From contig WFMF01000434.1 in NCBI GenBank assembly GCA_011033025.1, positions 89,634 through 153,633 on the forward strand: DNA of 64,000 bases, in the 5' to 3' direction. The notes under the pieces were generated by a model. It was not told the origin of the DNA and did no database searches. It saw nothing but the letters and a program-made list of their open reading frames with translations. Every line of letters starts with the position of its first letter. Within the stretch, counting starts at the first letter, position 1. The DNA is from Beroe forskalii. Taxonomy: Eukaryota > Ctenophora > Nuda > Beroida > Beroidae. The translations under genes were made by a program, and so were the position numbers. Shown here piece by piece: positions 1 to 64,000 of this stretch.

Positions 1-401
1 ATTCTACAAAGTTTTACGGCAAGAACATGTCATTTAGTGTCCCAAAACGATGGATCCAAATCGAAATTTCGAAGTGGATCCATATAAGACAAATCTGGGA
101 CATTTGTTTTACGGCCATGTTTCGGCTGTAATCTGACTTTTTATGATTTCAGATGTTCTGTAGGGTTACTCCGAACCATGTTCAGGGCTTTTTAAGCCGA
201 AATAGCCATTTTGGCCCAGATATAGCCATTTAGGGCCCGAAAAGGCCCAAATTTCAAAATGGCCAAATCGATTTGGAAACGCCTCAAATCGATTTATAAT
301 CATCCTGAGAGGTATTCTACAAAGTTTTACGGACAGGAAATGTCATTTAGTGTCCCAAAACGATGGATCCAAATCGAAATTTCGAAGTGGATCCATATAA
401 G

Positions 402-1099
402 GGGGCCGGGGGGGGTCTGAGGTCGATTTTCGGTTTTTTGTTGTTTCTGATAGAGCTGAACGCCAGCTACCAGTAGGTTTTTACCGCATCAAAAAATATT
501 GTTCCTAGCCGAAGTTATAAATTTTTCAAATCGTGATTTCGCCTGTAATTACAGTGCGCGCGCGAACTTACGACGCGATTTGCCGAAAATAAACTTTAGA
601 ATCTATCTCCTCCTACAGTTTTTGAGGAAAACCCTTGAAACTTGGTAGTTATGTTCTAAGGCATAAACCCTCATGCGAGCCGATTCCCGATTCAGGCCTC
701 AAAAGTGAAAATATGAATTTTCAAAGTTGGCTCCTATCCCAAAAATGGTCAAAAATGACGATTTTCGAATTTCAAAAATTCATATTTTCACTTCCGAGGC
801 CCAAATCAAAAATCCGCTCGCATGAAAGTTCTGTTCCATGCCCCAGAACACAACTACCAAGTTTCAAGGGTTTTTCCTCAAAAACTGTAGGAGGAGATAG
901 ATTTTAAAGTTAATTTGCGGCAAATCGCGTCGTAAGTTTGCGCGCGCACTGTAATTACAAGCGAAATCGCGATTTGAAAAATTTATAACTTCGGCTAGGA
1001 ACAATATTTTTTGATGCGGTAAAACCTACTCAGCTGGCGTTCAGCTCTATCAGAAACAACAAAACCGAAAATCGACTTCAGACCCCCCCCCCCGGCCCT
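402..1099. mobile_element. Fold-back element, copy 1 (long inverted repeats, G/C-run ends)
   Basis: The outer arms are inverted copies of each other: a G-run/GGCCGG end, then TCGATTTTCGG, then a CTATCAGAAACAAC-type segment. The middle holds a second inverted pair (near 640-730 and 770-870). TATAAG lies immediately on both sides (396-401 and 1100-1105). The uninterrupted junction ATATAAGACAAATC is present at about 86-99, so the empty site is visible in the first tandem unit. No ORF of transposase type is seen. Confidence 0.7.
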
Positions 1100-1415
1100 T
1101 ATAAGACAAATCTGGGACATTTGTTTTACGGCCATGTTTCGGCTGTAATCTGACTTTTTATGATTTCAGATGTTCTGTAGGGTTACTCCGAACCATGTTC
1201 AGGGCTTTTTAAGCCAAAATAGCCATTTTGGCCCAGATATAGTTTATTTAGGGCCCCAAAGGCCCAAATTTCAAAATAGCCAAATCGATTTGGAAACGCC
1301 TCAAATCGATTTATAATCATCCTGAGAGGTATTCTACAAAGTTTTACGGACAGAAATGTCATTTAGTGTCCCAAAACGATGGATCCAAATCGAAATTTCG
1401 AAGTGGATCCATATA

Positions 1416-2086
1416 GGGGGCCGGTCTGGGGTCGATTTTCGGTTTTTGTTGTTTCTGATAGAGCTGAACGCCAGCTACCAGTAGGTTTTTCCCGCATCAA
1501 AAAATATTGTTCTAGCCGAAGTTATAAATTTTCAAATCGTGATTTCGCCTGTAATTACAGTGCGCGCGAACTTACGACGCGATTTGCCGAAATAAACTTT
1601 AGAATCTATCTCCTCCTACAGTTTTTGTGAAACTTGGTAGTTATGTTCTAAGGCATAAAACAAAAACTCATGCGAGCCGATTTTTGATTTAGGCCTCAAG
1701 TGAAAATATGAATTTTTGAAATTCGAAAATCGTCATTTTGACCATTTTTGGGACAGGAGCCAACTTTGAAAATTCATATTTTCACTTCTGAGGCCCAAAT
1801 CAAAAAATCGGCTCGCATGAAAGTTTTGTTTATGCCCTAGAACATAACTACCAAGTTTCAAGGTTTTTCCTCAAAACTGTAGAGGAGATAGATTTTAAAG
1901 TTAATTTGCGGCAAATCGCGTCGTTGCGCGCACTATAATTACAAGCGAAATCGCGATTTGAAAAAAATTATAACTTCGGCTAGAAAAAATATTTTTGATG
2001 CGGTAAAACCTACTGGTAGCTGGCGTTCAGCTCTATCAGAAACAACAAAAAACCGAAAATCGACTTCAGACCCCCCCCCGGCCCCC
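1416..2086. mobile_element. Fold-back element, copy 2
   Basis: Same arms and middle as the element at 402-1099, at the equivalent position of the next tandem unit. Its flanks have lost part of the TATAAG direct repeat (ATATA on the left, ATAAG on the right). The shared position suggests the unit was amplified with the insert already in it, followed by small deletions. Confidence 0.65.
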
Positions 2087-3679
2087 ATAAGACAAATCTG
2101 GGACATTTGTTTTACGGCCATGTTTCGGCTGTAATCTGACTTTTTATGATTTCAGATGTTCTGTAGGGTTACTCCGAACCATGTTCAGGGCTTTTTAAGC
2201 CGAAATAGCCATTTTGGCCCAGATATAGCCATTTAGGGCCCGAAAAGGCCCAAATTTCAAAATGGCCAAATCGATTTGGAAACGCCTCAAATCGATTTAT
2301 AATCATCCTGGGAGGTATTCTACAAAGTTTTACGGACAGAAAATGTCATTTAGTGTCCCAACCATAGCTGCCAAACTTTAGAAATTCCTTGACAGGGCAT
2401 AAAAATGGCCCAAAAAGCAGGGCAAAAACAGGGCATATATGCCTATGTATCTTTTTGAAAAGTGTCGACCTTTTTTTTTCTTTTTTTTTGGACGCCACCC
2501 TGAAAAGGCCATCCGTGATAAGCCCCCACCCAGAATGCGACATCGCCATGAAGAGCATTGATATCGCTTCAGTAGAATAAGTTATCGCCTCCTTCTGAAA
2601 ATTGTCGCCAGCAATTACATCATTTGCGACAATATTCTAAGTAGGCGACCATTTAGTTTTGTTTTTGTCGCCTACAATGTATTTTTTGTCGCCTAAGTAG
2701 TACTTGATTATCATAATTTGTCGCATGTAACAAAAAATAATCGCCTTCTGGACTATATCCAAGTCTTGGGCAAATTTGTCGCCTCATGTAAGAAATTGTC
2801 GCTTACTCTGGTGATGTAATAAATCCGTCGCCTATAAGAAAAAATAATCGCGTTTGATATTTTCGTAAATATCCGAATTGTAGATTAAAATCGTCGCGTA
2901 TCCAGGTTGATAGTCGCTTCAGGAATCTTTTGAAATTTAATTAGAATATATAAATAATGTTGAAACAACGTGTGGGTTACATTTTACACATGGCAGAGAG
3001 AGCTTGAATTGAAACATCTTTCTCAGTTTTACGATAGCAAAGAAATGAAATTGCGTTATTCGTAATTAATGATACACACAATGAAACTATTTGAACATGA
3101 TTTAATGGTGCGTGGTTTAAAACTAAAAGTAGGCAGATACGTTGACGTTGTAATCAATGGCGCTATCATCATCTTTGAACTTTGATATGGACATTGGACA
3201 TGCCACATACCTTTTCCCTTCCTGCCCTCCCTTAATGCAAATATGCGATCGAATTGAGTGCTGCAGCTCTCTTCCGCATCCAGTTCTGATCTAATGAAGC
3301 GGTCAGTGTGTGTTTGTTTAATAGCTCGTAATGAGGTTGGAAGAAGGTCTGATTTCATACTTGCCCCTGTCTCTCGGTTCTTGTGTGTGGGTGTGGGTGT
3401 TGCTGTTGTGTCATCTTCGCGAGTAATGTAGCACATCATGATACACGCACACATTCACTGAAATACTGAGTGATTTTTTTGTCGTGAAGTTGTGAAGTAT
3501 ATCGCAAAAAAATATCAAAACAATTGTTAAAATTTGTTTAGCATTAAAGAATAACTTAAAACAAAATGTCAAACAATAATAATTCATATAAAAAACAATA
3601 ATTTCATGAGTGAAAAATATAAAACTTGTAAATAAGAAAATATAGGGACGCTTATTCAAAAAAAAAAGCTGATATTATT

Positions 3680-4855
3680 ATTAATCGATTCGATTCGTCG
3701 ATCTGATTTGTCGATTCGATTCGTCCATTCGATTCGTCGATTCGATTATTCGATTTGTCGATTCGATTCGTCGATTCGATTCGTCGATTCAATTCGTCGA
3801 TTCGATTCGTCGATTCAATTCGTCGATTCGATTCGTCGATTCGATTCGTCGATTCGATTATTCGATTCGTCGATTCGATTCGTCGATTCGATTCGTCGAT
3901 TCGATTCGTCGATTCGATTCGTCGATTCGATTCGTCGATTCGATTCGTCGATTCGATTCGTCGATTCGATTCGTCGATTCGATTCGTCGATTCGATTCGT
4001 CGATTCGATTCGTCGATTCGATTCGTCGATTCGATTCGTCGATTCGATTCGTCGATTCGATTCGTCGATTCGATTCGTCGATTCGATTCGTCGATTCGAT
4101 TCGTCGATTCGATTCGTCGATTCGATTCGTCGATTCGATTCGTCGATTCGATTCGTCGATTCGATTCGTCGATTCGATTCGATTCGTCGATTCGATTCGT
4201 CGATTCGATTCGTCGATTCGATTCGTCGATTCGATTCGTCGATTCGATTCGTCGATTCGATTCGTCGATTCGATTCGTCGATTCGATTCGTCGATTCGAT
4301 TCGTCGATTCGATTCGTCGATTCGATTCGTCGATTCGATTCGTCGATTCGATTCGTCGATTCGATTCGTCGATTCGATTCGTCGATTCGATTCGTCGATT
4401 CGATTCGTCGATTCGATTCGTCGATTCGATTCGTCGATTCGATTCGTCGATTCGATTCGTCGATTCGATTCGTCGATTCGATTCGTCGATTCGATTCGTC
4501 GATTCGATTCGTCGATTCGATTCGTCGATTCGATTCGTCGATTCGATTCGTCGATTCGATTCGTCGATTCGATTCGTCGATTCGATTCGTCGATTCGATT
4601 CGTCGATTCGATTCGTCGATTCGATTCGTCGATTCGATTCGTCGATTCGATTCGTCGATTCGATTTGTTGATTCGATTTGTTGATTCGATTCGTCGATTC
4701 GATTCGTCGATTCGATTTGTTGATTCGATTCGTCGATTCGATTCGTCCAATCCATTCGTCCAATCCATTCGTCCAATCGATTCGTCCAATCGATTCGTCC
4801 AATCGATTCGTCCAATCGATTCGTCCAATCGATTCGTCAATTTGATTCGTCGATT
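3680..4855. repeat. 13-bp satellite, forward block
   Basis: About 90 near-perfect copies of a 13-bp unit (ATTCGATTCGTCG). Variants are concentrated at the edges, for example CAATCCATTCGTC near 4745-4840. The unit has no stop codon in any frame and its length is not a multiple of three. All six frames are therefore open with a 13-residue period, which explains the very long apparent ORFs. These are not treated as genes. Confidence 0.95.
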
Positions 4856-5560
4856 TGAATCGAATCGACAAATCGAATCGACAAATCGAATCGACGAATC
4901 GAATCGACGAATCGAATCGACGAATCGAATCGACGAATCGAATCGACGAATCGAATCGACGCTCGAATCGAATCGACGAATCGAATCGACGAATCGAATC
5001 GACGAATCGAATCGACGAATCGAATCGACGAATCGAATCGACGAATCGAATCGACGAATCGAATCGACGAATCGAATCGACGAATCGAATCGACGAATCG
5101 AATCGACGAATCGAATCGACGAATCGAATCGACGAATCGAATCGACGAATCGAATCGACGAATCGAATCGACGAATCGAATCGACGAATCGAATCGACGA
5201 ATCGAATCGACGAATCGAATCGACGAATCGAATCGACGAATCGAATCGACGAATCGAATCGACGAATCGAATCGACGAATCGAATCGACGAATCGAATCG
5301 ACGAATCGAATCGACGAATCGAATCGACGAATCGAATCGACGAATCGAATCGACGAATCGAATCGATGAATCGAATCGACGAATCGAATCGACGAATCGA
5401 ATCGAACAAATCGAATCGACGAATCGAATCGACGAATCGAATCGACGAATCGAATCAACAAATCGAATCAACAAATCGAATCGACGAATCGAATCGACGA
5501 ATCGAATCGACGAATAGAATCGACGAATCGAATCGACGAATCGAATCGTCGAGTCGAGTC
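4856..5560. repeat. 13-bp satellite, inverted block
   Basis: About 54 copies of the reverse complement of the preceding unit (CGACGAATCGAAT). The switch point is near 4850-4862, so the two blocks can pair as one very large hairpin. Small unit deletions occur near 4962 and 5402. Confidence 0.95.
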
Positions 5561-6235
5561 GTCGAATTGAATCGAATCAAATCGGATCTATAGAAAAATC
5601 CGGTTTACCGGAACGGATCGGACCGGATCTGGATTTTTGGCAAGATTTTACCCTTAACCGTATCAAATCGAATAAGCAACTTTGCTTACTCAGAACACCT
5701 ATACCTCATTTTTGTTTCGATATGCTGCGTTAATACTTTAATAATCCATCTCATAGAGTTTTTATATGTACATACTATTGTAAGTTACAGAGTCCGTAGT
5801 TCGATGCTTAGAATTTAGATAGGCAGTTAGTGCTTTATTGGATTGATTGGTTGGTACTGGAAATATGAACCACAGAAAATCACAAGTTAATGTCTAATTG
5901 GATGTTACTGGCTGTCAGGCAGTCAAACGACTAATGGTCAAGGGACTAATGAGCCTCAATATACCTAGCAATGTATATATCTTTACAGCACTGAAAGGGA
6001 TTCAATGAAAACTGAGACAGGGTAACTTGATCAACTTGTTATTGTACGCATCAGAGTATTGAAGTATTGAATTTTCATAATTTAGGATATTCATATTTTG
6101 GTGAAACCCTCCGATACAGTAACCCTGTGATCCGGATCCAGTGAAATTTTGACCCTCAAACCGGACCGGATCGGATCGCCCAAAAAACGCCCGGATCCCG
6201 GACCGGATCTGAGATCCGGTCGGTTCCTAGCGTGT
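5561..6235. other. Spacer inside the palindromic element, no gene seen
   Basis: AT-rich sequence framed by two GGATC/CCGGATC-rich stretches (5580-5635 and 6125-6225) that are roughly inverted to each other. No ORF with coding character is seen. Confidence 0.6.
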
Positions 6236-7194
6236 ATCATGATGTGCTACATATTTACTCGCGAAGATGACACAACAGCAACACTTACATTTACACACAA
6301 GAATTGAGAGACAGGGGCAAGTATGAAATTAGACCTTCTTCTAACCTCATTACGAGCTATTAAGCAAACACGCAATTATCGCTTCATTAGATCAGAACTG
6401 GATGCGGAAGAGAGCTGCAGCACTTAATTCGATCGCATATTTGCATAAAGGGAGGGTAGGAAGGAAAAGATATGTGACATGTCTATATCAAAGTTCAAAG
6501 ATGATGATAGCGCCATTGATTATAACGTCAACGTATCTGCCTACTTTTAGTTTTAAACCACGCACCATGAAAACATGTTGAAATAGTTTCATTGTGTGTA
6601 TCATTAATTACGAATAACGCAATTTCATTTCTTTGCTAAATCTGCAATCCACTCTATCGTAATTTTCGTAAAACTGAGAAAGATGTTTCAATTCAAGCTC
6701 TCTCTCTGCCATGTGTAAAATGTAACCCACACGTTGTTTCAACATTAATTATATATTCTAATTAAATTTCAAAAGATTCCTGAAGCGACAATCAACCTGG
6801 ATATGCGACGATTTTAATCTAGAATTCGGATATTCTACGAAAATATCAAACGCGATTATTTTTTCTTAAAGACGACGGATTTATTACATCACCAGAGTAA
6901 GCGACAATTTATTACATGAGGCGACAAATTTGCTCAAGACTTGGACATAGTCCAGAAGGCGATTATTTTTGTTACATGCGACAAATTATGATAATCAAGT
7001 ACTACTTAGGCGACAAAAATACATTGTAGGCGACAAAAACAAAACTAAATGGTCGCCTACTTAGAAAATTGTCGCAAATGATGTAATTGCTGGCGACAAT
7101 TTTCAGAAGGAGGCGATAACTGATTCCACTGAGGCGATATCAATGCTCTTCATGGCGATGTCGCATTCTGGGTGGGGGCTGTGATAGTTCTTAA

Positions 7195-8220
7195 TGGGTA
7201 TATTTTTCGATTTTCAGGTATATTCCATGAACGCAGTGCTCAAAAAGGTATATTTTTACTTTATTAGGTATATTTCCAAAATCCATCCGAGGCAGTGCTG
7301 AATAGGTGTATTTCCAAATTCTACCCGAAACAGTGCTTGATAATTTAAGAATTTAATAGGAATATTTTCAAATTCTATCCGAGACAGTGCTTAATACTTA
7401 ATAAGTATATTTCCAAATTTCATCCGAGACAGTGCTTAATACTTAAAAAGGTATATTTTCAAATTAAATCCGAAACAGTGCTTAATACTTAAAAAGGTAT
7501 ATTTCCAAATTCCATCTGAGTCAGTGCTTAATAGGTATATTTCCAAGTTCCATCCGAAACAGTGCTTAATAGGTATATTTCCAAATTTCATCCGAGACTG
7601 TGCTTAATACTTAGAAGGTATATTTTCAAATTCTATCCGAGACAGTGCTTAATACTTACAAAGGTATATTTTCAAATTCCATCCGAGTCAGTGCTTAATA
7701 CTTAAAAAGGTATATTTCCAAATTCCATCCGAGTCAGTGCTTAATAATTTAATAGGTATATTTCCAAATTCCATCCGAGACAGTGCTTAATTTAGTATAT
7801 TTCCAAATTTCATCCTAGACAGTGCTTAATACTTAAAATTTTAAGAGGTTTATTTTCAAATTCTATCTGAGACAGTGCTTAATATTTAAAAAGGTATATT
7901 TCCAAATTCCAACCGAGTCAGTGCTTAATAATTTAATAGGTATATTTTCAAATTCCATCCAAGACAGTGCTTATCGCTTAATACTAAAAAAGGTATATTT
8001 CCAAATTCCATCCGAGACAGTGCTTAATAGGTATATTTCCGAATTCCATCCGATGTAGTGAATAATACTTGAATAGGTATATTTCCTTTTTCCATCTGAG
8101 ACAGTCATTAATAGGTATATTTCCAAATTTTATCTGCGCCGAGACGGTGATAAATAGACAAATAGGTATATTTCAGAATTCCATCCGAAGCAGTTCCTAA
8201 TAAATTAATAGGTATATTTC
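7195..8220. repeat. ~46-bp minisatellite, about 20 degenerate copies
   Basis: The unit centres on GGTATATTTCCAAATTCCAT followed by CCGAGACAGTGCTTAATA and a variable A-rich tail. It occurs only in the right arm of the 2363-8394 element; the left arm passes directly from the GCCACC/GGCGAC segment to its partner. The array therefore arose or inserted after the arms formed. Confidence 0.9.
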
Positions 8221-8402
8221 TGGAAATTGGCGACACTTTTTTTTCTTTTTTTTTTGGAGGCGACCCAGAAAACAGGGCAAATTGGTCCAAAGGCAGGGCA
8301 AAAGAAGGGCTTCGCAGGGCAAGGGCCAAAAAACAGGGCAAAAACAGGGCAGGACAGGGCGCCCTGTCAAAAACAGGGCAGTTTGGCAGCTATGGTCCCA
8401 AC

Positions 8403-9115
8403 ACGATGGATCCATATCAAGATTTCGATGTGGAACCATATGGGGAAATGTCCCAGATTTGTCCCATATGGATCCACTTCGAAATCTCGATTTGGATCCA
8501 TCGTTTTGGGACACTTAATGTCATTTTCTGGCCGTAAAACGTTGTAGAATACCTCTCGGGATGATTATAAATCGATTTGAGGCGTTTTCGGACTGATTCG
8601 GCCATTTTGAAATTTGGGCCTTTTTGGGCCCTAAATGGCCATATTGGGGCCCAAAATGGCTATTTCGGCTTTAAAAGCCATGAACATGGTCCGGAGTAAC
8701 CCTACAGACCACCTGAAATCATTAAAAGTCAGATTACAGCCGAAACATGAGCGTAAAACAAATGTCCCAGATTTGTCCCATATGGATCCACTTCGAAATC
8801 TCGACTTGGATCCATCGTTTTGGGACACTAAATGACATTTTCTGGCCGTAAAAATTTGTAGAATACCTCTCAGGATGATTATAAATCGATTTGAGGCGTT
8901 TCCATTCGGCCATTTTGAAATTTGGGCCTTTTGGGCCCTAAATGGCCATATTGGGGCCCGAAATGGCTATTTCGGCTTTAAAAGCCATGAACATGGTCCG
9001 AGTAACCCTACAGACCATCTGAAATCATTAAGTCAGATTACAGCGGAAACATGGCCGTAAAACAAATGTCCCAGATTTGTCCCAAATTCGTCCCATGGAT
9101 CCAATTTGGATCCAC
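8403..9115. repeat. 313-bp repeat, short direct piece then inverted copies
   Basis: 8403-8447 continues unit 4 of the 5' tandem repeat. From about 8448 the same repeat runs in the opposite orientation for more than two units (GGATCCATCG-type blocks near 8495 and 8810), so the left and right flanks of the 6-kb element are inverted relative to each other. No fold-back insert is present in these copies. Confidence 0.8.
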
Positions 9116-10224
9116 TTCCGCGGAATCATGAACTCTACGCATATGTTTGAGAAATGAGCCAAAATTGGAACAAATTTAGGAAAATGTGGACTGAGTTCGG
9201 TTTGTTTTGACTTTCTAGCCCTATAAATGTGTTGCAGATAGTTCTCATAGGTTTCCCAGGTTTCGAGAGTCGGACTGCCGTTATGGCGCAGACAGAGAGC
9301 CACTTATTTTCGTACGCCGATTTTTCAGCCTCAGTATTTTCAGTTCACCGATTATGTAATTCAGATCGCCATTTTCATTCATTTCAACCATTATCTTTAA
9401 CTTTAATAACCATAATCTGCGTAGTTAATGGGTACTTTATTTACTCTTTTTGACTCAATGGTCCAAGTACAATTAATGCAAACGATGTGGTTCTTTAATT
9501 ACTATCAACATACTTTAGAGTATGTTAAATTCAACGTAGACAGCGTTGTGAGAATTACATTCAGATTTCAGGGCTTCATGGAAATAATACTATCGGTTTA
9601 CTGCTGCTATTATTTTATGTCACAATAGTGAATATATATCATAACAAGTCGGGACACATTCCCCCATCTGTTGTTGCTGCGCTACAAATCTATATATCAC
9701 ATTGCCCTGAGCCCTACTAAGGAGCTGCGAGGAGAAGAATACCAGTCACTTGCCGGAGAGAAGAGAAGAAATTATGTCCATTTTCTCATTATCTGTAGCA
9801 CGACACGGGAGTCACAATGTCTGACGGATAATGCCCGGGATGAATGTTGTAATATTTATATCATCATGAGTTTATTGAGCTCAGCATGGGGCCCTACAAT
9901 AACAACAACATCACGTTCTCAGATCATTTCCCAGGTTACTGTTATTAGTGATTAGAGAAGTAACAATTGTTTCAACAATATAGAACGGATACATCTTATC
10001 TTTAATGGAGAAACGTTCTGCCGCCTCTTCCACCAATCCTTATCTTTATCTCTCCGGATATTGTCTCACACCCAGGCTCTCATTTAAGCATTTAGTCATT
10101 TCCTCTGTGAAATAATAAAAATATACTTCTATGGAGACTTTTCAAAACCCAAATGAGACTTGCAAGTTTTAAACGGCGAATGACCACTCTTTTATTGACT
10201 ATTCCTTCCCACTGGACCCTCCTT
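9116..10224. other. Noncoding stretch, nothing recognised
   Basis: Only short open frames without domain character are present. I see no RNA gene or clear repeat. Confidence 0.5.
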
Positions 10225-10636
10225 CAAGGGGGCGTGGTCTATGACTTGTACGAATGGGCGTGGTCTACCCCCTCTTTAAACGGGCGTGGCCAATACTCTC
10301 TCACCTTCTCAGCTGACTCACACCCCTCAGCTTACGTTTCCCTCTCTCTCACTCACCACTCTCTCCCCGGCCTCGCTACAAACCTCCCTCCAAAACACTT
10401 GTCAAGACTTCATTGCAGTAATATGCCCGGGCTGCAAAGTGTTGAGTCCCCTGCCATTAGCCGTTACGCACTATTGGTTGCTCACGAATATACAGAATAA
10501 CAAACAGAAAACAGACCCAATTATTGTCACCTAGTACTAACTAATATATATGTTTGCTATAGACGCTTAGACGCAATTGCCCCTGTCAAGTTGAGTCTGG
10601 CATATTTAGAAGACATGCGAGACTTACAGCGTCTCA
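10225..10636 (+). promoter_or_regulatory. Possible promoter and noncoding first exon of the C2H2 gene
   Basis: Three GGGCGTGG boxes lie at about 10231-10290 (Sp/KLF-type GC boxes). Downstream is a strong 5' splice site, CTCA|GTAAGT, with the exon end at 10636. Splicing to the exon at 11477 would make a leader with one short upstream frame and would reach the ATG at 11483. The inference rests on motifs and splice consensus only. Confidence 0.3.
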
Positions 10637-11482
10637 GTAAGTACAATTAACGAAAGAGAAACAAGGCTACCGGGGGAGTGAGTGAGCGTTGCAAGTGCTT
10701 CACGGGCTATAATAATAATGATAAATATAATATATTTATATATAACAACAACAACAACAACAACGTGGTCTCTGTGTTGATAAGAGAAACATGACAATCG
10801 CTTTGCTGCAACCAGCTCCGCGTTTAGTAATCGGTTTAAAGCGGCTCAAAACAATTAACTAATTGTTTACTTTTGCCGGTATTCGGAGGTGCTTTCATAT
10901 TTAGGTTCTATGAGAAACCCTCGTTGGAGGAACGTTTCACTGTCGCAACGCTAAGAACCTCCGACACACTTCCACAAATTCCCCGTGCCCGTATCCCGTA
11001 CAAAGAAACACACAGCCTAATTATAGTTCACCGAAAACTTACTAAACACTGCGTTATTTGGAAAGTTTTAGTTAACGGGGAAAACAAATTTCTGTTGATT
11101 TCTGTTATATAGTAAAGAGAAAGGCAACTCGTGAGTTGACAGTTGACTGAATATTGCTTGGCATTCTAACACTTTGGAGTTCAAAAGCAGACATGTATAG
11201 AGATATTCAATGCAATAATAATTTTGTAAAGTAGTAGGTAGGACAAATGAACTTGGGTAGAAACAATGCACTACTTTAGCTTATACCTAGCTACTTACAA
11301 CGCCAAATTTCTATTTAGTTTCAATTAAGCTAACTCCTCGAAGTACAGTCGCATAATCATCAATCCAAACTCCAGATGTAATCCATTTCTGTCGTGGATG
11401 GTTATCCATCCACATCGTACACCCTAAAACCAATCCTATATTATCCTAAACTTTCTAACACTGTTTTCTCTTACAGTCGCAC

Positions 11483-11566
11483 ATGGCTACGCACACTAGC
11501 AGCTACTGGTGCGTGTACTGCGAGAGGTCCTTCAGGAACGAGTACAACTTCAAGCAGCACCAAACG
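11483..11566 (+). CDS. C2H2 gene, coding exon 1
   Basis: The acceptor TTACAG ends at 11476, so the exon is 11477-11566. The donor is ACG|GTAAGA. It encodes both cysteines and the first histidine of finger 1 and ends in phase 0. Confidence 0.8.
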
Positions 11567-14500
11567 GTAAGAAACCGCCCAGATTTCAGGAATACGAAAC
11601 TTGATTTTGCATTCATTGCTATGTTGAAGTTTGAAATTTAAGAGTGACTTTTGATAAAGTTCAATAATACCTTCCCCTATAAATTATTTGCATTTCCCCT
11701 CACAAATTCTGATCAATCCTTATTCTCCACTTATATTGATAAGAAAAATTCTCTTGAAACGTGCATCCTCTGTCCCATGCCTGCGATAATCCCAAAATAA
11801 AGATACGCGTTAAATTAAACCAAATTGACGGTATTTGCCAGCACGTTTCATCGTGCGCTATTTAATCGAGTAATTTCACCGCGCGTATAGCGACAAAAGT
11901 AATGATTTCACCTGCACGTACCGCTTTCCCGGCTCTCTCCTTGCCGGAATGCTGGCCTCTGCACCTGATAAATTAGTGCAATTGCCGTTAATTGGCGTCA
12001 GCAATACGTCTGCTTGTCAAGCCTACCGAGTCTTATCAACAATTCTCAAGACAATTGTCCAAGTTATGAGTTGACGGATTTAATAATATTATATATGATC
12101 TGGATCGTGTTTAAAACACGCCTACCTCTGTTTAGTATACGTGCTCCACTTGGGGTCGCGTTCTAAAATAGGCTAATCAAAGTCATCAACTCACCATCTT
12201 AAACCATGATAATGACGTAATATCTCGTCGCTTATCATTCACCAGCGGTCAGCGTTATATTCCGCTACTTCTATTCTCGTGAGGAAACTACCTCTCTCCG
12301 GACTCACTGTTTTAGTTGAATTCCTTTGACTGCAAACGAATATTATATTTATGTACCTGGAGTGAGTGTCTCGTTCACGTGACCATGTGGTTCAACACGT
12401 GACACCAAGCTATATCGCAGCACACTCCGTAACCGTACTGTACTCCTGCTGTATCCACCAATAGCACGTCACGACATTAATATATCGTCTACATTCGAAG
12501 TTTGTAAACACACTCACACGACATCCTCTTCTTCTACGAATTGACGATGATGATGATAATAGCACCAGCGGAAAATACCACATATATAATATACTATATA
12601 GCAAGTCTGCAGCACTCTGTGTTAAAAGTATATTATAGATGAGATAGTTTGTGTAAAAAGTGCGAGTTGATTGGCTGATCAGAGTAAACATCATGCAGGA
12701 GCTCTAGATTTCATGAGCTAGATTCTCTCTCGTTCTCTCCTCTCTCTCCTGAGAGTAGAGTGTGCTGGCATTGTGCGATGAGTCTTTACAAATAGTACGG
12801 TAATTTATATAGATCTTATATATATTGGATGGCAATCCTATACGTGTTTTAACTGTTTCTATACGTGCAATGTTATATATAATAAGCTCTATGCTGGTGT
12901 TTATCAGCTCCATGCGAAATATCGTCGTGTAAAAGAACTAAACAATCATTGACAAGTAGAACTAAAATCATTCCTCCGTTATTTCGTGTTAAAAAGCACT
13001 TATATTTTATTATATTCGATACAGTATTATATATGTGTGATGAATCTAATTTCAATTTAAGATCGAGTGCGTCTTTTCATCTTCATTAATTGATACAAGA
13101 CACACATTGCAGCTAGCTAGCTGGAATGATTTACAAACTATGCTAGATTGTCAGACTCTACCTGTAATCATGATCATTACAAACTCATGGTTCACTTTAC
13201 ATTGTCTCCAATATACTGCTAAAATATATCACACAATTGTAACGCTTTATGCCAGAGTAAGCTTCATTTCCATCTCGCAACAGATCCTTGCACCTTGTAA
13301 ATAATGCATCTATCGATACCTATATAACTCCCAATTCCACGAGCCATTGGACTTTGGAACACAGTACCACACGACCATATCACTATGTATAACAATATGT
13401 TAATACTATCACTACCACTCTATATCACGTATTAACCCAACCCTTCTGGTATGTTATTGTACAAACACTCCACATATTGGAGTGACGTTCTGTAAACACC
13501 GTGTCTATATGTTTACCAACTTCCAACGTACTGTATATTCATATGATAATAATTGGAGGGGGACCGCACCTAGCACAGGCCAATCTCTCCTCCTATCACA
13601 ATATGTATAAATATACCTTGTTAAACAGATGAGAGAGTGTCTAGCTCTATATATATATAATGTTAAACTGTTGGTGGGGTAGGGGTTGTAACACATCTAT
13701 AATATAAATAAGCTGTCTATGCATAGCACACATGACACCTGTTTAAATCAGGGGTGACCCTGTGTGTCCCTGTCTGCACATGTAATTGCCCTGCACTGCA
13801 ACTTGTAGCCCCTTCCACCATACATCATAGAGAAGGTATAATTATATACATGCCTGTATGATATTCATATGACACCAGCAGCAACCAGCTATAACTGTTG
13901 ATGTCAGAGACAATGCAACAACAGCAGCAGGGTGTGGGGAGTGTTAATAAAGTGTGTACCGACAGAAACATGGCGGTCATCAGGCCGCATGGAACCGCGA
14001 GTTTTTCTATCGATATATGGAGAGAGAGGGGGGCAAATGATCTGTTGCCATCAAGCGCAACCAAGCGTCTTTGTTTTCAGTACTTATGCAATGAGCAATT
14101 ACTTAAACGGCATTTTAGCATTTTTAGCATGACTCCAATAGGTACGTATTGTCAAGTTTAATCAATTATAGCGGATTATAATTAGGTTTCAAGCACGGCT
14201 GATTTCTTTTATTTAAAGATAATGAGAGACTGGCTAGATTATCATTGAGAATAAGCCTGTGTGAAAATTTGCTATGGTTCCTGCCAATTTCTATTGTAAG
14301 AGGCAATATTAAGTTTCAAATAATTCTGTTTTGCAGAACGGGCTTCGCGTAACGCGCACCGACGTTAACCTACAAAATGCGTGCACGCGATGTCTAAATC
14401 GCGCGTTTTAGATTTGTTAAGAATTTCCACATGTTCCGTCGCGCGCGATATATGATATCCACATGATTCTCATAATTGAACAGTGACCCAGATCAGTGCA

Positions 14501-17040
14501 GAATATGTCGAATCCTCACTGGCTGCTATAATGAAGTCCCGTCAATTTGACTAATATCCGGCCGGGTGGGGATTAGAGTCAGCATTATCTTCCGAATTTA
14601 CCAGGGCATGTCAAGGCAGTTACTTCAGTAATTTTGGTTCACAGTCATTGATCTAAGTTTGATTGTTGCCTTGTACAGTAAACGTTGTGACTTACTGCCG
14701 TGCAAACCTCATAAGCGCTAACTACACTACGCTAATGTAAATAATATCTACAGAACATGTCATCCGAATGGGAATGAAAATTCTTAATTTATCAACGTAA
14801 TTACAACATAATCCTGGATATTTCCCGACGGCACCGGTTTCGATAGCATGTAAATTACTGATTGTTTCGGTGTATTATAATATGCTCATATTAAGTTATT
14901 ATGGGTTTGATCCAATGATTAGCGGTTGCCGCAGAAGTCAATCAATGAATAGTACGAGGACACGCCCTTTTGTAATTGCAGGGAGATGGACTTGAAACAT
15001 TTCCTAAGTCATCTCTAAATCTATACATCTGTTTGATTCCACAATGAAAAACACTGGTCCTTCAATTTCCTCCCAAATTTCCACCCTAAAATATCCTACC
15101 CCATTCACTTCCCCAGTACCCTAGCTCTCATCCCCTGCTCCTCACTCTCCCTTTCAACATTCCTAACCTCTGCTCCCTCCCTCTCAGTTTTCTAACCCCT
15201 TCTCCCCCTCAGGTCCACACGACTCTGATGAACGAGAACGAGAAGAAATACCCGACCTGGCTGGAGTCCTTCAGGCAGGAAATGTTGACTTGTGTCACCT
15301 CGCTGGAGACCCCCCAACTCCACCTACCTCCCATGAGCGCTCTCAACACTCCTTCAGCCATCAGCAGCGCTGCAGCTGCAGCCATCACTTCAGAACAGGA
15401 AAGAGGTACGTTTTTTGTTCGATGAAAAAAACGCGTTAAATACGACAGAAATTCTATGAAAATTTAACTGCGCGCAAGTCTGTAAAATGTGCGTCTTCAT
15501 CAATCCCTTCTTATGTTCGATGTTCATAGATCGATGCAAGAGCACACATATGGGTTACCCTAATAATAACCCAGCTGTTTTGTGACATTTTCCAAGAATT
15601 TGGGAATATATAATCAACGAAGACATGTTTTTCGTTGCTTTAGGATTTTTTTAACGTCTACATAACTCTGATGATGCATTTTTTCCTTCCTTCAATCAGC
15701 TTTATAGTCCTCCTTTCAGAAACCTCAAATGAAGCTTTGGAATCTCCTCGAAAGCTAAGAAAACTCGACGGACCTTCCCCAATCAAATGTGAGTAAAACA
15801 CCTTCCATTATGGAAGGGATAAAAACTGTACTTTTTATTGGTGCTATTGGTCGTTATGTTATAACTGATTCATGTTAAAATATTTATGTTAATATGAATA
15901 TTCATTATTCAAGCCATCCTGTTGAAATATTCGGCATAAAAACCTGTTGCAGGCTTTTAAAAATATTTGTTATTTTATATTCGTTTTACATTTTACACAA
16001 TGACCTCCTCCTCGATTAACAACACCCCATCATCAGTTGACGAGAAGAGGACTGAGGAACTACAGGCGATGAAGTTGAAAGCCATGATAGACAACGACCC
16101 CCTGTCCCGAGCCATCCTGCCCACCTTCTGTACCCCCTCCTCCATGCCCTTCTACGGGCTGGGGTCTGCTGCTGCGGCCTACTCTGCCGCCACTCTGTCT
16201 GGCAGGACCCCCTCCTCCGAGCAGTTCACTTCCCTCCACGACCCGCTCTCCCGGCACCCGGTCTCCACCCCCTTCCCGTCCCTCTCCGCGGGGGCGCTGC
16301 CCCTCTCCTTCCCCGGGGCCACCAACCCCTGCTTCAGACACCCCAAACCCATCAAGGTGGAGCCCCACAACCGGAGACAGTCCGCGGAGGAGGCCCAGAA
16401 AGGGGAGCAGGAGAGACAGGAGCAAGAGAGACAGGAGCAAGAGAGACAGGAGCAAGAGAGACAGGAACAAGAGAGACAGGAACAGGAGAGACAAGAGGGT
16501 CTCAAGCAGCAGGAGGCATTGAGACAAGACACTCTGAGACAGGAGACGATAAGACAGGAGAAGGAGGTGAGACGTCAAGAGGAAGAGGCACGGATACAAG
16601 AAGAGGACAAGAGACAGGAGGCGTGTGAGGCATTGCAAGCCCTGAAAAGTGAAGCAGTGGTGGACCAGCAGTCGGAGACATCCTCCGAGACCCCAGCTAA
16701 GACAGCAGCTGAACCCATGGATACGACTAGTGAGGAAGCTCCTGCTAAGGAGCATGAAGATAAGGAGAAGGAGGAGACTTCCCCGGATGAGGAGACAAGT
16801 GTGAAGGTGGAGGAGTCCTCTGCAGAGAAGGAGGATGAGAGCATGGGAGAGGAGGAAGAGGAGAGTATCAAGAGGGGCATCACCTACCAGTGCTGTCTCT
16901 GTGAGTTCAACTCCCCCGTTCTCAGCAACCTGACCTCCCATCTGGAGGCCGGACACTCTCTCCACAACTACGTGCTGATCAAGTCACTCCTGGCCTGTCT
17001 CGGAGACATCGGACCTAAGGAGGAGATTGCTACCAGATGA
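11483..17040 (+). CDS. Two-finger C2H2 zinc-finger protein, four coding exons (11483-11566, 15213-15405, 15720-15788, 16037-17040)
   Basis: Probable nuclear regulator. The exons join in phase to 449 residues. A C2H2 finger lies at residues 10-30 (Cys10, Cys13, His26, His30) and is split by intron 1. An Ala run follows at about 75-90, and a basic patch (RKLRKLD) at about 103-109 may be a nuclear signal. Next is a Ser/Pro-rich region, a Gln/Glu/Arg-rich probable coiled coil at about 233-314 with five-residue repeats, and an acidic region at about 338-393. A second finger is at 401-422 (Cys401, Cys404, His417, His422). Two sumoylation-type motifs are visible (IKVE, VKVE). The ATG at 11483 (CACATGG) is the first in the exon, but an upstream coding exon cannot be excluded. 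Two isolated fingers at opposite ends is an unusual plan, and I do not recognise an orthologue. DNA binding is inferred from the fingers only. Confidence 0.8.
11567..15212 (+). other. Intron 1 of the C2H2 gene
   Basis: 3.6-kb GT-AG intron, phase 0, interrupting the finger between its two histidines. The acceptor has a long C/T tract (15170-15212). It contains AT-rich sequence and simple repeats (for example GATGATGATGAT near 12546) but no further exon that I can support. Confidence 0.75.
15213..15405 (+). CDS. C2H2 gene, coding exon 2
   Basis: Acceptor CCCCTCAG and donor AGAG|GTACGT, ending in phase 1. The exon completes finger 1 (VHT), then carries a WLESF segment, a Pro/Leu-rich segment and an alanine run. 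Confidence 0.85.
15720..15788 (+). CDS. C2H2 gene, coding exon 3 (69 nt)
   Basis: Acceptor CCTTTCAG and donor AAAT|GTGAGT, phase 1 at both ends. It is too short to stand out as an ORF. It encodes a Ser/Pro and basic stretch (ESPRKLRKLDGPSPIK). The in-frame length means that skipping it would keep the reading frame. Confidence 0.8.
16037..17040 (+). CDS. C2H2 gene, last coding exon
   Basis: The acceptor CATCATCAG ends at 16036; frame and phase fit exon 3. The stop TGA is at 17038-17040. The exon encodes the Ser/Pro region, the Gln/Glu/Arg coil built from a 15-bp repeat (about 16400-16495), the acidic region and finger 2. The exon is GC-rich against AT-rich surroundings. The ATG at 16000 lies upstream of the predicted acceptor and could serve an alternative transcript. 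Confidence 0.85.
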
Positions 17041-17520
17041 AGGAGAAGTCAAGAGGTTCTCTCCAACCAAAGATCAAAGGAAAGTAGACATTTGCTAATC
17101 GACGAAGTCTGAAAATCGTGCGAGATAAGTGATACAAATGCTGAAATCAAGGACTTAAAAACTTTGTTTTCATATTATATTGTCATTCGTCATATATAAG
17201 CTTAAATAATTTAAGCTTTTATAACCTTAGCTTAGATAACTTGAGCTTTGATAAATTTATCTAAATATATAGACTCAATACTTTTTGAGATTGTGATGTT
17301 GTTTTTGTTTTTTGCTTGAATTTGTTTTGTTTTTTAATCGTTTGGATAAAAGTTACTGTTCGTTGATAGTCCATAGCATTATGGAGAACGTTATTCAGTT
17401 GGCTGCTAGTTTTGAAATGTTGTTCGAAGGACTCAATTTCAGCACCTACATATGCATTCAAAATTTGATAATATGTTCATGTTTCAAGTGGTTGGCACTC
17501 TTTTATTAAAATCACCATTT
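17041..17520 (+). other. Probable 3' UTR of the C2H2 gene
   Basis: T-rich sequence after the stop, with a variant polyadenylation hexamer ATTAAA at 17505-17510. I find no canonical AATAAA closer to the stop. Confidence 0.4.
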
Positions 17521-19510
17521 TTCGTTGATAAATAGCCCAATTTTCATGATATTTCCTTGGGAAGTGTCCTAGAAATATTTATATTGGTCAAATGGATAGA
17601 GTTATATGGTTAACATAGTTTTATACTTACCTGGCAGGGCCCAGGGTAATATTTAAAGCTTTAAGGTTTTAGTTTAAAATAAGTACAGCTATAATTATAC
17701 CCATGGCTAAATACAAAGTTTATTTGAATTTATTGATCATTGCTATATTTCATAGCGCTTTTTTCCGGAGTTAACATATTTATTTGTAGGTAAGAGGCTA
17801 TTTTTATGGGCTATATATGTTACATTATTTAACATTTTATTGATAAAAGGTTTACACAAGACGTTAGTCGTTAAATGATATATTAGTCCGCTCCGTAGGA
17901 TAAGGACATGACACATGATAAGAAAAGCTGGGAATCGATAGTGGCACTGTTTCGTGTACAATATCTAATTTACAATATCTAGTGTTTTCATTTCACCTCA
18001 ATTTACCAGTGCCACTATCTCTGTACCCGCAGATTAGAGTTATTGACTCTTGGAATATGTAGAAAACTGTAAGGATTTTGGGATGGGTTGATAAGTTGGG
18101 AGGTACATTTTAACCTGGTAATATATTAATATTAACTTGTCATATATATGTAAAGATATAACATTCACCTATTCAAATACATACACTGAATTTATACGTG
18201 CTTTAAACGAGCTGATCTCTGCTTTTTGCCCTGATTTATACACGAGTTCGACATGATATGATCGTCACAGATCATGTTATTTTGATGGATATCTGGTACC
18301 AGATCAGTTATATCGTAGCTGACTAGCTGAGATCCACCGTAATATTATCATGACCATATTGAGTAGCAAGTGTATTTTGGACATTATCGTAGGCCATGTT
18401 TCATTCAGGTAGTCCAATACGTAGTCAATGATTAGCGTGACACAATGAGCAGAGTGTATTTTTATCTAAAATATCTGAAAAACACGGCTTTCGCAACACG
18501 CAACAGAGATAAGACCATTTTTTTAGAAATTTTACTTTCGAATCTTATGATTATCATTATGATAATCTCAACTTGTTTTTCAGTTGATGAGAGATTCATT
18601 CTGATCATCTTATTCTTATAGCATTACCATGATTAACAAACTGAAAAAGTCTTATCTCTGTGTGATGCCTGGCTCCCAGATTGATATAGAATATTTGTTG
18701 TATTCAGACTAACTTGCGCAGCGTTTTACCCGTGTATTTAGTGGAGAAGTCACTGTGTGGTTAGACTAGTCATTGAGATCATGTGACTATCCTCCTCCTC
18801 TCTCCTCTGTCTAGTCAAAACACTGTCTAGTCGAGGCACTGTCTAGTGTGGTACACCAGGCGGCTTCATCAAAAGTTCTGCTTTTACCTCCGAGCGAGGT
18901 TTTACTTTTAGATCCTAACTGCTAACTTATAACTATATTCCCTGGTGTCTTGACTTTTGGTACCTTGCACTTTTTGATGAAATTTTCAGACACAACCACC
19001 ATTGCTTAGTACAATGTCTCTTCTCCTCGGTATGAAGCTGAGTAAATGTGAATATATCCAAACAAGGACAAGGACAAAACTAAATGATTTGGTATGCGAG
19101 GTAAAGAAAACCATGTGTTGTGTTAGCACTTAATTTGCATCACTATCATCATACGCGTTGTCTTAGTAAACAGAAAAAAGCAGAGCTTTCCGATGAAATT
19201 CTCGTCAATCACATTCCACACAACGAGGGGGAGTAGGAGATGAGGAAGTCACTTTTTTTGTCGATTTGATGGAACCACAATACATTAACAATGTTATTTC
19301 AAGACATAACCAGTTATGTTAGCTTCTCTCCATGATCAATAGTAGCTTCAAGACAAGATTTAAATTTTATTGGCTATTCAATAGTTTTACAATTGAACAT
19401 GCTAATGAAGTGATGTAGATGTTGCGAGTTCTGGAAAGTCATCTGAAATTTCCACACGACCACCATTAATGTGCATGGCAGCGCTTGACTAGGAAATTTC
19501 AGAATGATTC
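17521..19510. other. Noncoding AT-rich stretch
   Basis: No coding exon is seen. It contains a weak TIR pair, ACAGAGATAAGAC at 18503-18515 and its complement at 18649-18661, which could be a small degenerate MITE. Confidence 0.45.
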
Positions 19511-19512
19511 TA

Positions 19513-20001
19513 CCTTAGGAGGTCTATTTATATGGGTTGAAATTGCGGTGTTTGAAATTTTGGTAGGTTGAAAATATGGGGATTTTTTTCAAAAATCCCC
19601 AAATTTCACCCACCAAATAAAATTGGGTGATTTTTCTAACTTTTTGCTGACAAATGAAAGATTTTTGCGGAAAACAATGGAAAAATAGATTAATTCTAAT
19701 ATTACAAATCGAATTCTTGATCGTCTTCCTGAGCCTCTGCTTCATTAATTACTGTTCTAAATTTTTGAATTTCAATTGTTTCAACCATTTGACTTTGACT
19801 AAATTATCTGTAACTATCTGAAAACTCATCTCTGAAACGAAATTGTACTGTTTTAGTACAGATAGTTCAAGAAATTTCGAAAGCGGGTTGAATTAAATCG
19901 GGGAGTAAAATTGTGGCGGGCAAAATTTTGGTAGGTTGAAAATATGGGGATTTTTTCGAAAAATCCCCAAATTACACCCTTTATAAATAGACCTCCTAAG
20001 G
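19513..20001. mobile_element. MITE with TA target duplication, 489 bp
   Basis: Ends CCTTAGGAGGTCTATTTATA and the exact inverse TATAAATAGACCTCCTAAGG, with TA on each side (19511-19512 and 20002-20003). Inside each end lies a copy of a hairpin, GGGGATTTTT...AAAAATCCCC (near 19578 and 19948). No ORF of transposase type is seen. The TA duplication fits a Tc1/mariner or PIF-like mover. Confidence 0.75.
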
Positions 20002-20003
20002 TA

Positions 20004-21170
20004 ATTGGTTGAACTGTTATGATAAAAAGCAAAAGTTTTTGAAGTTTTGACTGCCAATTACCAATGATATATTGTCTTGAAGCAACTAAATTTTCACTTA
20101 GAAATTTAACATTCAGCTGGGTGCCTGTGAAGTGTGTACCCGCTCTTATTCTTGACTACTGAAGTAGTGATAACATCTTATTTGCTGATAATATTTGCTC
20201 AAATGAGACAAGTTTAGTGTTACGAGAAGCATAGTCTGATAACCATAAGATAAGCAGATGTTAAATCCACTGTAGGTTACATTTAGAAATTTATCTGAAA
20301 ACTAATACTATTACTGTTCACTTAATATTGGCATTCTAGATGTTTACTTTTTCTCTCGATGTGCTGCATGAATAAATGCGCTGAAAACAGTGTCTTAAAA
20401 CCGTAATATTGTAAATTATACGTATAAAATATGAGTGGTATTTTTCTACGAGCTTTTATACCGCCCCCGGCCTGATACTGGGGCCTCTAACTCTATTATT
20501 GTATATATTGTAAAATAATAAGGAGTTGTTTTGGTCCATATTTTTCGATTTCGTGAAAGCTCTATCAATTGTTATTTGCCAATTTCGGGCAAAATTTCCT
20601 CTGCATTTTGAGCAATACTCGCAAACCACATTATAGACTTACCAGCATCCCAGATTTAGGCAAGGTTTGAAATTGAATCTTGGGAGAGATATGTGTGTCA
20701 AAAACCAGCATCTCCCTCCCCAGTATTCTCAAATGAAATAACTTAAATTCAAATATAAACAGTTTGAGTTATTAATGATAATATTAATAACCGTTGGCGC
20801 GATACTTGATCAAGTTTTGACATTGAAGATGTAATTGCGAGGAAATTTTGCTTCTGTGGTACATGTGTGGAAACTTTAAAAGTTAAACAAATAGTGGTGT
20901 GATTGCTGGAGTTACTTATGTTTATTGTTGATTAATAATTATACTAAGAGTTACTCAAAACCGTTGTTTCATTTTTACACTGTATGAGTTTGAATTTGAT
21001 TGGCTGACCTAGGCCTTAGAAATAGAACAAAGAAAAAATAAATCCATTTTATAGCAATATTTAAAATTAAATGAAAATTAAATTTCTTGACAAAATTATA
21101 AAGAATCAAAACAATTTCTGTATGCAAGTACAAGTGACTGACACTTTGATTTTAAATTTAAGATATAATA
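20004..21170. other. Noncoding AT-rich stretch
   Basis: I see nothing beyond AT-rich sequence and one TATA-rich tract near 20500. Confidence 0.45.
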
Positions 21171-22135
21171 TTTCAGTGCATATTTCTAATTTGCTAAACA
21201 CGTATATCCCTGTGTGGCTCGCGCGGCGCGTACACACACCTATGCGGGCTTAGGAAATTTCTAATGAGCACTAGCGATAGAAATTCTAGTTCTACCGCGT
21301 GGTGTCCCGAATCTTTCATGCGCGGCGTGCCGGTGTATCTGTGCACAACATATTTCGGGCCGAAAGTGCTGTGTGCAAATTTTGACCATTCTACTCATAA
21401 AACCATTATTGATACCAAAATTTGCATGGATGCAGTTTATGGCATAAGACAGCGTCTGTGAAAATTTAAAGCATTTTCATCCAGTAGGGGGTCATTGGTA
21501 TACTTTCATACGACCTGACGGAGATATAACGGAATTAAGTCAGTCTCCCATGTAAACGGGAGCCTTCATTATCTATGACAATGACGTCACTCAGAAATAT
21601 ATAATTAAGCGCATCTAGCGCTTTAAGCATTAAGGTTAGGGTTCTGTGAGGTCAGATTTGTTAGGTTTAGGGTAAGGATTAAGGTTAGGGTTTTGGTTAG
21701 GCTATGGTTAGGTTTAGGATACAGAAAAATTGACCTTTAGATCTGTGACAGTCAGTTTCGGTCCGCCATTGGTACTTTTGTAGATGGAAATTTTTCAAAT
21801 TTTCACAGACACTGTCTCATGCCATTGCCATAAACTAAACTAAAACCATGAAAATTTTGGCGTCGTTTGGACACTCACAAATGGTTTTATGAGTTTGAGT
21901 CAGAGTGAAATGGTCAAAATTTGCACGCTGCACTTTCGGTCCGAAACGTATCTATGTTAATGTTATGCACAATATTACTTACAGTATTAATGACAATACT
22001 ATAATAAGACGCGCACATGTGCTTTATTTTATATTTTTGAATGGAAACTACCTTTGGGCGCTATCACGCGCCTTACTTATACTAATACGTATATCTCTGT
22101 GTGCACCTACGTAATCCTATACGGCTTAGGAACCA
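21171..22135. repeat. Dispersed repeat with internal inverted arms and a telomere-like core
   Basis: Arms near 21355-21475 (TTTCGGGCCGAAAGTG, ATGGCATAAGACAG) and 21795-21960 (CACAGACACTGTCTCATGCC, CGGTCCGAAA) are inverted to each other. The core at 21630-21720 has several GGTTAGGGTT runs. Part of it (21545-21760) is closely similar to 60195-60410. The two outer edges carry similar CGTATATC...CTGTGTG segments in direct orientation. No gene is seen. Confidence 0.65.
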
Positions 22136-22338
22136 CGTGCCACGAAGGCGCAGAAACTTTTTGAAAAAACACATTTGCGAGCAGCAAAAAGCGCAGTACG
22201 CGCACGGCGTAAACCAATAGTCATACACCGCGCACGAAAGAGTCGGGAAACGTATCAACTTAAACATGTTCCAATACTTCAAGGCACCATGACCGTACTA
22301 TTCAATTTCATTAGACACTACACTTATATGTGCAGCTG

Positions 22339-22525
22339 CAGGGGCGTAGCCAGATTTCTGAAAAAAGGTGGCGAGTTACATTCAAAACCTGTTAAATTTT
22401 TTACTTTTGCTTTCATTTTGTTGGCTCAAAGCTCTTATTTTATCAAAATGAACAAAATTTTCATATCATCTGCCCAAAAAAGGGGAGGCAGCCGGCTGTG
22501 TCACCTCCCCCTCGCTACGCCCCTG
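22339..22525. mobile_element. Short MITE with CAGGGGCGTAGC ends, 187 bp
   Basis: Left end CAGGGGCGTAGC and right end GCTACGCCCCTG are exact inverses, a style common in hAT-type MITEs. TATGTG lies right outside the right end and six bases outside the left end, so the target duplication is not clean. The interior is AT-rich with a poly-A tract before GGGGAGG. Confidence 0.65.
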
Positions 22526-24573
22526 TATGTGATCGCTCAAAAATTCAAGATTTCCACTAATCTCTAGCCTGTAATAATGTGAGTACAGCTGAAGTGGCTT
22601 TAAGCATTGACAACAAGTAACAAAATTGAAAAAAAATGTCCCACAAACCGATCGCATAATACCTTAGGTTACATATTTTAAGGTACGAATAATGCACTTC
22701 TTATTTTCCGTCGAATAAAACTTTGGCAAAATTACGGCGAAATCTTTCAAATTTACCACATCAAATCAATAATACCTTTTTGGAAACTAAACCACTGACT
22801 CACTGGGTACAAAATTTGTAGTCATGAATCTCAACAGCATGTTATACAAAAAGTGCAGAACCTACAACTCACATCCATTAGCATTTTGTCACAATAGAGC
22901 AATACCTAAGCTATTCAGGGGCATTAACTGACGGGCCATTCGTTCATATTAAATTGAAAGAACTGTGGCTCACATTTCACAAGTGGACGTAGTTTTGGCT
23001 GAACCTTGAAATGGCGGATGTTTTCGAAATCTGCCAGATTTTGTACTCCGTGTGTAAGTTAAGGTGTGTGACCGATCGTTAGTGGTATGAATAACAAGAG
23101 CATTTTAATCGCATGAAAACCACTTCTTCTCATATCAAACATTATAGTAGGCACGTTTCATCGGCAATTGGTTCACTGCTCATTTTGCAATAAAATCTGA
23201 CCCGATTTATTGCAAATTTTATTAAAATTTAACCTATCCTTAACAATCCTACGATAAATTTGATTAAATACTGAAATAAATTATCAAGTTAACATGCAAT
23301 AGCCCAGTGACAGAACACAGTCAGCAACTCGCCGATCCCAAATTTCAGGAGTACCAAATCACGTCTTCCATTGGCGGCATATTTTTTTCAATTTTCCCGA
23401 AATTTTACCTTATATCAATTTTGTATCGACTCACAGTATGGCATGAACCTACTTAGGTAGTGTGTTTTGATCATTGTTTTGTTTATGGTGATTACACGTT
23501 GCGGTGTATGGTTCACATGCCATGACATCAAAATTAAAAAGCCAAGGTATTTTCAGTGACAGCCTTGCTGAAAATAATGGAGCAAGCATTTGCTTCTTAA
23601 ATACGGCATCACGCGTCGCAACAAGATGATAATTTTAAATGTACTTTTAAACATTTTCCTTGTGTTTGAATAATGTGTGTAATTAAGCAAAGATTTATAA
23701 ACAAATGAAATCAAAATACCGTTCAAATGTCATGGTCAATCGAAAAGTTTCAGCCATCAGGTAATGTCTTCAAACTCAGATCAGTGTTTTCACTTTCAAA
23801 ATTGGATTCACGCTCACACATTTTGCAATAAAATTTTCATATCACCTCCGCGCCGAGAATTTGATATGCGAGTGCAAATTTTTCATTTCAAAATTTCAAT
23901 CACGTCTGCACGCTCAGATCAGCATTTGCCACGCTCAGCGCGGAGACGTGAAAATCACGTACGATGATCTGAGTGCAGACGTGATCTGAAATCACGTCCT
24001 CACCTAGTCTAATAACGATTTCACTGTTTGAGCAATGACGACATTTTCAGACCCAACATCGATTCCAAATAAAGTAAAAATTGTGTAATATAACGAAATT
24101 TGGTGAAATTGCCAATAATTGAACTTTTGCGTCCAAAGCTTTAGTGATTATAATCAATTTTGATTAATTTCACCTTTCATCTTTCCCCAAAATCACGTCT
24201 GGAGAAGCCGACTTGTCGCCACGCTGAGCGTGGCAGATCAGCAGTGTTCTGCCACAGGGTGCAATAGATATTAATTAAGTAAATAAAGTAAATAAAGATA
24301 ACAATCAAAAAGGGTTCTCATACATATACATATCCCCGCAGCCTCTAGGGCTGAATTTCATATCGCACGTGCATGCGCGTGCGATATGAAAATATATCCC
24401 TCGATGGTGATAATATTATCGCACCTATTTTAAAGGGGATTAATCGGTAATCCGGGAAACTAAGAAATGATTAATAAAAATCACGACCTCTTCCTTTCCT
24501 ATAATATGTTCCATATCCAACTCTACCTGTATACTTCTCCTTCATCAAATTTAAAATTGTAATAATCTAAATC
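22526..24573. other. Noncoding stretch with palindromes
   Basis: No coding exon is seen. There is a strong hairpin at 24356-24391 (TTTCATATCGCACG with its inverse) and several partly inverted CACGTC/GACGTG-containing segments at 23800-24240. Confidence 0.5.
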
Positions 24574-24579
24574 TTTATT
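24574..24579 (-). terminator. Polyadenylation signal AATAAA of the SAM gene
   Basis: A canonical hexamer on the minus strand, about 80 bases after the stop codon at 24660. Confidence 0.6.
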
Positions 24580-24659
24580 CTAACACTCCCGTTTCCTAGA
24601 CCTTGAGAATAACTCAGGCCATCCCTTGATCAACAAATCCCTAAATTGTCCCTATAATA

Positions 24660-25323
24660 TCATTCCTCGTCCTCATGAGAGCAACATGAGCACTTGGTAA
24701 TATTGTTACTATTGTTCTGCTCCGGCCGACTGACGACCGGCATGGGCGCGGACCCATGTCCCGGGTTCAGAGGTCCGTAGACAACAGGTCGCTGGGAGGA
24801 TCTGATGGCGCTGAGACAAGGTTTGGAGGAGTAGGCACTGTCCCCCGACACACTCCCCGAGGAGAGACTGGTGTCGCTGAACGTGTCTGACTTGGTGGTG
24901 GTCTTGACAGGGGAGTGGTAGAGGGGAGGCTGGTAGGAAGGAGGCGGGTAGTGAGGGGGGTAGGAGGGGTACTTTGGAGGAGGCTGGGTGGGATAGGAAG
25001 GTGGGTAGGTGGGCGGGTGGGCTGGGTAGGTAGGTGGGCGCAGTTGGTTGGAGTAACGTGGGTAGTGTGAGGGCAGCACAGGAACTTGGTTACAACACAT
25101 CGAGGCAGAAGGCAGGGGCAGGGCTTGTACTTGGTCCTGGGTTGGGAACACATGGGCGTACATGTCGTTAGGGCCGCAACACCTACAGGAAGAGTCCCGG
25201 GAGGTGCAGGAGGACCGACGGTAGGGTTTGGCGTAGACTGGCTGTTGAGACTGCGGGTTCTCACTCTCGGGGATCTGTTGCAGGTTCACATTGCGGGCAG
25301 TTTCGGGGGCAGAGTTACTCCGT
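24660..25323 (-). CDS. SAM gene, last coding exon
   Basis: Acceptor TCTCCCACAG and stop TGA at 24662-24660. It encodes RSNSAP, several Tyr sites (PVYAKP, DMYAHV), the Pro/Tyr tract with seven PPxY copies, a Ser/Thr-rich part and a C-terminal CSCCSHEDEE. The Pro/Tyr tract is a degenerate short repeat at DNA level (about 24915-25040). Confidence 0.85.
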
Positions 25324-28300
25324 CTGTGGGAGAAATGCTATTACTATCAGGGCTTTAGGGGAAAGACTTACTGATTTAAGATAAAACATCAAAACTAAAA
25401 GATGATAAATATAATGCCATAGGAAAGATCAGAAGATTTCCCACGGACTGCATAATATGAAGGAGTGTGATTTGTTGATATACCGAGGAAGCCACTTACT
25501 GTCGTTCGAGACGCCCTTGTTTTTCTTTCTTTGATTTTCCTTTATGAAAAAACCCAAGCTTGGAATTCGAGCATTCGGAACTGCGATCTGAAATCAAGGT
25601 TTCTACGCAATAAACTACCTGTACTCTCAATCAATATAATCGAAATCCAACATAAATACCAAAATGATCATACATTTATCTGCAGTATTCATCCTTTGAG
25701 ATTCATCAAGTTGAAGGTATTTCTGATACAGTCAACATTCAATTTCGTCGAACCATGAACTCTTCAAGGGGTATGGTACTAACTTGTGGAAGAAGCGAGA
25801 TAGCTGTCGAGGCTGGAATTAGACTTTCCGAAGAGGTTGTATTTGAATCGTTGGAAGAACGTGGGTTTCTTCTTCACAGCTCTGGAGGGAGCGGGCGAGC
25901 TGTCTTGACTCTGGAAACGGGATAAAATCTTAAGAAACATACTAAAAAGCGATTAAAAGGAGATCTTTTAGGATTATTTGGGTATCCAATTGTTGGGGTA
26001 TGGTCCAAAATTTGACCTTATCGATATATCCTTATCATTTGGACAATATATATATAACGATTTCTTATCAGTTTATGTCGCGGTAATTGTTTACGTTATG
26101 TTCATTTTTACTTAATTTTGTCGTTGCGCGTTACACGAAACACTCTAATATTAACATGGAACATTGCGCGCAGCGGACAGATTGCAGAATCAGCCTAGCA
26201 TCTATCTTGTTATCTCCCGTATACAGTCAAAAGCAAAAGTTATGTTTATATTTTTTCCCTCCCCATTGGCATTTTTGTGTATACAAAAAGGCAAATGAGA
26301 GGGTTGGCAGAGATCGTGGTTTGGGAAGGTGAGAAATAGGATATGTGTATGTCAGGTCCAGGTTTGCAATACAACTACTGTAATTTCTGGAAAGTGCCCG
26401 GATTGCTCCTTTATAATATCAGTCGCGAAAATGTCCCTCCGTCCCTCCGTCCGTCCCTCCGTCCCCTTTTCACACAAATCTTCAAAATCGCGAATTTCCT
26501 AATTCATGAAGCTTTCGGTTGTCAAAAATTTTAATCTCATACGTTGATCAGGGCTCAGGCCCATCCGTGCCACGTCACATTGCCAGCCACTAAAGTTTTC
26601 ATATCGACCAAATCTAATGTCCTGGAAATTGATTTTCATTTCGACTATTTCAAACACAAAAAACACGATTTTTTTCGCCAAAAAAGATATTGACTGAGTA
26701 AATGTGAAGAAGGCTTGCCAAATTTGACTATTCTTTGAGTAATGATGTGGAAAATTGAATCAATATCACAATAAAAAACTGAAATTTTACACGTATTGTT
26801 ACACATAATTAACATGTCATTTCACGACTTCGTAGCGTAATCGGTTAGCGCGTCAGACTTTGTAGTGCTGCCACGCTAGAGGTCACGGGTTCAAGCCCCA
26901 CTATAGTCAAATTTCAAATTTTTATTTTCTTAGCTTATCTTCAGTTTTCTGATAGCAAAAAATGATCCTGTACAGCCCAATCAGTTCATCAGAAAGGTTT
27001 TAAATCAGGTCACAGAAAATTTTCAGTAAAAAGTTTAATTCAGCAGTTAGATTTCGGAATACACGATGGCACGATACTCGAATAAGCATGTTGCCCAGGT
27101 CGTTAAGACTAGAATTTCCAAAATGTTGAGTTACAAGACATCAAGCATCGCGGGGGAGGGAAATTAAGCGCCTGCATACTGTCCACGGGAACAACAATAA
27201 TTGTGTCGGTGCTGGCGCAATTCTTGTTGGATTTTGCCTCCTTTTATCGCAACAAATTTTAAGTTTCCATGATACAGGTGAGTAGGTAGATAACGAAATC
27301 TAAATTTTAAACTATGGACTGTCTTACCGGTGTCGTATCGAAGCGTAGCCCCTCTTTACATGTTTCACCTGAAAGAAGTGTCGTTGAAATATGTAACAAG
27401 GACATTTATAACCTTAAAACCGAACATATTCGATTTTGGATAGGTATCATGAAAGGCGTTTTTGATGAACCTTTCCAAGCGCATAGTTCAAAATGAGCCT
27501 TTCCCAACAAGTGCGCGACTCGATTTGCCAAAATCAACTTTAAATCCTTTTCAAAGTTTTGGTGACCAAAATTACATCTTCTTAATTCTGTATTGAAGAA
27601 GTTAGTAGCGCCAGTCAATGTCAGAACTGTTGTAGAATCTGAATAGAAATGATAGTACAATAGACACCATGCTACAAGTACCTGAGTTCGACAAGGCTGT
27701 GGAGGATGGTTGGGTGCTGACAGTCAGTTCCGAGTTAGAACGGGAAGGCAGGGTTGGGGGTGGTGTCACAGGGTTCTCTTCAAGTGGTGTCAACTGGTGT
27801 ATGCTGAAAGGAAGTGGTGTCAACCGGTGCATGCAGAAAGGAAGTGGTGTCAATTGGTGTATGCTGGAAGGAAGTGGTGTCAACTGGTGCATGCAGAAAG
27901 GAAGTGGTGTCAACTGGTGCACGCAGAAAGGAAGTGGTGTCAACTGGTGCACGCAGAAAGGAAGTGGTGTCAACTGGTATATGCTTAAAGTAAGTGGTGT
28001 CAACTGGTATATGCTGTAAGGAAGTGGTGTCAACTGGTGTATGCTGTAAGTAAGTGGTATCAAATGGTATATGCTGTAAGGAAGTGGTGTCAACTGGTGC
28101 ATGCAGAAAGGAAGTGGTGTCAACTGGTGCATGCAGAAAGGAAGTGGTGTCAACTGGTGCATGCTATAAGAAAGTGGTGCCAAATGGTATATGCTGTAAG
28201 GAAGTGTTGTCAACTGGTGCATGCTGTGAGGAAATGTGTCAACTGCTGCATTTTCCAGCGAAATTTGAAATAATAGAATTATCTGAAAGTGAATACGGAT

Positions 28301-31300
28301 GTTGGTAACTAGGTATGTTGGTAACTCACAATTCATAGAGATAGTTCACGTTTTCGTAGTTAGAACCTTCTTGGTTGACCCATACCAACTTCCCAGTCTG
28401 AAAGAAATAGTGAATCATTTCTTTGTCAAACAATTATCATGAAAATAATGACAGTTGACTCATTAAACCAACTTTGAACCTATCACTGCAGAGACACTGC
28501 CCAGTGTCCAACAATTAATGTTGTATGCACTGTAAATTCTTAAATTATAGCCTTTCTGTCTTTCTAACTTTCTAAGGAAATTGTCTCTCACGATCTTATA
28601 ACCGCATTGATTCTAGCTTCCACCTATGATCTGATACGCAATGGATTCGGTGGTTGCCCCAATAATTTGACAGTGAAAAGAGTAACCATTCACCACCACC
28701 ACCCGTCTGATATATTTCCAAATAAAACTGTAGAATTTAAACTGTTTGAGTGAGAGTTCTATGGGGGGAGGGAGTAATTCTCCTCACACCATGTCACACT
28801 CCACTACACACGTAATTACACGCATCAAGTCATCACCACATTACCCCGTGATTATGGGTATTGTGGCTATGGGGGAGGAGGGAGTACTGAGTAGTGGGGG
28901 ATGAGAGAGAGAGAGAGGTATTGTACCTCTAAATAGCTAAATATTTCTGCGGCTGAGTAACGAGAGAGCGAGTTTGTGAATAAAGAATTAATGCAAAATA
29001 CTAAAATAGGAATAGTTTGTTCTTTTCTGAAATTTCGTTGATTAATCTTGGCGTAATAAGGCATAAGTCAGTTCATAATCCAAATTTCAAGCCTTCATGT
29101 TGCTACCATATTATTTTTGACTTATCACGTTAATCAATAATCAAATTTACACCAATTAAATTTGATATAGATTACACGTTGAAAGTGTCACAGTCTAACG
29201 TCTCATTTTACAGTCTCATCATTGATGACATGAGGATTCATCACTTTTGCCAGATAAGCATTAGATTCTACACTTGTCACGTCAAAAGAGGAATTTCATC
29301 AAATTTCAAAATTCACTGTAGAGCTACTTCATCACAGAGAAAGGTGAATTTTACAAGAACACAAAATGCGGGGACCACTAAGTCTCACCTTGGAATCGTA
29401 GATGGGTACAACTTTAGGCTTGGGAGGTTTAGGGGGAGCCTGCCCGCGGGCTGTAGTCTCGTGGATCAGCTTGAGGGCTTCCTTGACACTCTGGTTAGGA
29501 AGAAAGAGCTCCTGCGCAAACCGGGCCCGCAGCACGTTGTACTCCCGTCGAGTGGACTCGTGACCTTCCTGAGCCAGTGGAGTGGTTAGAAACGAGGAGA
29601 TTCATGACCTTCCTGCGTCAGTGGAGTGGTTAGAAACGAGGGGATTCATGACCTTCCTGCGTCAGTGGAGTGGTTAGAAACGAGGGGATTCGTGACCTTC
29701 CTGCGTCAGTGGAGTGGTTAGAAACGAGGGGATTCGTGACCTTCCTGTGTCAGTGGAGTGGTAAGAAACGAGGGGATTTGTGACCTTCCTGCGTCAGTGG
29801 AGTGGTTAGAAACGAGGGGATTCGTGACCTTCCTGTGTCATTGGAATGGTTAGAAACGAGGGGGTATAGTCACGAGTGGATCAGTAAGAGTGGGTGAGGT
29901 AGTCATAGTTATACGAACTGGTTGGTTGGTAAAAATTAAGAGCTTGGAATCTAGAAGTGATACTTGGATAGTAGTCGATCTAAAAGACCTACTATCATAC
30001 TTCGCACTTTCTCAAGACTCAACTTGTACTTGAAGTGCACATGCACTAAGTACATCTTGAAAATCCATATGATTTCGCCTCATCGGAGGGATACGTATCC
30101 TCATCTAGAACGTGAACCTGTCTCAGACACGTGTACGAACTCAACTCACGAATAGTTTTGTTAGAGAGTGACGTTATTATTATGCTTTAACATGGTGTGC
30201 TGATGACGACTTAAAGTCTGATATATTCGGAGCATATTGTGTACACTGTCACAGTGCGGTATCTCATACGACACTTTGAGATTATATATAAAAACTACAG
30301 TACAAACTTGAACATACAGCTATAAAACACACACACATTATAAATATCATTCTCTTTCTTTGTGTCATTAGCACACAGAACACTTTTTTAGTGTATTGTG
30401 TAACACGCATAGTTGACGAGCAGTATTCCAGTTATTTTACGTTTATAGTGGATCATGGAAAGAATCGCAAATATAACGTATACTTTATAGTTCTAAAATT
30501 TGAGGGAAAATTGAGAAGAAATCTCTTTAAATGATAATGCCATTTTTATACAGGTACCTGGGTAGGTACGAACCGAGGTATCATAAAATAGACCGGGCAT
30601 GATAAGAACGGAATTGATAAGAAAATGTCACCTTCACGCGATGATACACTGACATTAGGTACCTACAAATAATCAAATCTGTACAAACAACGCTATCAGA
30701 TAAGCAGATACTAGAATACCATATCGCAGTGATGTATACTGCCCTTATCGCATGTTATATTTTTCTCTTGATGTTTAAGAATTTCATACGTAGTACATTC
30801 TTACACAATTACACGAAGTGTGTTTAAATAGAGAGATAGGTATGTGCAGTGTGCACAGTTTATTATTTTACATTAGATGTACTAGAATGTAATAGATGAT
30901 AACATGATATAATTGTCAAGATTATGATATTTGAAATGTTTGAAAATATAATTTTAAATCGCCAGATTTCTATGAAATTAGATGCTTGATAACGACTGAA
31001 ATTAAAGAAAATAGATTTATGGATAATTAATTAGGTATCATTCATTATCCTTTCATTCTATAAGTGAATGCGTCAAAGTGAAATTTGTCAGGCCCGGCAA
31101 CAACCAAACGAAGTTAAGTACGAAATGCGGACACTACGGATAGAAAAAAGGAAAAAGTTTACGTAGAAGTTAGCAAGCAATTAAAAAAACGAAAGCTTGA
31201 CAGAGACAACAAATTTTGGGCCTGAGACAATAAATTTTGGGCCAATGAAACGACACAATAATAAGGTTGCAAAATTATACTGTAAATACCAGAGTTTAAC

Positions 31301-34300
31301 AAATTAAAATCCCCCGGTATCAACTAAGGATTCGTCTACAAAACTTGTAAACAATGCGAATCTGAGTATAGAAATAGTTACACTTATCACATTCTCTAGG
31401 CCTAGGTGTACTCCAAATACCCTCGATATTGTGACTTGAACTCGCAGAGCAACTATCGCGACTTAAGGCTCGCTGGAAATGACTGATTAAATAGACTCAA
31501 ATACCGTGGGATTGATGAATTGTCGTAGCATTCGTGTCAACACGATATGTAACATAACGCACCTTATAAGAGATTGCCACGATAAAAGCCCCTATTTATA
31601 ACGTCAAACAACGTAAAGTCCACCCCAATCTAAACTATATAACAGGTAGGCTGCAAGACGTCCAAAAACTATAAGGGCTTGACAGTAAACCGTAAATTAC
31701 CATATTAGCTGTTATCTCGCATTCACAGTGAACAGTGAACTATCATAAGTTCATTTTCCCGATTAAAATAATACCACGTTGTAGGTGGCTCTAGAAATCA
31801 CAGTTCACGATTATTAATTTCGATACAAATATGGCAAGCATTCTTTAATAGCGCTGGGGTTGTTTGCGTAAAACTTTTATTATTCAGATCAAATTTATAT
31901 TTAAAATAAAACTGTTGTACGTTGACATGATTTTTGAAACATTCAGCACCGCAGCGTACATTGCTGCTATTCTTCAGAACAAAAGAGTGTGATTGCCAGG
32001 TGGTTGGGAAGACACACACTGCTTTGTGGAGTGTGTATGTGAATTTCTCAGTACGTCGTGTCGAATATAATGGGAAGCAAACACGTGTAACTGTAGTTGG
32101 GATGTGAGTGTAAAGAAGGCGAGGAGGAGGAGGAGGACAGTCTTTTGTGAAAGTTCCTAGAACCCACCTGTTCCTTAAATGAAGTTATGTGTCCTCCTCA
32201 AACACGAAACATTATAAACGTATTATGATCTACACTTTAAAGCTCTACACTCTCAACAGACCTGGTTTCAATTATAAGAGAAGAGCGGGATTTCTAGAAC
32301 ATTACATGGAGAAGTGTAGGGGTAGAAACTCAGTATTTCAGTAGGTATATTGCAAAACTAAGACCTTGGAAACAGCAGGCTGACAACTCGCCCCTGCTGC
32401 TTCAGCAAGCATCGCCATGGCAACTTGACATTTCACTATTTTACAACACCCAAAGCAGTTCAGTTCCTGCCAAAGATTTCTGACAACAGTCCCTGAATAT
32501 ACAGTCCAACACCCTTGACAACACTCCGGACTCCATAGTCCATAATAACACTCCATGACAACAGTCCCTGACAACAGTCCCTGACAACACCCATTGATAA
32601 CGGCAATGTAACGCCCATAATACACCCTGAATATGATACATGAAGCATGAAATACACCTGACAACGCCCCAGTTTTACACATCCAAGTAACCACTCACTT
32701 AGCAGCAACTGATAAGTGCTAATGGATAACACTAATGGAATTCAACGCTCCATTAACAAGCTGCACTGCGTTGCACACTAGCAGCATCATATCCGCAATG
32801 TAATGATTCTTAGCAGTAATGTAAACCCTCGCATTTCTACACGGCTACTGCAGCTACACACACTGTACACGTACGCTCAGAGGCTGGGACTCAGTAAGTC
32901 CGAAATCGCAGCACTACTACTAGACTACTAGATGGGGGATGGGCCAGCGAGGCCCCAGGCGGCGCCCAGGAGAGGGAGCTTCAGACCGAGGCGAGCACCC
33001 CCATGCTCCTGGGGCCCCGGATGGGACGAGGGTCCCATTCCTCCCCAGAATCACAGCACACTTCCTCACTTACAGTACACTCGACGCAGTTCACATCGTC
33101 AGAATGGGAAATCAAGAGAACCGAGGAAGAGCAACAGAAACTTCAAGAATCTCTAAGTGAGATCGAACTATCGGAGAGCTGTAATACTGCCTATATTTCA
33201 ACGATTCAAAGCTTCAATAGAATGCATTTCAGAGGGGCATCACCGTGGGTTGATATATTCACACTGCTGCTGATTGGTGGCGGAGCTGTCAGATATTTGC
33301 GAGCACTGCTGTGTTTCGATTAAGTGACAGCTTCTTAATTGAACTCTCATAAGGCAGGGTGAAAGCTTAAAGCATGCATATTATAACGAATATATTATAT
33401 CCTGTCTTACATCACCAGTGCACCACTTTATTCCCTGATAATGACATCACATCTCATATAATCAGTCGTGAGCAAACTATTTAAACGGAGAGGAAGCACA
33501 TATTATATGCTGACTGGAGTGCAATCATGATGGTACTTGGTAGTGATTTAAATTAAATGTCGGTGGGTTTAAAGCATATTTTAAAGCAGGTAGCCACACC
33601 ACCAGGGGAATCATTGAATGCTGCAAAAATACTTCTACTTCCGTTCTGCAATGAGTATAACGGGATGAGAAAGAACTTAACATTAAGTTAGCTATTGCGG
33701 ATAGAATTTTCTCCTTCCCAATCGACTTTTTGCTTCACAAAAAGGATTTGAAAGGTTTGGTAATGGACGTGATTTGGTCTTTGGGAAGGTGATAAATACT
33801 TAAATAGGATGTGTATAGCATGTCCAGGTTTGCAATAGTGCCTGAAAAGTGCCTGGATTGCTGCTTTACAATATCAGTTGCGGAAATGATTTCTGTCCGC
33901 CCGCGCCGTTTTTTTCTCCCAAAATCTCTTCAGACTAGTTGCTCCTTCATAACATCACAAGCGCCGGAGTTTGTGGCGCAGTGAAATCTTCTGCAGTGGG
34001 CTATGAAGCCAGCACAAAGATAGGTGCTAGCATCCAGAATCAATTCTACGGTAATCCTAGTACCTTTACTTGGGTGGGAGGGAAATTGAGCACCTGTATA
34101 CGGCAACAACGCGAACGGACGAAGCCGGTATTTACCTGCTAACACGATATTGTCGATAAATGACGCGGATTTATTTAATGCTAGTGACACTACGCCGACG
34201 CGGGGACACTACGGTTCACAGAATTGAAGAGGAAAGTTTACAAGGAGAGTTTCCCATCTCGGGCAAGAAAAGTATGGGCCTTACTTTCTTTATTGTAGCA

Positions 34301-37300
34301 TCATATTTGATTGGAGAACTAGTATTCTGATAATCACTGGTTTGATTATAGAGTTTCGTTGACGATTCCTGTCAATGGCTGGTATAAAGCTGGGAGAGTT
34401 CGAAGTCAAACATTCGCAAGTTTTTATTTCTGTTGCACAGGTGTAACAACTTAACGAGTGAGTTAATGGAGCCGACCCTGTATTTAGTAACTAACAAACG
34501 CTTAATTTGCGAATATGAAAATCAAAGCTTCGACGTCAATGCACATTGTTTTTGTCTTTTAATGACTATAAATGGGCAACAAGGTCATTCTCTAAAGGTC
34601 GGCTACGGGTAGTCTGCAGCAGTAAATCATGCAGTACACAATGCATCACATTGAACGCTATCATGCAATTGACAAAGTCAATTGTCAAAATATTTCATCG
34701 TCGTTATGCAAAATATTTGAGCAACAGAAACTCTATTAGCAACAGAAACTCTACTAGCTATAATAGACTCGAAATAAAATCATAATTACAATTGCTGGTT
34801 CCAATTCCAAAAGACAACACATGTAATCAACAATATCTATGTTATTTGAAATTGCAGAAATTCTAACACACCTAGATCAGTTTCATGCATAAAATATGTC
34901 CGACTGTATGAGTTCATGTTGATTCACAAAATTGTTGATTCACAAAATTGAATTCAACATTTCTGTCACAAAGAAAAGTCGCGTATGTGTTCTCGGAGCT
35001 CGGTCCTACACGTGAGTTTCTATGATTTGCATTCTCAGAAGTCAAGAAGATTCAAGAGTCGCGTCCCTCCTACCAATAGAGTTGCCAATGATCATATTGG
35101 CAGCTAACGTAAGCAAGTACTCAAGTAAACGACAAGTGACAGCTTCAGATTATTACAAAGTTATAACCTGTGCAATTAATCATGCATTTTGTACGGTCAG
35201 AGATTAGCTCAGAAGTTATTCGCAATCACGAAACGTGATTCTCATTTCATTAATATCAAGGTCCTCTGATCTGATAATAACTCATGTCATCAGAGGTTCA
35301 ATGTTGATGATGGAGATTGTAGACATATCGTCATATTTTATGAATTGAAACATCTGCTTTAATACAGGGTGAATCAATCTATTCAGGTCTTTGGACCCGA
35401 CCCTAGGAAGGGTCAGGGACGGAAGTTCGACACCCGGAAGTTCGACAACCCAGAAGTTAGACACTCTCACTGCTTGTCGAACTTCCGGGCGTCAACAGAC
35501 TGAAGTCCGACAGTCCTAAAGCTCGACAGTGTCTAACTTCTGGGTTGTCGAACTTCTGGGTTGTCGAACTTCCGTCCCCCAACCCCCTAGGAACTTTGGC
35601 GTAGATCTTTACATCTCTAGATAATTTTAACCTGCTAAGGTGGCTTATGAAGGTCTCAATAATCTCAGTCGGTCACCAAATCACAAATTACTCCTTTTGG
35701 ATAGCGAAATCTGCTTCGTTACTCATTAAATTATAACGAGCTCTACACAGAAAGGTTTGAACCAGGCGCCTGGTTGACTGGCGACTGATAGTTGAACGAA
35801 TTAACTAATATAACTGAAATAACTTTTTTTACATTTTCGTTGGGCTGTCGAGAAACCTCTTCTGCAGCTACCAACAGAATATTAAGAATGATTGTCTCGA
35901 ATGTCTCTTGGTTTCTTACATATTTTTGACTAAAATCCTAAATTGAAATGTATGACTGTAACCTTCTACCATTTAATTTACAATAACTTAGGGCTCACGA
36001 TTTCGTTCATGGTCATTGGTCCGGTGGGTTATGTTCATGTTGTTTGGGATGATTCCACACAATGGAACATTCCATTCATTAGTTAACAAAAACGGAACTT
36101 GAATGAGGGCGTTCTGAAGCCCATTACATGGAATTCACGGGATTCATGATTATCCCATTGTTACCCTCAAGAGTCTCAATGTAACTCTATTAATTACACG
36201 TGTATCTTACACAATGAACCTCCTCAAGGTTATATAAAATGTGGGGTAAAGTGAGGCGCACACCGCAAAGTGATGATCAAAATTGGAACACCCCCAACCC
36301 ACAGAGCCACTGAGTCTCGAGATGATGCAGAGACCTGTGATTGGATGGGCTGGGTGGCGTCTACAAATCGAGCTATTCGATTGGTTATCACATATTATTG
36401 TCACGTGGTTACTGATGCAGTAGAGATTTTCAATCATCTAAATCGAGCTAGATATTGAGTAGTGGTTTTAGAACTGACTGCTGACAGTCAATGGAAGATA
36501 AATAAATTATGCGCTATCGTTAAAACTCAGGTTTAACAGCAACGATTCTATTAACTCACAAGTAAACAATTCGTAGCATTATCATAGCGATGAATCGTAC
36601 TGTGACGTAGTGGGCATTCTCAAAGTGTAACATTCCTTGAACTTTCGCCAAAAGGAAGATGCCCTATTGGAGATTCAACACCTGGCACCACGACACAGGG
36701 CATCATTTGGAAGAGGAAACATTGTCATAGAGCCATGAACATTGAACATGTACCTATCAGTTGCTACAAACCAAAAACACACAAGAGCGCTAGTACAGTA
36801 TCCTGCGATAATTCATGATATAAAATTTGATGGAATTTTGGCCCATTGGGATGCAAATTCACAATGCCCGAGGCTGGAAGCGCGCAGGGAACCACTTTTG
36901 AAGACAAGGACATAAGTTCGCTTTTATCAATGCTTTATAGTGGTTGGATACTGACTCCATTTTGAAAGTAGGACTCTTAAGAAGTCAGCCTTTAGCGGAG
37001 ATATAAGCTTCATGAAATGAGGAGCATTACAAGAACACGAGACTCTGGTAATTATAAGTAAAATCATCGAGCCAATAAGAATCCGGCAATTGCGTATCAT
37101 TAATCAGGTCAATTGTGAGATAATGAATTCTTAATAAACTGCTATTTTACGATTAATAGCTTAATAGGAGTAACTAATTTGTCCAATTATCAGGGTACAC
37201 ACAAACTTCCATACTGTCATTGATGTCTGAACTCTGGTGACTGTATGTAGATTAACCGGAAGAAGCCTTGACCTAGAGATCGATAAAATCACATGATTTA

Positions 37301-40300
37301 AGAAATCACGTGTAGAATGTAGATCACGTGCTTAGCACACAGATAATTGACAGCATGCCACAGATAAGTCTGCAATTCTAGAGAATTCTCTTACTACCTA
37401 CTTCAGTAGGTAGAGCGTGATAATTGGTTACATCATCAATTACAGCTTTACCAGACAAACTTGATCAGATACTCATAAACTATGTGAATTTCAGTTCAAA
37501 TGATGAATTATTCCTAACAGTGTGAGCAGGACATATCATTCGATACAGTCATATCATATCATTTTTTTCGAATTTCTTGATTTGTGGTTCTCTGAAAGCT
37601 GTTGTAGAACGCTTAGCGTGTTACGGAGATGAACACATTTAATATAGCACATCTAAGAGTATTATTTGTACTTATTTATAATCAACCACACATGAGACGC
37701 TCAAACAATGCTTTTACATGCACTCTGCTAATGTTTAAAAGGTGTGGCTTACAGCAGTTGCAAAGTATGTGAACAGTAAATGTTATAGCGTGAATTGGCA
37801 GGAGTTTTTGAGAGCTTGCACATCAATGACTTAACATAGGAACATTATCAAGAACACCGTTTGTATGTAAAGCAGCTTGTACGGTAATTAATCAGCATAT
37901 AAGCTGTATTTTGAATATTCAATGCAAGCAACATTCTTTTTAACTTTTTAATAAATCTTCTTTGACTCGTAGCAAACAATCATCCTGACATGACAAAGTA
38001 GTGAAAGACTCGCGCAAAAGCACAAAGAAAATATTTTCATGCATTTGTAGGTGGAGTATAATTGATGAAGAGAAAACTTAGAGTTTTTACAAACATCGGC
38101 AGTACTGCAGTTCTGTATTATCAATCTGGAATACCTTATTGGCCTTTATTTAGCCGGCCCTTATTAAAGGACGAGTGTACTTAAAATTAACATATCCTCA
38201 TATTCAAATCATATGTCAAGTACGTGTTACTAAGCATTTCTGTGAAATCCCGGTAATCAAATTCCCTTCCTATCGCGTGTGAGAGCTAAATAAATAAATT
38301 ACGCTGTGACGTCAGTTCTTCCTTGTGCTCTCTCGTATATACTGCGTGAGAGCTTACTAACACCAGTTTTATATCATAATGAAAGCGTTTCTGCTGATTA
38401 ATCATTAATTTTAAAAGGGAAATCTAAGATCACACCTGTGAGTGTTAGCAGTAGTAATACAATGTAAAATCATGTGCATAAATGAAAAAAGAAGATTCCT
38501 TAAACCAATCAAGAATCAAATATATACGTCAAATATCTAGACGTGATATCATATCTGTACGTTTCACATTTCAATAATACCATACAGCACTACAATAACA
38601 ATGAGTACATTACGCTTCCTCCAGTTTTGTTATCATTTTGTGTCGAGGTTTCTTGTTTTGTCGAGGTTTCTTGTTTTCCAATTACAGTACAAGAGAAGAA
38701 GTGAAAGAAACTGATAGACTCATGAGTAAAAGGGTCACAATGGATCCATTGGATCCATCATGTCCAATGGACTCTGTTGGACATACAATGGACATTGGAC
38801 ATCCATTGAACATAATGTCCATCGGTAAAATTGTCCGATGGTGTTCAATGGATCCATTGGATCCCTTTTTGATGTTCAATGGACATGTCCCATGGATTTA
38901 ATAGATGTTCAATGGATCCATCTGAGTGGATCCAATGGACAAAAGCAACAAACATGGTTTTGTAGTATAGACGAACATTGGTCTGGTATTTTTGTTTTAT
39001 GGATCCGTTGTGTCCGCTGGATTCAATGGATCCATTGTGTCCATTGAAAGTGATAGCAAATTGTATCCCATGGATCCATTAGATGTTTTGCACATTGTGT
39101 CCATTGGATCCACTCAGATGGACCCATTAAACATCCATTGAATCCATTGAACCTGTCCATTGAACATCAAAAATGGATCCAATGAATCAATTGAACACCA
39201 TTGGATAATTTTACCGATGAACATCGTATTCAATGGATATCCATTGTATGTCCAACGGACGTCCATTGGACATGATGGATCCACGTGAGAAACACAGCAT
39301 ACAGGACAATGGAAATTCTTAGATAGTCCTAATTTCAGAGGTTTGGGAATAGGTAAAAGGTACGAGTGTGTTGAAGTTTAAATACACAGAGTGCTCAAGC
39401 TCTAGGAGCGAGCAAAATACAAATTGAAACACATCGATCTAAGTCTTTACTAATAGTTTCATGGGTATAAATACCCAATCGTCAGAAGACAAAATTTATG
39501 AATTTTACGTTTTACGATTTAAGTTTTAGTGAAATATAGTCTCGGTTTTATGAGCCGACAATGTCTCACTTTAACTTAATTTCGTGAAAATAAATTCATA
39601 ATTTTGTAATTATTGTATAAATTTTCGCATAATTTTCATACATTTTCGTTCATATCCGTAATTTAATTCATTAATGCAGATTTTTCAGGTGTATTTTATT
39701 TATAAAGGAGCAGATCTGGATTATTTCGTCATTGTCATTGTTGAACTTTGTCTTCTGACGATTGGGTATTTATACCCATGAAACTATTAGTAAAGACTTA
39801 GATCGATGTGTTTCAATTTGTAGGTAAAAGGTACAAGCTTCCATCCTGTGCTGAGCACGTAATCAGAGAATTATGACCTAGTCCTAGTGGAAAATGTACA
39901 GGTTTTCATGGATTAGACGAAGTAAATTCACTAAAACAATTCCACAGTATTTGTAGCAATTACAAAATAAAGTTAACGAGATAGTTTGAAACGATACACT
40001 GTTGTCTAAGGCATATCATATGAGATACGTCTTGTTCTTGTTGCACTATGTCTCAAGGATAATAAGTTCACATAATATCTAGATTTTGTAATTATTGATT
40101 GATAATCAATTTATAGTGCGTTATTAAACAACAGAAGATTTATTGTTATGAACCAGATTGAACAACTGAACTTTATAATCTGCAGTGAAACAAAAAACAA
40201 TAGATCAATTAGCTATAGCAACAGAATTAGTGTTTACAGAGCGATTTTACATACACGGCGGCTGTGGGCAGTGATTCCAAGGAAGAACTGACGTCACACC

Positions 40301-43163
40301 ATAAGGTATCATGTTTCTAATTTACGCCCATATCTTGCGTTACACACGGAGTAGAGAGGTGGGAGTTTCGAGATTCGATTACTACAATGATAACCATGAT
40401 ATACTGAATTTTTTGTTATATTTAGAAGAAGTCAATTTTTAAGTACACCCGTCCTTTAAGGACAAAAACGACTTTGAGATTTTTGTCCAAAGGGCCGGTT
40501 AAAAAAGGCCGGTTAAAGTGGGGCCGGTCAAATTAAAGGCCAGTTAATTTAGGTCAAATGAAACATTTATGATTCGGCTTACATAGTGTAAAATTCACTG
40601 GAACGTCATTATATAACACAATTATGACCTGAATCATAATATTAGACCAGGATTTGGGTCTTTTGATGCAATTTATTAAGTTTAAAGGGGTTTGTGGTCA
40701 TTTCAGAGCAAAAAATCCTTGGTCTGGCAACCACCAGAAAAATTTTTGTCCAAGGGGCCGGTTAAAACGGTTCAAAAATGATTCGATTTTTGTCCATGGG
40801 GCCGGTTTAAAAAAGGCCGGTTAAAAAAGGCTAAATAAAGGCCAATAAGGTAGTAGTATTTTAGCTTTAAAGCTTATGTTGCAATTTCAATCAATAACTG
40901 AACGTCCATGAATCATTTCGAAAGTCCAATCGAAATTTGAAATTCTGCTTCTGCAGGTGATTGACAGACTAACGTATAACGATACAATTTGAATTTGAGC
41001 ATGGTGCCAATATTTCAAATCATAGCAATGAATTCGCTGACTCGTGAATCTATAAATCCCATTGAAGTCATGTAAGTATCATCAATTCAGTGTTTCGAAC
41101 CAAAAACTAAAAGAATGAATACCAGAGTATAAGACAAATGACAGTAATCTCAATTCAGGCTGACTGATAAGATACGTTATGATTTTGTAATCACGCTCCA
41201 CATAAGGATATATAGATAACGTAGATTATAGATGAAAAATATTATTATTACTAAATAAATTTTGAGACTCTACACTCACATTTGTCATGATCATATGATG
41301 ATCAGTCTTGTGGCTCGACATGTCTGAAATTTAGAGCGTTATATCGCAAAATCCTGCAGCATGTACGGCTACGTTTAGAACAATGGAGAAATGGAGTTTC
41401 ATAAAACCGACACGTGTCTCCAAGTACATATCAAAGGATAGTATCAATTTATCAGGCAGCATCTGATAGAAACTGCTTCTGAAGTGCTTGCTATGCAACA
41501 AATTGTTAAACGACTGACTTATGCTGTGCTACACGACACACGTTATTCTAAATAAGTCTAAAAGTAGAATAAGCTGCAGAAGACAGAGAAGAGGACAAGC
41601 TGCAGAGGATATAAATTACTGTATGAGGGCGGTGTCTTTCATTCAAGATCTATTCTTATAATCTGGGTTTGTGTTGAGAAACACAATTTCTTTAATTCTT
41701 TATACCAACACTTGACACAATAGTCAGACGTACTGTAGGTGAAGTTTATATGTAACTAATGATTTGAGTACCTACCTAATCTATGTTATATTCTTGAGAG
41801 TTATGATAATAACAATAATAATAATTATGATAATAAAACTACTTCACTGATTCAGATATTTATCCATTATACTGGTGTAGTAACTCAGTAACCATTTCCA
41901 TAACACATCATTTCTCAGAATATTTGCGATAAGCAGTAAAATTAGCTTTAATTCTGATGCAAATCTAAATTCACAGAATTTTGCTGGATTCTCTAGTTCT
42001 CTGTACCTTTATATTTTGCTTTGAAGGAAAATCATTCAAATGCCAAATGACAATGCATATATTATGTACCTATATATTGGTGCTACCTATGTTGGTGAAA
42101 TGTATTGAAACAAACCTATGCTATAATACCTACTTACTGATTTTGAAAAGATCAATATTTGAAAGGAAGATTATAGTTAATAACATAGAAAAGTAGTGAG
42201 TATTGGTATACATGGTAGCAGTAAGTCTAAATTGAGGAAACAATGCATTGTTGTACTCTTAGATATTTAACTATGATGAGTTAACTGTGTTCCATAGTTC
42301 CAATAAAGAGGTATCCAACCTTTAATATACATTTCCTCACAGCTGCACACCTGTGCCCTGCAGGCATGGAATACAACCATTTAATCACCCTAGATATCAC
42401 CATTCACTGCATTATTCCTTCACTTCTCACTTCCCAAACTAATATCAACATAGTATTAGTGCTTGACAGTTAACATTATATGAGATTCCAACAATGGTGC
42501 TATTGATGCATATTATATTTGAAATTCATGTAATAATTCCTGAAGGTATGTATTATAGACCTATATAGTCTATGTCACTCACCCTTGTGATGTAAACTTG
42601 GTGGTTGTATGGGTGCAAGGTGATCTCCTCACTCTCTAACTTGTCCAAGACCAGAGTGACAATATCTTGTCCAGAAGGAAGCACCCCTTCCCTCTCCAAT
42701 TTTTCTGCTACATAGCTTAGGACTTCCTCAGTAGATGGCCTTGGCTCCAGTTCCTCTATTGAAATATACCTGTCAAATAATCATACATAAATGACAAACA
42801 TGTCATTTATTCAATTCAATTCAATTTGTTATCACAATGGACAAAATAATTTGTTTAACTTATGTAATTGGCATTGAGTTTGAGAAAATTAATTCCAAAA
42901 AAGTAAAATTAATATTTAATAACAACTCAAATTAAAACATACGTTAAAAACAAATTATTGAGTCGAGAAAGAGTATCCAAAACAAAGTTAGCTTGGTTCT
43001 TGCATGTGATACCCATAGCATCCAAATCATTCTCATTGATTTCCCTTATAACATTGATATCATCATAGCCATTCTGTAGAAAGATATCAGTGTAGCCAGA
43101 GAGACCCCATCTCTCAAGTAAGTCTCTAATGCAGCTTTCCATGCTCACTTGATTGAGAACCAT
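24660..43163 (-). CDS. SAM-domain scaffold/adaptor protein, seven coding exons on the minus strand
   Basis: Exons 43163-42943, 42769-42583, 29568-29389, 28397-28330, 25908-25784, 25539-25500 and 25323-24660 join in phase to 494 residues. A SAM domain spans about residues 8-70, with a GYDDINVIREINENDLDAMGI core much like SAMD5/SASH-type SAM domains. A helical segment follows (75-136). Then come an SH3-ligand proline run (PPKPPKPK, about 184-191), YENV at 210-213 (GRB2 SH2-type YxN), a basic region, RSNSAP at 275-280 (14-3-3 RSxSxP), and seven PPxY motifs at 370-409 (WW ligands). The C-terminus is Cys-rich and acidic. The start ATG at 43163 has a good context (AAGAATGG). No enzyme domain is seen. 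A cytoplasmic signalling or scaffold role is inferred; the family name beyond SAM is uncertain. Confidence 0.8.
25500..25539 (-). CDS. SAM gene, 40-nt microexon
   Basis: The acceptor follows a T-run (GGGTTTTTTCATAAAG) and the donor is GACA|GTAAGT. Length 40 restores phase between its neighbours (enters in phase 1, leaves in phase 2). It encodes a basic linker, KSKKEKQGRLER, just before the 14-3-3-type site. The donor is strong. The acceptor choice is the first AG after the pyrimidine run; closer AGs would keep the frame with fewer residues. Confidence 0.65.
25784..25908 (-). CDS. SAM gene, exon 5
   Basis: Encodes a Ser/Pro stretch, then VKKKPTFFQRFKYNLFGK and a Ser-rich end. The donor is ACAA|GTTAGT. 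The acceptor region reads CCAGAG with two AGs. The inner AG gives the phase needed from exon 4; the outer, better AG would require an unseen exon between. Confidence 0.65.
26087..26825. other. Intronic noncoding sequence
   Basis: No supported exon. It includes a short CCCTCCGTCC run (26434-26465) in an otherwise AT-rich intron of the SAM gene. Confidence 0.45.
26826..26908 (+). tRNA. tRNA-like sequence, probably a pseudogene or SINE head
   Basis: An A-box-like TAGCGTAATCGG (from 26833) and a B-box-like GGGTTCAAGCCCC (from 26887) are spaced as in a tRNA with a longer variable region. The D stem pairs. The outermost four acceptor pairs form, but inner acceptor and T-stem pairs fail and the anticodon stem is weak. 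It lies inside an intron of the SAM gene on the opposite strand. I do not assign an anticodon. Confidence 0.4.
27682..27803 (-). CDS. Candidate alternative exon in the SAM gene
   Basis: Acceptor CCTTTCAG and donor CTCAG|GTACTT. Its entry phase fits exon 4. The translation has protein character (TPPPTLPSRSNSELTVSTQ) and echoes the RSNSAP site. However, its exit phase does not fit the next exon: inclusion would shift frame and end early in the exon at 25908. It may be an alternative C-terminus, may need an unseen partner exon, or may be chance. Confidence 0.3.
27775..28245. repeat. 30-bp minisatellite, about 15 copies
   Basis: The unit is of AAGTGGTGTCAACTGGTGCA type plus TGCAGAAAGG. The unit length is a multiple of three and the minus strand stays open (10-residue LTPLPFCMHQ-like repeats). 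On the minus strand each copy carries a CTTCCTTTC pyrimidine tract, and the last one ends in CAG at the acceptor of the candidate exon. It is intronic in the main gene model. Confidence 0.9.
28330..28397 (-). CDS. SAM gene, exon 4 (68 nt)
   Basis: Acceptor TTTCTTTCAG and donor GAATT|GTGAGT. It encodes TGKLVWVNQEG followed by SNYENVNYLYE, a tyrosine cluster with a YxN site. It enters in phase 0 and leaves in phase 2. Confidence 0.8.
28398..29388 (-). other. Intron 3 of the SAM gene
   Basis: AT-rich GT-AG intron; no further exon supported. A GA-rich run lies at 28905-28917. Confidence 0.6.
29389..29568 (-). CDS. SAM gene, exon 3 (180 nt)
   Basis: Acceptor GGCTCAG and donor TCCAAG|GTGAGA, phase 0 at both ends. 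It encodes a charged helical stretch (STRREYNVLRARFAQEL), a Leu/Lys helix and the PPKPPKPK proline motif, ending VVPIYDSK. The exon is GC-rich. Its 5' edge lies inside a tandem repeat that duplicates the splice acceptor. Confidence 0.85.
29562..29869. repeat. 44-bp minisatellite, 7 copies, spanning a splice acceptor
   Basis: Units start every 44 bases from 29562 to 29826. On the minus strand each unit carries a pyrimidine-rich stretch, a CAG-type acceptor (GACGCAG or variant) and GAAGGTCACGA, equivalent to the first bases of exon 3. Copy 1 is the real intron-exon junction; copies 2-7 lie in the intron. Confidence 0.9.
29870..32939. other. Intronic noncoding sequence of the SAM gene
   Basis: No supported exon. 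A short tract near 32465-32600 contains repeated CTGACAACA(G/C) motifs, probably a degenerate short repeat. Confidence 0.5.
32942..33156 (+). CDS. Candidate plus-strand exon within the SAM gene's large intron
   Basis: A GC-rich island with an open frame, including SPESQHTSSLT and a charged helix (WEIKRTEEEQQKLQESL), ending at a donor-like CTAA|GTGAGA. Another donor-like CTCA|GTAAGT lies just upstream near 32895. Base composition differs sharply from the AT-rich intron. No partner exon was found and the 5' limit is uncertain. It could be a nested gene on the other strand or a CpG-type island. Confidence 0.25.
33324..35400. other. Intronic noncoding sequence
   Basis: No supported gene; short open frames lack domain character. 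Confidence 0.5.
35410..35584. mobile_element. Small fold-back insert with 9-bp flanking repeats
   Basis: The arms GGACGGAAGTTCGACA and TGTCGAACTTCCGTCC are inverse, followed inside by further inverted GAAGTTCGACA-type copies. CCCTAGGAA flanks both sides (35401-35409 and 35585-35593). A 9-bp duplication would suit a Mutator-like mover, but the left flank keeps a few bases (GGGTCA) outside the arm, so the assignment is tentative. Confidence 0.5.
35594..38133. other. Intronic noncoding sequence
   Basis: AT-rich, no supported exon or clear repeat apart from a short hairpin near 37395 (CTACCTA...TAGGTAG). Confidence 0.5.
38738..39283. mobile_element. Fold-back element rich in GGATCC and CCATTGGA
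   Basis: The arms of about 200 bp (left TTGGATCCATCATGTCCAAT, right inverse) are made of repeated ATGGATCC, TCCAATGGA and GTCCATTG words. The centre (near 38945-39000) is a unique AT-rich loop. Nested in the 38134-40850 element. A clear target duplication is not visible because the flanks resemble the arms. Confidence 0.65.
39365..39820. mobile_element. Insert with 14-bp target duplication and ~76-bp internal inverted arms
   Basis: TAGGTAAAAGGTAC occurs at 39351-39364 and 39821-39834. Between them, arms of about 76 bp (from about 39420 and ending 39820) are near-perfect inverses (CATCGATCTAAGTCTTTAC, GGGTATAAATACCC). The right arm reaches the insert edge but the left arm starts about 55 bases inside. 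A duplication this long is unusual for cut-and-paste elements. Confidence 0.6.
40853..42582. other. Intron 2 of the SAM gene, proximal part
   Basis: AT-rich, no supported exon. Confidence 0.5.
42583..42769 (-). CDS. SAM gene, exon 2 (187 nt)
   Basis: Acceptor TTTGACAG and donor ACAAGG|GTGAGT; enters in phase 2 and leaves in phase 0. It encodes YISIEELEPRPSTEEVL, then two helices (VAEKLEREGVL and VTLVLDKLESEEI). The YxxLEPxP-like segment right after a SAM domain resembles the arrangement in SAMD5. Confidence 0.85.
42943..43163 (-). CDS. SAM gene, exon 1 of the coding sequence (SAM domain)
   Basis: Encodes residues 1-73 with the whole SAM domain. Donor TTAAC|GTATGT, leaving in phase 2. Upstream of the ATG a likely 5'-UTR acceptor (TTCTCTGTAG) lies at about 43181, so the promoter is farther upstream and not identified. 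Confidence 0.85.
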
Positions 43164-43399
43164 TCTTACTGAACCTACAGAGAATCGAAAACATGAAAAT
43201 TCAAATTAAATATGATAACCTAAAAGAATAAAAATACTTCTAGCGCAGATAATTAATTAATTAATTAATTGCTTCTAAATATACAAACATTTTGTCACTT
43301 TATTGTGTTGCAGAATTCACAGATAAATTCTTCCTAAACATAGAAAGAATTGGCACTTGGCAGTCTGTAGGAACTCTTTACTCTGACTTAGTTTCAGTG

Positions 43400-43553
43400 G
43401 ACCTAAGGAGGACTCACCCTAACTCCAACCATAACTCTATCTGTTGCCCTGACCATAACCCTAACACTTAACCTAACCCTAGCCATCATCACAAACCTAA
43501 TCATTCCCTGATTAGTTTCTCCATAGGTCTGATAAAGTGAGTCGGCCTTAGGT
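43400..43553. repeat. CCCTAA-rich segment bounded by inverted ends
   Basis: The interior carries several CCCTAAC runs (43417-43490). The edges ACCTAAGGAGGACTCAC and GTGAGTCGGCCTTAGGT are near-inverse (15 of 17). It may be a small MITE with a telomere-like core; no target duplication is recognised. Confidence 0.5.
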
Positions 43554-43901
43554 TTGCCCAAGGAAAGTCAGTGTTCCTCCAGACAGCCAAAGAATTGCCA
43601 TAAGGAATCACCAATCGATCACATTCCTCATAGATCTAATGGCAGTAACTTTAAGGAAAATATAAATAAATTTTTCAGCAATAAAGTCCAAAGTTACAGA
43701 TCATGAATTTGTATACCAATGACCTATTGAATATGACTAATCCTGGTTTGACCTTTGATCAAATGGGAGGCCTAGGTGAGATGGAAAAAGTTGCAACCTT
43801 TACACATTCAGATCAAAAAATTGCAAATAATGATAATATTATTTGGGTGCTTAGGTGTCGAATTCAGTGCTATCCAAACTACGAAATATCAATGACTCTG
43901 A

Positions 43902-46319
43902 CAAAGAACCTTGTCACGTCAGGGCACTGAAGGGCACTAGGGCACTACGTTAGGGCACTGAGGGCACTACGTTAGGGCACTTAGGGCACTACCTTAGGGC
44001 ACTTAGGGCACTACGTAAGGGCACTGGGGCGCTAAGTTGGGGCACTTCGAAATGGCAATGGCATTCGGTTAGTTGACATGTTTATTCATAAATATGTTTA
44101 TTTACGGTGTTTATTCACCCTACAGATTTAAGCTGGTTTACCAGCTGTATTTTGCGAAATTACACAGGCACAACAACGAACACCTTTGATCAGCACATTC
44201 CTCACATTGCATTTACTGCGTACTTTTACAAACCGTAATATGTATCAGCTATCTTGCCGAAGGTGAAGGGGTCAGACAACGTCTGACAATCACTATCATA
44301 GCCAATGTATGTCACGTGATGTCGCCCCGTGAATGGAATGTGGTTAATATGCCTTATGCATTTTTGAGAGTTGTTGCAACTGGCGATGTACACCGTGAGT
44401 GGTCATGGTGCCTCTTTCGTTCTCCATTTATATTTTGTATGGTCGGTCGTTCAGTGTTCAGAGTGCATTCTGCCTATACTGCTATTTACCTACATTTTGA
44501 TGAATTGATCTAGTGCTGATTTATACAATGTACCAATTGTAATGACAATTGAGCATGTACATACTACATACTTAAATTGATTTAAAGACAGTCAGGGCCG
44601 GGTATTTGGGTAGTCATTGGTGGTGTCTGTCTGTGTGACCGTGTGTCATGCCGATGTGTAACTGTAAGCAATGATGGGACGAGGACTTTAACCTCATGAT
44701 TCATCGTATCTTTTCCCGATGTTTTAAGTTTATGATGAGACAGCAGAAACAGAGGTTTTCTTTGTATCGTGTGTAGTACGCCAGCCAGCATACTTACGGC
44801 TTCACGGGCACATAACAATCCTCACCCTCTCATAGACATCCTAAACTCGTCACCTACCACCACTGCAAAACTTCTTCGATTCTCCATTGCCTGTAAACAC
44901 CAGTGCTCCAGTGGCTCAGTGATGCCTTTTTTAGTCCTGTGTGTAGCCTGTTACCTTTAAATTTGATATTGCTGATGCCAACTGCTTCGCGGCTGGCGTC
45001 AGCAGGACTCATAGCACCAGTCAAAAAACGTATTCATATTGCATGGTCGAGATGTGCGTGGATGTTAGTGCACACCACAGTCCACACTCCACACCCTATT
45101 CCCAGTGTTTTCACATCATTCATACACGTTCGCGCCTTCCATAAATTCCAACTACGTCAGGGCACTCGAGGGCACTCTAGGGCACTTTTTGGGGCACTCC
45201 GGGGCACTAAGTATTGGACGCAGAAGTAACATGTCGTACAGCAGGGGACTTCATTGAGTTCACCATGCCGGACACACATTAGCACCACGACAAAAGTTGA
45301 CTTTATACCCTGTGTCTAATGGAAATGTTTCCTTGCGTTTGACAATTGATGCTCACACAGTACTATTAAATTTCCAATTTGATGTTATATAAGCTAGTCT
45401 TTATGTGAGAGACGAACCGGAAGAACCAACTATCAAGCACACCAGACAACGGAATCAATCTAAATCTTGGCTGTATAATCATATTCGTTGCTATAGCTAT
45501 GTCCTGTAAGTGTACGGAGCCCCTGTTTCGATTCCTTTTATACTTATAGACTCGATCACATTCACATGAATAATGTGATCAAGTTTATACAAGGAATCGA
45601 AACTCAGGGACACATGATCTAAATCACTTGATCAAAAGATAATCACTTGATCAAAAGGTATAGATTACATAACCACGCGACCAGAAATTGAGAGTCAGAA
45701 TCAGAATGTACTTAATAAAAATGGATGACGAAAGAGGTACAACTCATGATGTACATTGCTATAGTTAAATGTACTCTCAAAAATGCAGAGTAACCGCATT
45801 CCATACCTGACACGTGACATGCATTGTCTATCACTATGATTTCTTTTTAATTCAACTATGATATAACGGTTTTCAAATGTACAGTAATTACATAAATACA
45901 ATATTCTGCTGATTTCAATGTGTTCGTTATTGTACCCGAGTACATTCATTAAATACAGTAAATGGAGCAAGTAAACCGGGTCAAATTAATGAGGTAAATA
46001 AGCAGGGTTAATTAATATTAAACTTAAAGTTAACGGTAAATAGACATTGTAAACAGATGACCTAACAGAGTTCCCCGATGCCCTAACGGAGTTCCTCGGT
46101 GCCCCAACGGACGCGGAGTGCCCCCGTGCCCTGACGTAGTGCCCCAGTGCCCTGACGTAGTGCCCCAGTGCCCTGACGTAGTGCCCCAGTGCCCTGATGT
46201 AGTGCCCTTGAGTGCCCTGACGTACGCTTAGTGCCCTTGAGTGCCCTGACGTAGTGCCCTAAGTGCCCTAACGTAGTGCCCTGTGCCCTGAGTGCCCTAA
46301 AACGTGACAAGGTTGTCTC
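43902..46319. mobile_element. hAT-like non-autonomous element, copy A (2418 bp)
   Basis: Starts CAAAGAACCTTGTCACGT and ends ACGTGACAAGGTTGTCTC; 14 of 18 terminal positions are inverse matches. The direct repeat GACTCTGA lies on both sides (43894-43901 and 46320-46327). Subterminal regions are arrays of the heptamer AGGGCAC, inverted at the other end. The interior has a hairpin near 45525-45610. A 78-codon minus-strand frame (44582-44818) is shared with copy B but has no recognised domain. The 8-bp duplication supports hAT-type mobilisation. Confidence 0.8.
44254..44289. mobile_element. 36-bp TTG...CAA mini-insert in copy A
   Basis: TTGCCGAAGG ... CAACGTCTGACAA, followed on the right by TCACTATC (44290-44297) and preceded on the left by TCAGCTATC. 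Copy B keeps the left duplication as exact TCACTATC but has lost the right end, so the insert predates the split of A and B and was later damaged. Confidence 0.6.
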
Positions 46320-46533
46320 GACTCTGAAGTATTCTGTATTTAAACTTACAATACAACACATATTAAACAAACTAACTAGAACTGAGGCAATGGGGGCCTC
46401 AAATATGATTGAAGCACTGTCCACTGATGATGTTCTAAAAGTACTTTGCCATTTAACAATCAGCTCATGTGTCTCAATAAAGTGTTCCAAAACCTGGTAA
46501 TTGACAGTGAAAAAGTATAAGCCCCACAGTCAT

Positions 46534-46554
46534 TTGTCTGACGTCGTCAGACAA
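46534..46554. mobile_element. 21-bp palindromic mini-insert
   Basis: TTGTCTGACG, T, CGTCAGACAA: a perfect palindrome around one base, flanked exactly by ACAGTCAT (46526-46533 and 46555-46562). It looks like two minimal ends of the mini-insert family with no interior. Confidence 0.6.
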
Positions 46555-47009
46555 ACAGTCATAAGTTTTATAAGTGCAGTCTTCTACTCTTCTTATTGTA
46601 ACTGTCTTCAATGTGACAGTAGCAAATTTTGAAATGAATTTAAGGATTTCATAGAAAAGATTATTCTTGTGAAGAATTATAACTGTTACAAATTGCTTTG
46701 AATTGAAACTGTCAAACCGCTGCAGCTCTTTATTTATTATCCTTTTACAAGAGCAGTTTATGTTAGCTAGAACATGACATTTATGATTATTCTTGATACA
46801 TTTAAAAGAATTTTGATACAATATGAATTATTATATTGTGTTTTAGGACCACGACCGTATATTACTTTACACCGCGCGTGCACATTGCCCTAACCAGCGC
46901 CCTGGTTTCGCGCACGGAGTGCGCGGCGCGGCAAGCCCGCAAGCCGCTGGGTAGGGGAAGCATAGGTGTGTTTACGCGCCGCGCGCTGCCCTGGAGAGTT
47001 GGAAGCGCG

Positions 47010-48590
47010 CTGCGCACTATAGGCCAGTTTCGCGCGGGGCGGCACTAGGGAGATTTTACGATGCGCGAAATTTGAAAAGTACCACCTATTCAAGGACAAA
47101 TTACACTGTGCTATTATTCTGTTTACTACTTGAAGTGCGGTTATTCTGATTCAGGAAAGACAGCTGGTTGTCAGAGTATGTTTCATTTTCCAAAATACCA
47201 ACATTTCATACGGTTTCTATATCCCCAAACTTGGGCAATTTGCCGTGCTTGTAACTTTTTACCACCGTTTCCCACCCTTACCGGACCTTCACTCCATTAC
47301 TTTTCAGACTCTTGCCAACAACATCCAATCGGTCCCACGCCGCGGACAAGCGCGGAAAATGGTCAAATCGGCCGACAAAGATTGGTGGTCGTAAATAAAA
47401 CGACGCGATTTTCGACGTGTTTTACGCGTCAAATCGCGTCGGTTTTCGATAAACCGCAAATCTTTGACGGCCGACCCGATTAAGTTCCGCGCTTTTCAAC
47501 GGTATAAGACCGACCGGATGTTGTTGACAAGAGCCTAAAATGGAAGTAGGTGAAAGTCCGATAAGGGTGGGATTCGGTGGTAAAAAGTTACAGACACGGG
47601 AAATCTCATAATTCATGCTCAAATGTTCGCTATAACGCAGCTAAGATAACCACGAGAAAAGAGAGTATATGTACATATTTCAAAGCACAAACGATAATTC
47701 CCATTTGGAAACCATAAACAGAACAAAACTTAAAACACATGAAAGCCAACTTTAAATTACAGCAAAATATGGTTCTTTTATTCCGAATAATACTCTTATC
47801 ATTCCATTGAAAATTGAAAGGAGCATTCAGCCTACTGAAGTACTTAAATATGCTCATTAAGTTCATATCCCAAAAAGCTGATTAAATATGAAGATGGACA
47901 GAATCACATTCATTAGCTTCAAACTCAAAACAATTATTCACTGTGACTATTTAATCTATACCTATTTCATGTTTGATAGTGATACCCTTTCGAAGACTGA
48001 AGAGTTGCTTTAGTTTCGCACTGATCACTGCATGAGTACTGCACCTGGTTCATCATCACAGTCCTGAGGCACGAGTAGGGTTTCCTGAAGAAGATCTCAG
48101 TAGTCATGGGTTAATTTGAAGTTCAAGGAACCAATTTATCCCATCTCCCTACCTGAGATAAACGTTTTTAAGATCAATCGAGGAATCTGAAACAGAGAAT
48201 ACGCTGAGAAATACGGCGCGAAGAGTTTATAATTGCTCGCGAAAAATGCTTTTCTTGATTGGAAGCTCATTTGGGAAGACCCTTTTGAAAATATATTGCC
48301 AAATTGTGACAAAGATGCCACAAAAGTGATTATTGGAATGTGATTGGAAAGTGATTGGAATATAATTTGATAGCAATTGATGGGTTTTAGGTGCGCTATT
48401 TGTTCAGCGCCTTTAAAACTTGAAATTCAAAGCGAATGCGATGGAACAATACTAGCTAAGGGGTGAAGGGGACAGTGTAGGTTGTAAGGAGTGATTACAT
48501 TAACCTCAAAAGACACTACATGATCATTAGCAATTCCATTTATAGAGTGGAAGAGGTTTTAGCCAACAGTCGTTCTTGGATGAATACAGG
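47010..48590. repeat. Large dispersed repeat, copy 1 (uninterrupted)
   Basis: Closely similar to 50938-51549 plus 54243-56087 plus 62133-62228. It includes an inverted pair (about 47255-47330 with 47520-47595), a 61-codon minus-strand frame near 48136-48321, and a GTGATTGGAA short tandem near 48330. It preserves the empty sites of three insertions present in copy 2. No gene is supported. Confidence 0.8.
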
Positions 48591-48639
48591 AAATCAGCTG
48601 AGGATTACATTCATTAAGTTTTACTGCAACTGATGTGGT

Positions 48640-49829
48640 ATTGTTGAATGAATCAGCAATTACTCTCCTTCCTTAACTAATACTCCATTTATCACAAAAG
48701 TTTTTCACCTTGCTTTTACATTTGCCCTGAGCTCATTGATAAGTTGCCATGTCTGTTTACTGTCTCCATGACAGTTATCAAATTTTAGAAAAGAATTTCT
48801 TTTAGCAGCACGTATAAGAGTGGTCAATTTTTTCTGTATTTTTATATTTTTCAAACAGAGTTTGATCACCAGATTTCAGTTTTGAATTTTGCTGCTTTTC
48901 CATTTCTTGTATAAAAGTTTTTATAGTTTATAGACTTCATCAGACCATTAGTGACCCAAGGATTTTCCAGTCGGTTTCGCTTTGTTTTCAATTTATTAGC
49001 TGGGTCAGTTCTAAAGCATTCATCTAAAGTTGCATTAATATGATTAGTGAATTCATTAAACCTTTTCGTCAGCTGTATACTGATTTCTTTCTAGGATAAA
49101 GTTCATTTTTCTATCAAATTCAATGATATTACTTTCACAGAAGTCATAAGTGAATTCCTTTTCATTTTTCTCATCACTCTGTGTGTCAACAGAAAGATCA
49201 AAAAAGCAAACTATAGGGAAGTGGTGAGATACCTTAAGTTCCGTGTGATGCTCCAGAGCTTAACACAATCAATTGATGATACGAGCACATTATCTATACA
49301 TGATGATTCACAGCCAGGTTTTCATGAGTAGCTACCGAAATGAGTGGAGAATAACAATTACCAAAGAAATGTTCTCCAGCTTAGACTTATTAAATCGTTC
49401 TTGAACAGGTTAATGTTGAAATCTCCAGTAATTATTATGACAATCATTAAATGATGAGGATATACTGTTGAGAACTTTTTCAAACTGTTGGTAAAAAGTT
49501 TTAGAGTTTCCACTTGGTGGCCTATACACAACACCAAATAATATGGGCTTTTGAGTGTTAGAAATTTTTATGAAAAGGGTCTCAATGTCTTTGCATGTCA
49601 TGCTTAGTGTTTTTATTCTATCAGAGCAGTTTAAATGTTCTTTAGCATAAATAGTCAGGCCACTTCCTTTATGTTTACCCTTAATTTTAGAGGAGCAAAT
49701 AGATTGGTATTTTGGAATTTGATATAGATTTTTATGCTCTTCTTCTATATTTGTTTCAGCAATGGATATCAAGTCAAAAGAATTATTGATAGTGGAAAGC
49801 TGTGAATAAAGAGAGTCAAAGTTTTTCAA
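48640..49829 (-). pseudogene. Decayed non-LTR retrotransposon (LINE) fragment, endonuclease region
   Basis: The minus strand encodes an apurinic-type endonuclease segment: ISIAETNI near its start, KGSGLTIYAKEHL, and VVYRPPS with the usual spacing. A frameshift near 49430 moves the conserved GDFNIN to another frame (about 49412-49426). Further down, a linker with NPWVTNGLMKSI (about 48940-48975) is typical of jockey/CR1/L2-type LINEs. Multiple stops and frameshifts follow, and I find no intact reverse transcriptase. It is dead and 3'-incomplete. Confidence 0.75.
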
Positions 49830-50528
49830 TATAGATTATTGAAAATATATTGTCCTAAATGTGCTGTAATATTCAAATTCAAATTCATATCTAAACAATT
49901 CGTGGATTCTTACAGAGGTGTCAGCACTTCAAGAAATGACAATCATTCTGAAATTTTCATCACACATATAGGTATGTGAATAAATTGTTGAATCAGTATC
50001 ATAATAATAAAAAACTGTAATTGCCAAGTTCCACAACACGAATAACCACAATGAGCTGACTTTTTAATGCAACGTACTTTCAGATCATCATCAGTGCAAA
50101 AGTCATTGAGTTACCTCAAATTTGATTGCATAGTGTTTAAATCAGTATCAGGCATGTACAAACAGCAGTTTTGCAGAAATTTCAGACACTGACCTCAGAA
50201 GTGGCAACACCTCTGTTACACAATGACCCATGATGGCTTTGAGTATGAATTTTAATATATAAACTGAACAACCACTGCACAAACAAAAACTGTGCATCAT
50301 AAACATCTCTGAGGAGAGCCAAATATTTTATATTATGTTTCGAGAAAGCACCACACTTTTATTATGGATAGTATAGTATACCTCAACAACAGAAAAAAAT
50401 GAAATATAAATTATGAAATATAAATATAAATATAAAACTTTTGCTTTTCAGCAACACAGTTCCACAACAAACTCTTCAGAAAACTATACCGAAAAGCAAT
50501 GATTTTTAAAAAGTGCAATGAAATTTAT
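49830..50528. other. Noncoding AT-rich stretch
   Basis: No exon or repeat recognised apart from AAATATAAATAT-type low complexity near 50400. Confidence 0.45.
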
Positions 50529-50601
50529 TTGCCAGGCGTTGCCTGGCCCCCTCGCAGAGTCGCGGGAAAAAATATGGGGCGGGGCAGGCAACGTCTGGCA
50601 A
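50529..50601. mobile_element. 73-bp TTG...CAA mini-insert
   Basis: Left end TTGCCAGGCGTTGCCTGGC and right end GCAGGCAACGTCTGGCAA; each end is itself a hairpin. AAATTTAT flanks it exactly on both sides (50521-50528 and 50602-50609). Confidence 0.7.
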
Positions 50602-50709
50602 AAATTTATTTAGAAAAAACTAAAAATCGTGCGCATTACATTCCCTTTGCTCTAACCAGATTCTTAGTTTTACGCGCGCAGCGCCTGGCCTTGCTCGTTT
50701 CGTGACGCC

Positions 50710-50800
50710 GCGACGCCCCTGGTTGCTCTAACCAGGACCCTGGTTACGCGCACGGAGTGCGCGGCGCGACGCCCCTGGTTAGGGGGACGTCCCTGGTTAG
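50710..50800. repeat. CCCTGGTTAGGG-type short palindromic repeat
   Basis: Contains the GACCCTGGTT and CGACGCCCCTGGTTAGGGG blocks that recur near 46888, 57320, 57840, 60750 and 60975, with a GCGCACGGAGTGCGCGG hairpin between them. Confidence 0.55.
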
Positions 50801-50937
50801 GGGAAATTATATTCCTTTTGTGTAATTGCGTTCCTAAGCCCGCATAGGTGTGTGACGTGTGTACACGTACGCGACCGCGACGCAAACAGGGATATACTTG
50901 CCCTAATGGCCTAACCATGAGGACCGCGCTTCCTAAG

Positions 50938-51549
50938 CCCGCACTATAGGCCAGTTTTGCGCGGGGCGGCACTAGGGAGATTTTACGATGCGCGTCAATT
51001 TGAAAAGTGCCCTCTCTTTAGTGACATCTTAGGCAAACTTAATATTGTTTGGGATACTTGAAGTGCGGTTATTCTAGTTCAGCAAAGTCTGCAGATTGTC
51101 ACAATGTGAGCCATTTTCCAAAACACCAAAATTTTGTATGGTTTCTGGGTCACCAAACTTGGACAACTTGCCGTGTCTGTAACTTTTTCCCCCAAAATCC
51201 CCCACCTATCAGACCCTCACTCCCCTCCCTTTCAGACACTTGCCAACAACATCCAATTGATCATACAGCGCGGAAAAGCGCGGAACATCGTCAAATCGAC
51301 CGTCAAAGATTGGCGGTCGTAAATAAAACGACGCGATTTTCGACGTGTTTCACGCGTGCAAGTCACGTCGGTTTTCGATAAACCACAAATCTTTGACGGC
51401 CGATTTGAACAAGTTCCGCGCTTTTCCGCAGAATAAACTTGATTTGATACTGTTGGCAAGAGTCTTAAAGGGAAGAAGGTGAAAGTCTGATAGGTGGGGG
51501 ATTTTCGGGGGAAAAGTTACAGACACGGCAAATCTCAAAATATAAGCTC
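50938..51549. repeat. Large dispersed repeat, copy 2, part 1
   Basis: Matches 47010-47620 of copy 1, including the inverted CGACGCGATTTTCGACG-type centre, and is interrupted at 51550 by copy B of the hAT-like element. Confidence 0.8.
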
Positions 51550-51576
51550 AAATTTTCCAAAGAACCTTGTCACGTC

Positions 51577-51667
51577 TTGTCTGACGTCGTCAGACCCATT
51601 ATTTAAAATTTTAAATTTATCTGCGAGTCGTGGCGCGCGCGCGAGGGGGTCAGGCAACGCCTGACAA
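51577..51667. mobile_element. 91-bp TTG...CAA mini-insert inside copy B
   Basis: The ends TTGTCTGACGTCGTCAGAC and GTCAGGCAACGCCTGACAA are each palindromic; the centre is an AT run then a GCGCGCGCG tract. GTCACGTC is duplicated exactly (51569-51576 and 51668-51675). Copy A has the single-copy empty site GTCACGTCAGGGCAC at 43913-43927. Confidence 0.75.
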
Positions 51668-52210
51668 GTCACGTCAGGGCACTACGTTAGGGCACTTAGG
51701 GCACTACGTAAGGGCACTGGGGCACTAAGTTAGGGCACTTCGAAATGGCATTCGGTTAGTTGACATGTTTATTCATAGATATGTTTATTTACGGTGTTTA
51801 TTCACCCACCCTACAGATTTAAGCTGGTTTACCAGCTGTATTTTGCGAAATTACACAGGCACAGCAACGAACACCTTTGATCAGCACATTCCCCACATTG
51901 CATTTACTGCGTACTTTTACAAACCGTAATAGGTATCACTATCTTGCCGAAGGCGAAGGGGTCAGACTATCATAGCCAATGTATGTCACGTGATGTCGCC
52001 CCGTGAATGAAATGTGGTTAATATGCCTTATGCATTTTTGAGAGTTGTTGCAACTGGCGATGTACACCGTGAGTGGTCATGGTGCCTCTTTCGTTCTCCA
52101 TTTATATTTTGTATGGTCGGTTGTTCAGTGTTCAGAGTGCATTCTGCCTATACAGAGTGCATTCTGCTATTTACCTACATTTTGATGAATTGATCTAGTG
52201 CTGATTTATA

Positions 52211-52261
52211 CTAGCCAGACGTTGCCTGCCGCGCGCGAGGGGGCCAGGCAACGCCTGGCAA
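52211..52261. mobile_element. 51-bp mini-insert inside copy B
   Basis: TAGCCAGACGTTGCCTG ... CAGGCAACGCCTGGCAA, flanked by GATTTATAC on both sides (52203-52211 and 52262-52270; an 8-bp duplication with one shared base). Copy A has the empty site CTGATTTATACAATG at 44517-44531. Confidence 0.75.
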
Positions 52262-54242
52262 GATTTATACAATGTACCAATTGTAATGACAATTGAGCAT
52301 GTACATACTACATACTTAAATTGATTTAAAGACAGTCAGGGCCGGGTATTTGAGTAGTCATTGGTGGTGTCTGTCTGTGTGACCGTGTGTCATGCCGATG
52401 TGTAACTGTAAGCAATGATGGGACGAGGACTTTAACCTCATGATTCATCGTATCTTTTCCCGATGTTTTAAGTTTATGATGAGACAGCAGAAACAGAGGT
52501 TTTCTTTGTATCGTATGTAGTACACCAGCCAGCATATTTACGGCTTCACGGGCACATAACAATCCTCACCCTCTCATAGAGATCCTAAACCTGTCACCTA
52601 CCACCACTGCAAAACTTCTTCGATTTTCCATTGCCTGTAAACACCAGTGCTCCAGTGGTGCCTTTTTTAGTCCTGTGTGTAGCCTGTTACCTTTAAATTT
52701 GATATTGCTGATGCCAACTGCTTCGCGGCTGGCGTCAGCAGGACTCATAGCACCAGTCAAAAAACGTATTCATATTGCATGGTCGAGATGTGCGTGGATG
52801 TTAGTGCACACCACAGTCCACACTCCACACCCTATTCCCAGTGTTTTCACATCATTCATACACAGATACACGTACGTATGCGACAGTTGTTTGTTAATAC
52901 ATGTTCGCGCCTTCCATGAATTCCAACTACGTCAGGGCACTCGAGGGCACTTTTATGGGGCACTCCGGGGCACTAAATATTGGACGCAGAAGTAACATGT
53001 CGTACAGCAGAGGACTTCAATGAGTTCACCATGCCGGACACACATTTGCACCACGACAAAAGTTTACTTTATACCCTGTGTCTAATGGAAATGTTTCCTT
53101 GCGTTTGACAATTGATGCTCACACAGTACTATTAAATTTCCAATTTGATGTTATATAAGCTAGTCTTCATGTGAGACACGAACCGGAAGAACCAACTATC
53201 ACGCACAGCTCACCAGACAACGGAATCAATCGTCTTGGCTGTATAATCATATTCGTTGCTATGGCTATGTCATGCGGAGCCCCTGTTTCGATTCCTTTTA
53301 TGGACTTGATCACATGAATAATGTGATCAAGTTTTATAAGAGATTCATCACTCGAGGACACATGATCTAAATCACTTGATCAAAAGATAATCACTTGATC
53401 AAAAGGTATAGACTACATAACCACGAATAATGTGATCAAGTTTATACAAGGAATCGAAACTCAGGGACACATGATCTAAATCACTTGATCAAAAGATAAT
53501 CAATTGATCAAAAGGTATAGACTACATAACCACGCGACCAGAAATTGAGAGTCAGGATCAGTAGTGACACTATAGTGTAGGTATATAGCAGAATGCACTC
53601 TGTGAACACTGAACCGGAACGACCGACCAATGCCATACTGATACAAAATGTACTAAATAAAAATGGATGACGAAAGAGGTACAACTCATGATGTACATTG
53701 CTATAGTTAAATGTACTCTCAAAAAGCAGAGTAACCACATTCCATACCTGACACGTGACATGCATTGTCCATCACTATGATATAACGGTTTTCAAATGTA
53801 CAGTAATTACATAAATACAATATTCTGCTGATTTCAATGTGTTCGTTATTGTACCCGTGTACATTCACTAAATACAGTAAATGGAGCAAGTAAACCGGGT
53901 CAAATTAATGAGGTAAATAAGCAGGGTTAATTAATATTAAAGTTAATGGTAAATAGACATTGTAAACAGGTGACCTAACAGAGTTCCCCGATGCCCTAAC
54001 GGAGTTCCTCGGTGCCCCAACGGAGTGCCCCAGTGTCCTGAAGTAGTGCCCCAGTGCCCTGGCGTAGTGCCCCAGTGCCCTGACGTAGTGCCCTTGAGTG
54101 CCCTGACGTACGCTTAGTGCCCTTGAGTGCCCTGACGTACGCTTAGTGCCCTTGAGTGCCCTGACGTAGTGCCCTAAGTGCCCTAACGTAGTGCCCTGTG
54201 CCCTGAGTGCCCTAAAACGTGACAAGGTTGTCTCAAATTTTC

Positions 54243-56087
54243 GTTATAACGCAGCTAAGATTAACACGAAGAAAGAGAATATATGTACATAATATTTCAA
54301 AGCACAAAGGATAATTGGAAACCATAAACCGAACAAAAACTTAAAACCAATGAAAGTCAACTTTAAATTACTGCATTCTTAAGTAATGAGCTGCAAAATA
54401 TGGGTCTTTACTCTGAATACACTCAGTTTTTTTTATAAGAAACTTATTGAAAACCTAGGCTACAAGTTTCTTATTTTTTCACGATTTTGAGCCTAAAAGT
54501 TTCTTAATCGGTTTCTTAATTCTACATACCGACATACCGTACAGCAAAATGTTAACCAAATTTCCAATATAGGAACCTACTTTGTAGACTGTAGTTGAGG
54601 ATTAAATCGAACCTTCTGATATTTTTAGGTAAATTATACAATTTTAAGCATGTACCTACCTACCTATCTTAAAAGATTTGTGCAACTGTATACAATGTTC
54701 AGGGATCTTCATCAAATGTTCTTCCAAAAAGTTCACTTAATTTTAAAATTTAGATAATATCTAAATCCTATAAAGATTTACCCAGCCGAGCTTAATGCTT
54801 GGAACTTTTGGAAATAGATATGGAACTGTAATAGTGTCCTGTCTCAACAACAATTTCTAAATTTCTGTTTTGTGCTTGGTAATAAAGTCCAATGGAAGTA
54901 CTTGATTACCTAGTTTCGAAATGTTCGCAATCAAAAGGGGGGGGGGGGGGCCCCAGAAACCAAACGTTTCATGTTAAAAAAGAATTTCAGTTGCAATAGG
55001 ATTTTATACACAAATTTCAAAATTCTAGGCTAGAAGTTTCTTAATTTCTTAATTGTAAATCGTTTAAGTTTCTTAATTTTTCCGAAATTCTAGGCTAAGT
55101 TTCTTAAATTTTCGGAAATCCTAGGCTAAGTTTCTTATAGACAGTTTCTTATCAAAAAAACTGAGTGTAATACTCTAATATCATTCTACTGAAGTACTGA
55201 AAATTGAAAGGAGCATTCAGCATACTAAAGTACTCAAAATTTGCTCAAAAAGTATCCCGTAAAGCTGTGTAAATAGGGAGCTGGAATGATCACATTCATT
55301 AGCTTCATTCTTCAAGTTCAAACTCAAAACAATAATTCATTGTGACTATTTCTATCTGTACCTATTTGATAGTGATACCCTTTCGAAGAGATGCTTTCGT
55401 TTCACACTGATCACTGCATGAGTACTGCACCTGGTTCATCATCACAGTCCTGAGGCACGAGTAGGGTTTCATGAAGAAGATCTCAGTAGTCATGGGTTAA
55501 TTTGAGAAGTTCAAGGAACCAATTTATCCCCATCTCCCTACCTGAGATAAACGTTTTTAAGATCAATCGAGGAATCCGAAACAGTACAATACGCGCGCCG
55601 AGAAATGCAGCGCGCGAAGAGTTTATAATTGCTCGCGAAAAATGCTTTTCTTGATTGAAAGCTCATTTGGGAAGACCCTTTTGAAAATATATTGCCAAAT
55701 TGTGACAAAGATGCCACAAAAGTGATTGGAAAGTGATTGGAAAGTGATTGGAATGTGATTGGAAAGTGATTGGAATATAATTTGGATAGCAATTGATGGG
55801 TTTTAGTTGTGCGCTATTTGTTCAGCGCCTCTAAAACTTGAAATTCAAAGCGAATGCGATGGAACAATGCGATGGAAAGTGATTGGAATGCGATGGAAAG
55901 TGATTGGAATGCGATGGAAAGTGATTGGAATGTGATTGGAAAGTGATTGGAAAGTGATCGGAAAGTGATTGGAATATAATTTGGATAGCAATTGATGGGT
56001 TTTAGTTGTGCGCTATTTGTTCAGCGCCTTTAAAACTTGAAATTCAAAGCGAATGCGATGGAACAATACTAGCTAAGGGGTGAAGGG
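54243..56087. repeat. Large dispersed repeat, copy 2, part 2
   Basis: Continues the match to copy 1 (47630-48470), interrupted by the MITE at 54420-55167. The end segment is tandemly duplicated (55785-56070) with GTGATTGGAA and GCGATGGAA short repeats. Confidence 0.75.
54420..55167. mobile_element. Tc1/mariner-type MITE with TA duplication, 748 bp
   Basis: The TIRs of about 24 bp start CACTCAGTTTTTTT and end in the inverse CTGAGTG, with TA on both sides (54418-54419 and 55168-55169). Copy 1 of the host repeat shows the empty site GAATAATACTC (about 47784-47794). The interior is AT-rich with repeated CTAGGCTAAGTTTCTTA-like words and an 11-base G run. No transposase. Confidence 0.8.
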
Positions 56088-57545
56088 GAGAAGTGGGCAA
56101 ATGTAAAGTTCTGCGCAAGGCTTAACTGAGCGCAAATTTGCGCTCATTTGCGCTCGTTAGCGCTCAAATTAGGGAAATTTTGCGCTCGTTAGCGCTCATT
56201 TGCGCTCCGGAGCCTCGAAAATGACTGAGCGCAAATGAGCGCAAAATTTTGCGCTCATACGTGCTCTTCATCGCTCATATGTGCTCATTAACGCTCGTTA
56301 GCGTCCATTTTGCGCCCACTTTGCGCCCATTTTGCGCTCAGAGCGCTAACGAGCGCAAAATGATCCCTGGAAAAATGTCTTTTTTGCGCTCAGATGCGCT
56401 CATTTGCGCTCAGCCATACTGAGCGCAATTTTGCGCTCATTAGCGCCCATAAGCGCCCGTAAGCGCTCAGTTGCGCTCAGTTGCGCTTATTGCCGATTTG
56501 CGCCCAGATGCGCTCAATTGCGCTCAGTTTCACCACACCTCAGCAATTTTGCGCCCTATTTGCGCTCAGCCTTTCTGAGCGCAAATGAGCGCTAACGAGC
56601 GCAAAAATTTTGCGCCCATTTGCGCTCGTATGTGCTCATTTGCGCTCGAAAGCGCTCATTTGCGCTCGGAAGCGCTCATTTGCGCTCATTTGCGCTCGGA
56701 AGCGCTCATTTGCGCTCGGAAGCGCTCATTTGCGCTCGGAAGCGCTCATTTGCGTTCGAACGCGCTCATTTGCGCTCGAAAGCGTTCATTTGCGCTCGGA
56801 AGCGCTCATTTGCGCCCAGTTATTAGAGGCTTACGTTTCTGAGCCGGCATAGGTGTCTTGTACTAGCACATTGCGTGAAGGGCGCAGCTCACAAGCCACG
56901 AACCGTCGAAACATAGGTCTTGCTTGTTGTTTCACGTGCTAACAGAGAACTTTAACTGCACACGTCACAGATGTTTGCAAGCATGGGCATATAAATATGA
57001 AATCCGATCATTGTTATTGAGCAAGGCTGAAGGCAATCTGAATCAGTGTCACAATAAAAAGTCGCGGCTCACAGTGCAGACTACCCTTCTCTGCCGTGGT
57101 TGCTAGGCAACATGAACAATGTCATGTCACGTGACTATATACTAATCCAGTGCCGACCACAGGTTCGAAGTAGACCACAGGTTCGAAGTAGTTTCCTACG
57201 AGTCGTGTTGCAAAAAATGTGCGTGCGGTGGAGGGTAGCCCTGACCCCTTATCAATTCAAAGCGCTAGATGCGATGCGCTTAATCATATTTTCTGGGTGA
57301 CGTCATAGATTATGAAGGCTTCCGTTTTCTCTAACTAGGGGCGTCGCGCCGCGCATTCTTTGCACAAAACCAGGGTCATGGTATTGGTTGCCTGGTGATA
57401 GGATTTACCCTACCTCCGCCGCGCGCCATTTTTTTCTGCAACACGACCCTAGTCCAAATTTGCGAGTGTTGCGCGCTAGGGATGGGTGAAATCCATCTAG
57501 GTGATACCAGACGTGCAGACCCGCTGATGCAGCCGCTGACTGAGC

Positions 57546-57616
57546 TTGTCAGACGTTGGTGCGTCGGCCGGAAGGGTCTTTCACCGAAACTGAAGGGGTC
57601 AGACAACGTCTGACAA
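57546..57616. mobile_element. 71-bp TTG...CAA mini-insert, imperfect flanks
   Basis: TTGTCAGACGTTGG ... GGGGTCAGACAACGTCTGACAA. The left flank is GACTGAGC and the right flank is GACACTGAGC, an 8-bp repeat disturbed by two bases. Confidence 0.5.
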
Positions 57617-57831
57617 GACACTGAGCGGTGCAAGCGTCTGCGTCGCTCAGAAGGGTCTTTCATCGATACTGATAGATAGAGACAAGGTCATGGTTAGGGC
57701 AACTGCAAATGCAAGCGCCTCGACGGACGTTGCCCGTCCATTTCTTCTGACTGGATGGCTCCCGTTATATATGGGAGACTAGACCAAACTGAATATGGGC
57801 TATTCTCCATAAAATTATAAACGGGAGCTTG

Positions 57832-57892
57832 CCCTAACCATGACCCTGGTTTTGTGCAGAGAGTGCGCGGCGTGACGCCCCTGGTTTTGGGG
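57832..57892. mobile_element. CCCTAACC-type mini-insert
   Basis: GCCCTAACCATGACCCTGG ... CGACGCCCCTGGTTTTGGGG. Around it AAACGGGAGC and AAACAGAAGC lie left and right. The uninterrupted form AAACGGGAGCCTTCATT occurs at 60196-60212, so the insert split a copy of that repeat with a duplicated target. Confidence 0.5.
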
Positions 57893-58013
57893 AAACAGAA
57901 GCCTTCATTATCTAATTCCATGAGTAACACGTGTCACCCAGAAAATAAAATTAAAATTAAGAGCATCTCATCTTATACCCGCAACAATCCACATTTGGGT
58001 CTCCCATATAAAC

Positions 58014-60191
58014 TAGGCTGTAACCTATTTTGGACTTTTTCCCAAAATGATTAACTTGGGGTCCTAAGTTTGTTAAGAAGGTATGTTTTGAACCATGAAA
58101 CAAGAATTTTTGGAAAAAATCATTTTTTAGACCCTGCTGTCCCCCAAAGAAGAGCGCGCCTAAGTGAAAATTCCTGACAAGGTCATAACTTTTTCATTTT
58201 TGAGATACAAAACGATAGAGTACTCAACATGCGCAGAATCATCACATTTCCAATTTAGAAATCATCAAAAGTGCATCAGAAGCTCTTTTTTTGAAGATAT
58301 GGAGCATATTTTGATTTGTGCTTCACTCACATGACTTTAGTGATTTTTGATAATTTCATCTAATCATATTGTTTTTTTAAGATGAAGTCAACTGTTCTAA
58401 CACGATTAAAACACAATCCAGAAGGGTATTGAATGTTAAAAAGCTTTGACAAGCATGTAAAATGGTAGATTGAGTCAACTAGAGGCCGTATTGTCAGCAT
58501 GTTTCTATGTTAGGCAAGGCGCATATTATGCGCTTTGCATTAACTTTGATGCCCCCTACTGTTTTAACAGGTCATATGTCACTCACTGAAACTGTACTAT
58601 TTTTGCTCAGTATGTCAGGCTGCCTCACAAGCCCTTAGAACTATTTCTGCTCATGTCATGACCTCTGGGGAAGTTATAACACTTCCTGGATCAAGAGCTG
58701 GGTCAATGTGTTCTTCAATTCTAGGATACTGAGAAAGTTGGAGACTAATTATGTCTTTATCATGTATCCACATGACAATATTACCTTCCATAATCCACTA
58801 TCGATTACATACATTGCTGAGACCCAGCTCTGCACCACACAGGAACAGCAACATACCAGCACCCAATAGCCTCAATCAGAACCCAGATCAATACCTAGAA
58901 TGTATAGATCATAGCAGTTTAACAAGTCACAGATCAGCTAGAGATAGTTATGTTCCATCTCCCTTCTTCTCTTCTTTTAGCTGGATCACATTGAGGTTTT
59001 ACCAAGTGGATGAGTATTCAATAAAGTACCTTCAAGAAATAAAGTGACAGCCATTTTGTCATTCGGCAGGCAGTTTGAACACATGCATGAACATTAGGAT
59101 GTCAATAATTGTTATTCATGCCAATCAAGGTGCCATAGATTATACTCAAATCACCTTTCCCAGCCCCCTGGTCTAAATTAGTAAGTGGAGACTGGAAAAT
59201 GGTGTACATTGAAAGCTCTCAAGGGTTTGAGGCATTTATAATTCAGGTCCCAAATGTCCTCAGTAACTAGCTATCCAATGAGGCTATAAATGGATAATGG
59301 TAGAAAATATTGTCAAGGGCAGACGCAATAAAGACATAACAAGTCTGAGCTGATGCCTGATTTTCTTAGTATCGAAATTTACATTGATCCAGCTCTGAAA
59401 ACTCTGTTATATAGATTTTCATTCTCATCTGGTCTTGCTACTGACAAAAAACAACAGACTTTTTCAGCTCTGAAAACTTTGTTATATAGATTTTCATTCT
59501 CATCTGGCCTTGCTACTGACAAAAAAAAACAGACTTTTTCATTCATACTATTATGCAGAAACATTTCAATGGCTTTATGAGGCCGCCTGATGTACTGAGC
59601 AACAATCCTCAGTACTTCAGTGAGTGACATATGACCCAAAAACAGCAGGGCATCAAAGTCAATGCAGAGCGCACAATATGCGCCTTGCCTAACACAGAAA
59701 TATGCTGACAATACGGCCTCTAGTTGACTCAATCTACCATTTTACATGCTTTTAAAGCTTTTTAACATTCAATACCGTTCTGGATTGTGTTTTAATCGTG
59801 TTAGAACAGTTGACTTCATCTTCAAAAAACAATATGATTAGATGAAATTATCAAAAATCACTAAAGTCATCGCGAGTGAAGCACAAATCAAAATATGCTC
59901 CATATCTTCAAAAAAGAGCTTCTGATGCACTTTTTGATGATTTCTAAGGTGGGAAATGTGATGATTCTGCGCATTTTGAGTACTCTATCGCTTTTGTATC
60001 TCAAAAAATGAAAAAGTTATGACCTTGTCAGGAATTTTCACTTACGCGCGCTCTTCTTTGGGGGACAGCAGGGTCTAAAAAATGATTTTTTCCAAAAATT
60101 CTTGTTTCATGGTTCAAAACAAACCTTCTTAACAAACTTAGGACCCCAAGTTAATCATTTTGGGAAAAAGTCCAAAATATGTTACAGCCTA
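58014..60191. mobile_element. 2.2-kb fold-back element with 8-bp duplication, nested
   Basis: The ends TAGGCTGTAAC and GTTACAGCCTA are flanked exactly by ATATAAAC (58006-58013, 60192-60199). The arms 58014-58560 and 59640-60191 are inverse. The centre includes a direct duplication (near 59390-59470 and 59467-59545). The unoccupied target is seen at about 21546-21570 (CCCATGTAAACGGGAGCC). No transposase; hAT-like by duplication length. Confidence 0.8.
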
Positions 60192-60199
60192 ATATAAAC

Positions 60200-60410
60200 G
60201 GGAGCCTTCATTATCTATGACAATGACGTCACTCAGAAAAATATAATTAAGTGCACCTAGCGCTTTAAGGACTACGGTTAGGGTCAGGATTAGGGTCAGG
60301 ATTTGTTAGGGTTAGGGTTAGGATTAAGGTTAGGGTTTTGGTTAGGGCTATGGTTAGGTTTAGGATACAGAAAAATTGACGTTTAGATCTGTGACGTCAC
60401 TCAGAGCCGT
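60200..60410. repeat. Dispersed repeat with TTAGGG-like runs
   Basis: Matches 21555-21760: GCGCTTTAAG, then several GGTTAGGGTT runs, then GATACAGAAAAATTGAC. With 57900-58013 it is one repeat split by the element at 58014-60191. Confidence 0.7.
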
Positions 60411-60586
60411 TTATATGGGAGAGATACCCACATTTGAGTTTGACCGATGGTCACATTTGCGCGTTCGCCATTTGACCAGTTGGCAACCCAGTCAGAATAA
60501 ATAAATGGGCAACGACCTTGTCCGATAACGTCCGTTGACAAAACGACCCCCCAAATTTTGCCTCCAAATTAGTGTCCCATATAATT

Positions 60587-60637
60587 TTGTCAGACGTTGT
60601 CTGACCCCTTCGCCTTCGGTCAGACAACGTCTGACAA
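60587..60637. mobile_element. 51-bp TTG...CAA mini-insert
   Basis: TTGTCAGACGTTGTCTGAC, a CCCCTTCGCCTTCG centre, then GTCAGACAACGTCTGACAA. Exact ATATAATT on both sides (60579-60586 and 60638-60645). It is the cleanest family member. Confidence 0.75.
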
Positions 60638-60744
60638 ATATAATTAGAGCGCCCGCGCCTTCACCATCTATGACAAACGCGTCACTTGGAAAAATATAGT
60701 TATTAATTAAGCGCATCTGCCATCCAACGCTTTAAAGGCCAGGG

Positions 60745-60829
60745 AGCCCTAACCAAAACCAGGACTCTGGTTTTGCGCAGAGCGTGCGTGGCAAGCGACT
60801 TAGCGACGCCCCTGGTTACTGGTTTGGGG
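60745..60829. mobile_element. 85-bp CCCTAACC-type mini-insert
   Basis: AGCCCTAACCAAAACC ... CGACGCCCCTGGTTACTGG, flanked by AAGGCCAGGG at 60735-60744 and 60830-60839 (8 bp or slightly more). Confidence 0.55.
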
Positions 60830-60967
60830 AAGGCCAGGGTTAGGATCTCATGATTAGGGCCATGATTTGTTAGGTTTAGGGTAAGGGTGATATGAGAATC
60901 AGCGACCGACGCTGAATTCTCGTGATGTCGAGGGTCTGTCTACGGCCGACAAGGGGACTGGCAACGC

Positions 60968-61025
60968 TTTGCCCTAACCTGCACTAACCAGGACCCTGGT
61001 TTTGCGACGCCCCTGGTTAGGGGAA
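60968..61025. mobile_element. 58-bp CCCTAACC-type mini-insert
   Basis: TTTGCCCTAACC ... CCCCTGGTTAGGGGAA, flanked exactly by GGCAACGC at 60960-60967 and 61026-61033. Confidence 0.6.
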
Positions 61026-62132
61026 GGCAACGCCAGACATTCAGACAAATTGGGATATTTGAAGTTAGTGCCGCGCATTAAAAATAATAAATATGAATCT
61101 ATACCCATGAACTGCCGTTATCGGCACTGGATAGTCACGTGTCATGCATCAATCGACATTGTAAAAATTTCATAGCAACCCCTGCAGAAAACGAATAGCC
61201 TGCACTTGGCACTGCGAGCCGCAATTCGTTATGTGATTGCCTAACTCTGCTTTCTAAAACTCTTGCAATTGCATAAGTTCTTTGACGTTTCGAGGAAGCA
61301 AAGAATGTGAATGTATAATTTAAACCCCTGAATCCCTGATTCGATGCTTCGTGGCATGTGAGCTCCGCAAGCCAGCTGCCAGCACCTGACTTTTATTCCG
61401 GCTCAGGAACGTAAGTCTCTAATAACTGGGCGCAAATGAGCACAAATGAGCGCAATTGAGCGCTAATGAGCGCAATTGAGCGCTAATGAGCGCAATTAAG
61501 CGCTAATGAGCGTAATTGAGCGCTAATGAGCGCAATTTAGCGCTAATGAGCGCAATTAAGCGCTAATGAGCGCAAATGAGTATAAGAAAGTTTTATTTTT
61601 TGTAAAATAGCTACAACTGAGCGCAGCTGAGCGGAATTGAGCGCAACTGAGCGCAAAATTGAAATTATTTGCGCTCAGCACAACTGAGCGCAAAATTGAA
61701 AATTTGCGCTCAGTTGTTCTGAGCGCATATGAGCGCAAATGAGCGCAAATGAGCGCAAAATAATTTGCGCTCAGTAAAACTGAGCGCAAAATGCAAAAAT
61801 TTGCGCTCGTTAGCGCTCATTTTCAAATTCTGTAAATTTTGCGCTCGTTAGCGCTCTGAGCGCAAAATGGGCGCAAAGTGGGCGCAAAATGGGCGCTAAC
61901 GAGCGTTAATGAGCACATGATATGAGCGATGACGAGCATATATGAGCGCAAAATTTTGCGCTCAGTTATTTTCGAGGCTCTAGAGCGCTAATGGGCGCTA
62001 ACGAGCGGTAATGAGCGCTAACGAGCGCAAAATTTTGCGCTCGTTAGCGCTCGTTAGCAATCATATGTGCTCAATTGTGCTCATTTGCGCTCAATTAAGC
62101 CTTGCGCTATACTTTACATTTGCCGAGAAGTG

Positions 62133-62228
62133 TAGGTTGTAAGGAGTGATAACATTAACCTCAAAAGACACTCACATGATCATTAGCAATTCCATTTATA
62201 GGAGCCAACAGCCGTTCTTGGATGAATC
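62133..62228. repeat. Large dispersed repeat, copy 2, part 3
   Basis: Matches 48476-48590 (GTAGGTTGTAAGGAGTGAT, then CATTAACCTCAAAAGACACT) with a short deletion, showing that copy 2 resumes after the 6-kb insert. Confidence 0.75.
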
Positions 62229-62241
62229 GCTGCCGTTACTA

Positions 62242-63430
62242 ACACAGTGCATTCTGATAAGATTGGGAATTATACAATACAAACACAGTGCATTCTGATA
62301 AGAGGGGGAATAGACGATACAAATACAGTGCATTCTGATGTGAGGGGGAATAAGACGATACAAACACAATGCATTATGGTGATAGGGGGAATTAGACGAT
62401 ACAAACACAGTGCATTCTGATGTGAGGGGGAATAAGACGATACAAACACTGTGCATTCTGATATGGGGGGGGATTAGACGATACAAACACAGTACATTCT
62501 GATGAGAGGGGGAATTAGACAATACAAACACAGTGCATTCTGATGAGAGGGGGAATTAGACGATACAAACACAGTACATTCTGATGAGAGGGGGAATTAG
62601 ACGATACAAAAACAGTGCATTCTGATGGGAGGGAGAATTAGACGATACAAACAGAGTACATTCTGATGTGAGGGGGAATTAGAGTTTAGACGATCAACAC
62701 AGTGCAATCTGATGAGAGGGGGAATTAGACGATGCAAACACAGTGCATTCTGATGTGTCATGAGAGGGGGAATTAGACGATACAAACACAGTGCATTCTG
62801 ATGAGAGGGGGAATTAGACGATCAACACAGTGCATTCTGATGGGAGGGGGAATAATACGATACAAACACAGTACATTCTGATGAGAGGGGGAATTAGACG
62901 ATACAAACACAGTACATTCTGATGAGAGGGGGAATTAGACGATCAACACAGTGCAATCTGATGAGAAGGGGAATTAGACGATACAAACACAGTACATTCT
63001 GATGAGAGGGGGAATAAGACGATACAAACACAGTACATTGTGATGAGAGGGGGAATAAGACGATACAAACACAGTGCATTCTGATGAGAGGGGGAATTAG
63101 ACGATACAAACACAGTACATTCTGATGAGAGGGGGAATTAGACGATGCAAACACAGTGCATTCTGATGTGTCATGAGAGGGGGAATTAGACGATACAAAC
63201 ACAGTGCATTCTGATGAGAGGGGGAATTAGACGATCAACACAGTGCATTCTGATGGGAGGGGGAATGATACGATACAAACACAGTACATTCTGATGAGAG
63301 GGGGAATAAGACGATACAAACACAGTGCATTCTGATGTGTCATGAGAGGGGGAATTAGACGATACTGACACAGTACATTCTGATATGAGGGGAATTAGAC
63401 GATACAAGTAGGTACTAACCTTCTGATGAG
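62242..63430. repeat. ~41-bp minisatellite, about 28 copies
   Basis: The unit is GAGGGGGAATTAGACGATAC plus AAACACAGTGCATTCTGATG. Variants include GTACATT, a 4-base AAAC loss near each GATCAACACAG, and an extra TGTCATG at three places, giving a higher-order pattern. Minus-strand frames across it are repeat translations. Confidence 0.9.
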
Positions 63431-63889
63431 AGGGTGAGCATTGGAGTCGGGAGAAAGCCACTGAACTCCAGGTTGAAAGTTCCAAATTTGATATATGTTC
63501 AGGGAGGACGTTGATTGTCTTTAGCAGAAGTGTGGAGTTTAATATGAATGGACTAGGTAGAATCAGATTACAGAGCGGACTAGCAACCTGAAGATGAGTT
63601 TTCATGTTAGTTAAGAAGATAAGGGAGAGCTGGTGAACTCTATTGCTTTGTGATTTAAGTAAAATTGTTCTATGTGATTCCTATCTAGTGTGATTCTTCT
63701 AAGCTTCTATAGACATAAACAGTACCTTTGTTCAGCAGAAGTAGCTCCGTGAATAGAGGAGTATAGGTATCCCAGGCCAGGGTCCTGCACACTTTCCAAG
63801 CATCAAGGAGTCAGTCACAGAGTGCCCAGGATGAGTACATCCCAGGATAGACATGAGTGTATCCCATGATCGAGGAATCTCTGCGGAAA
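63431..63889. other. Noncoding stretch
   Basis: Nothing recognised. Confidence 0.4.
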
Positions 63890-64000
63890 ATAGAGTCTTC
63901 CCTAAGACCAAGGAAACTCTCTCAGCATCAAGGAAACTCTCCCAAGATCAAGGAGACTCTCTCAGGATCAAAGAGACTCTCAGGATCAAGGAGACTCTCC
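63890..64000. repeat. Short tandem repeat, cut by the window end
   Basis: Copies of about 24 bp, AAGGAAACTCTCTCAGCATC type, continue to the last base. Confidence 0.75.

Follow-up and report, generated by a model that had tools for sequence, protein, structure and literature searches.

The 64-kb window (the whole stretch of DNA analysed) contains seven short inserts with self-palindromic ends, assembled below with an insertion remnant and two empty sites. On re-checking the window, we found the sequences described in a first-pass annotation at 7/7 places. Exact copies of the 19-bp end motif number nine in the window, all within 44-61 kb, and Rfam gave no match across 43800-61500.

Palindrome-ended inserts, a remnant and empty sites in the window (TSD, target duplication)
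Position	Strand	Feature	TSD or evidence
43913..43920	+	empty site of the 51577 insertion	single GTCACGTC in paralogous copy A
44254..44289	-	36-bp subfamily A copy without one terminal hairpin	alignment; right TSD TCACTATC, 44290-44297; left TSD decayed
44518..44525	+	empty site of the 52211 insertion	single GATTTATA in paralogous copy A
46534..46554	+	21-bp solo hairpin	exact ACAGTCAT, 46526-46533 and 46555-46562
50529..50601	+	73-bp subfamily C copy	exact AAATTTAT, 50521-50528 and 50602-50609
51577..51667	-	91-bp subfamily B copy	exact GTCACGTC, 51569-51576 and 51668-51675
51944..51967	-	what remains in copy B of a 44254-type insertion	right hairpin lost in place (alignment)
52211..52261	-	51-bp subfamily C copy	GATTTATA, 52203-52210 and 52262-52269
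57546..57616	-	71-bp altered or chimaeric member	one end hairpin intact, the other half
60587..60637	+	51-bp subfamily A copy	exact ATATAATT, 60579-60586 and 60638-60645

Exact 8-bp flanks had been claimed for five members, and we confirmed them for those starting at 46534, 50529, 51577, 60587 and 52211, the last of which reads equally as a 50-bp insert with a 9-bp TSD (GATTTATAC). The 60587 copy has a perfect 20-bp terminal inverted repeat (TIR), each arm being a palindrome in itself. The 44254 copy is 15 bp shorter than this member; in related host-repeat copies TCACTATC flanks both sides of the 44254-type insert. The GC hairpin of the 51577 copy is shorter than that of a longer B copy. No 8-bp duplication was found around 57546-57616, and the middle of this member resembles the sequence immediately downstream, which led us to class it as altered or chimaeric. 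Two of the clean members are indeed both 51 bp long, as had been pointed out, but they belong to different subfamilies and their equal length is therefore coincidental.

The absence of the 51577 and 52211 inserts from copy A was likewise borne out, each target being present there as a single copy. The 52211 insert is also absent in at least 23 other host-repeat copies, in which the two flanks abut and share 7-9 bp. The 44254 insert is found in 6 of 13 aligned host-repeat copies (one partly deleted) and missing in 7. Outside the window, a 21-bp insert (L109) with TATATACC on both sides lies inside a repeat, and 31 of the 32 other copies compared have no hairpin-end motif there. The exception, L204, is a 91-bp B copy at the identical position in this host repeat; since its orientation is opposite and its TSD different (TATATCCC), we take it to be a separate insertion into a favoured target and not the uncollapsed form of the 21-mer. 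For the 46534 21-mer we found no empty site, the genome repeating its left flank only, and at another locus (L084) the host is a tandem satellite in which the empty-site reading is ambiguous. Self-matches and weak candidates from the empty-site scan were discarded, and individually named cases alone were used. Insertion is thus confirmed by paralogous empty sites for the 44254, 51577, 52211 and L109 inserts.

Across the 216-Mb genome the exact end motif occurs 3,126 times, against 0 for a reversed control pattern, with matches spread over many contigs, some of them >1 Mb long. Transposon-like inserts of very short length number well over a thousand in this genome, typically with an 8-base duplication at their flanks. 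The first-pass annotation had proposed checking the 8-bp flanks genome-wide, and the duplication held: it is exact in 66/262 end pairs (0.6 expected), compared with 4/262 pairs at 9 bp and none at 4-7 or 10-13 bp. Similarly, 61/122 anchors have an exact 8-bp duplication beside the partner end, where swapped flanks predict 0.84. Another 47/122 lack one even at one mismatch, in part because the caller accepted AA termini alone, and TA is frequent at the ends of subfamily C. De novo enrichment of termini was swamped by a tandem array at 3.7-5.6 kb of the window; with this array masked, TTG/TTG led all termini at 8 bp, with 26 cases against 1, 3, 3 and 0 at 6, 7, 9 and 10 bp. ACG/ACG leads at 9 bp in the same masked enrichment (18). 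Elsewhere, the 20-mer end matched viral contigs twice and prokaryote genomes 12 times (about 7.5 estimated by chance in the latter); none of these matches continues like the family.

These dispersed copies have TTG/TAG...CAA/CTA ends, 8-bp (occasionally 9-bp) TSDs and empty sites, in support of the dispersed insertion family with self-palindromic ends first proposed from the window. The duplications and empty sites together indicate insertion into staggered cuts like those of cut-and-paste transposases. With a fixed-length exact TSD (8 bp), terminal inverted repeats (perfect over 20 bp in the 60587 copy), high copy number and empty sites, this is a MITE-like family comprising at least three subfamilies (A, B and C).

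At 102-111 bp, the longest members found consist of palindromes strung together. The 110-mer L056 folds into five hairpins at -35 kcal/mol, with a z of -7.0 against dinucleotide shuffles. Short window copies fold less strikingly than some long ones; for the 44254 copy, 9/200 shuffles fold as well. The terminal palindrome has 7-bp arms and a 3-bp spacer, and its three variable stem pairs, 4-18, 6-16 and 8-14, covary, being Watson-Crick in 101, 128 and 107 of 150 against 55.5, 89.4 and 68.0 expected from a shuffle that ignores relatedness. Because each inverted end is itself palindromic, the ends also match each other in direct orientation; in subfamily B the two are alike only in part.

The shorter members appear to have arisen by separate internal deletions. 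In a less selected sample of 52 elements of 21-111 bp no two are identical, and the mappable single deletions are all distinct (14/14). Mapped against five long copies, a single deletion fits 43/86 shorter copies. The junctions carry microhomology in excess of expectation: among the 43 mapped elements its length is 0 bp in 3, 1 in 7, 2 in 13, 3 in 4, 4 in 1, 5 in 13 and 9 in 2, where 19.8 would be expected at 0, 11.6 at 1, 5.0 at 2 and 4.7 at 5, although 11 of the 43 are one and the same 31-mer and may not be independent. Three junctions of the ~50-bp copies recur, twice each, 5/6 such copies having been chosen by similarity. Two further copies, L078 (86 bp) and L084 (93 bp), share their TSD, have left flanks alike at 57/60 positions and differ inside the GC hairpin; their right flanks, in tandem-repeat arrays, agree at only 47/60, so shared descent is likely, short of proof. 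Within the window, copy B has lost the right hairpin of a 44254-type insert in place.

Products that a collapse between the ends predicts do occur: the 21-bp solo hairpin pattern matches 103 places (control, 0). Among 44 such places examined, an 8-bp TSD directly surrounds the 21-mer in 9, six of them exactly and three at one mismatch, and a 31-bp unit in 11; 13 gave no TSD by any reading tried. The 21-31-base inserts are probably shrunken remains of ~110-base inserts and not independent jumping units.

We consider it probable that the family is a non-autonomous, MITE-like chain of hairpins of about 110 bp whose copies shrink in place, the 21-51-bp forms being mostly scars. A transposase supplied in trans would recognise the palindromic ends, most likely in their duplex form as a dyad. 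After insertion, copies would shrink in place through deletions between short direct repeats, as the junction microhomology suggests, with help from the hairpins. Since palindromic TIRs are also direct repeats, collapse between the two ends would leave a solo hairpin of 21 bp (31 bp in subfamily B) with its duplication kept, analogous to a solo LTR, and most of the supposed mobile units of 21-51 bp would then be scars. The idea of extreme internal deletion thus explains much of the size range, with a hairpin chain of ~110 bp as starting point; a kilobase-sized parent, the other half of that idea, was not demonstrated.

A parent of ordinary size is possible but doubtful. The inserts would then descend by deletion from a hAT, Merlin, MULE or P element, through abortive gap repair after excision, and a full-length copy would be present in the genome but overlooked. 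This concerns the parent and is compatible with shrinkage in place; abortive gap repair could leave microhomology too. TSDs of 8 bp occur in hAT, P and Merlin elements, as they do here, and those of MULEs are about 9 bp, a length seen in 4 pairs of our family against 66 at 8 bp. The genome has 23 hAT, 35 Merlin and 46 MULE transposase matches. We inspected 30 of these 104 (12/23 hAT, 8/35 Merlin, 10/46 MULE), with about 1.5 kb on each side of the domain, and found the 19-bp end at ≤2 mismatches in 0/30, so that no full-length relative or transposase with the family's ends emerged among these loci; one has the end at 3 mismatches and one at 4, near the background rate. The P-type profile PF21787 gave 0 matches and a KDZ search none, with controls silent in both. 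One hAT of the genome ends in CAGTAAACG.. and one Merlin in GGCAGTATT... The hAT target consensus is nTnnnnAn, and our TSDs favour instead G1 (35/83) and C8 (36/83), with T2 in 22/83 and A7 in 21/83. Nor do they follow the Buster-type hAT target, given as nnnTAnnn (PMC3517528), T4 being found in 29/83 and A5 in 24/83. The hAT-like parent suggested by the first-pass annotation is thus not supported: the family's termini and target sequence do not fit, and none of the 12/23 inspected hAT loci has TIRs matching the family ends.

Mobility of the 31-bp form, and perhaps of those of 21 and ~50 bp, is unlikely; a single deletion derivative would have arisen and then been amplified by the transposase. 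One identical 31-mer does recur at 11 distinct targets, where nine TSDs are exact and two have a single mismatch; at L124 it lies within another palindromic element, and the L109 21-mer sits with its 8-bp TSD in a repeat that is mostly without it elsewhere. Against this, the less selected sample of 52 has no identical pairs or repeated junctions, and the recurrent product is one that a 5-bp microhomology, CTGAC, predicts; this can explain the recurrence of the 31-mer, short of proof. Moreover, 21-31 bp of stiff duplex offers scant room for a two-ended synapse. The proposal of exceptionally small movable units keeps the recurring 31-mer in its favour, while most 21-51-bp forms look shrunk in place. 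Less likely still is a bolder form of it, in which single hairpins of 31 and 21 bp can still move, perhaps through recognition of the extruded hairpin, and the family is an undescribed DNA-transposon lineage whose unit is a palindrome chain of ≤~110 bp.

We regard it as very improbable that the family is a nuclear equivalent of the hairpin elements of organelles, multiplied by a hairpin- or RNA-mediated route in place of a transposase. The two are alike in size range, in the hairpins at their ends and in their modular palindromes, and yeast GC clusters, Allomyces double-hairpin elements and sponge RHEs are also short, modular hairpin-forming units (PMC4478555, PMC2800124). However, those are described as mitochondrial, GC42 with a 2-nt target set, AG (PMC4478555), and the Allomyces elements without flanking duplications (PMC2800124); our copies lie on many contigs, some >1 Mb, and their exact 8-bp duplication in 66/262 end pairs is a staggered-cut signature. 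That the palindromes arose by chance, or always belong to a single larger repeat in fixed places (a refuting condition named in the first-pass annotation, which the 44254 copy, common to six host-repeat copies, might suggest), is ruled out by the control counts, the many different targets and the empty sites.

Among known systems, the family shares with MITEs such as Mar of Drosophila, a hAT MITE, the short non-coding format, inverted ends, exact TSDs, many copies and internal-deletion variants; Mar and Vege are given as 610 and 884 bp with 11-12-bp TIRs, whereas our longest members are ~110 bp of consecutive palindromes, with scars down to 21 bp (PMC3517528). Palindromic or TIR-bounded repeats without a known parent are also described in MITE-like clusters of Anopheles gambiae, at 430-1678 nt compared with 21-111 bp here (PMC3212995). 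Non-autonomous P-like copies share 8-bp TSDs, internal deletions and subterminal inverted repeats, but 31-bp TIRs are reported in the fly, and deleted copies of 0.5-2.8 kb, whereas our family is much shorter and has palindromic ends beginning with TTG (PMC7776569). Merlin and IS1595 are described with 8- or 9-bp TSDs, and Merlin occurs in this genome; their ends are GG, in contrast to TTG or TAG (PMC8101967). Introners, too, are DNA-transposon-like insertions, some families having 3-9-bp TSDs (PMC9860276). Among the open-access papers searched, no title or abstract opening listed describes such a family.

Length floors in annotation pipelines would miss such copies. The family bears on the minimum size of a transposable unit, and the 31- and 21-bp forms, if mobile, would be among the smallest known in a nuclear genome. 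It also makes a clean system for watching transposons shrink to solo-hairpin scars, the DNA-transposon counterpart of solo LTRs: exact ends number >3,000, the 8-bp duplications are exact, and repeated hosts supply the empty sites.

The seven short inserts described in the first-pass annotation are present with the claimed sequences at all seven places in the window (C508:89634-153633 in an assembly of 216 Mb and 1,134 contigs), and a genome-wide family with 8-bp flanking duplications was recovered. Judging by open reading frames, the genome seems animal-like. The genome matches the degenerate end motif TTGYCWGRCGTYGYCWGRC exactly at 3,126 places and the reversed control pattern at none. Loci were sampled around end-motif matches among the first 100 listed, together with some chosen by similarity to the copy at 52211. 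At 61 of 122 distinct anchors, an exact 8-bp repeat adjoins a partner end no more than 650 bp away (0.84 expected with swapped flanks), rising to 75 with one mismatch tolerated (3.1 expected); at 47 no such repeat stands beside a partner end even with one mismatch. Among 262 opposed end pairs, exact duplications are of 8 bp in 66 (0.6 expected) and of 9 bp in 4, with none of 4-7 or 10-13 bp, and 3-bp flank matches are close to chance (6 versus 4.3 expected). A scan blind to the end motif returned TTG/TTG as the top terminus at the 8-bp duplication length. Targets tend to have G at position 1 (35/83) and C at position 8 (36/83). The family behaves as a MITE family.

Its subfamilies A, B and C are distinct in their interiors as well as in their end hairpins, whose arms are GTCAGAC, GTCAGGC and GCCAGGC, respectively, each with a 3-bp spacer. 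Three variable stem pairs covary, being Watson-Crick in 101, 128 and 107 of 150 ends versus 55.5, 89.4 and 68.0 in a shuffle that ignores the relatedness of copies; the four remaining pairs vary little. The longest called copies measure 102-111 bp, with the exception of one nested 126-bp composite. Folded as single-stranded DNA, the 110-mer of locus L056 is predicted to form five consecutive hairpins (-35 kcal/mol, z -7.0), and in the predicted fold of a C copy (L022) both ends pair together around inner hairpins. Long B and C copies have two hairpins in common, one GC and one CGACTC..GAGTCG; their AT-rich palindromes are unlike in sequence. Four loci carry further palindromic elements that end in TTG...CAA and are flanked by 8-bp duplications (Table).

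Empty sites in copies of the host repeats show insertion. The 52211 insert is absent from at least 23 other host-repeat copies (from 40 scored of 386 candidates), where the flanks abut and share 7-9 bp; in one further copy, on contig C471, the flanks lie about 480 bp apart. Among the empty sites is that in the paralogous copy A, which also has the target of the 51577 insert once, confirming the claim that both inserts are missing there. The 44254 insert is carried by 6 of 13 aligned host-repeat copies (one partly deleted) and absent from 7, of which 3 have additional small losses adjoining the site. The repeat that holds the L109 insert is represented by 33 distinct copies; the hairpin-end motif was not found at the insertion point in 31 of them, and locus L087 is an empty copy with TATATACC. 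We read the L109 and L204 inserts as two independent insertions into one favoured target. Their host repeat, TTGCTAAACACGTATATCCC...GGGCTTAGGAA (L010, L030, L059, L069, L072 and others), is a miniature element itself, with an exact flanking duplication of 9 bp in 16 of 30 measured copies and of 8 bp in 2.

At three loci two elements lie in tandem, and one 8-bp duplication is present three times (Table). The L119 elements are of differing types, suggesting that one target was used again. Spacing between elements among the sampled loci is 8 bp in two pairs, 2 bp in two and other values in single cases, so that the tandem arrangement is not yet a statistic. On contig C1, 10 of 28 neighbouring element pairs lie less than 2 kb apart (random mean 0.63, maximum 4 in 2,000 trials), and all nine exact end motifs of the window are confined to 44-61 kb. 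Elsewhere in the window, an array of tandem 13-bp units gives rise to long open frames on both strands.

Table. Coordinates of elements at sampled loci (local to each locus) and of the tandem array in the window.
Feature	Locus	Position	Details
Tandem pair	L119	161-247	8-bp duplication GGATGGCT x3
Tandem pair	L071	783-978	8-bp duplication TTCATTCC x3
Tandem pair	L082	178-383	8-bp duplication AGCCCGCA x3
Insert	L109	161-181	21 bp, TATATACC both sides; opposite orientation to L204 insert
Insert	L204	1429-1519	91-bp B copy at same host-repeat point, TATATCCC both sides; opposite orientation to L109 insert
Other palindromic element	L057	564-675	TTGTTGTACGATATTCGACC...
Other palindromic element	L124	131-256	TTGTCGTACGATGTATGACC..., TSD with one mismatch
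Other palindromic element	L034	1694	TTGCCACATGCTATGTGTCC...
Other palindromic element	L023	2654	TTGCCACATGCTATGTGTCC...
Tandem array	Window	3685-5565	13-bp unit TCGATTCGATTCG, ~144 copies

The genome contains 23 hAT, 35 Merlin and 46 MULE transposase matches. The full-length relative envisaged in the annotation, with the same ends and a transposase, did not emerge from the 12 hAT, 8 Merlin and 10 MULE loci inspected (about 1.5 kb on each side of the domain), all of which lack the 19-bp family end at up to two mismatches. One match with three mismatches and one with four are near background (1 match with at most four mismatches in 74 kb of strand). One hAT has terminus CAGTAAACGACCGA and TSD GTCCACTA, and one Merlin GGCAGTATTAACGA and AAATTTCC; P and KDZ searches gave 0 matches, with controls equally silent.

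In size and architecture the family resembles mitochondrial hairpin elements (PMC4478555, PMC2800124), but it is nuclear and makes 8-bp duplications. A description of such a family was not found in the open-access literature searched by title and start of abstract. Six of 12 prokaryote matches come from MAGs of Gastranaerophilales or 'Cyanobacteria bacterium SIG' (L192, L193, L195, L200, L201, L202) with a common palindrome, TTGTCAGGCGTTGCCTGACCTAC; this is perhaps a bacterial REP-type repeat, and it probably resembles the end hairpin by chance.

Each inverted end is a palindrome, which makes the two ends direct repeats of each other as well; a deletion between them would leave one hairpin with the TSD intact. 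The 21-bp solo-hairpin pattern has 103 genome matches (control 0). At 44 places examined, an 8-bp duplication lies directly around the 21-mer in 9 (6 exact, 3 with one mismatch), around a 31-bp unit in 11 and around another length in 11, the other 13 having none. A single identical 31-mer, the product expected from deletion between the CTGAC repeats at either B end, occupies 11 targets across all loci (9 exact TSDs, 2 with one mismatch). Of the 86 copies shorter than 98 bp, 43 fit one deletion each when five real long copies serve as references. Their junction microhomology is 0, 1, 2, 3, 4, 5 and 9 bp in 3, 7, 13, 4, 1, 13 and 2 cases, compared with random-junction expectations of 19.8, 11.6, 5.0, 1.1, 0.3, 4.7 and 0.3; the 31-mer supplies 11 of the 13 junctions at 5 bp. 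No identical copies occur among 52 taken with less selection, from the window and loci L009-L091 (45 with exact duplication), and their 14 mappable deletion junctions are all distinct. In copy B, the 44254 insert has lost one hairpin in place. Loci L078 and L084, with the same TSD and flanks alike at 57/60 bases on the left and 47/60 on the right, in tandem arrays, differ inside the GC hairpin, probably another in-place loss.

From the solo hairpins with TSDs, the junction microhomology, the distinct junctions and the in-place losses, we therefore hold that most copies arrived as elements of about 110 bp and then shrank at the landing site. Against shrinkage in place stand the recurrent identical 31-mer and three junctions of about 50 bp each found twice, five of these six copies having been picked by similarity. 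The annotation had offered tiny movable units or extreme internal-deletion products; its observation holds and its interpretation does so in part. The family raises the smallest movable size as a testable question.
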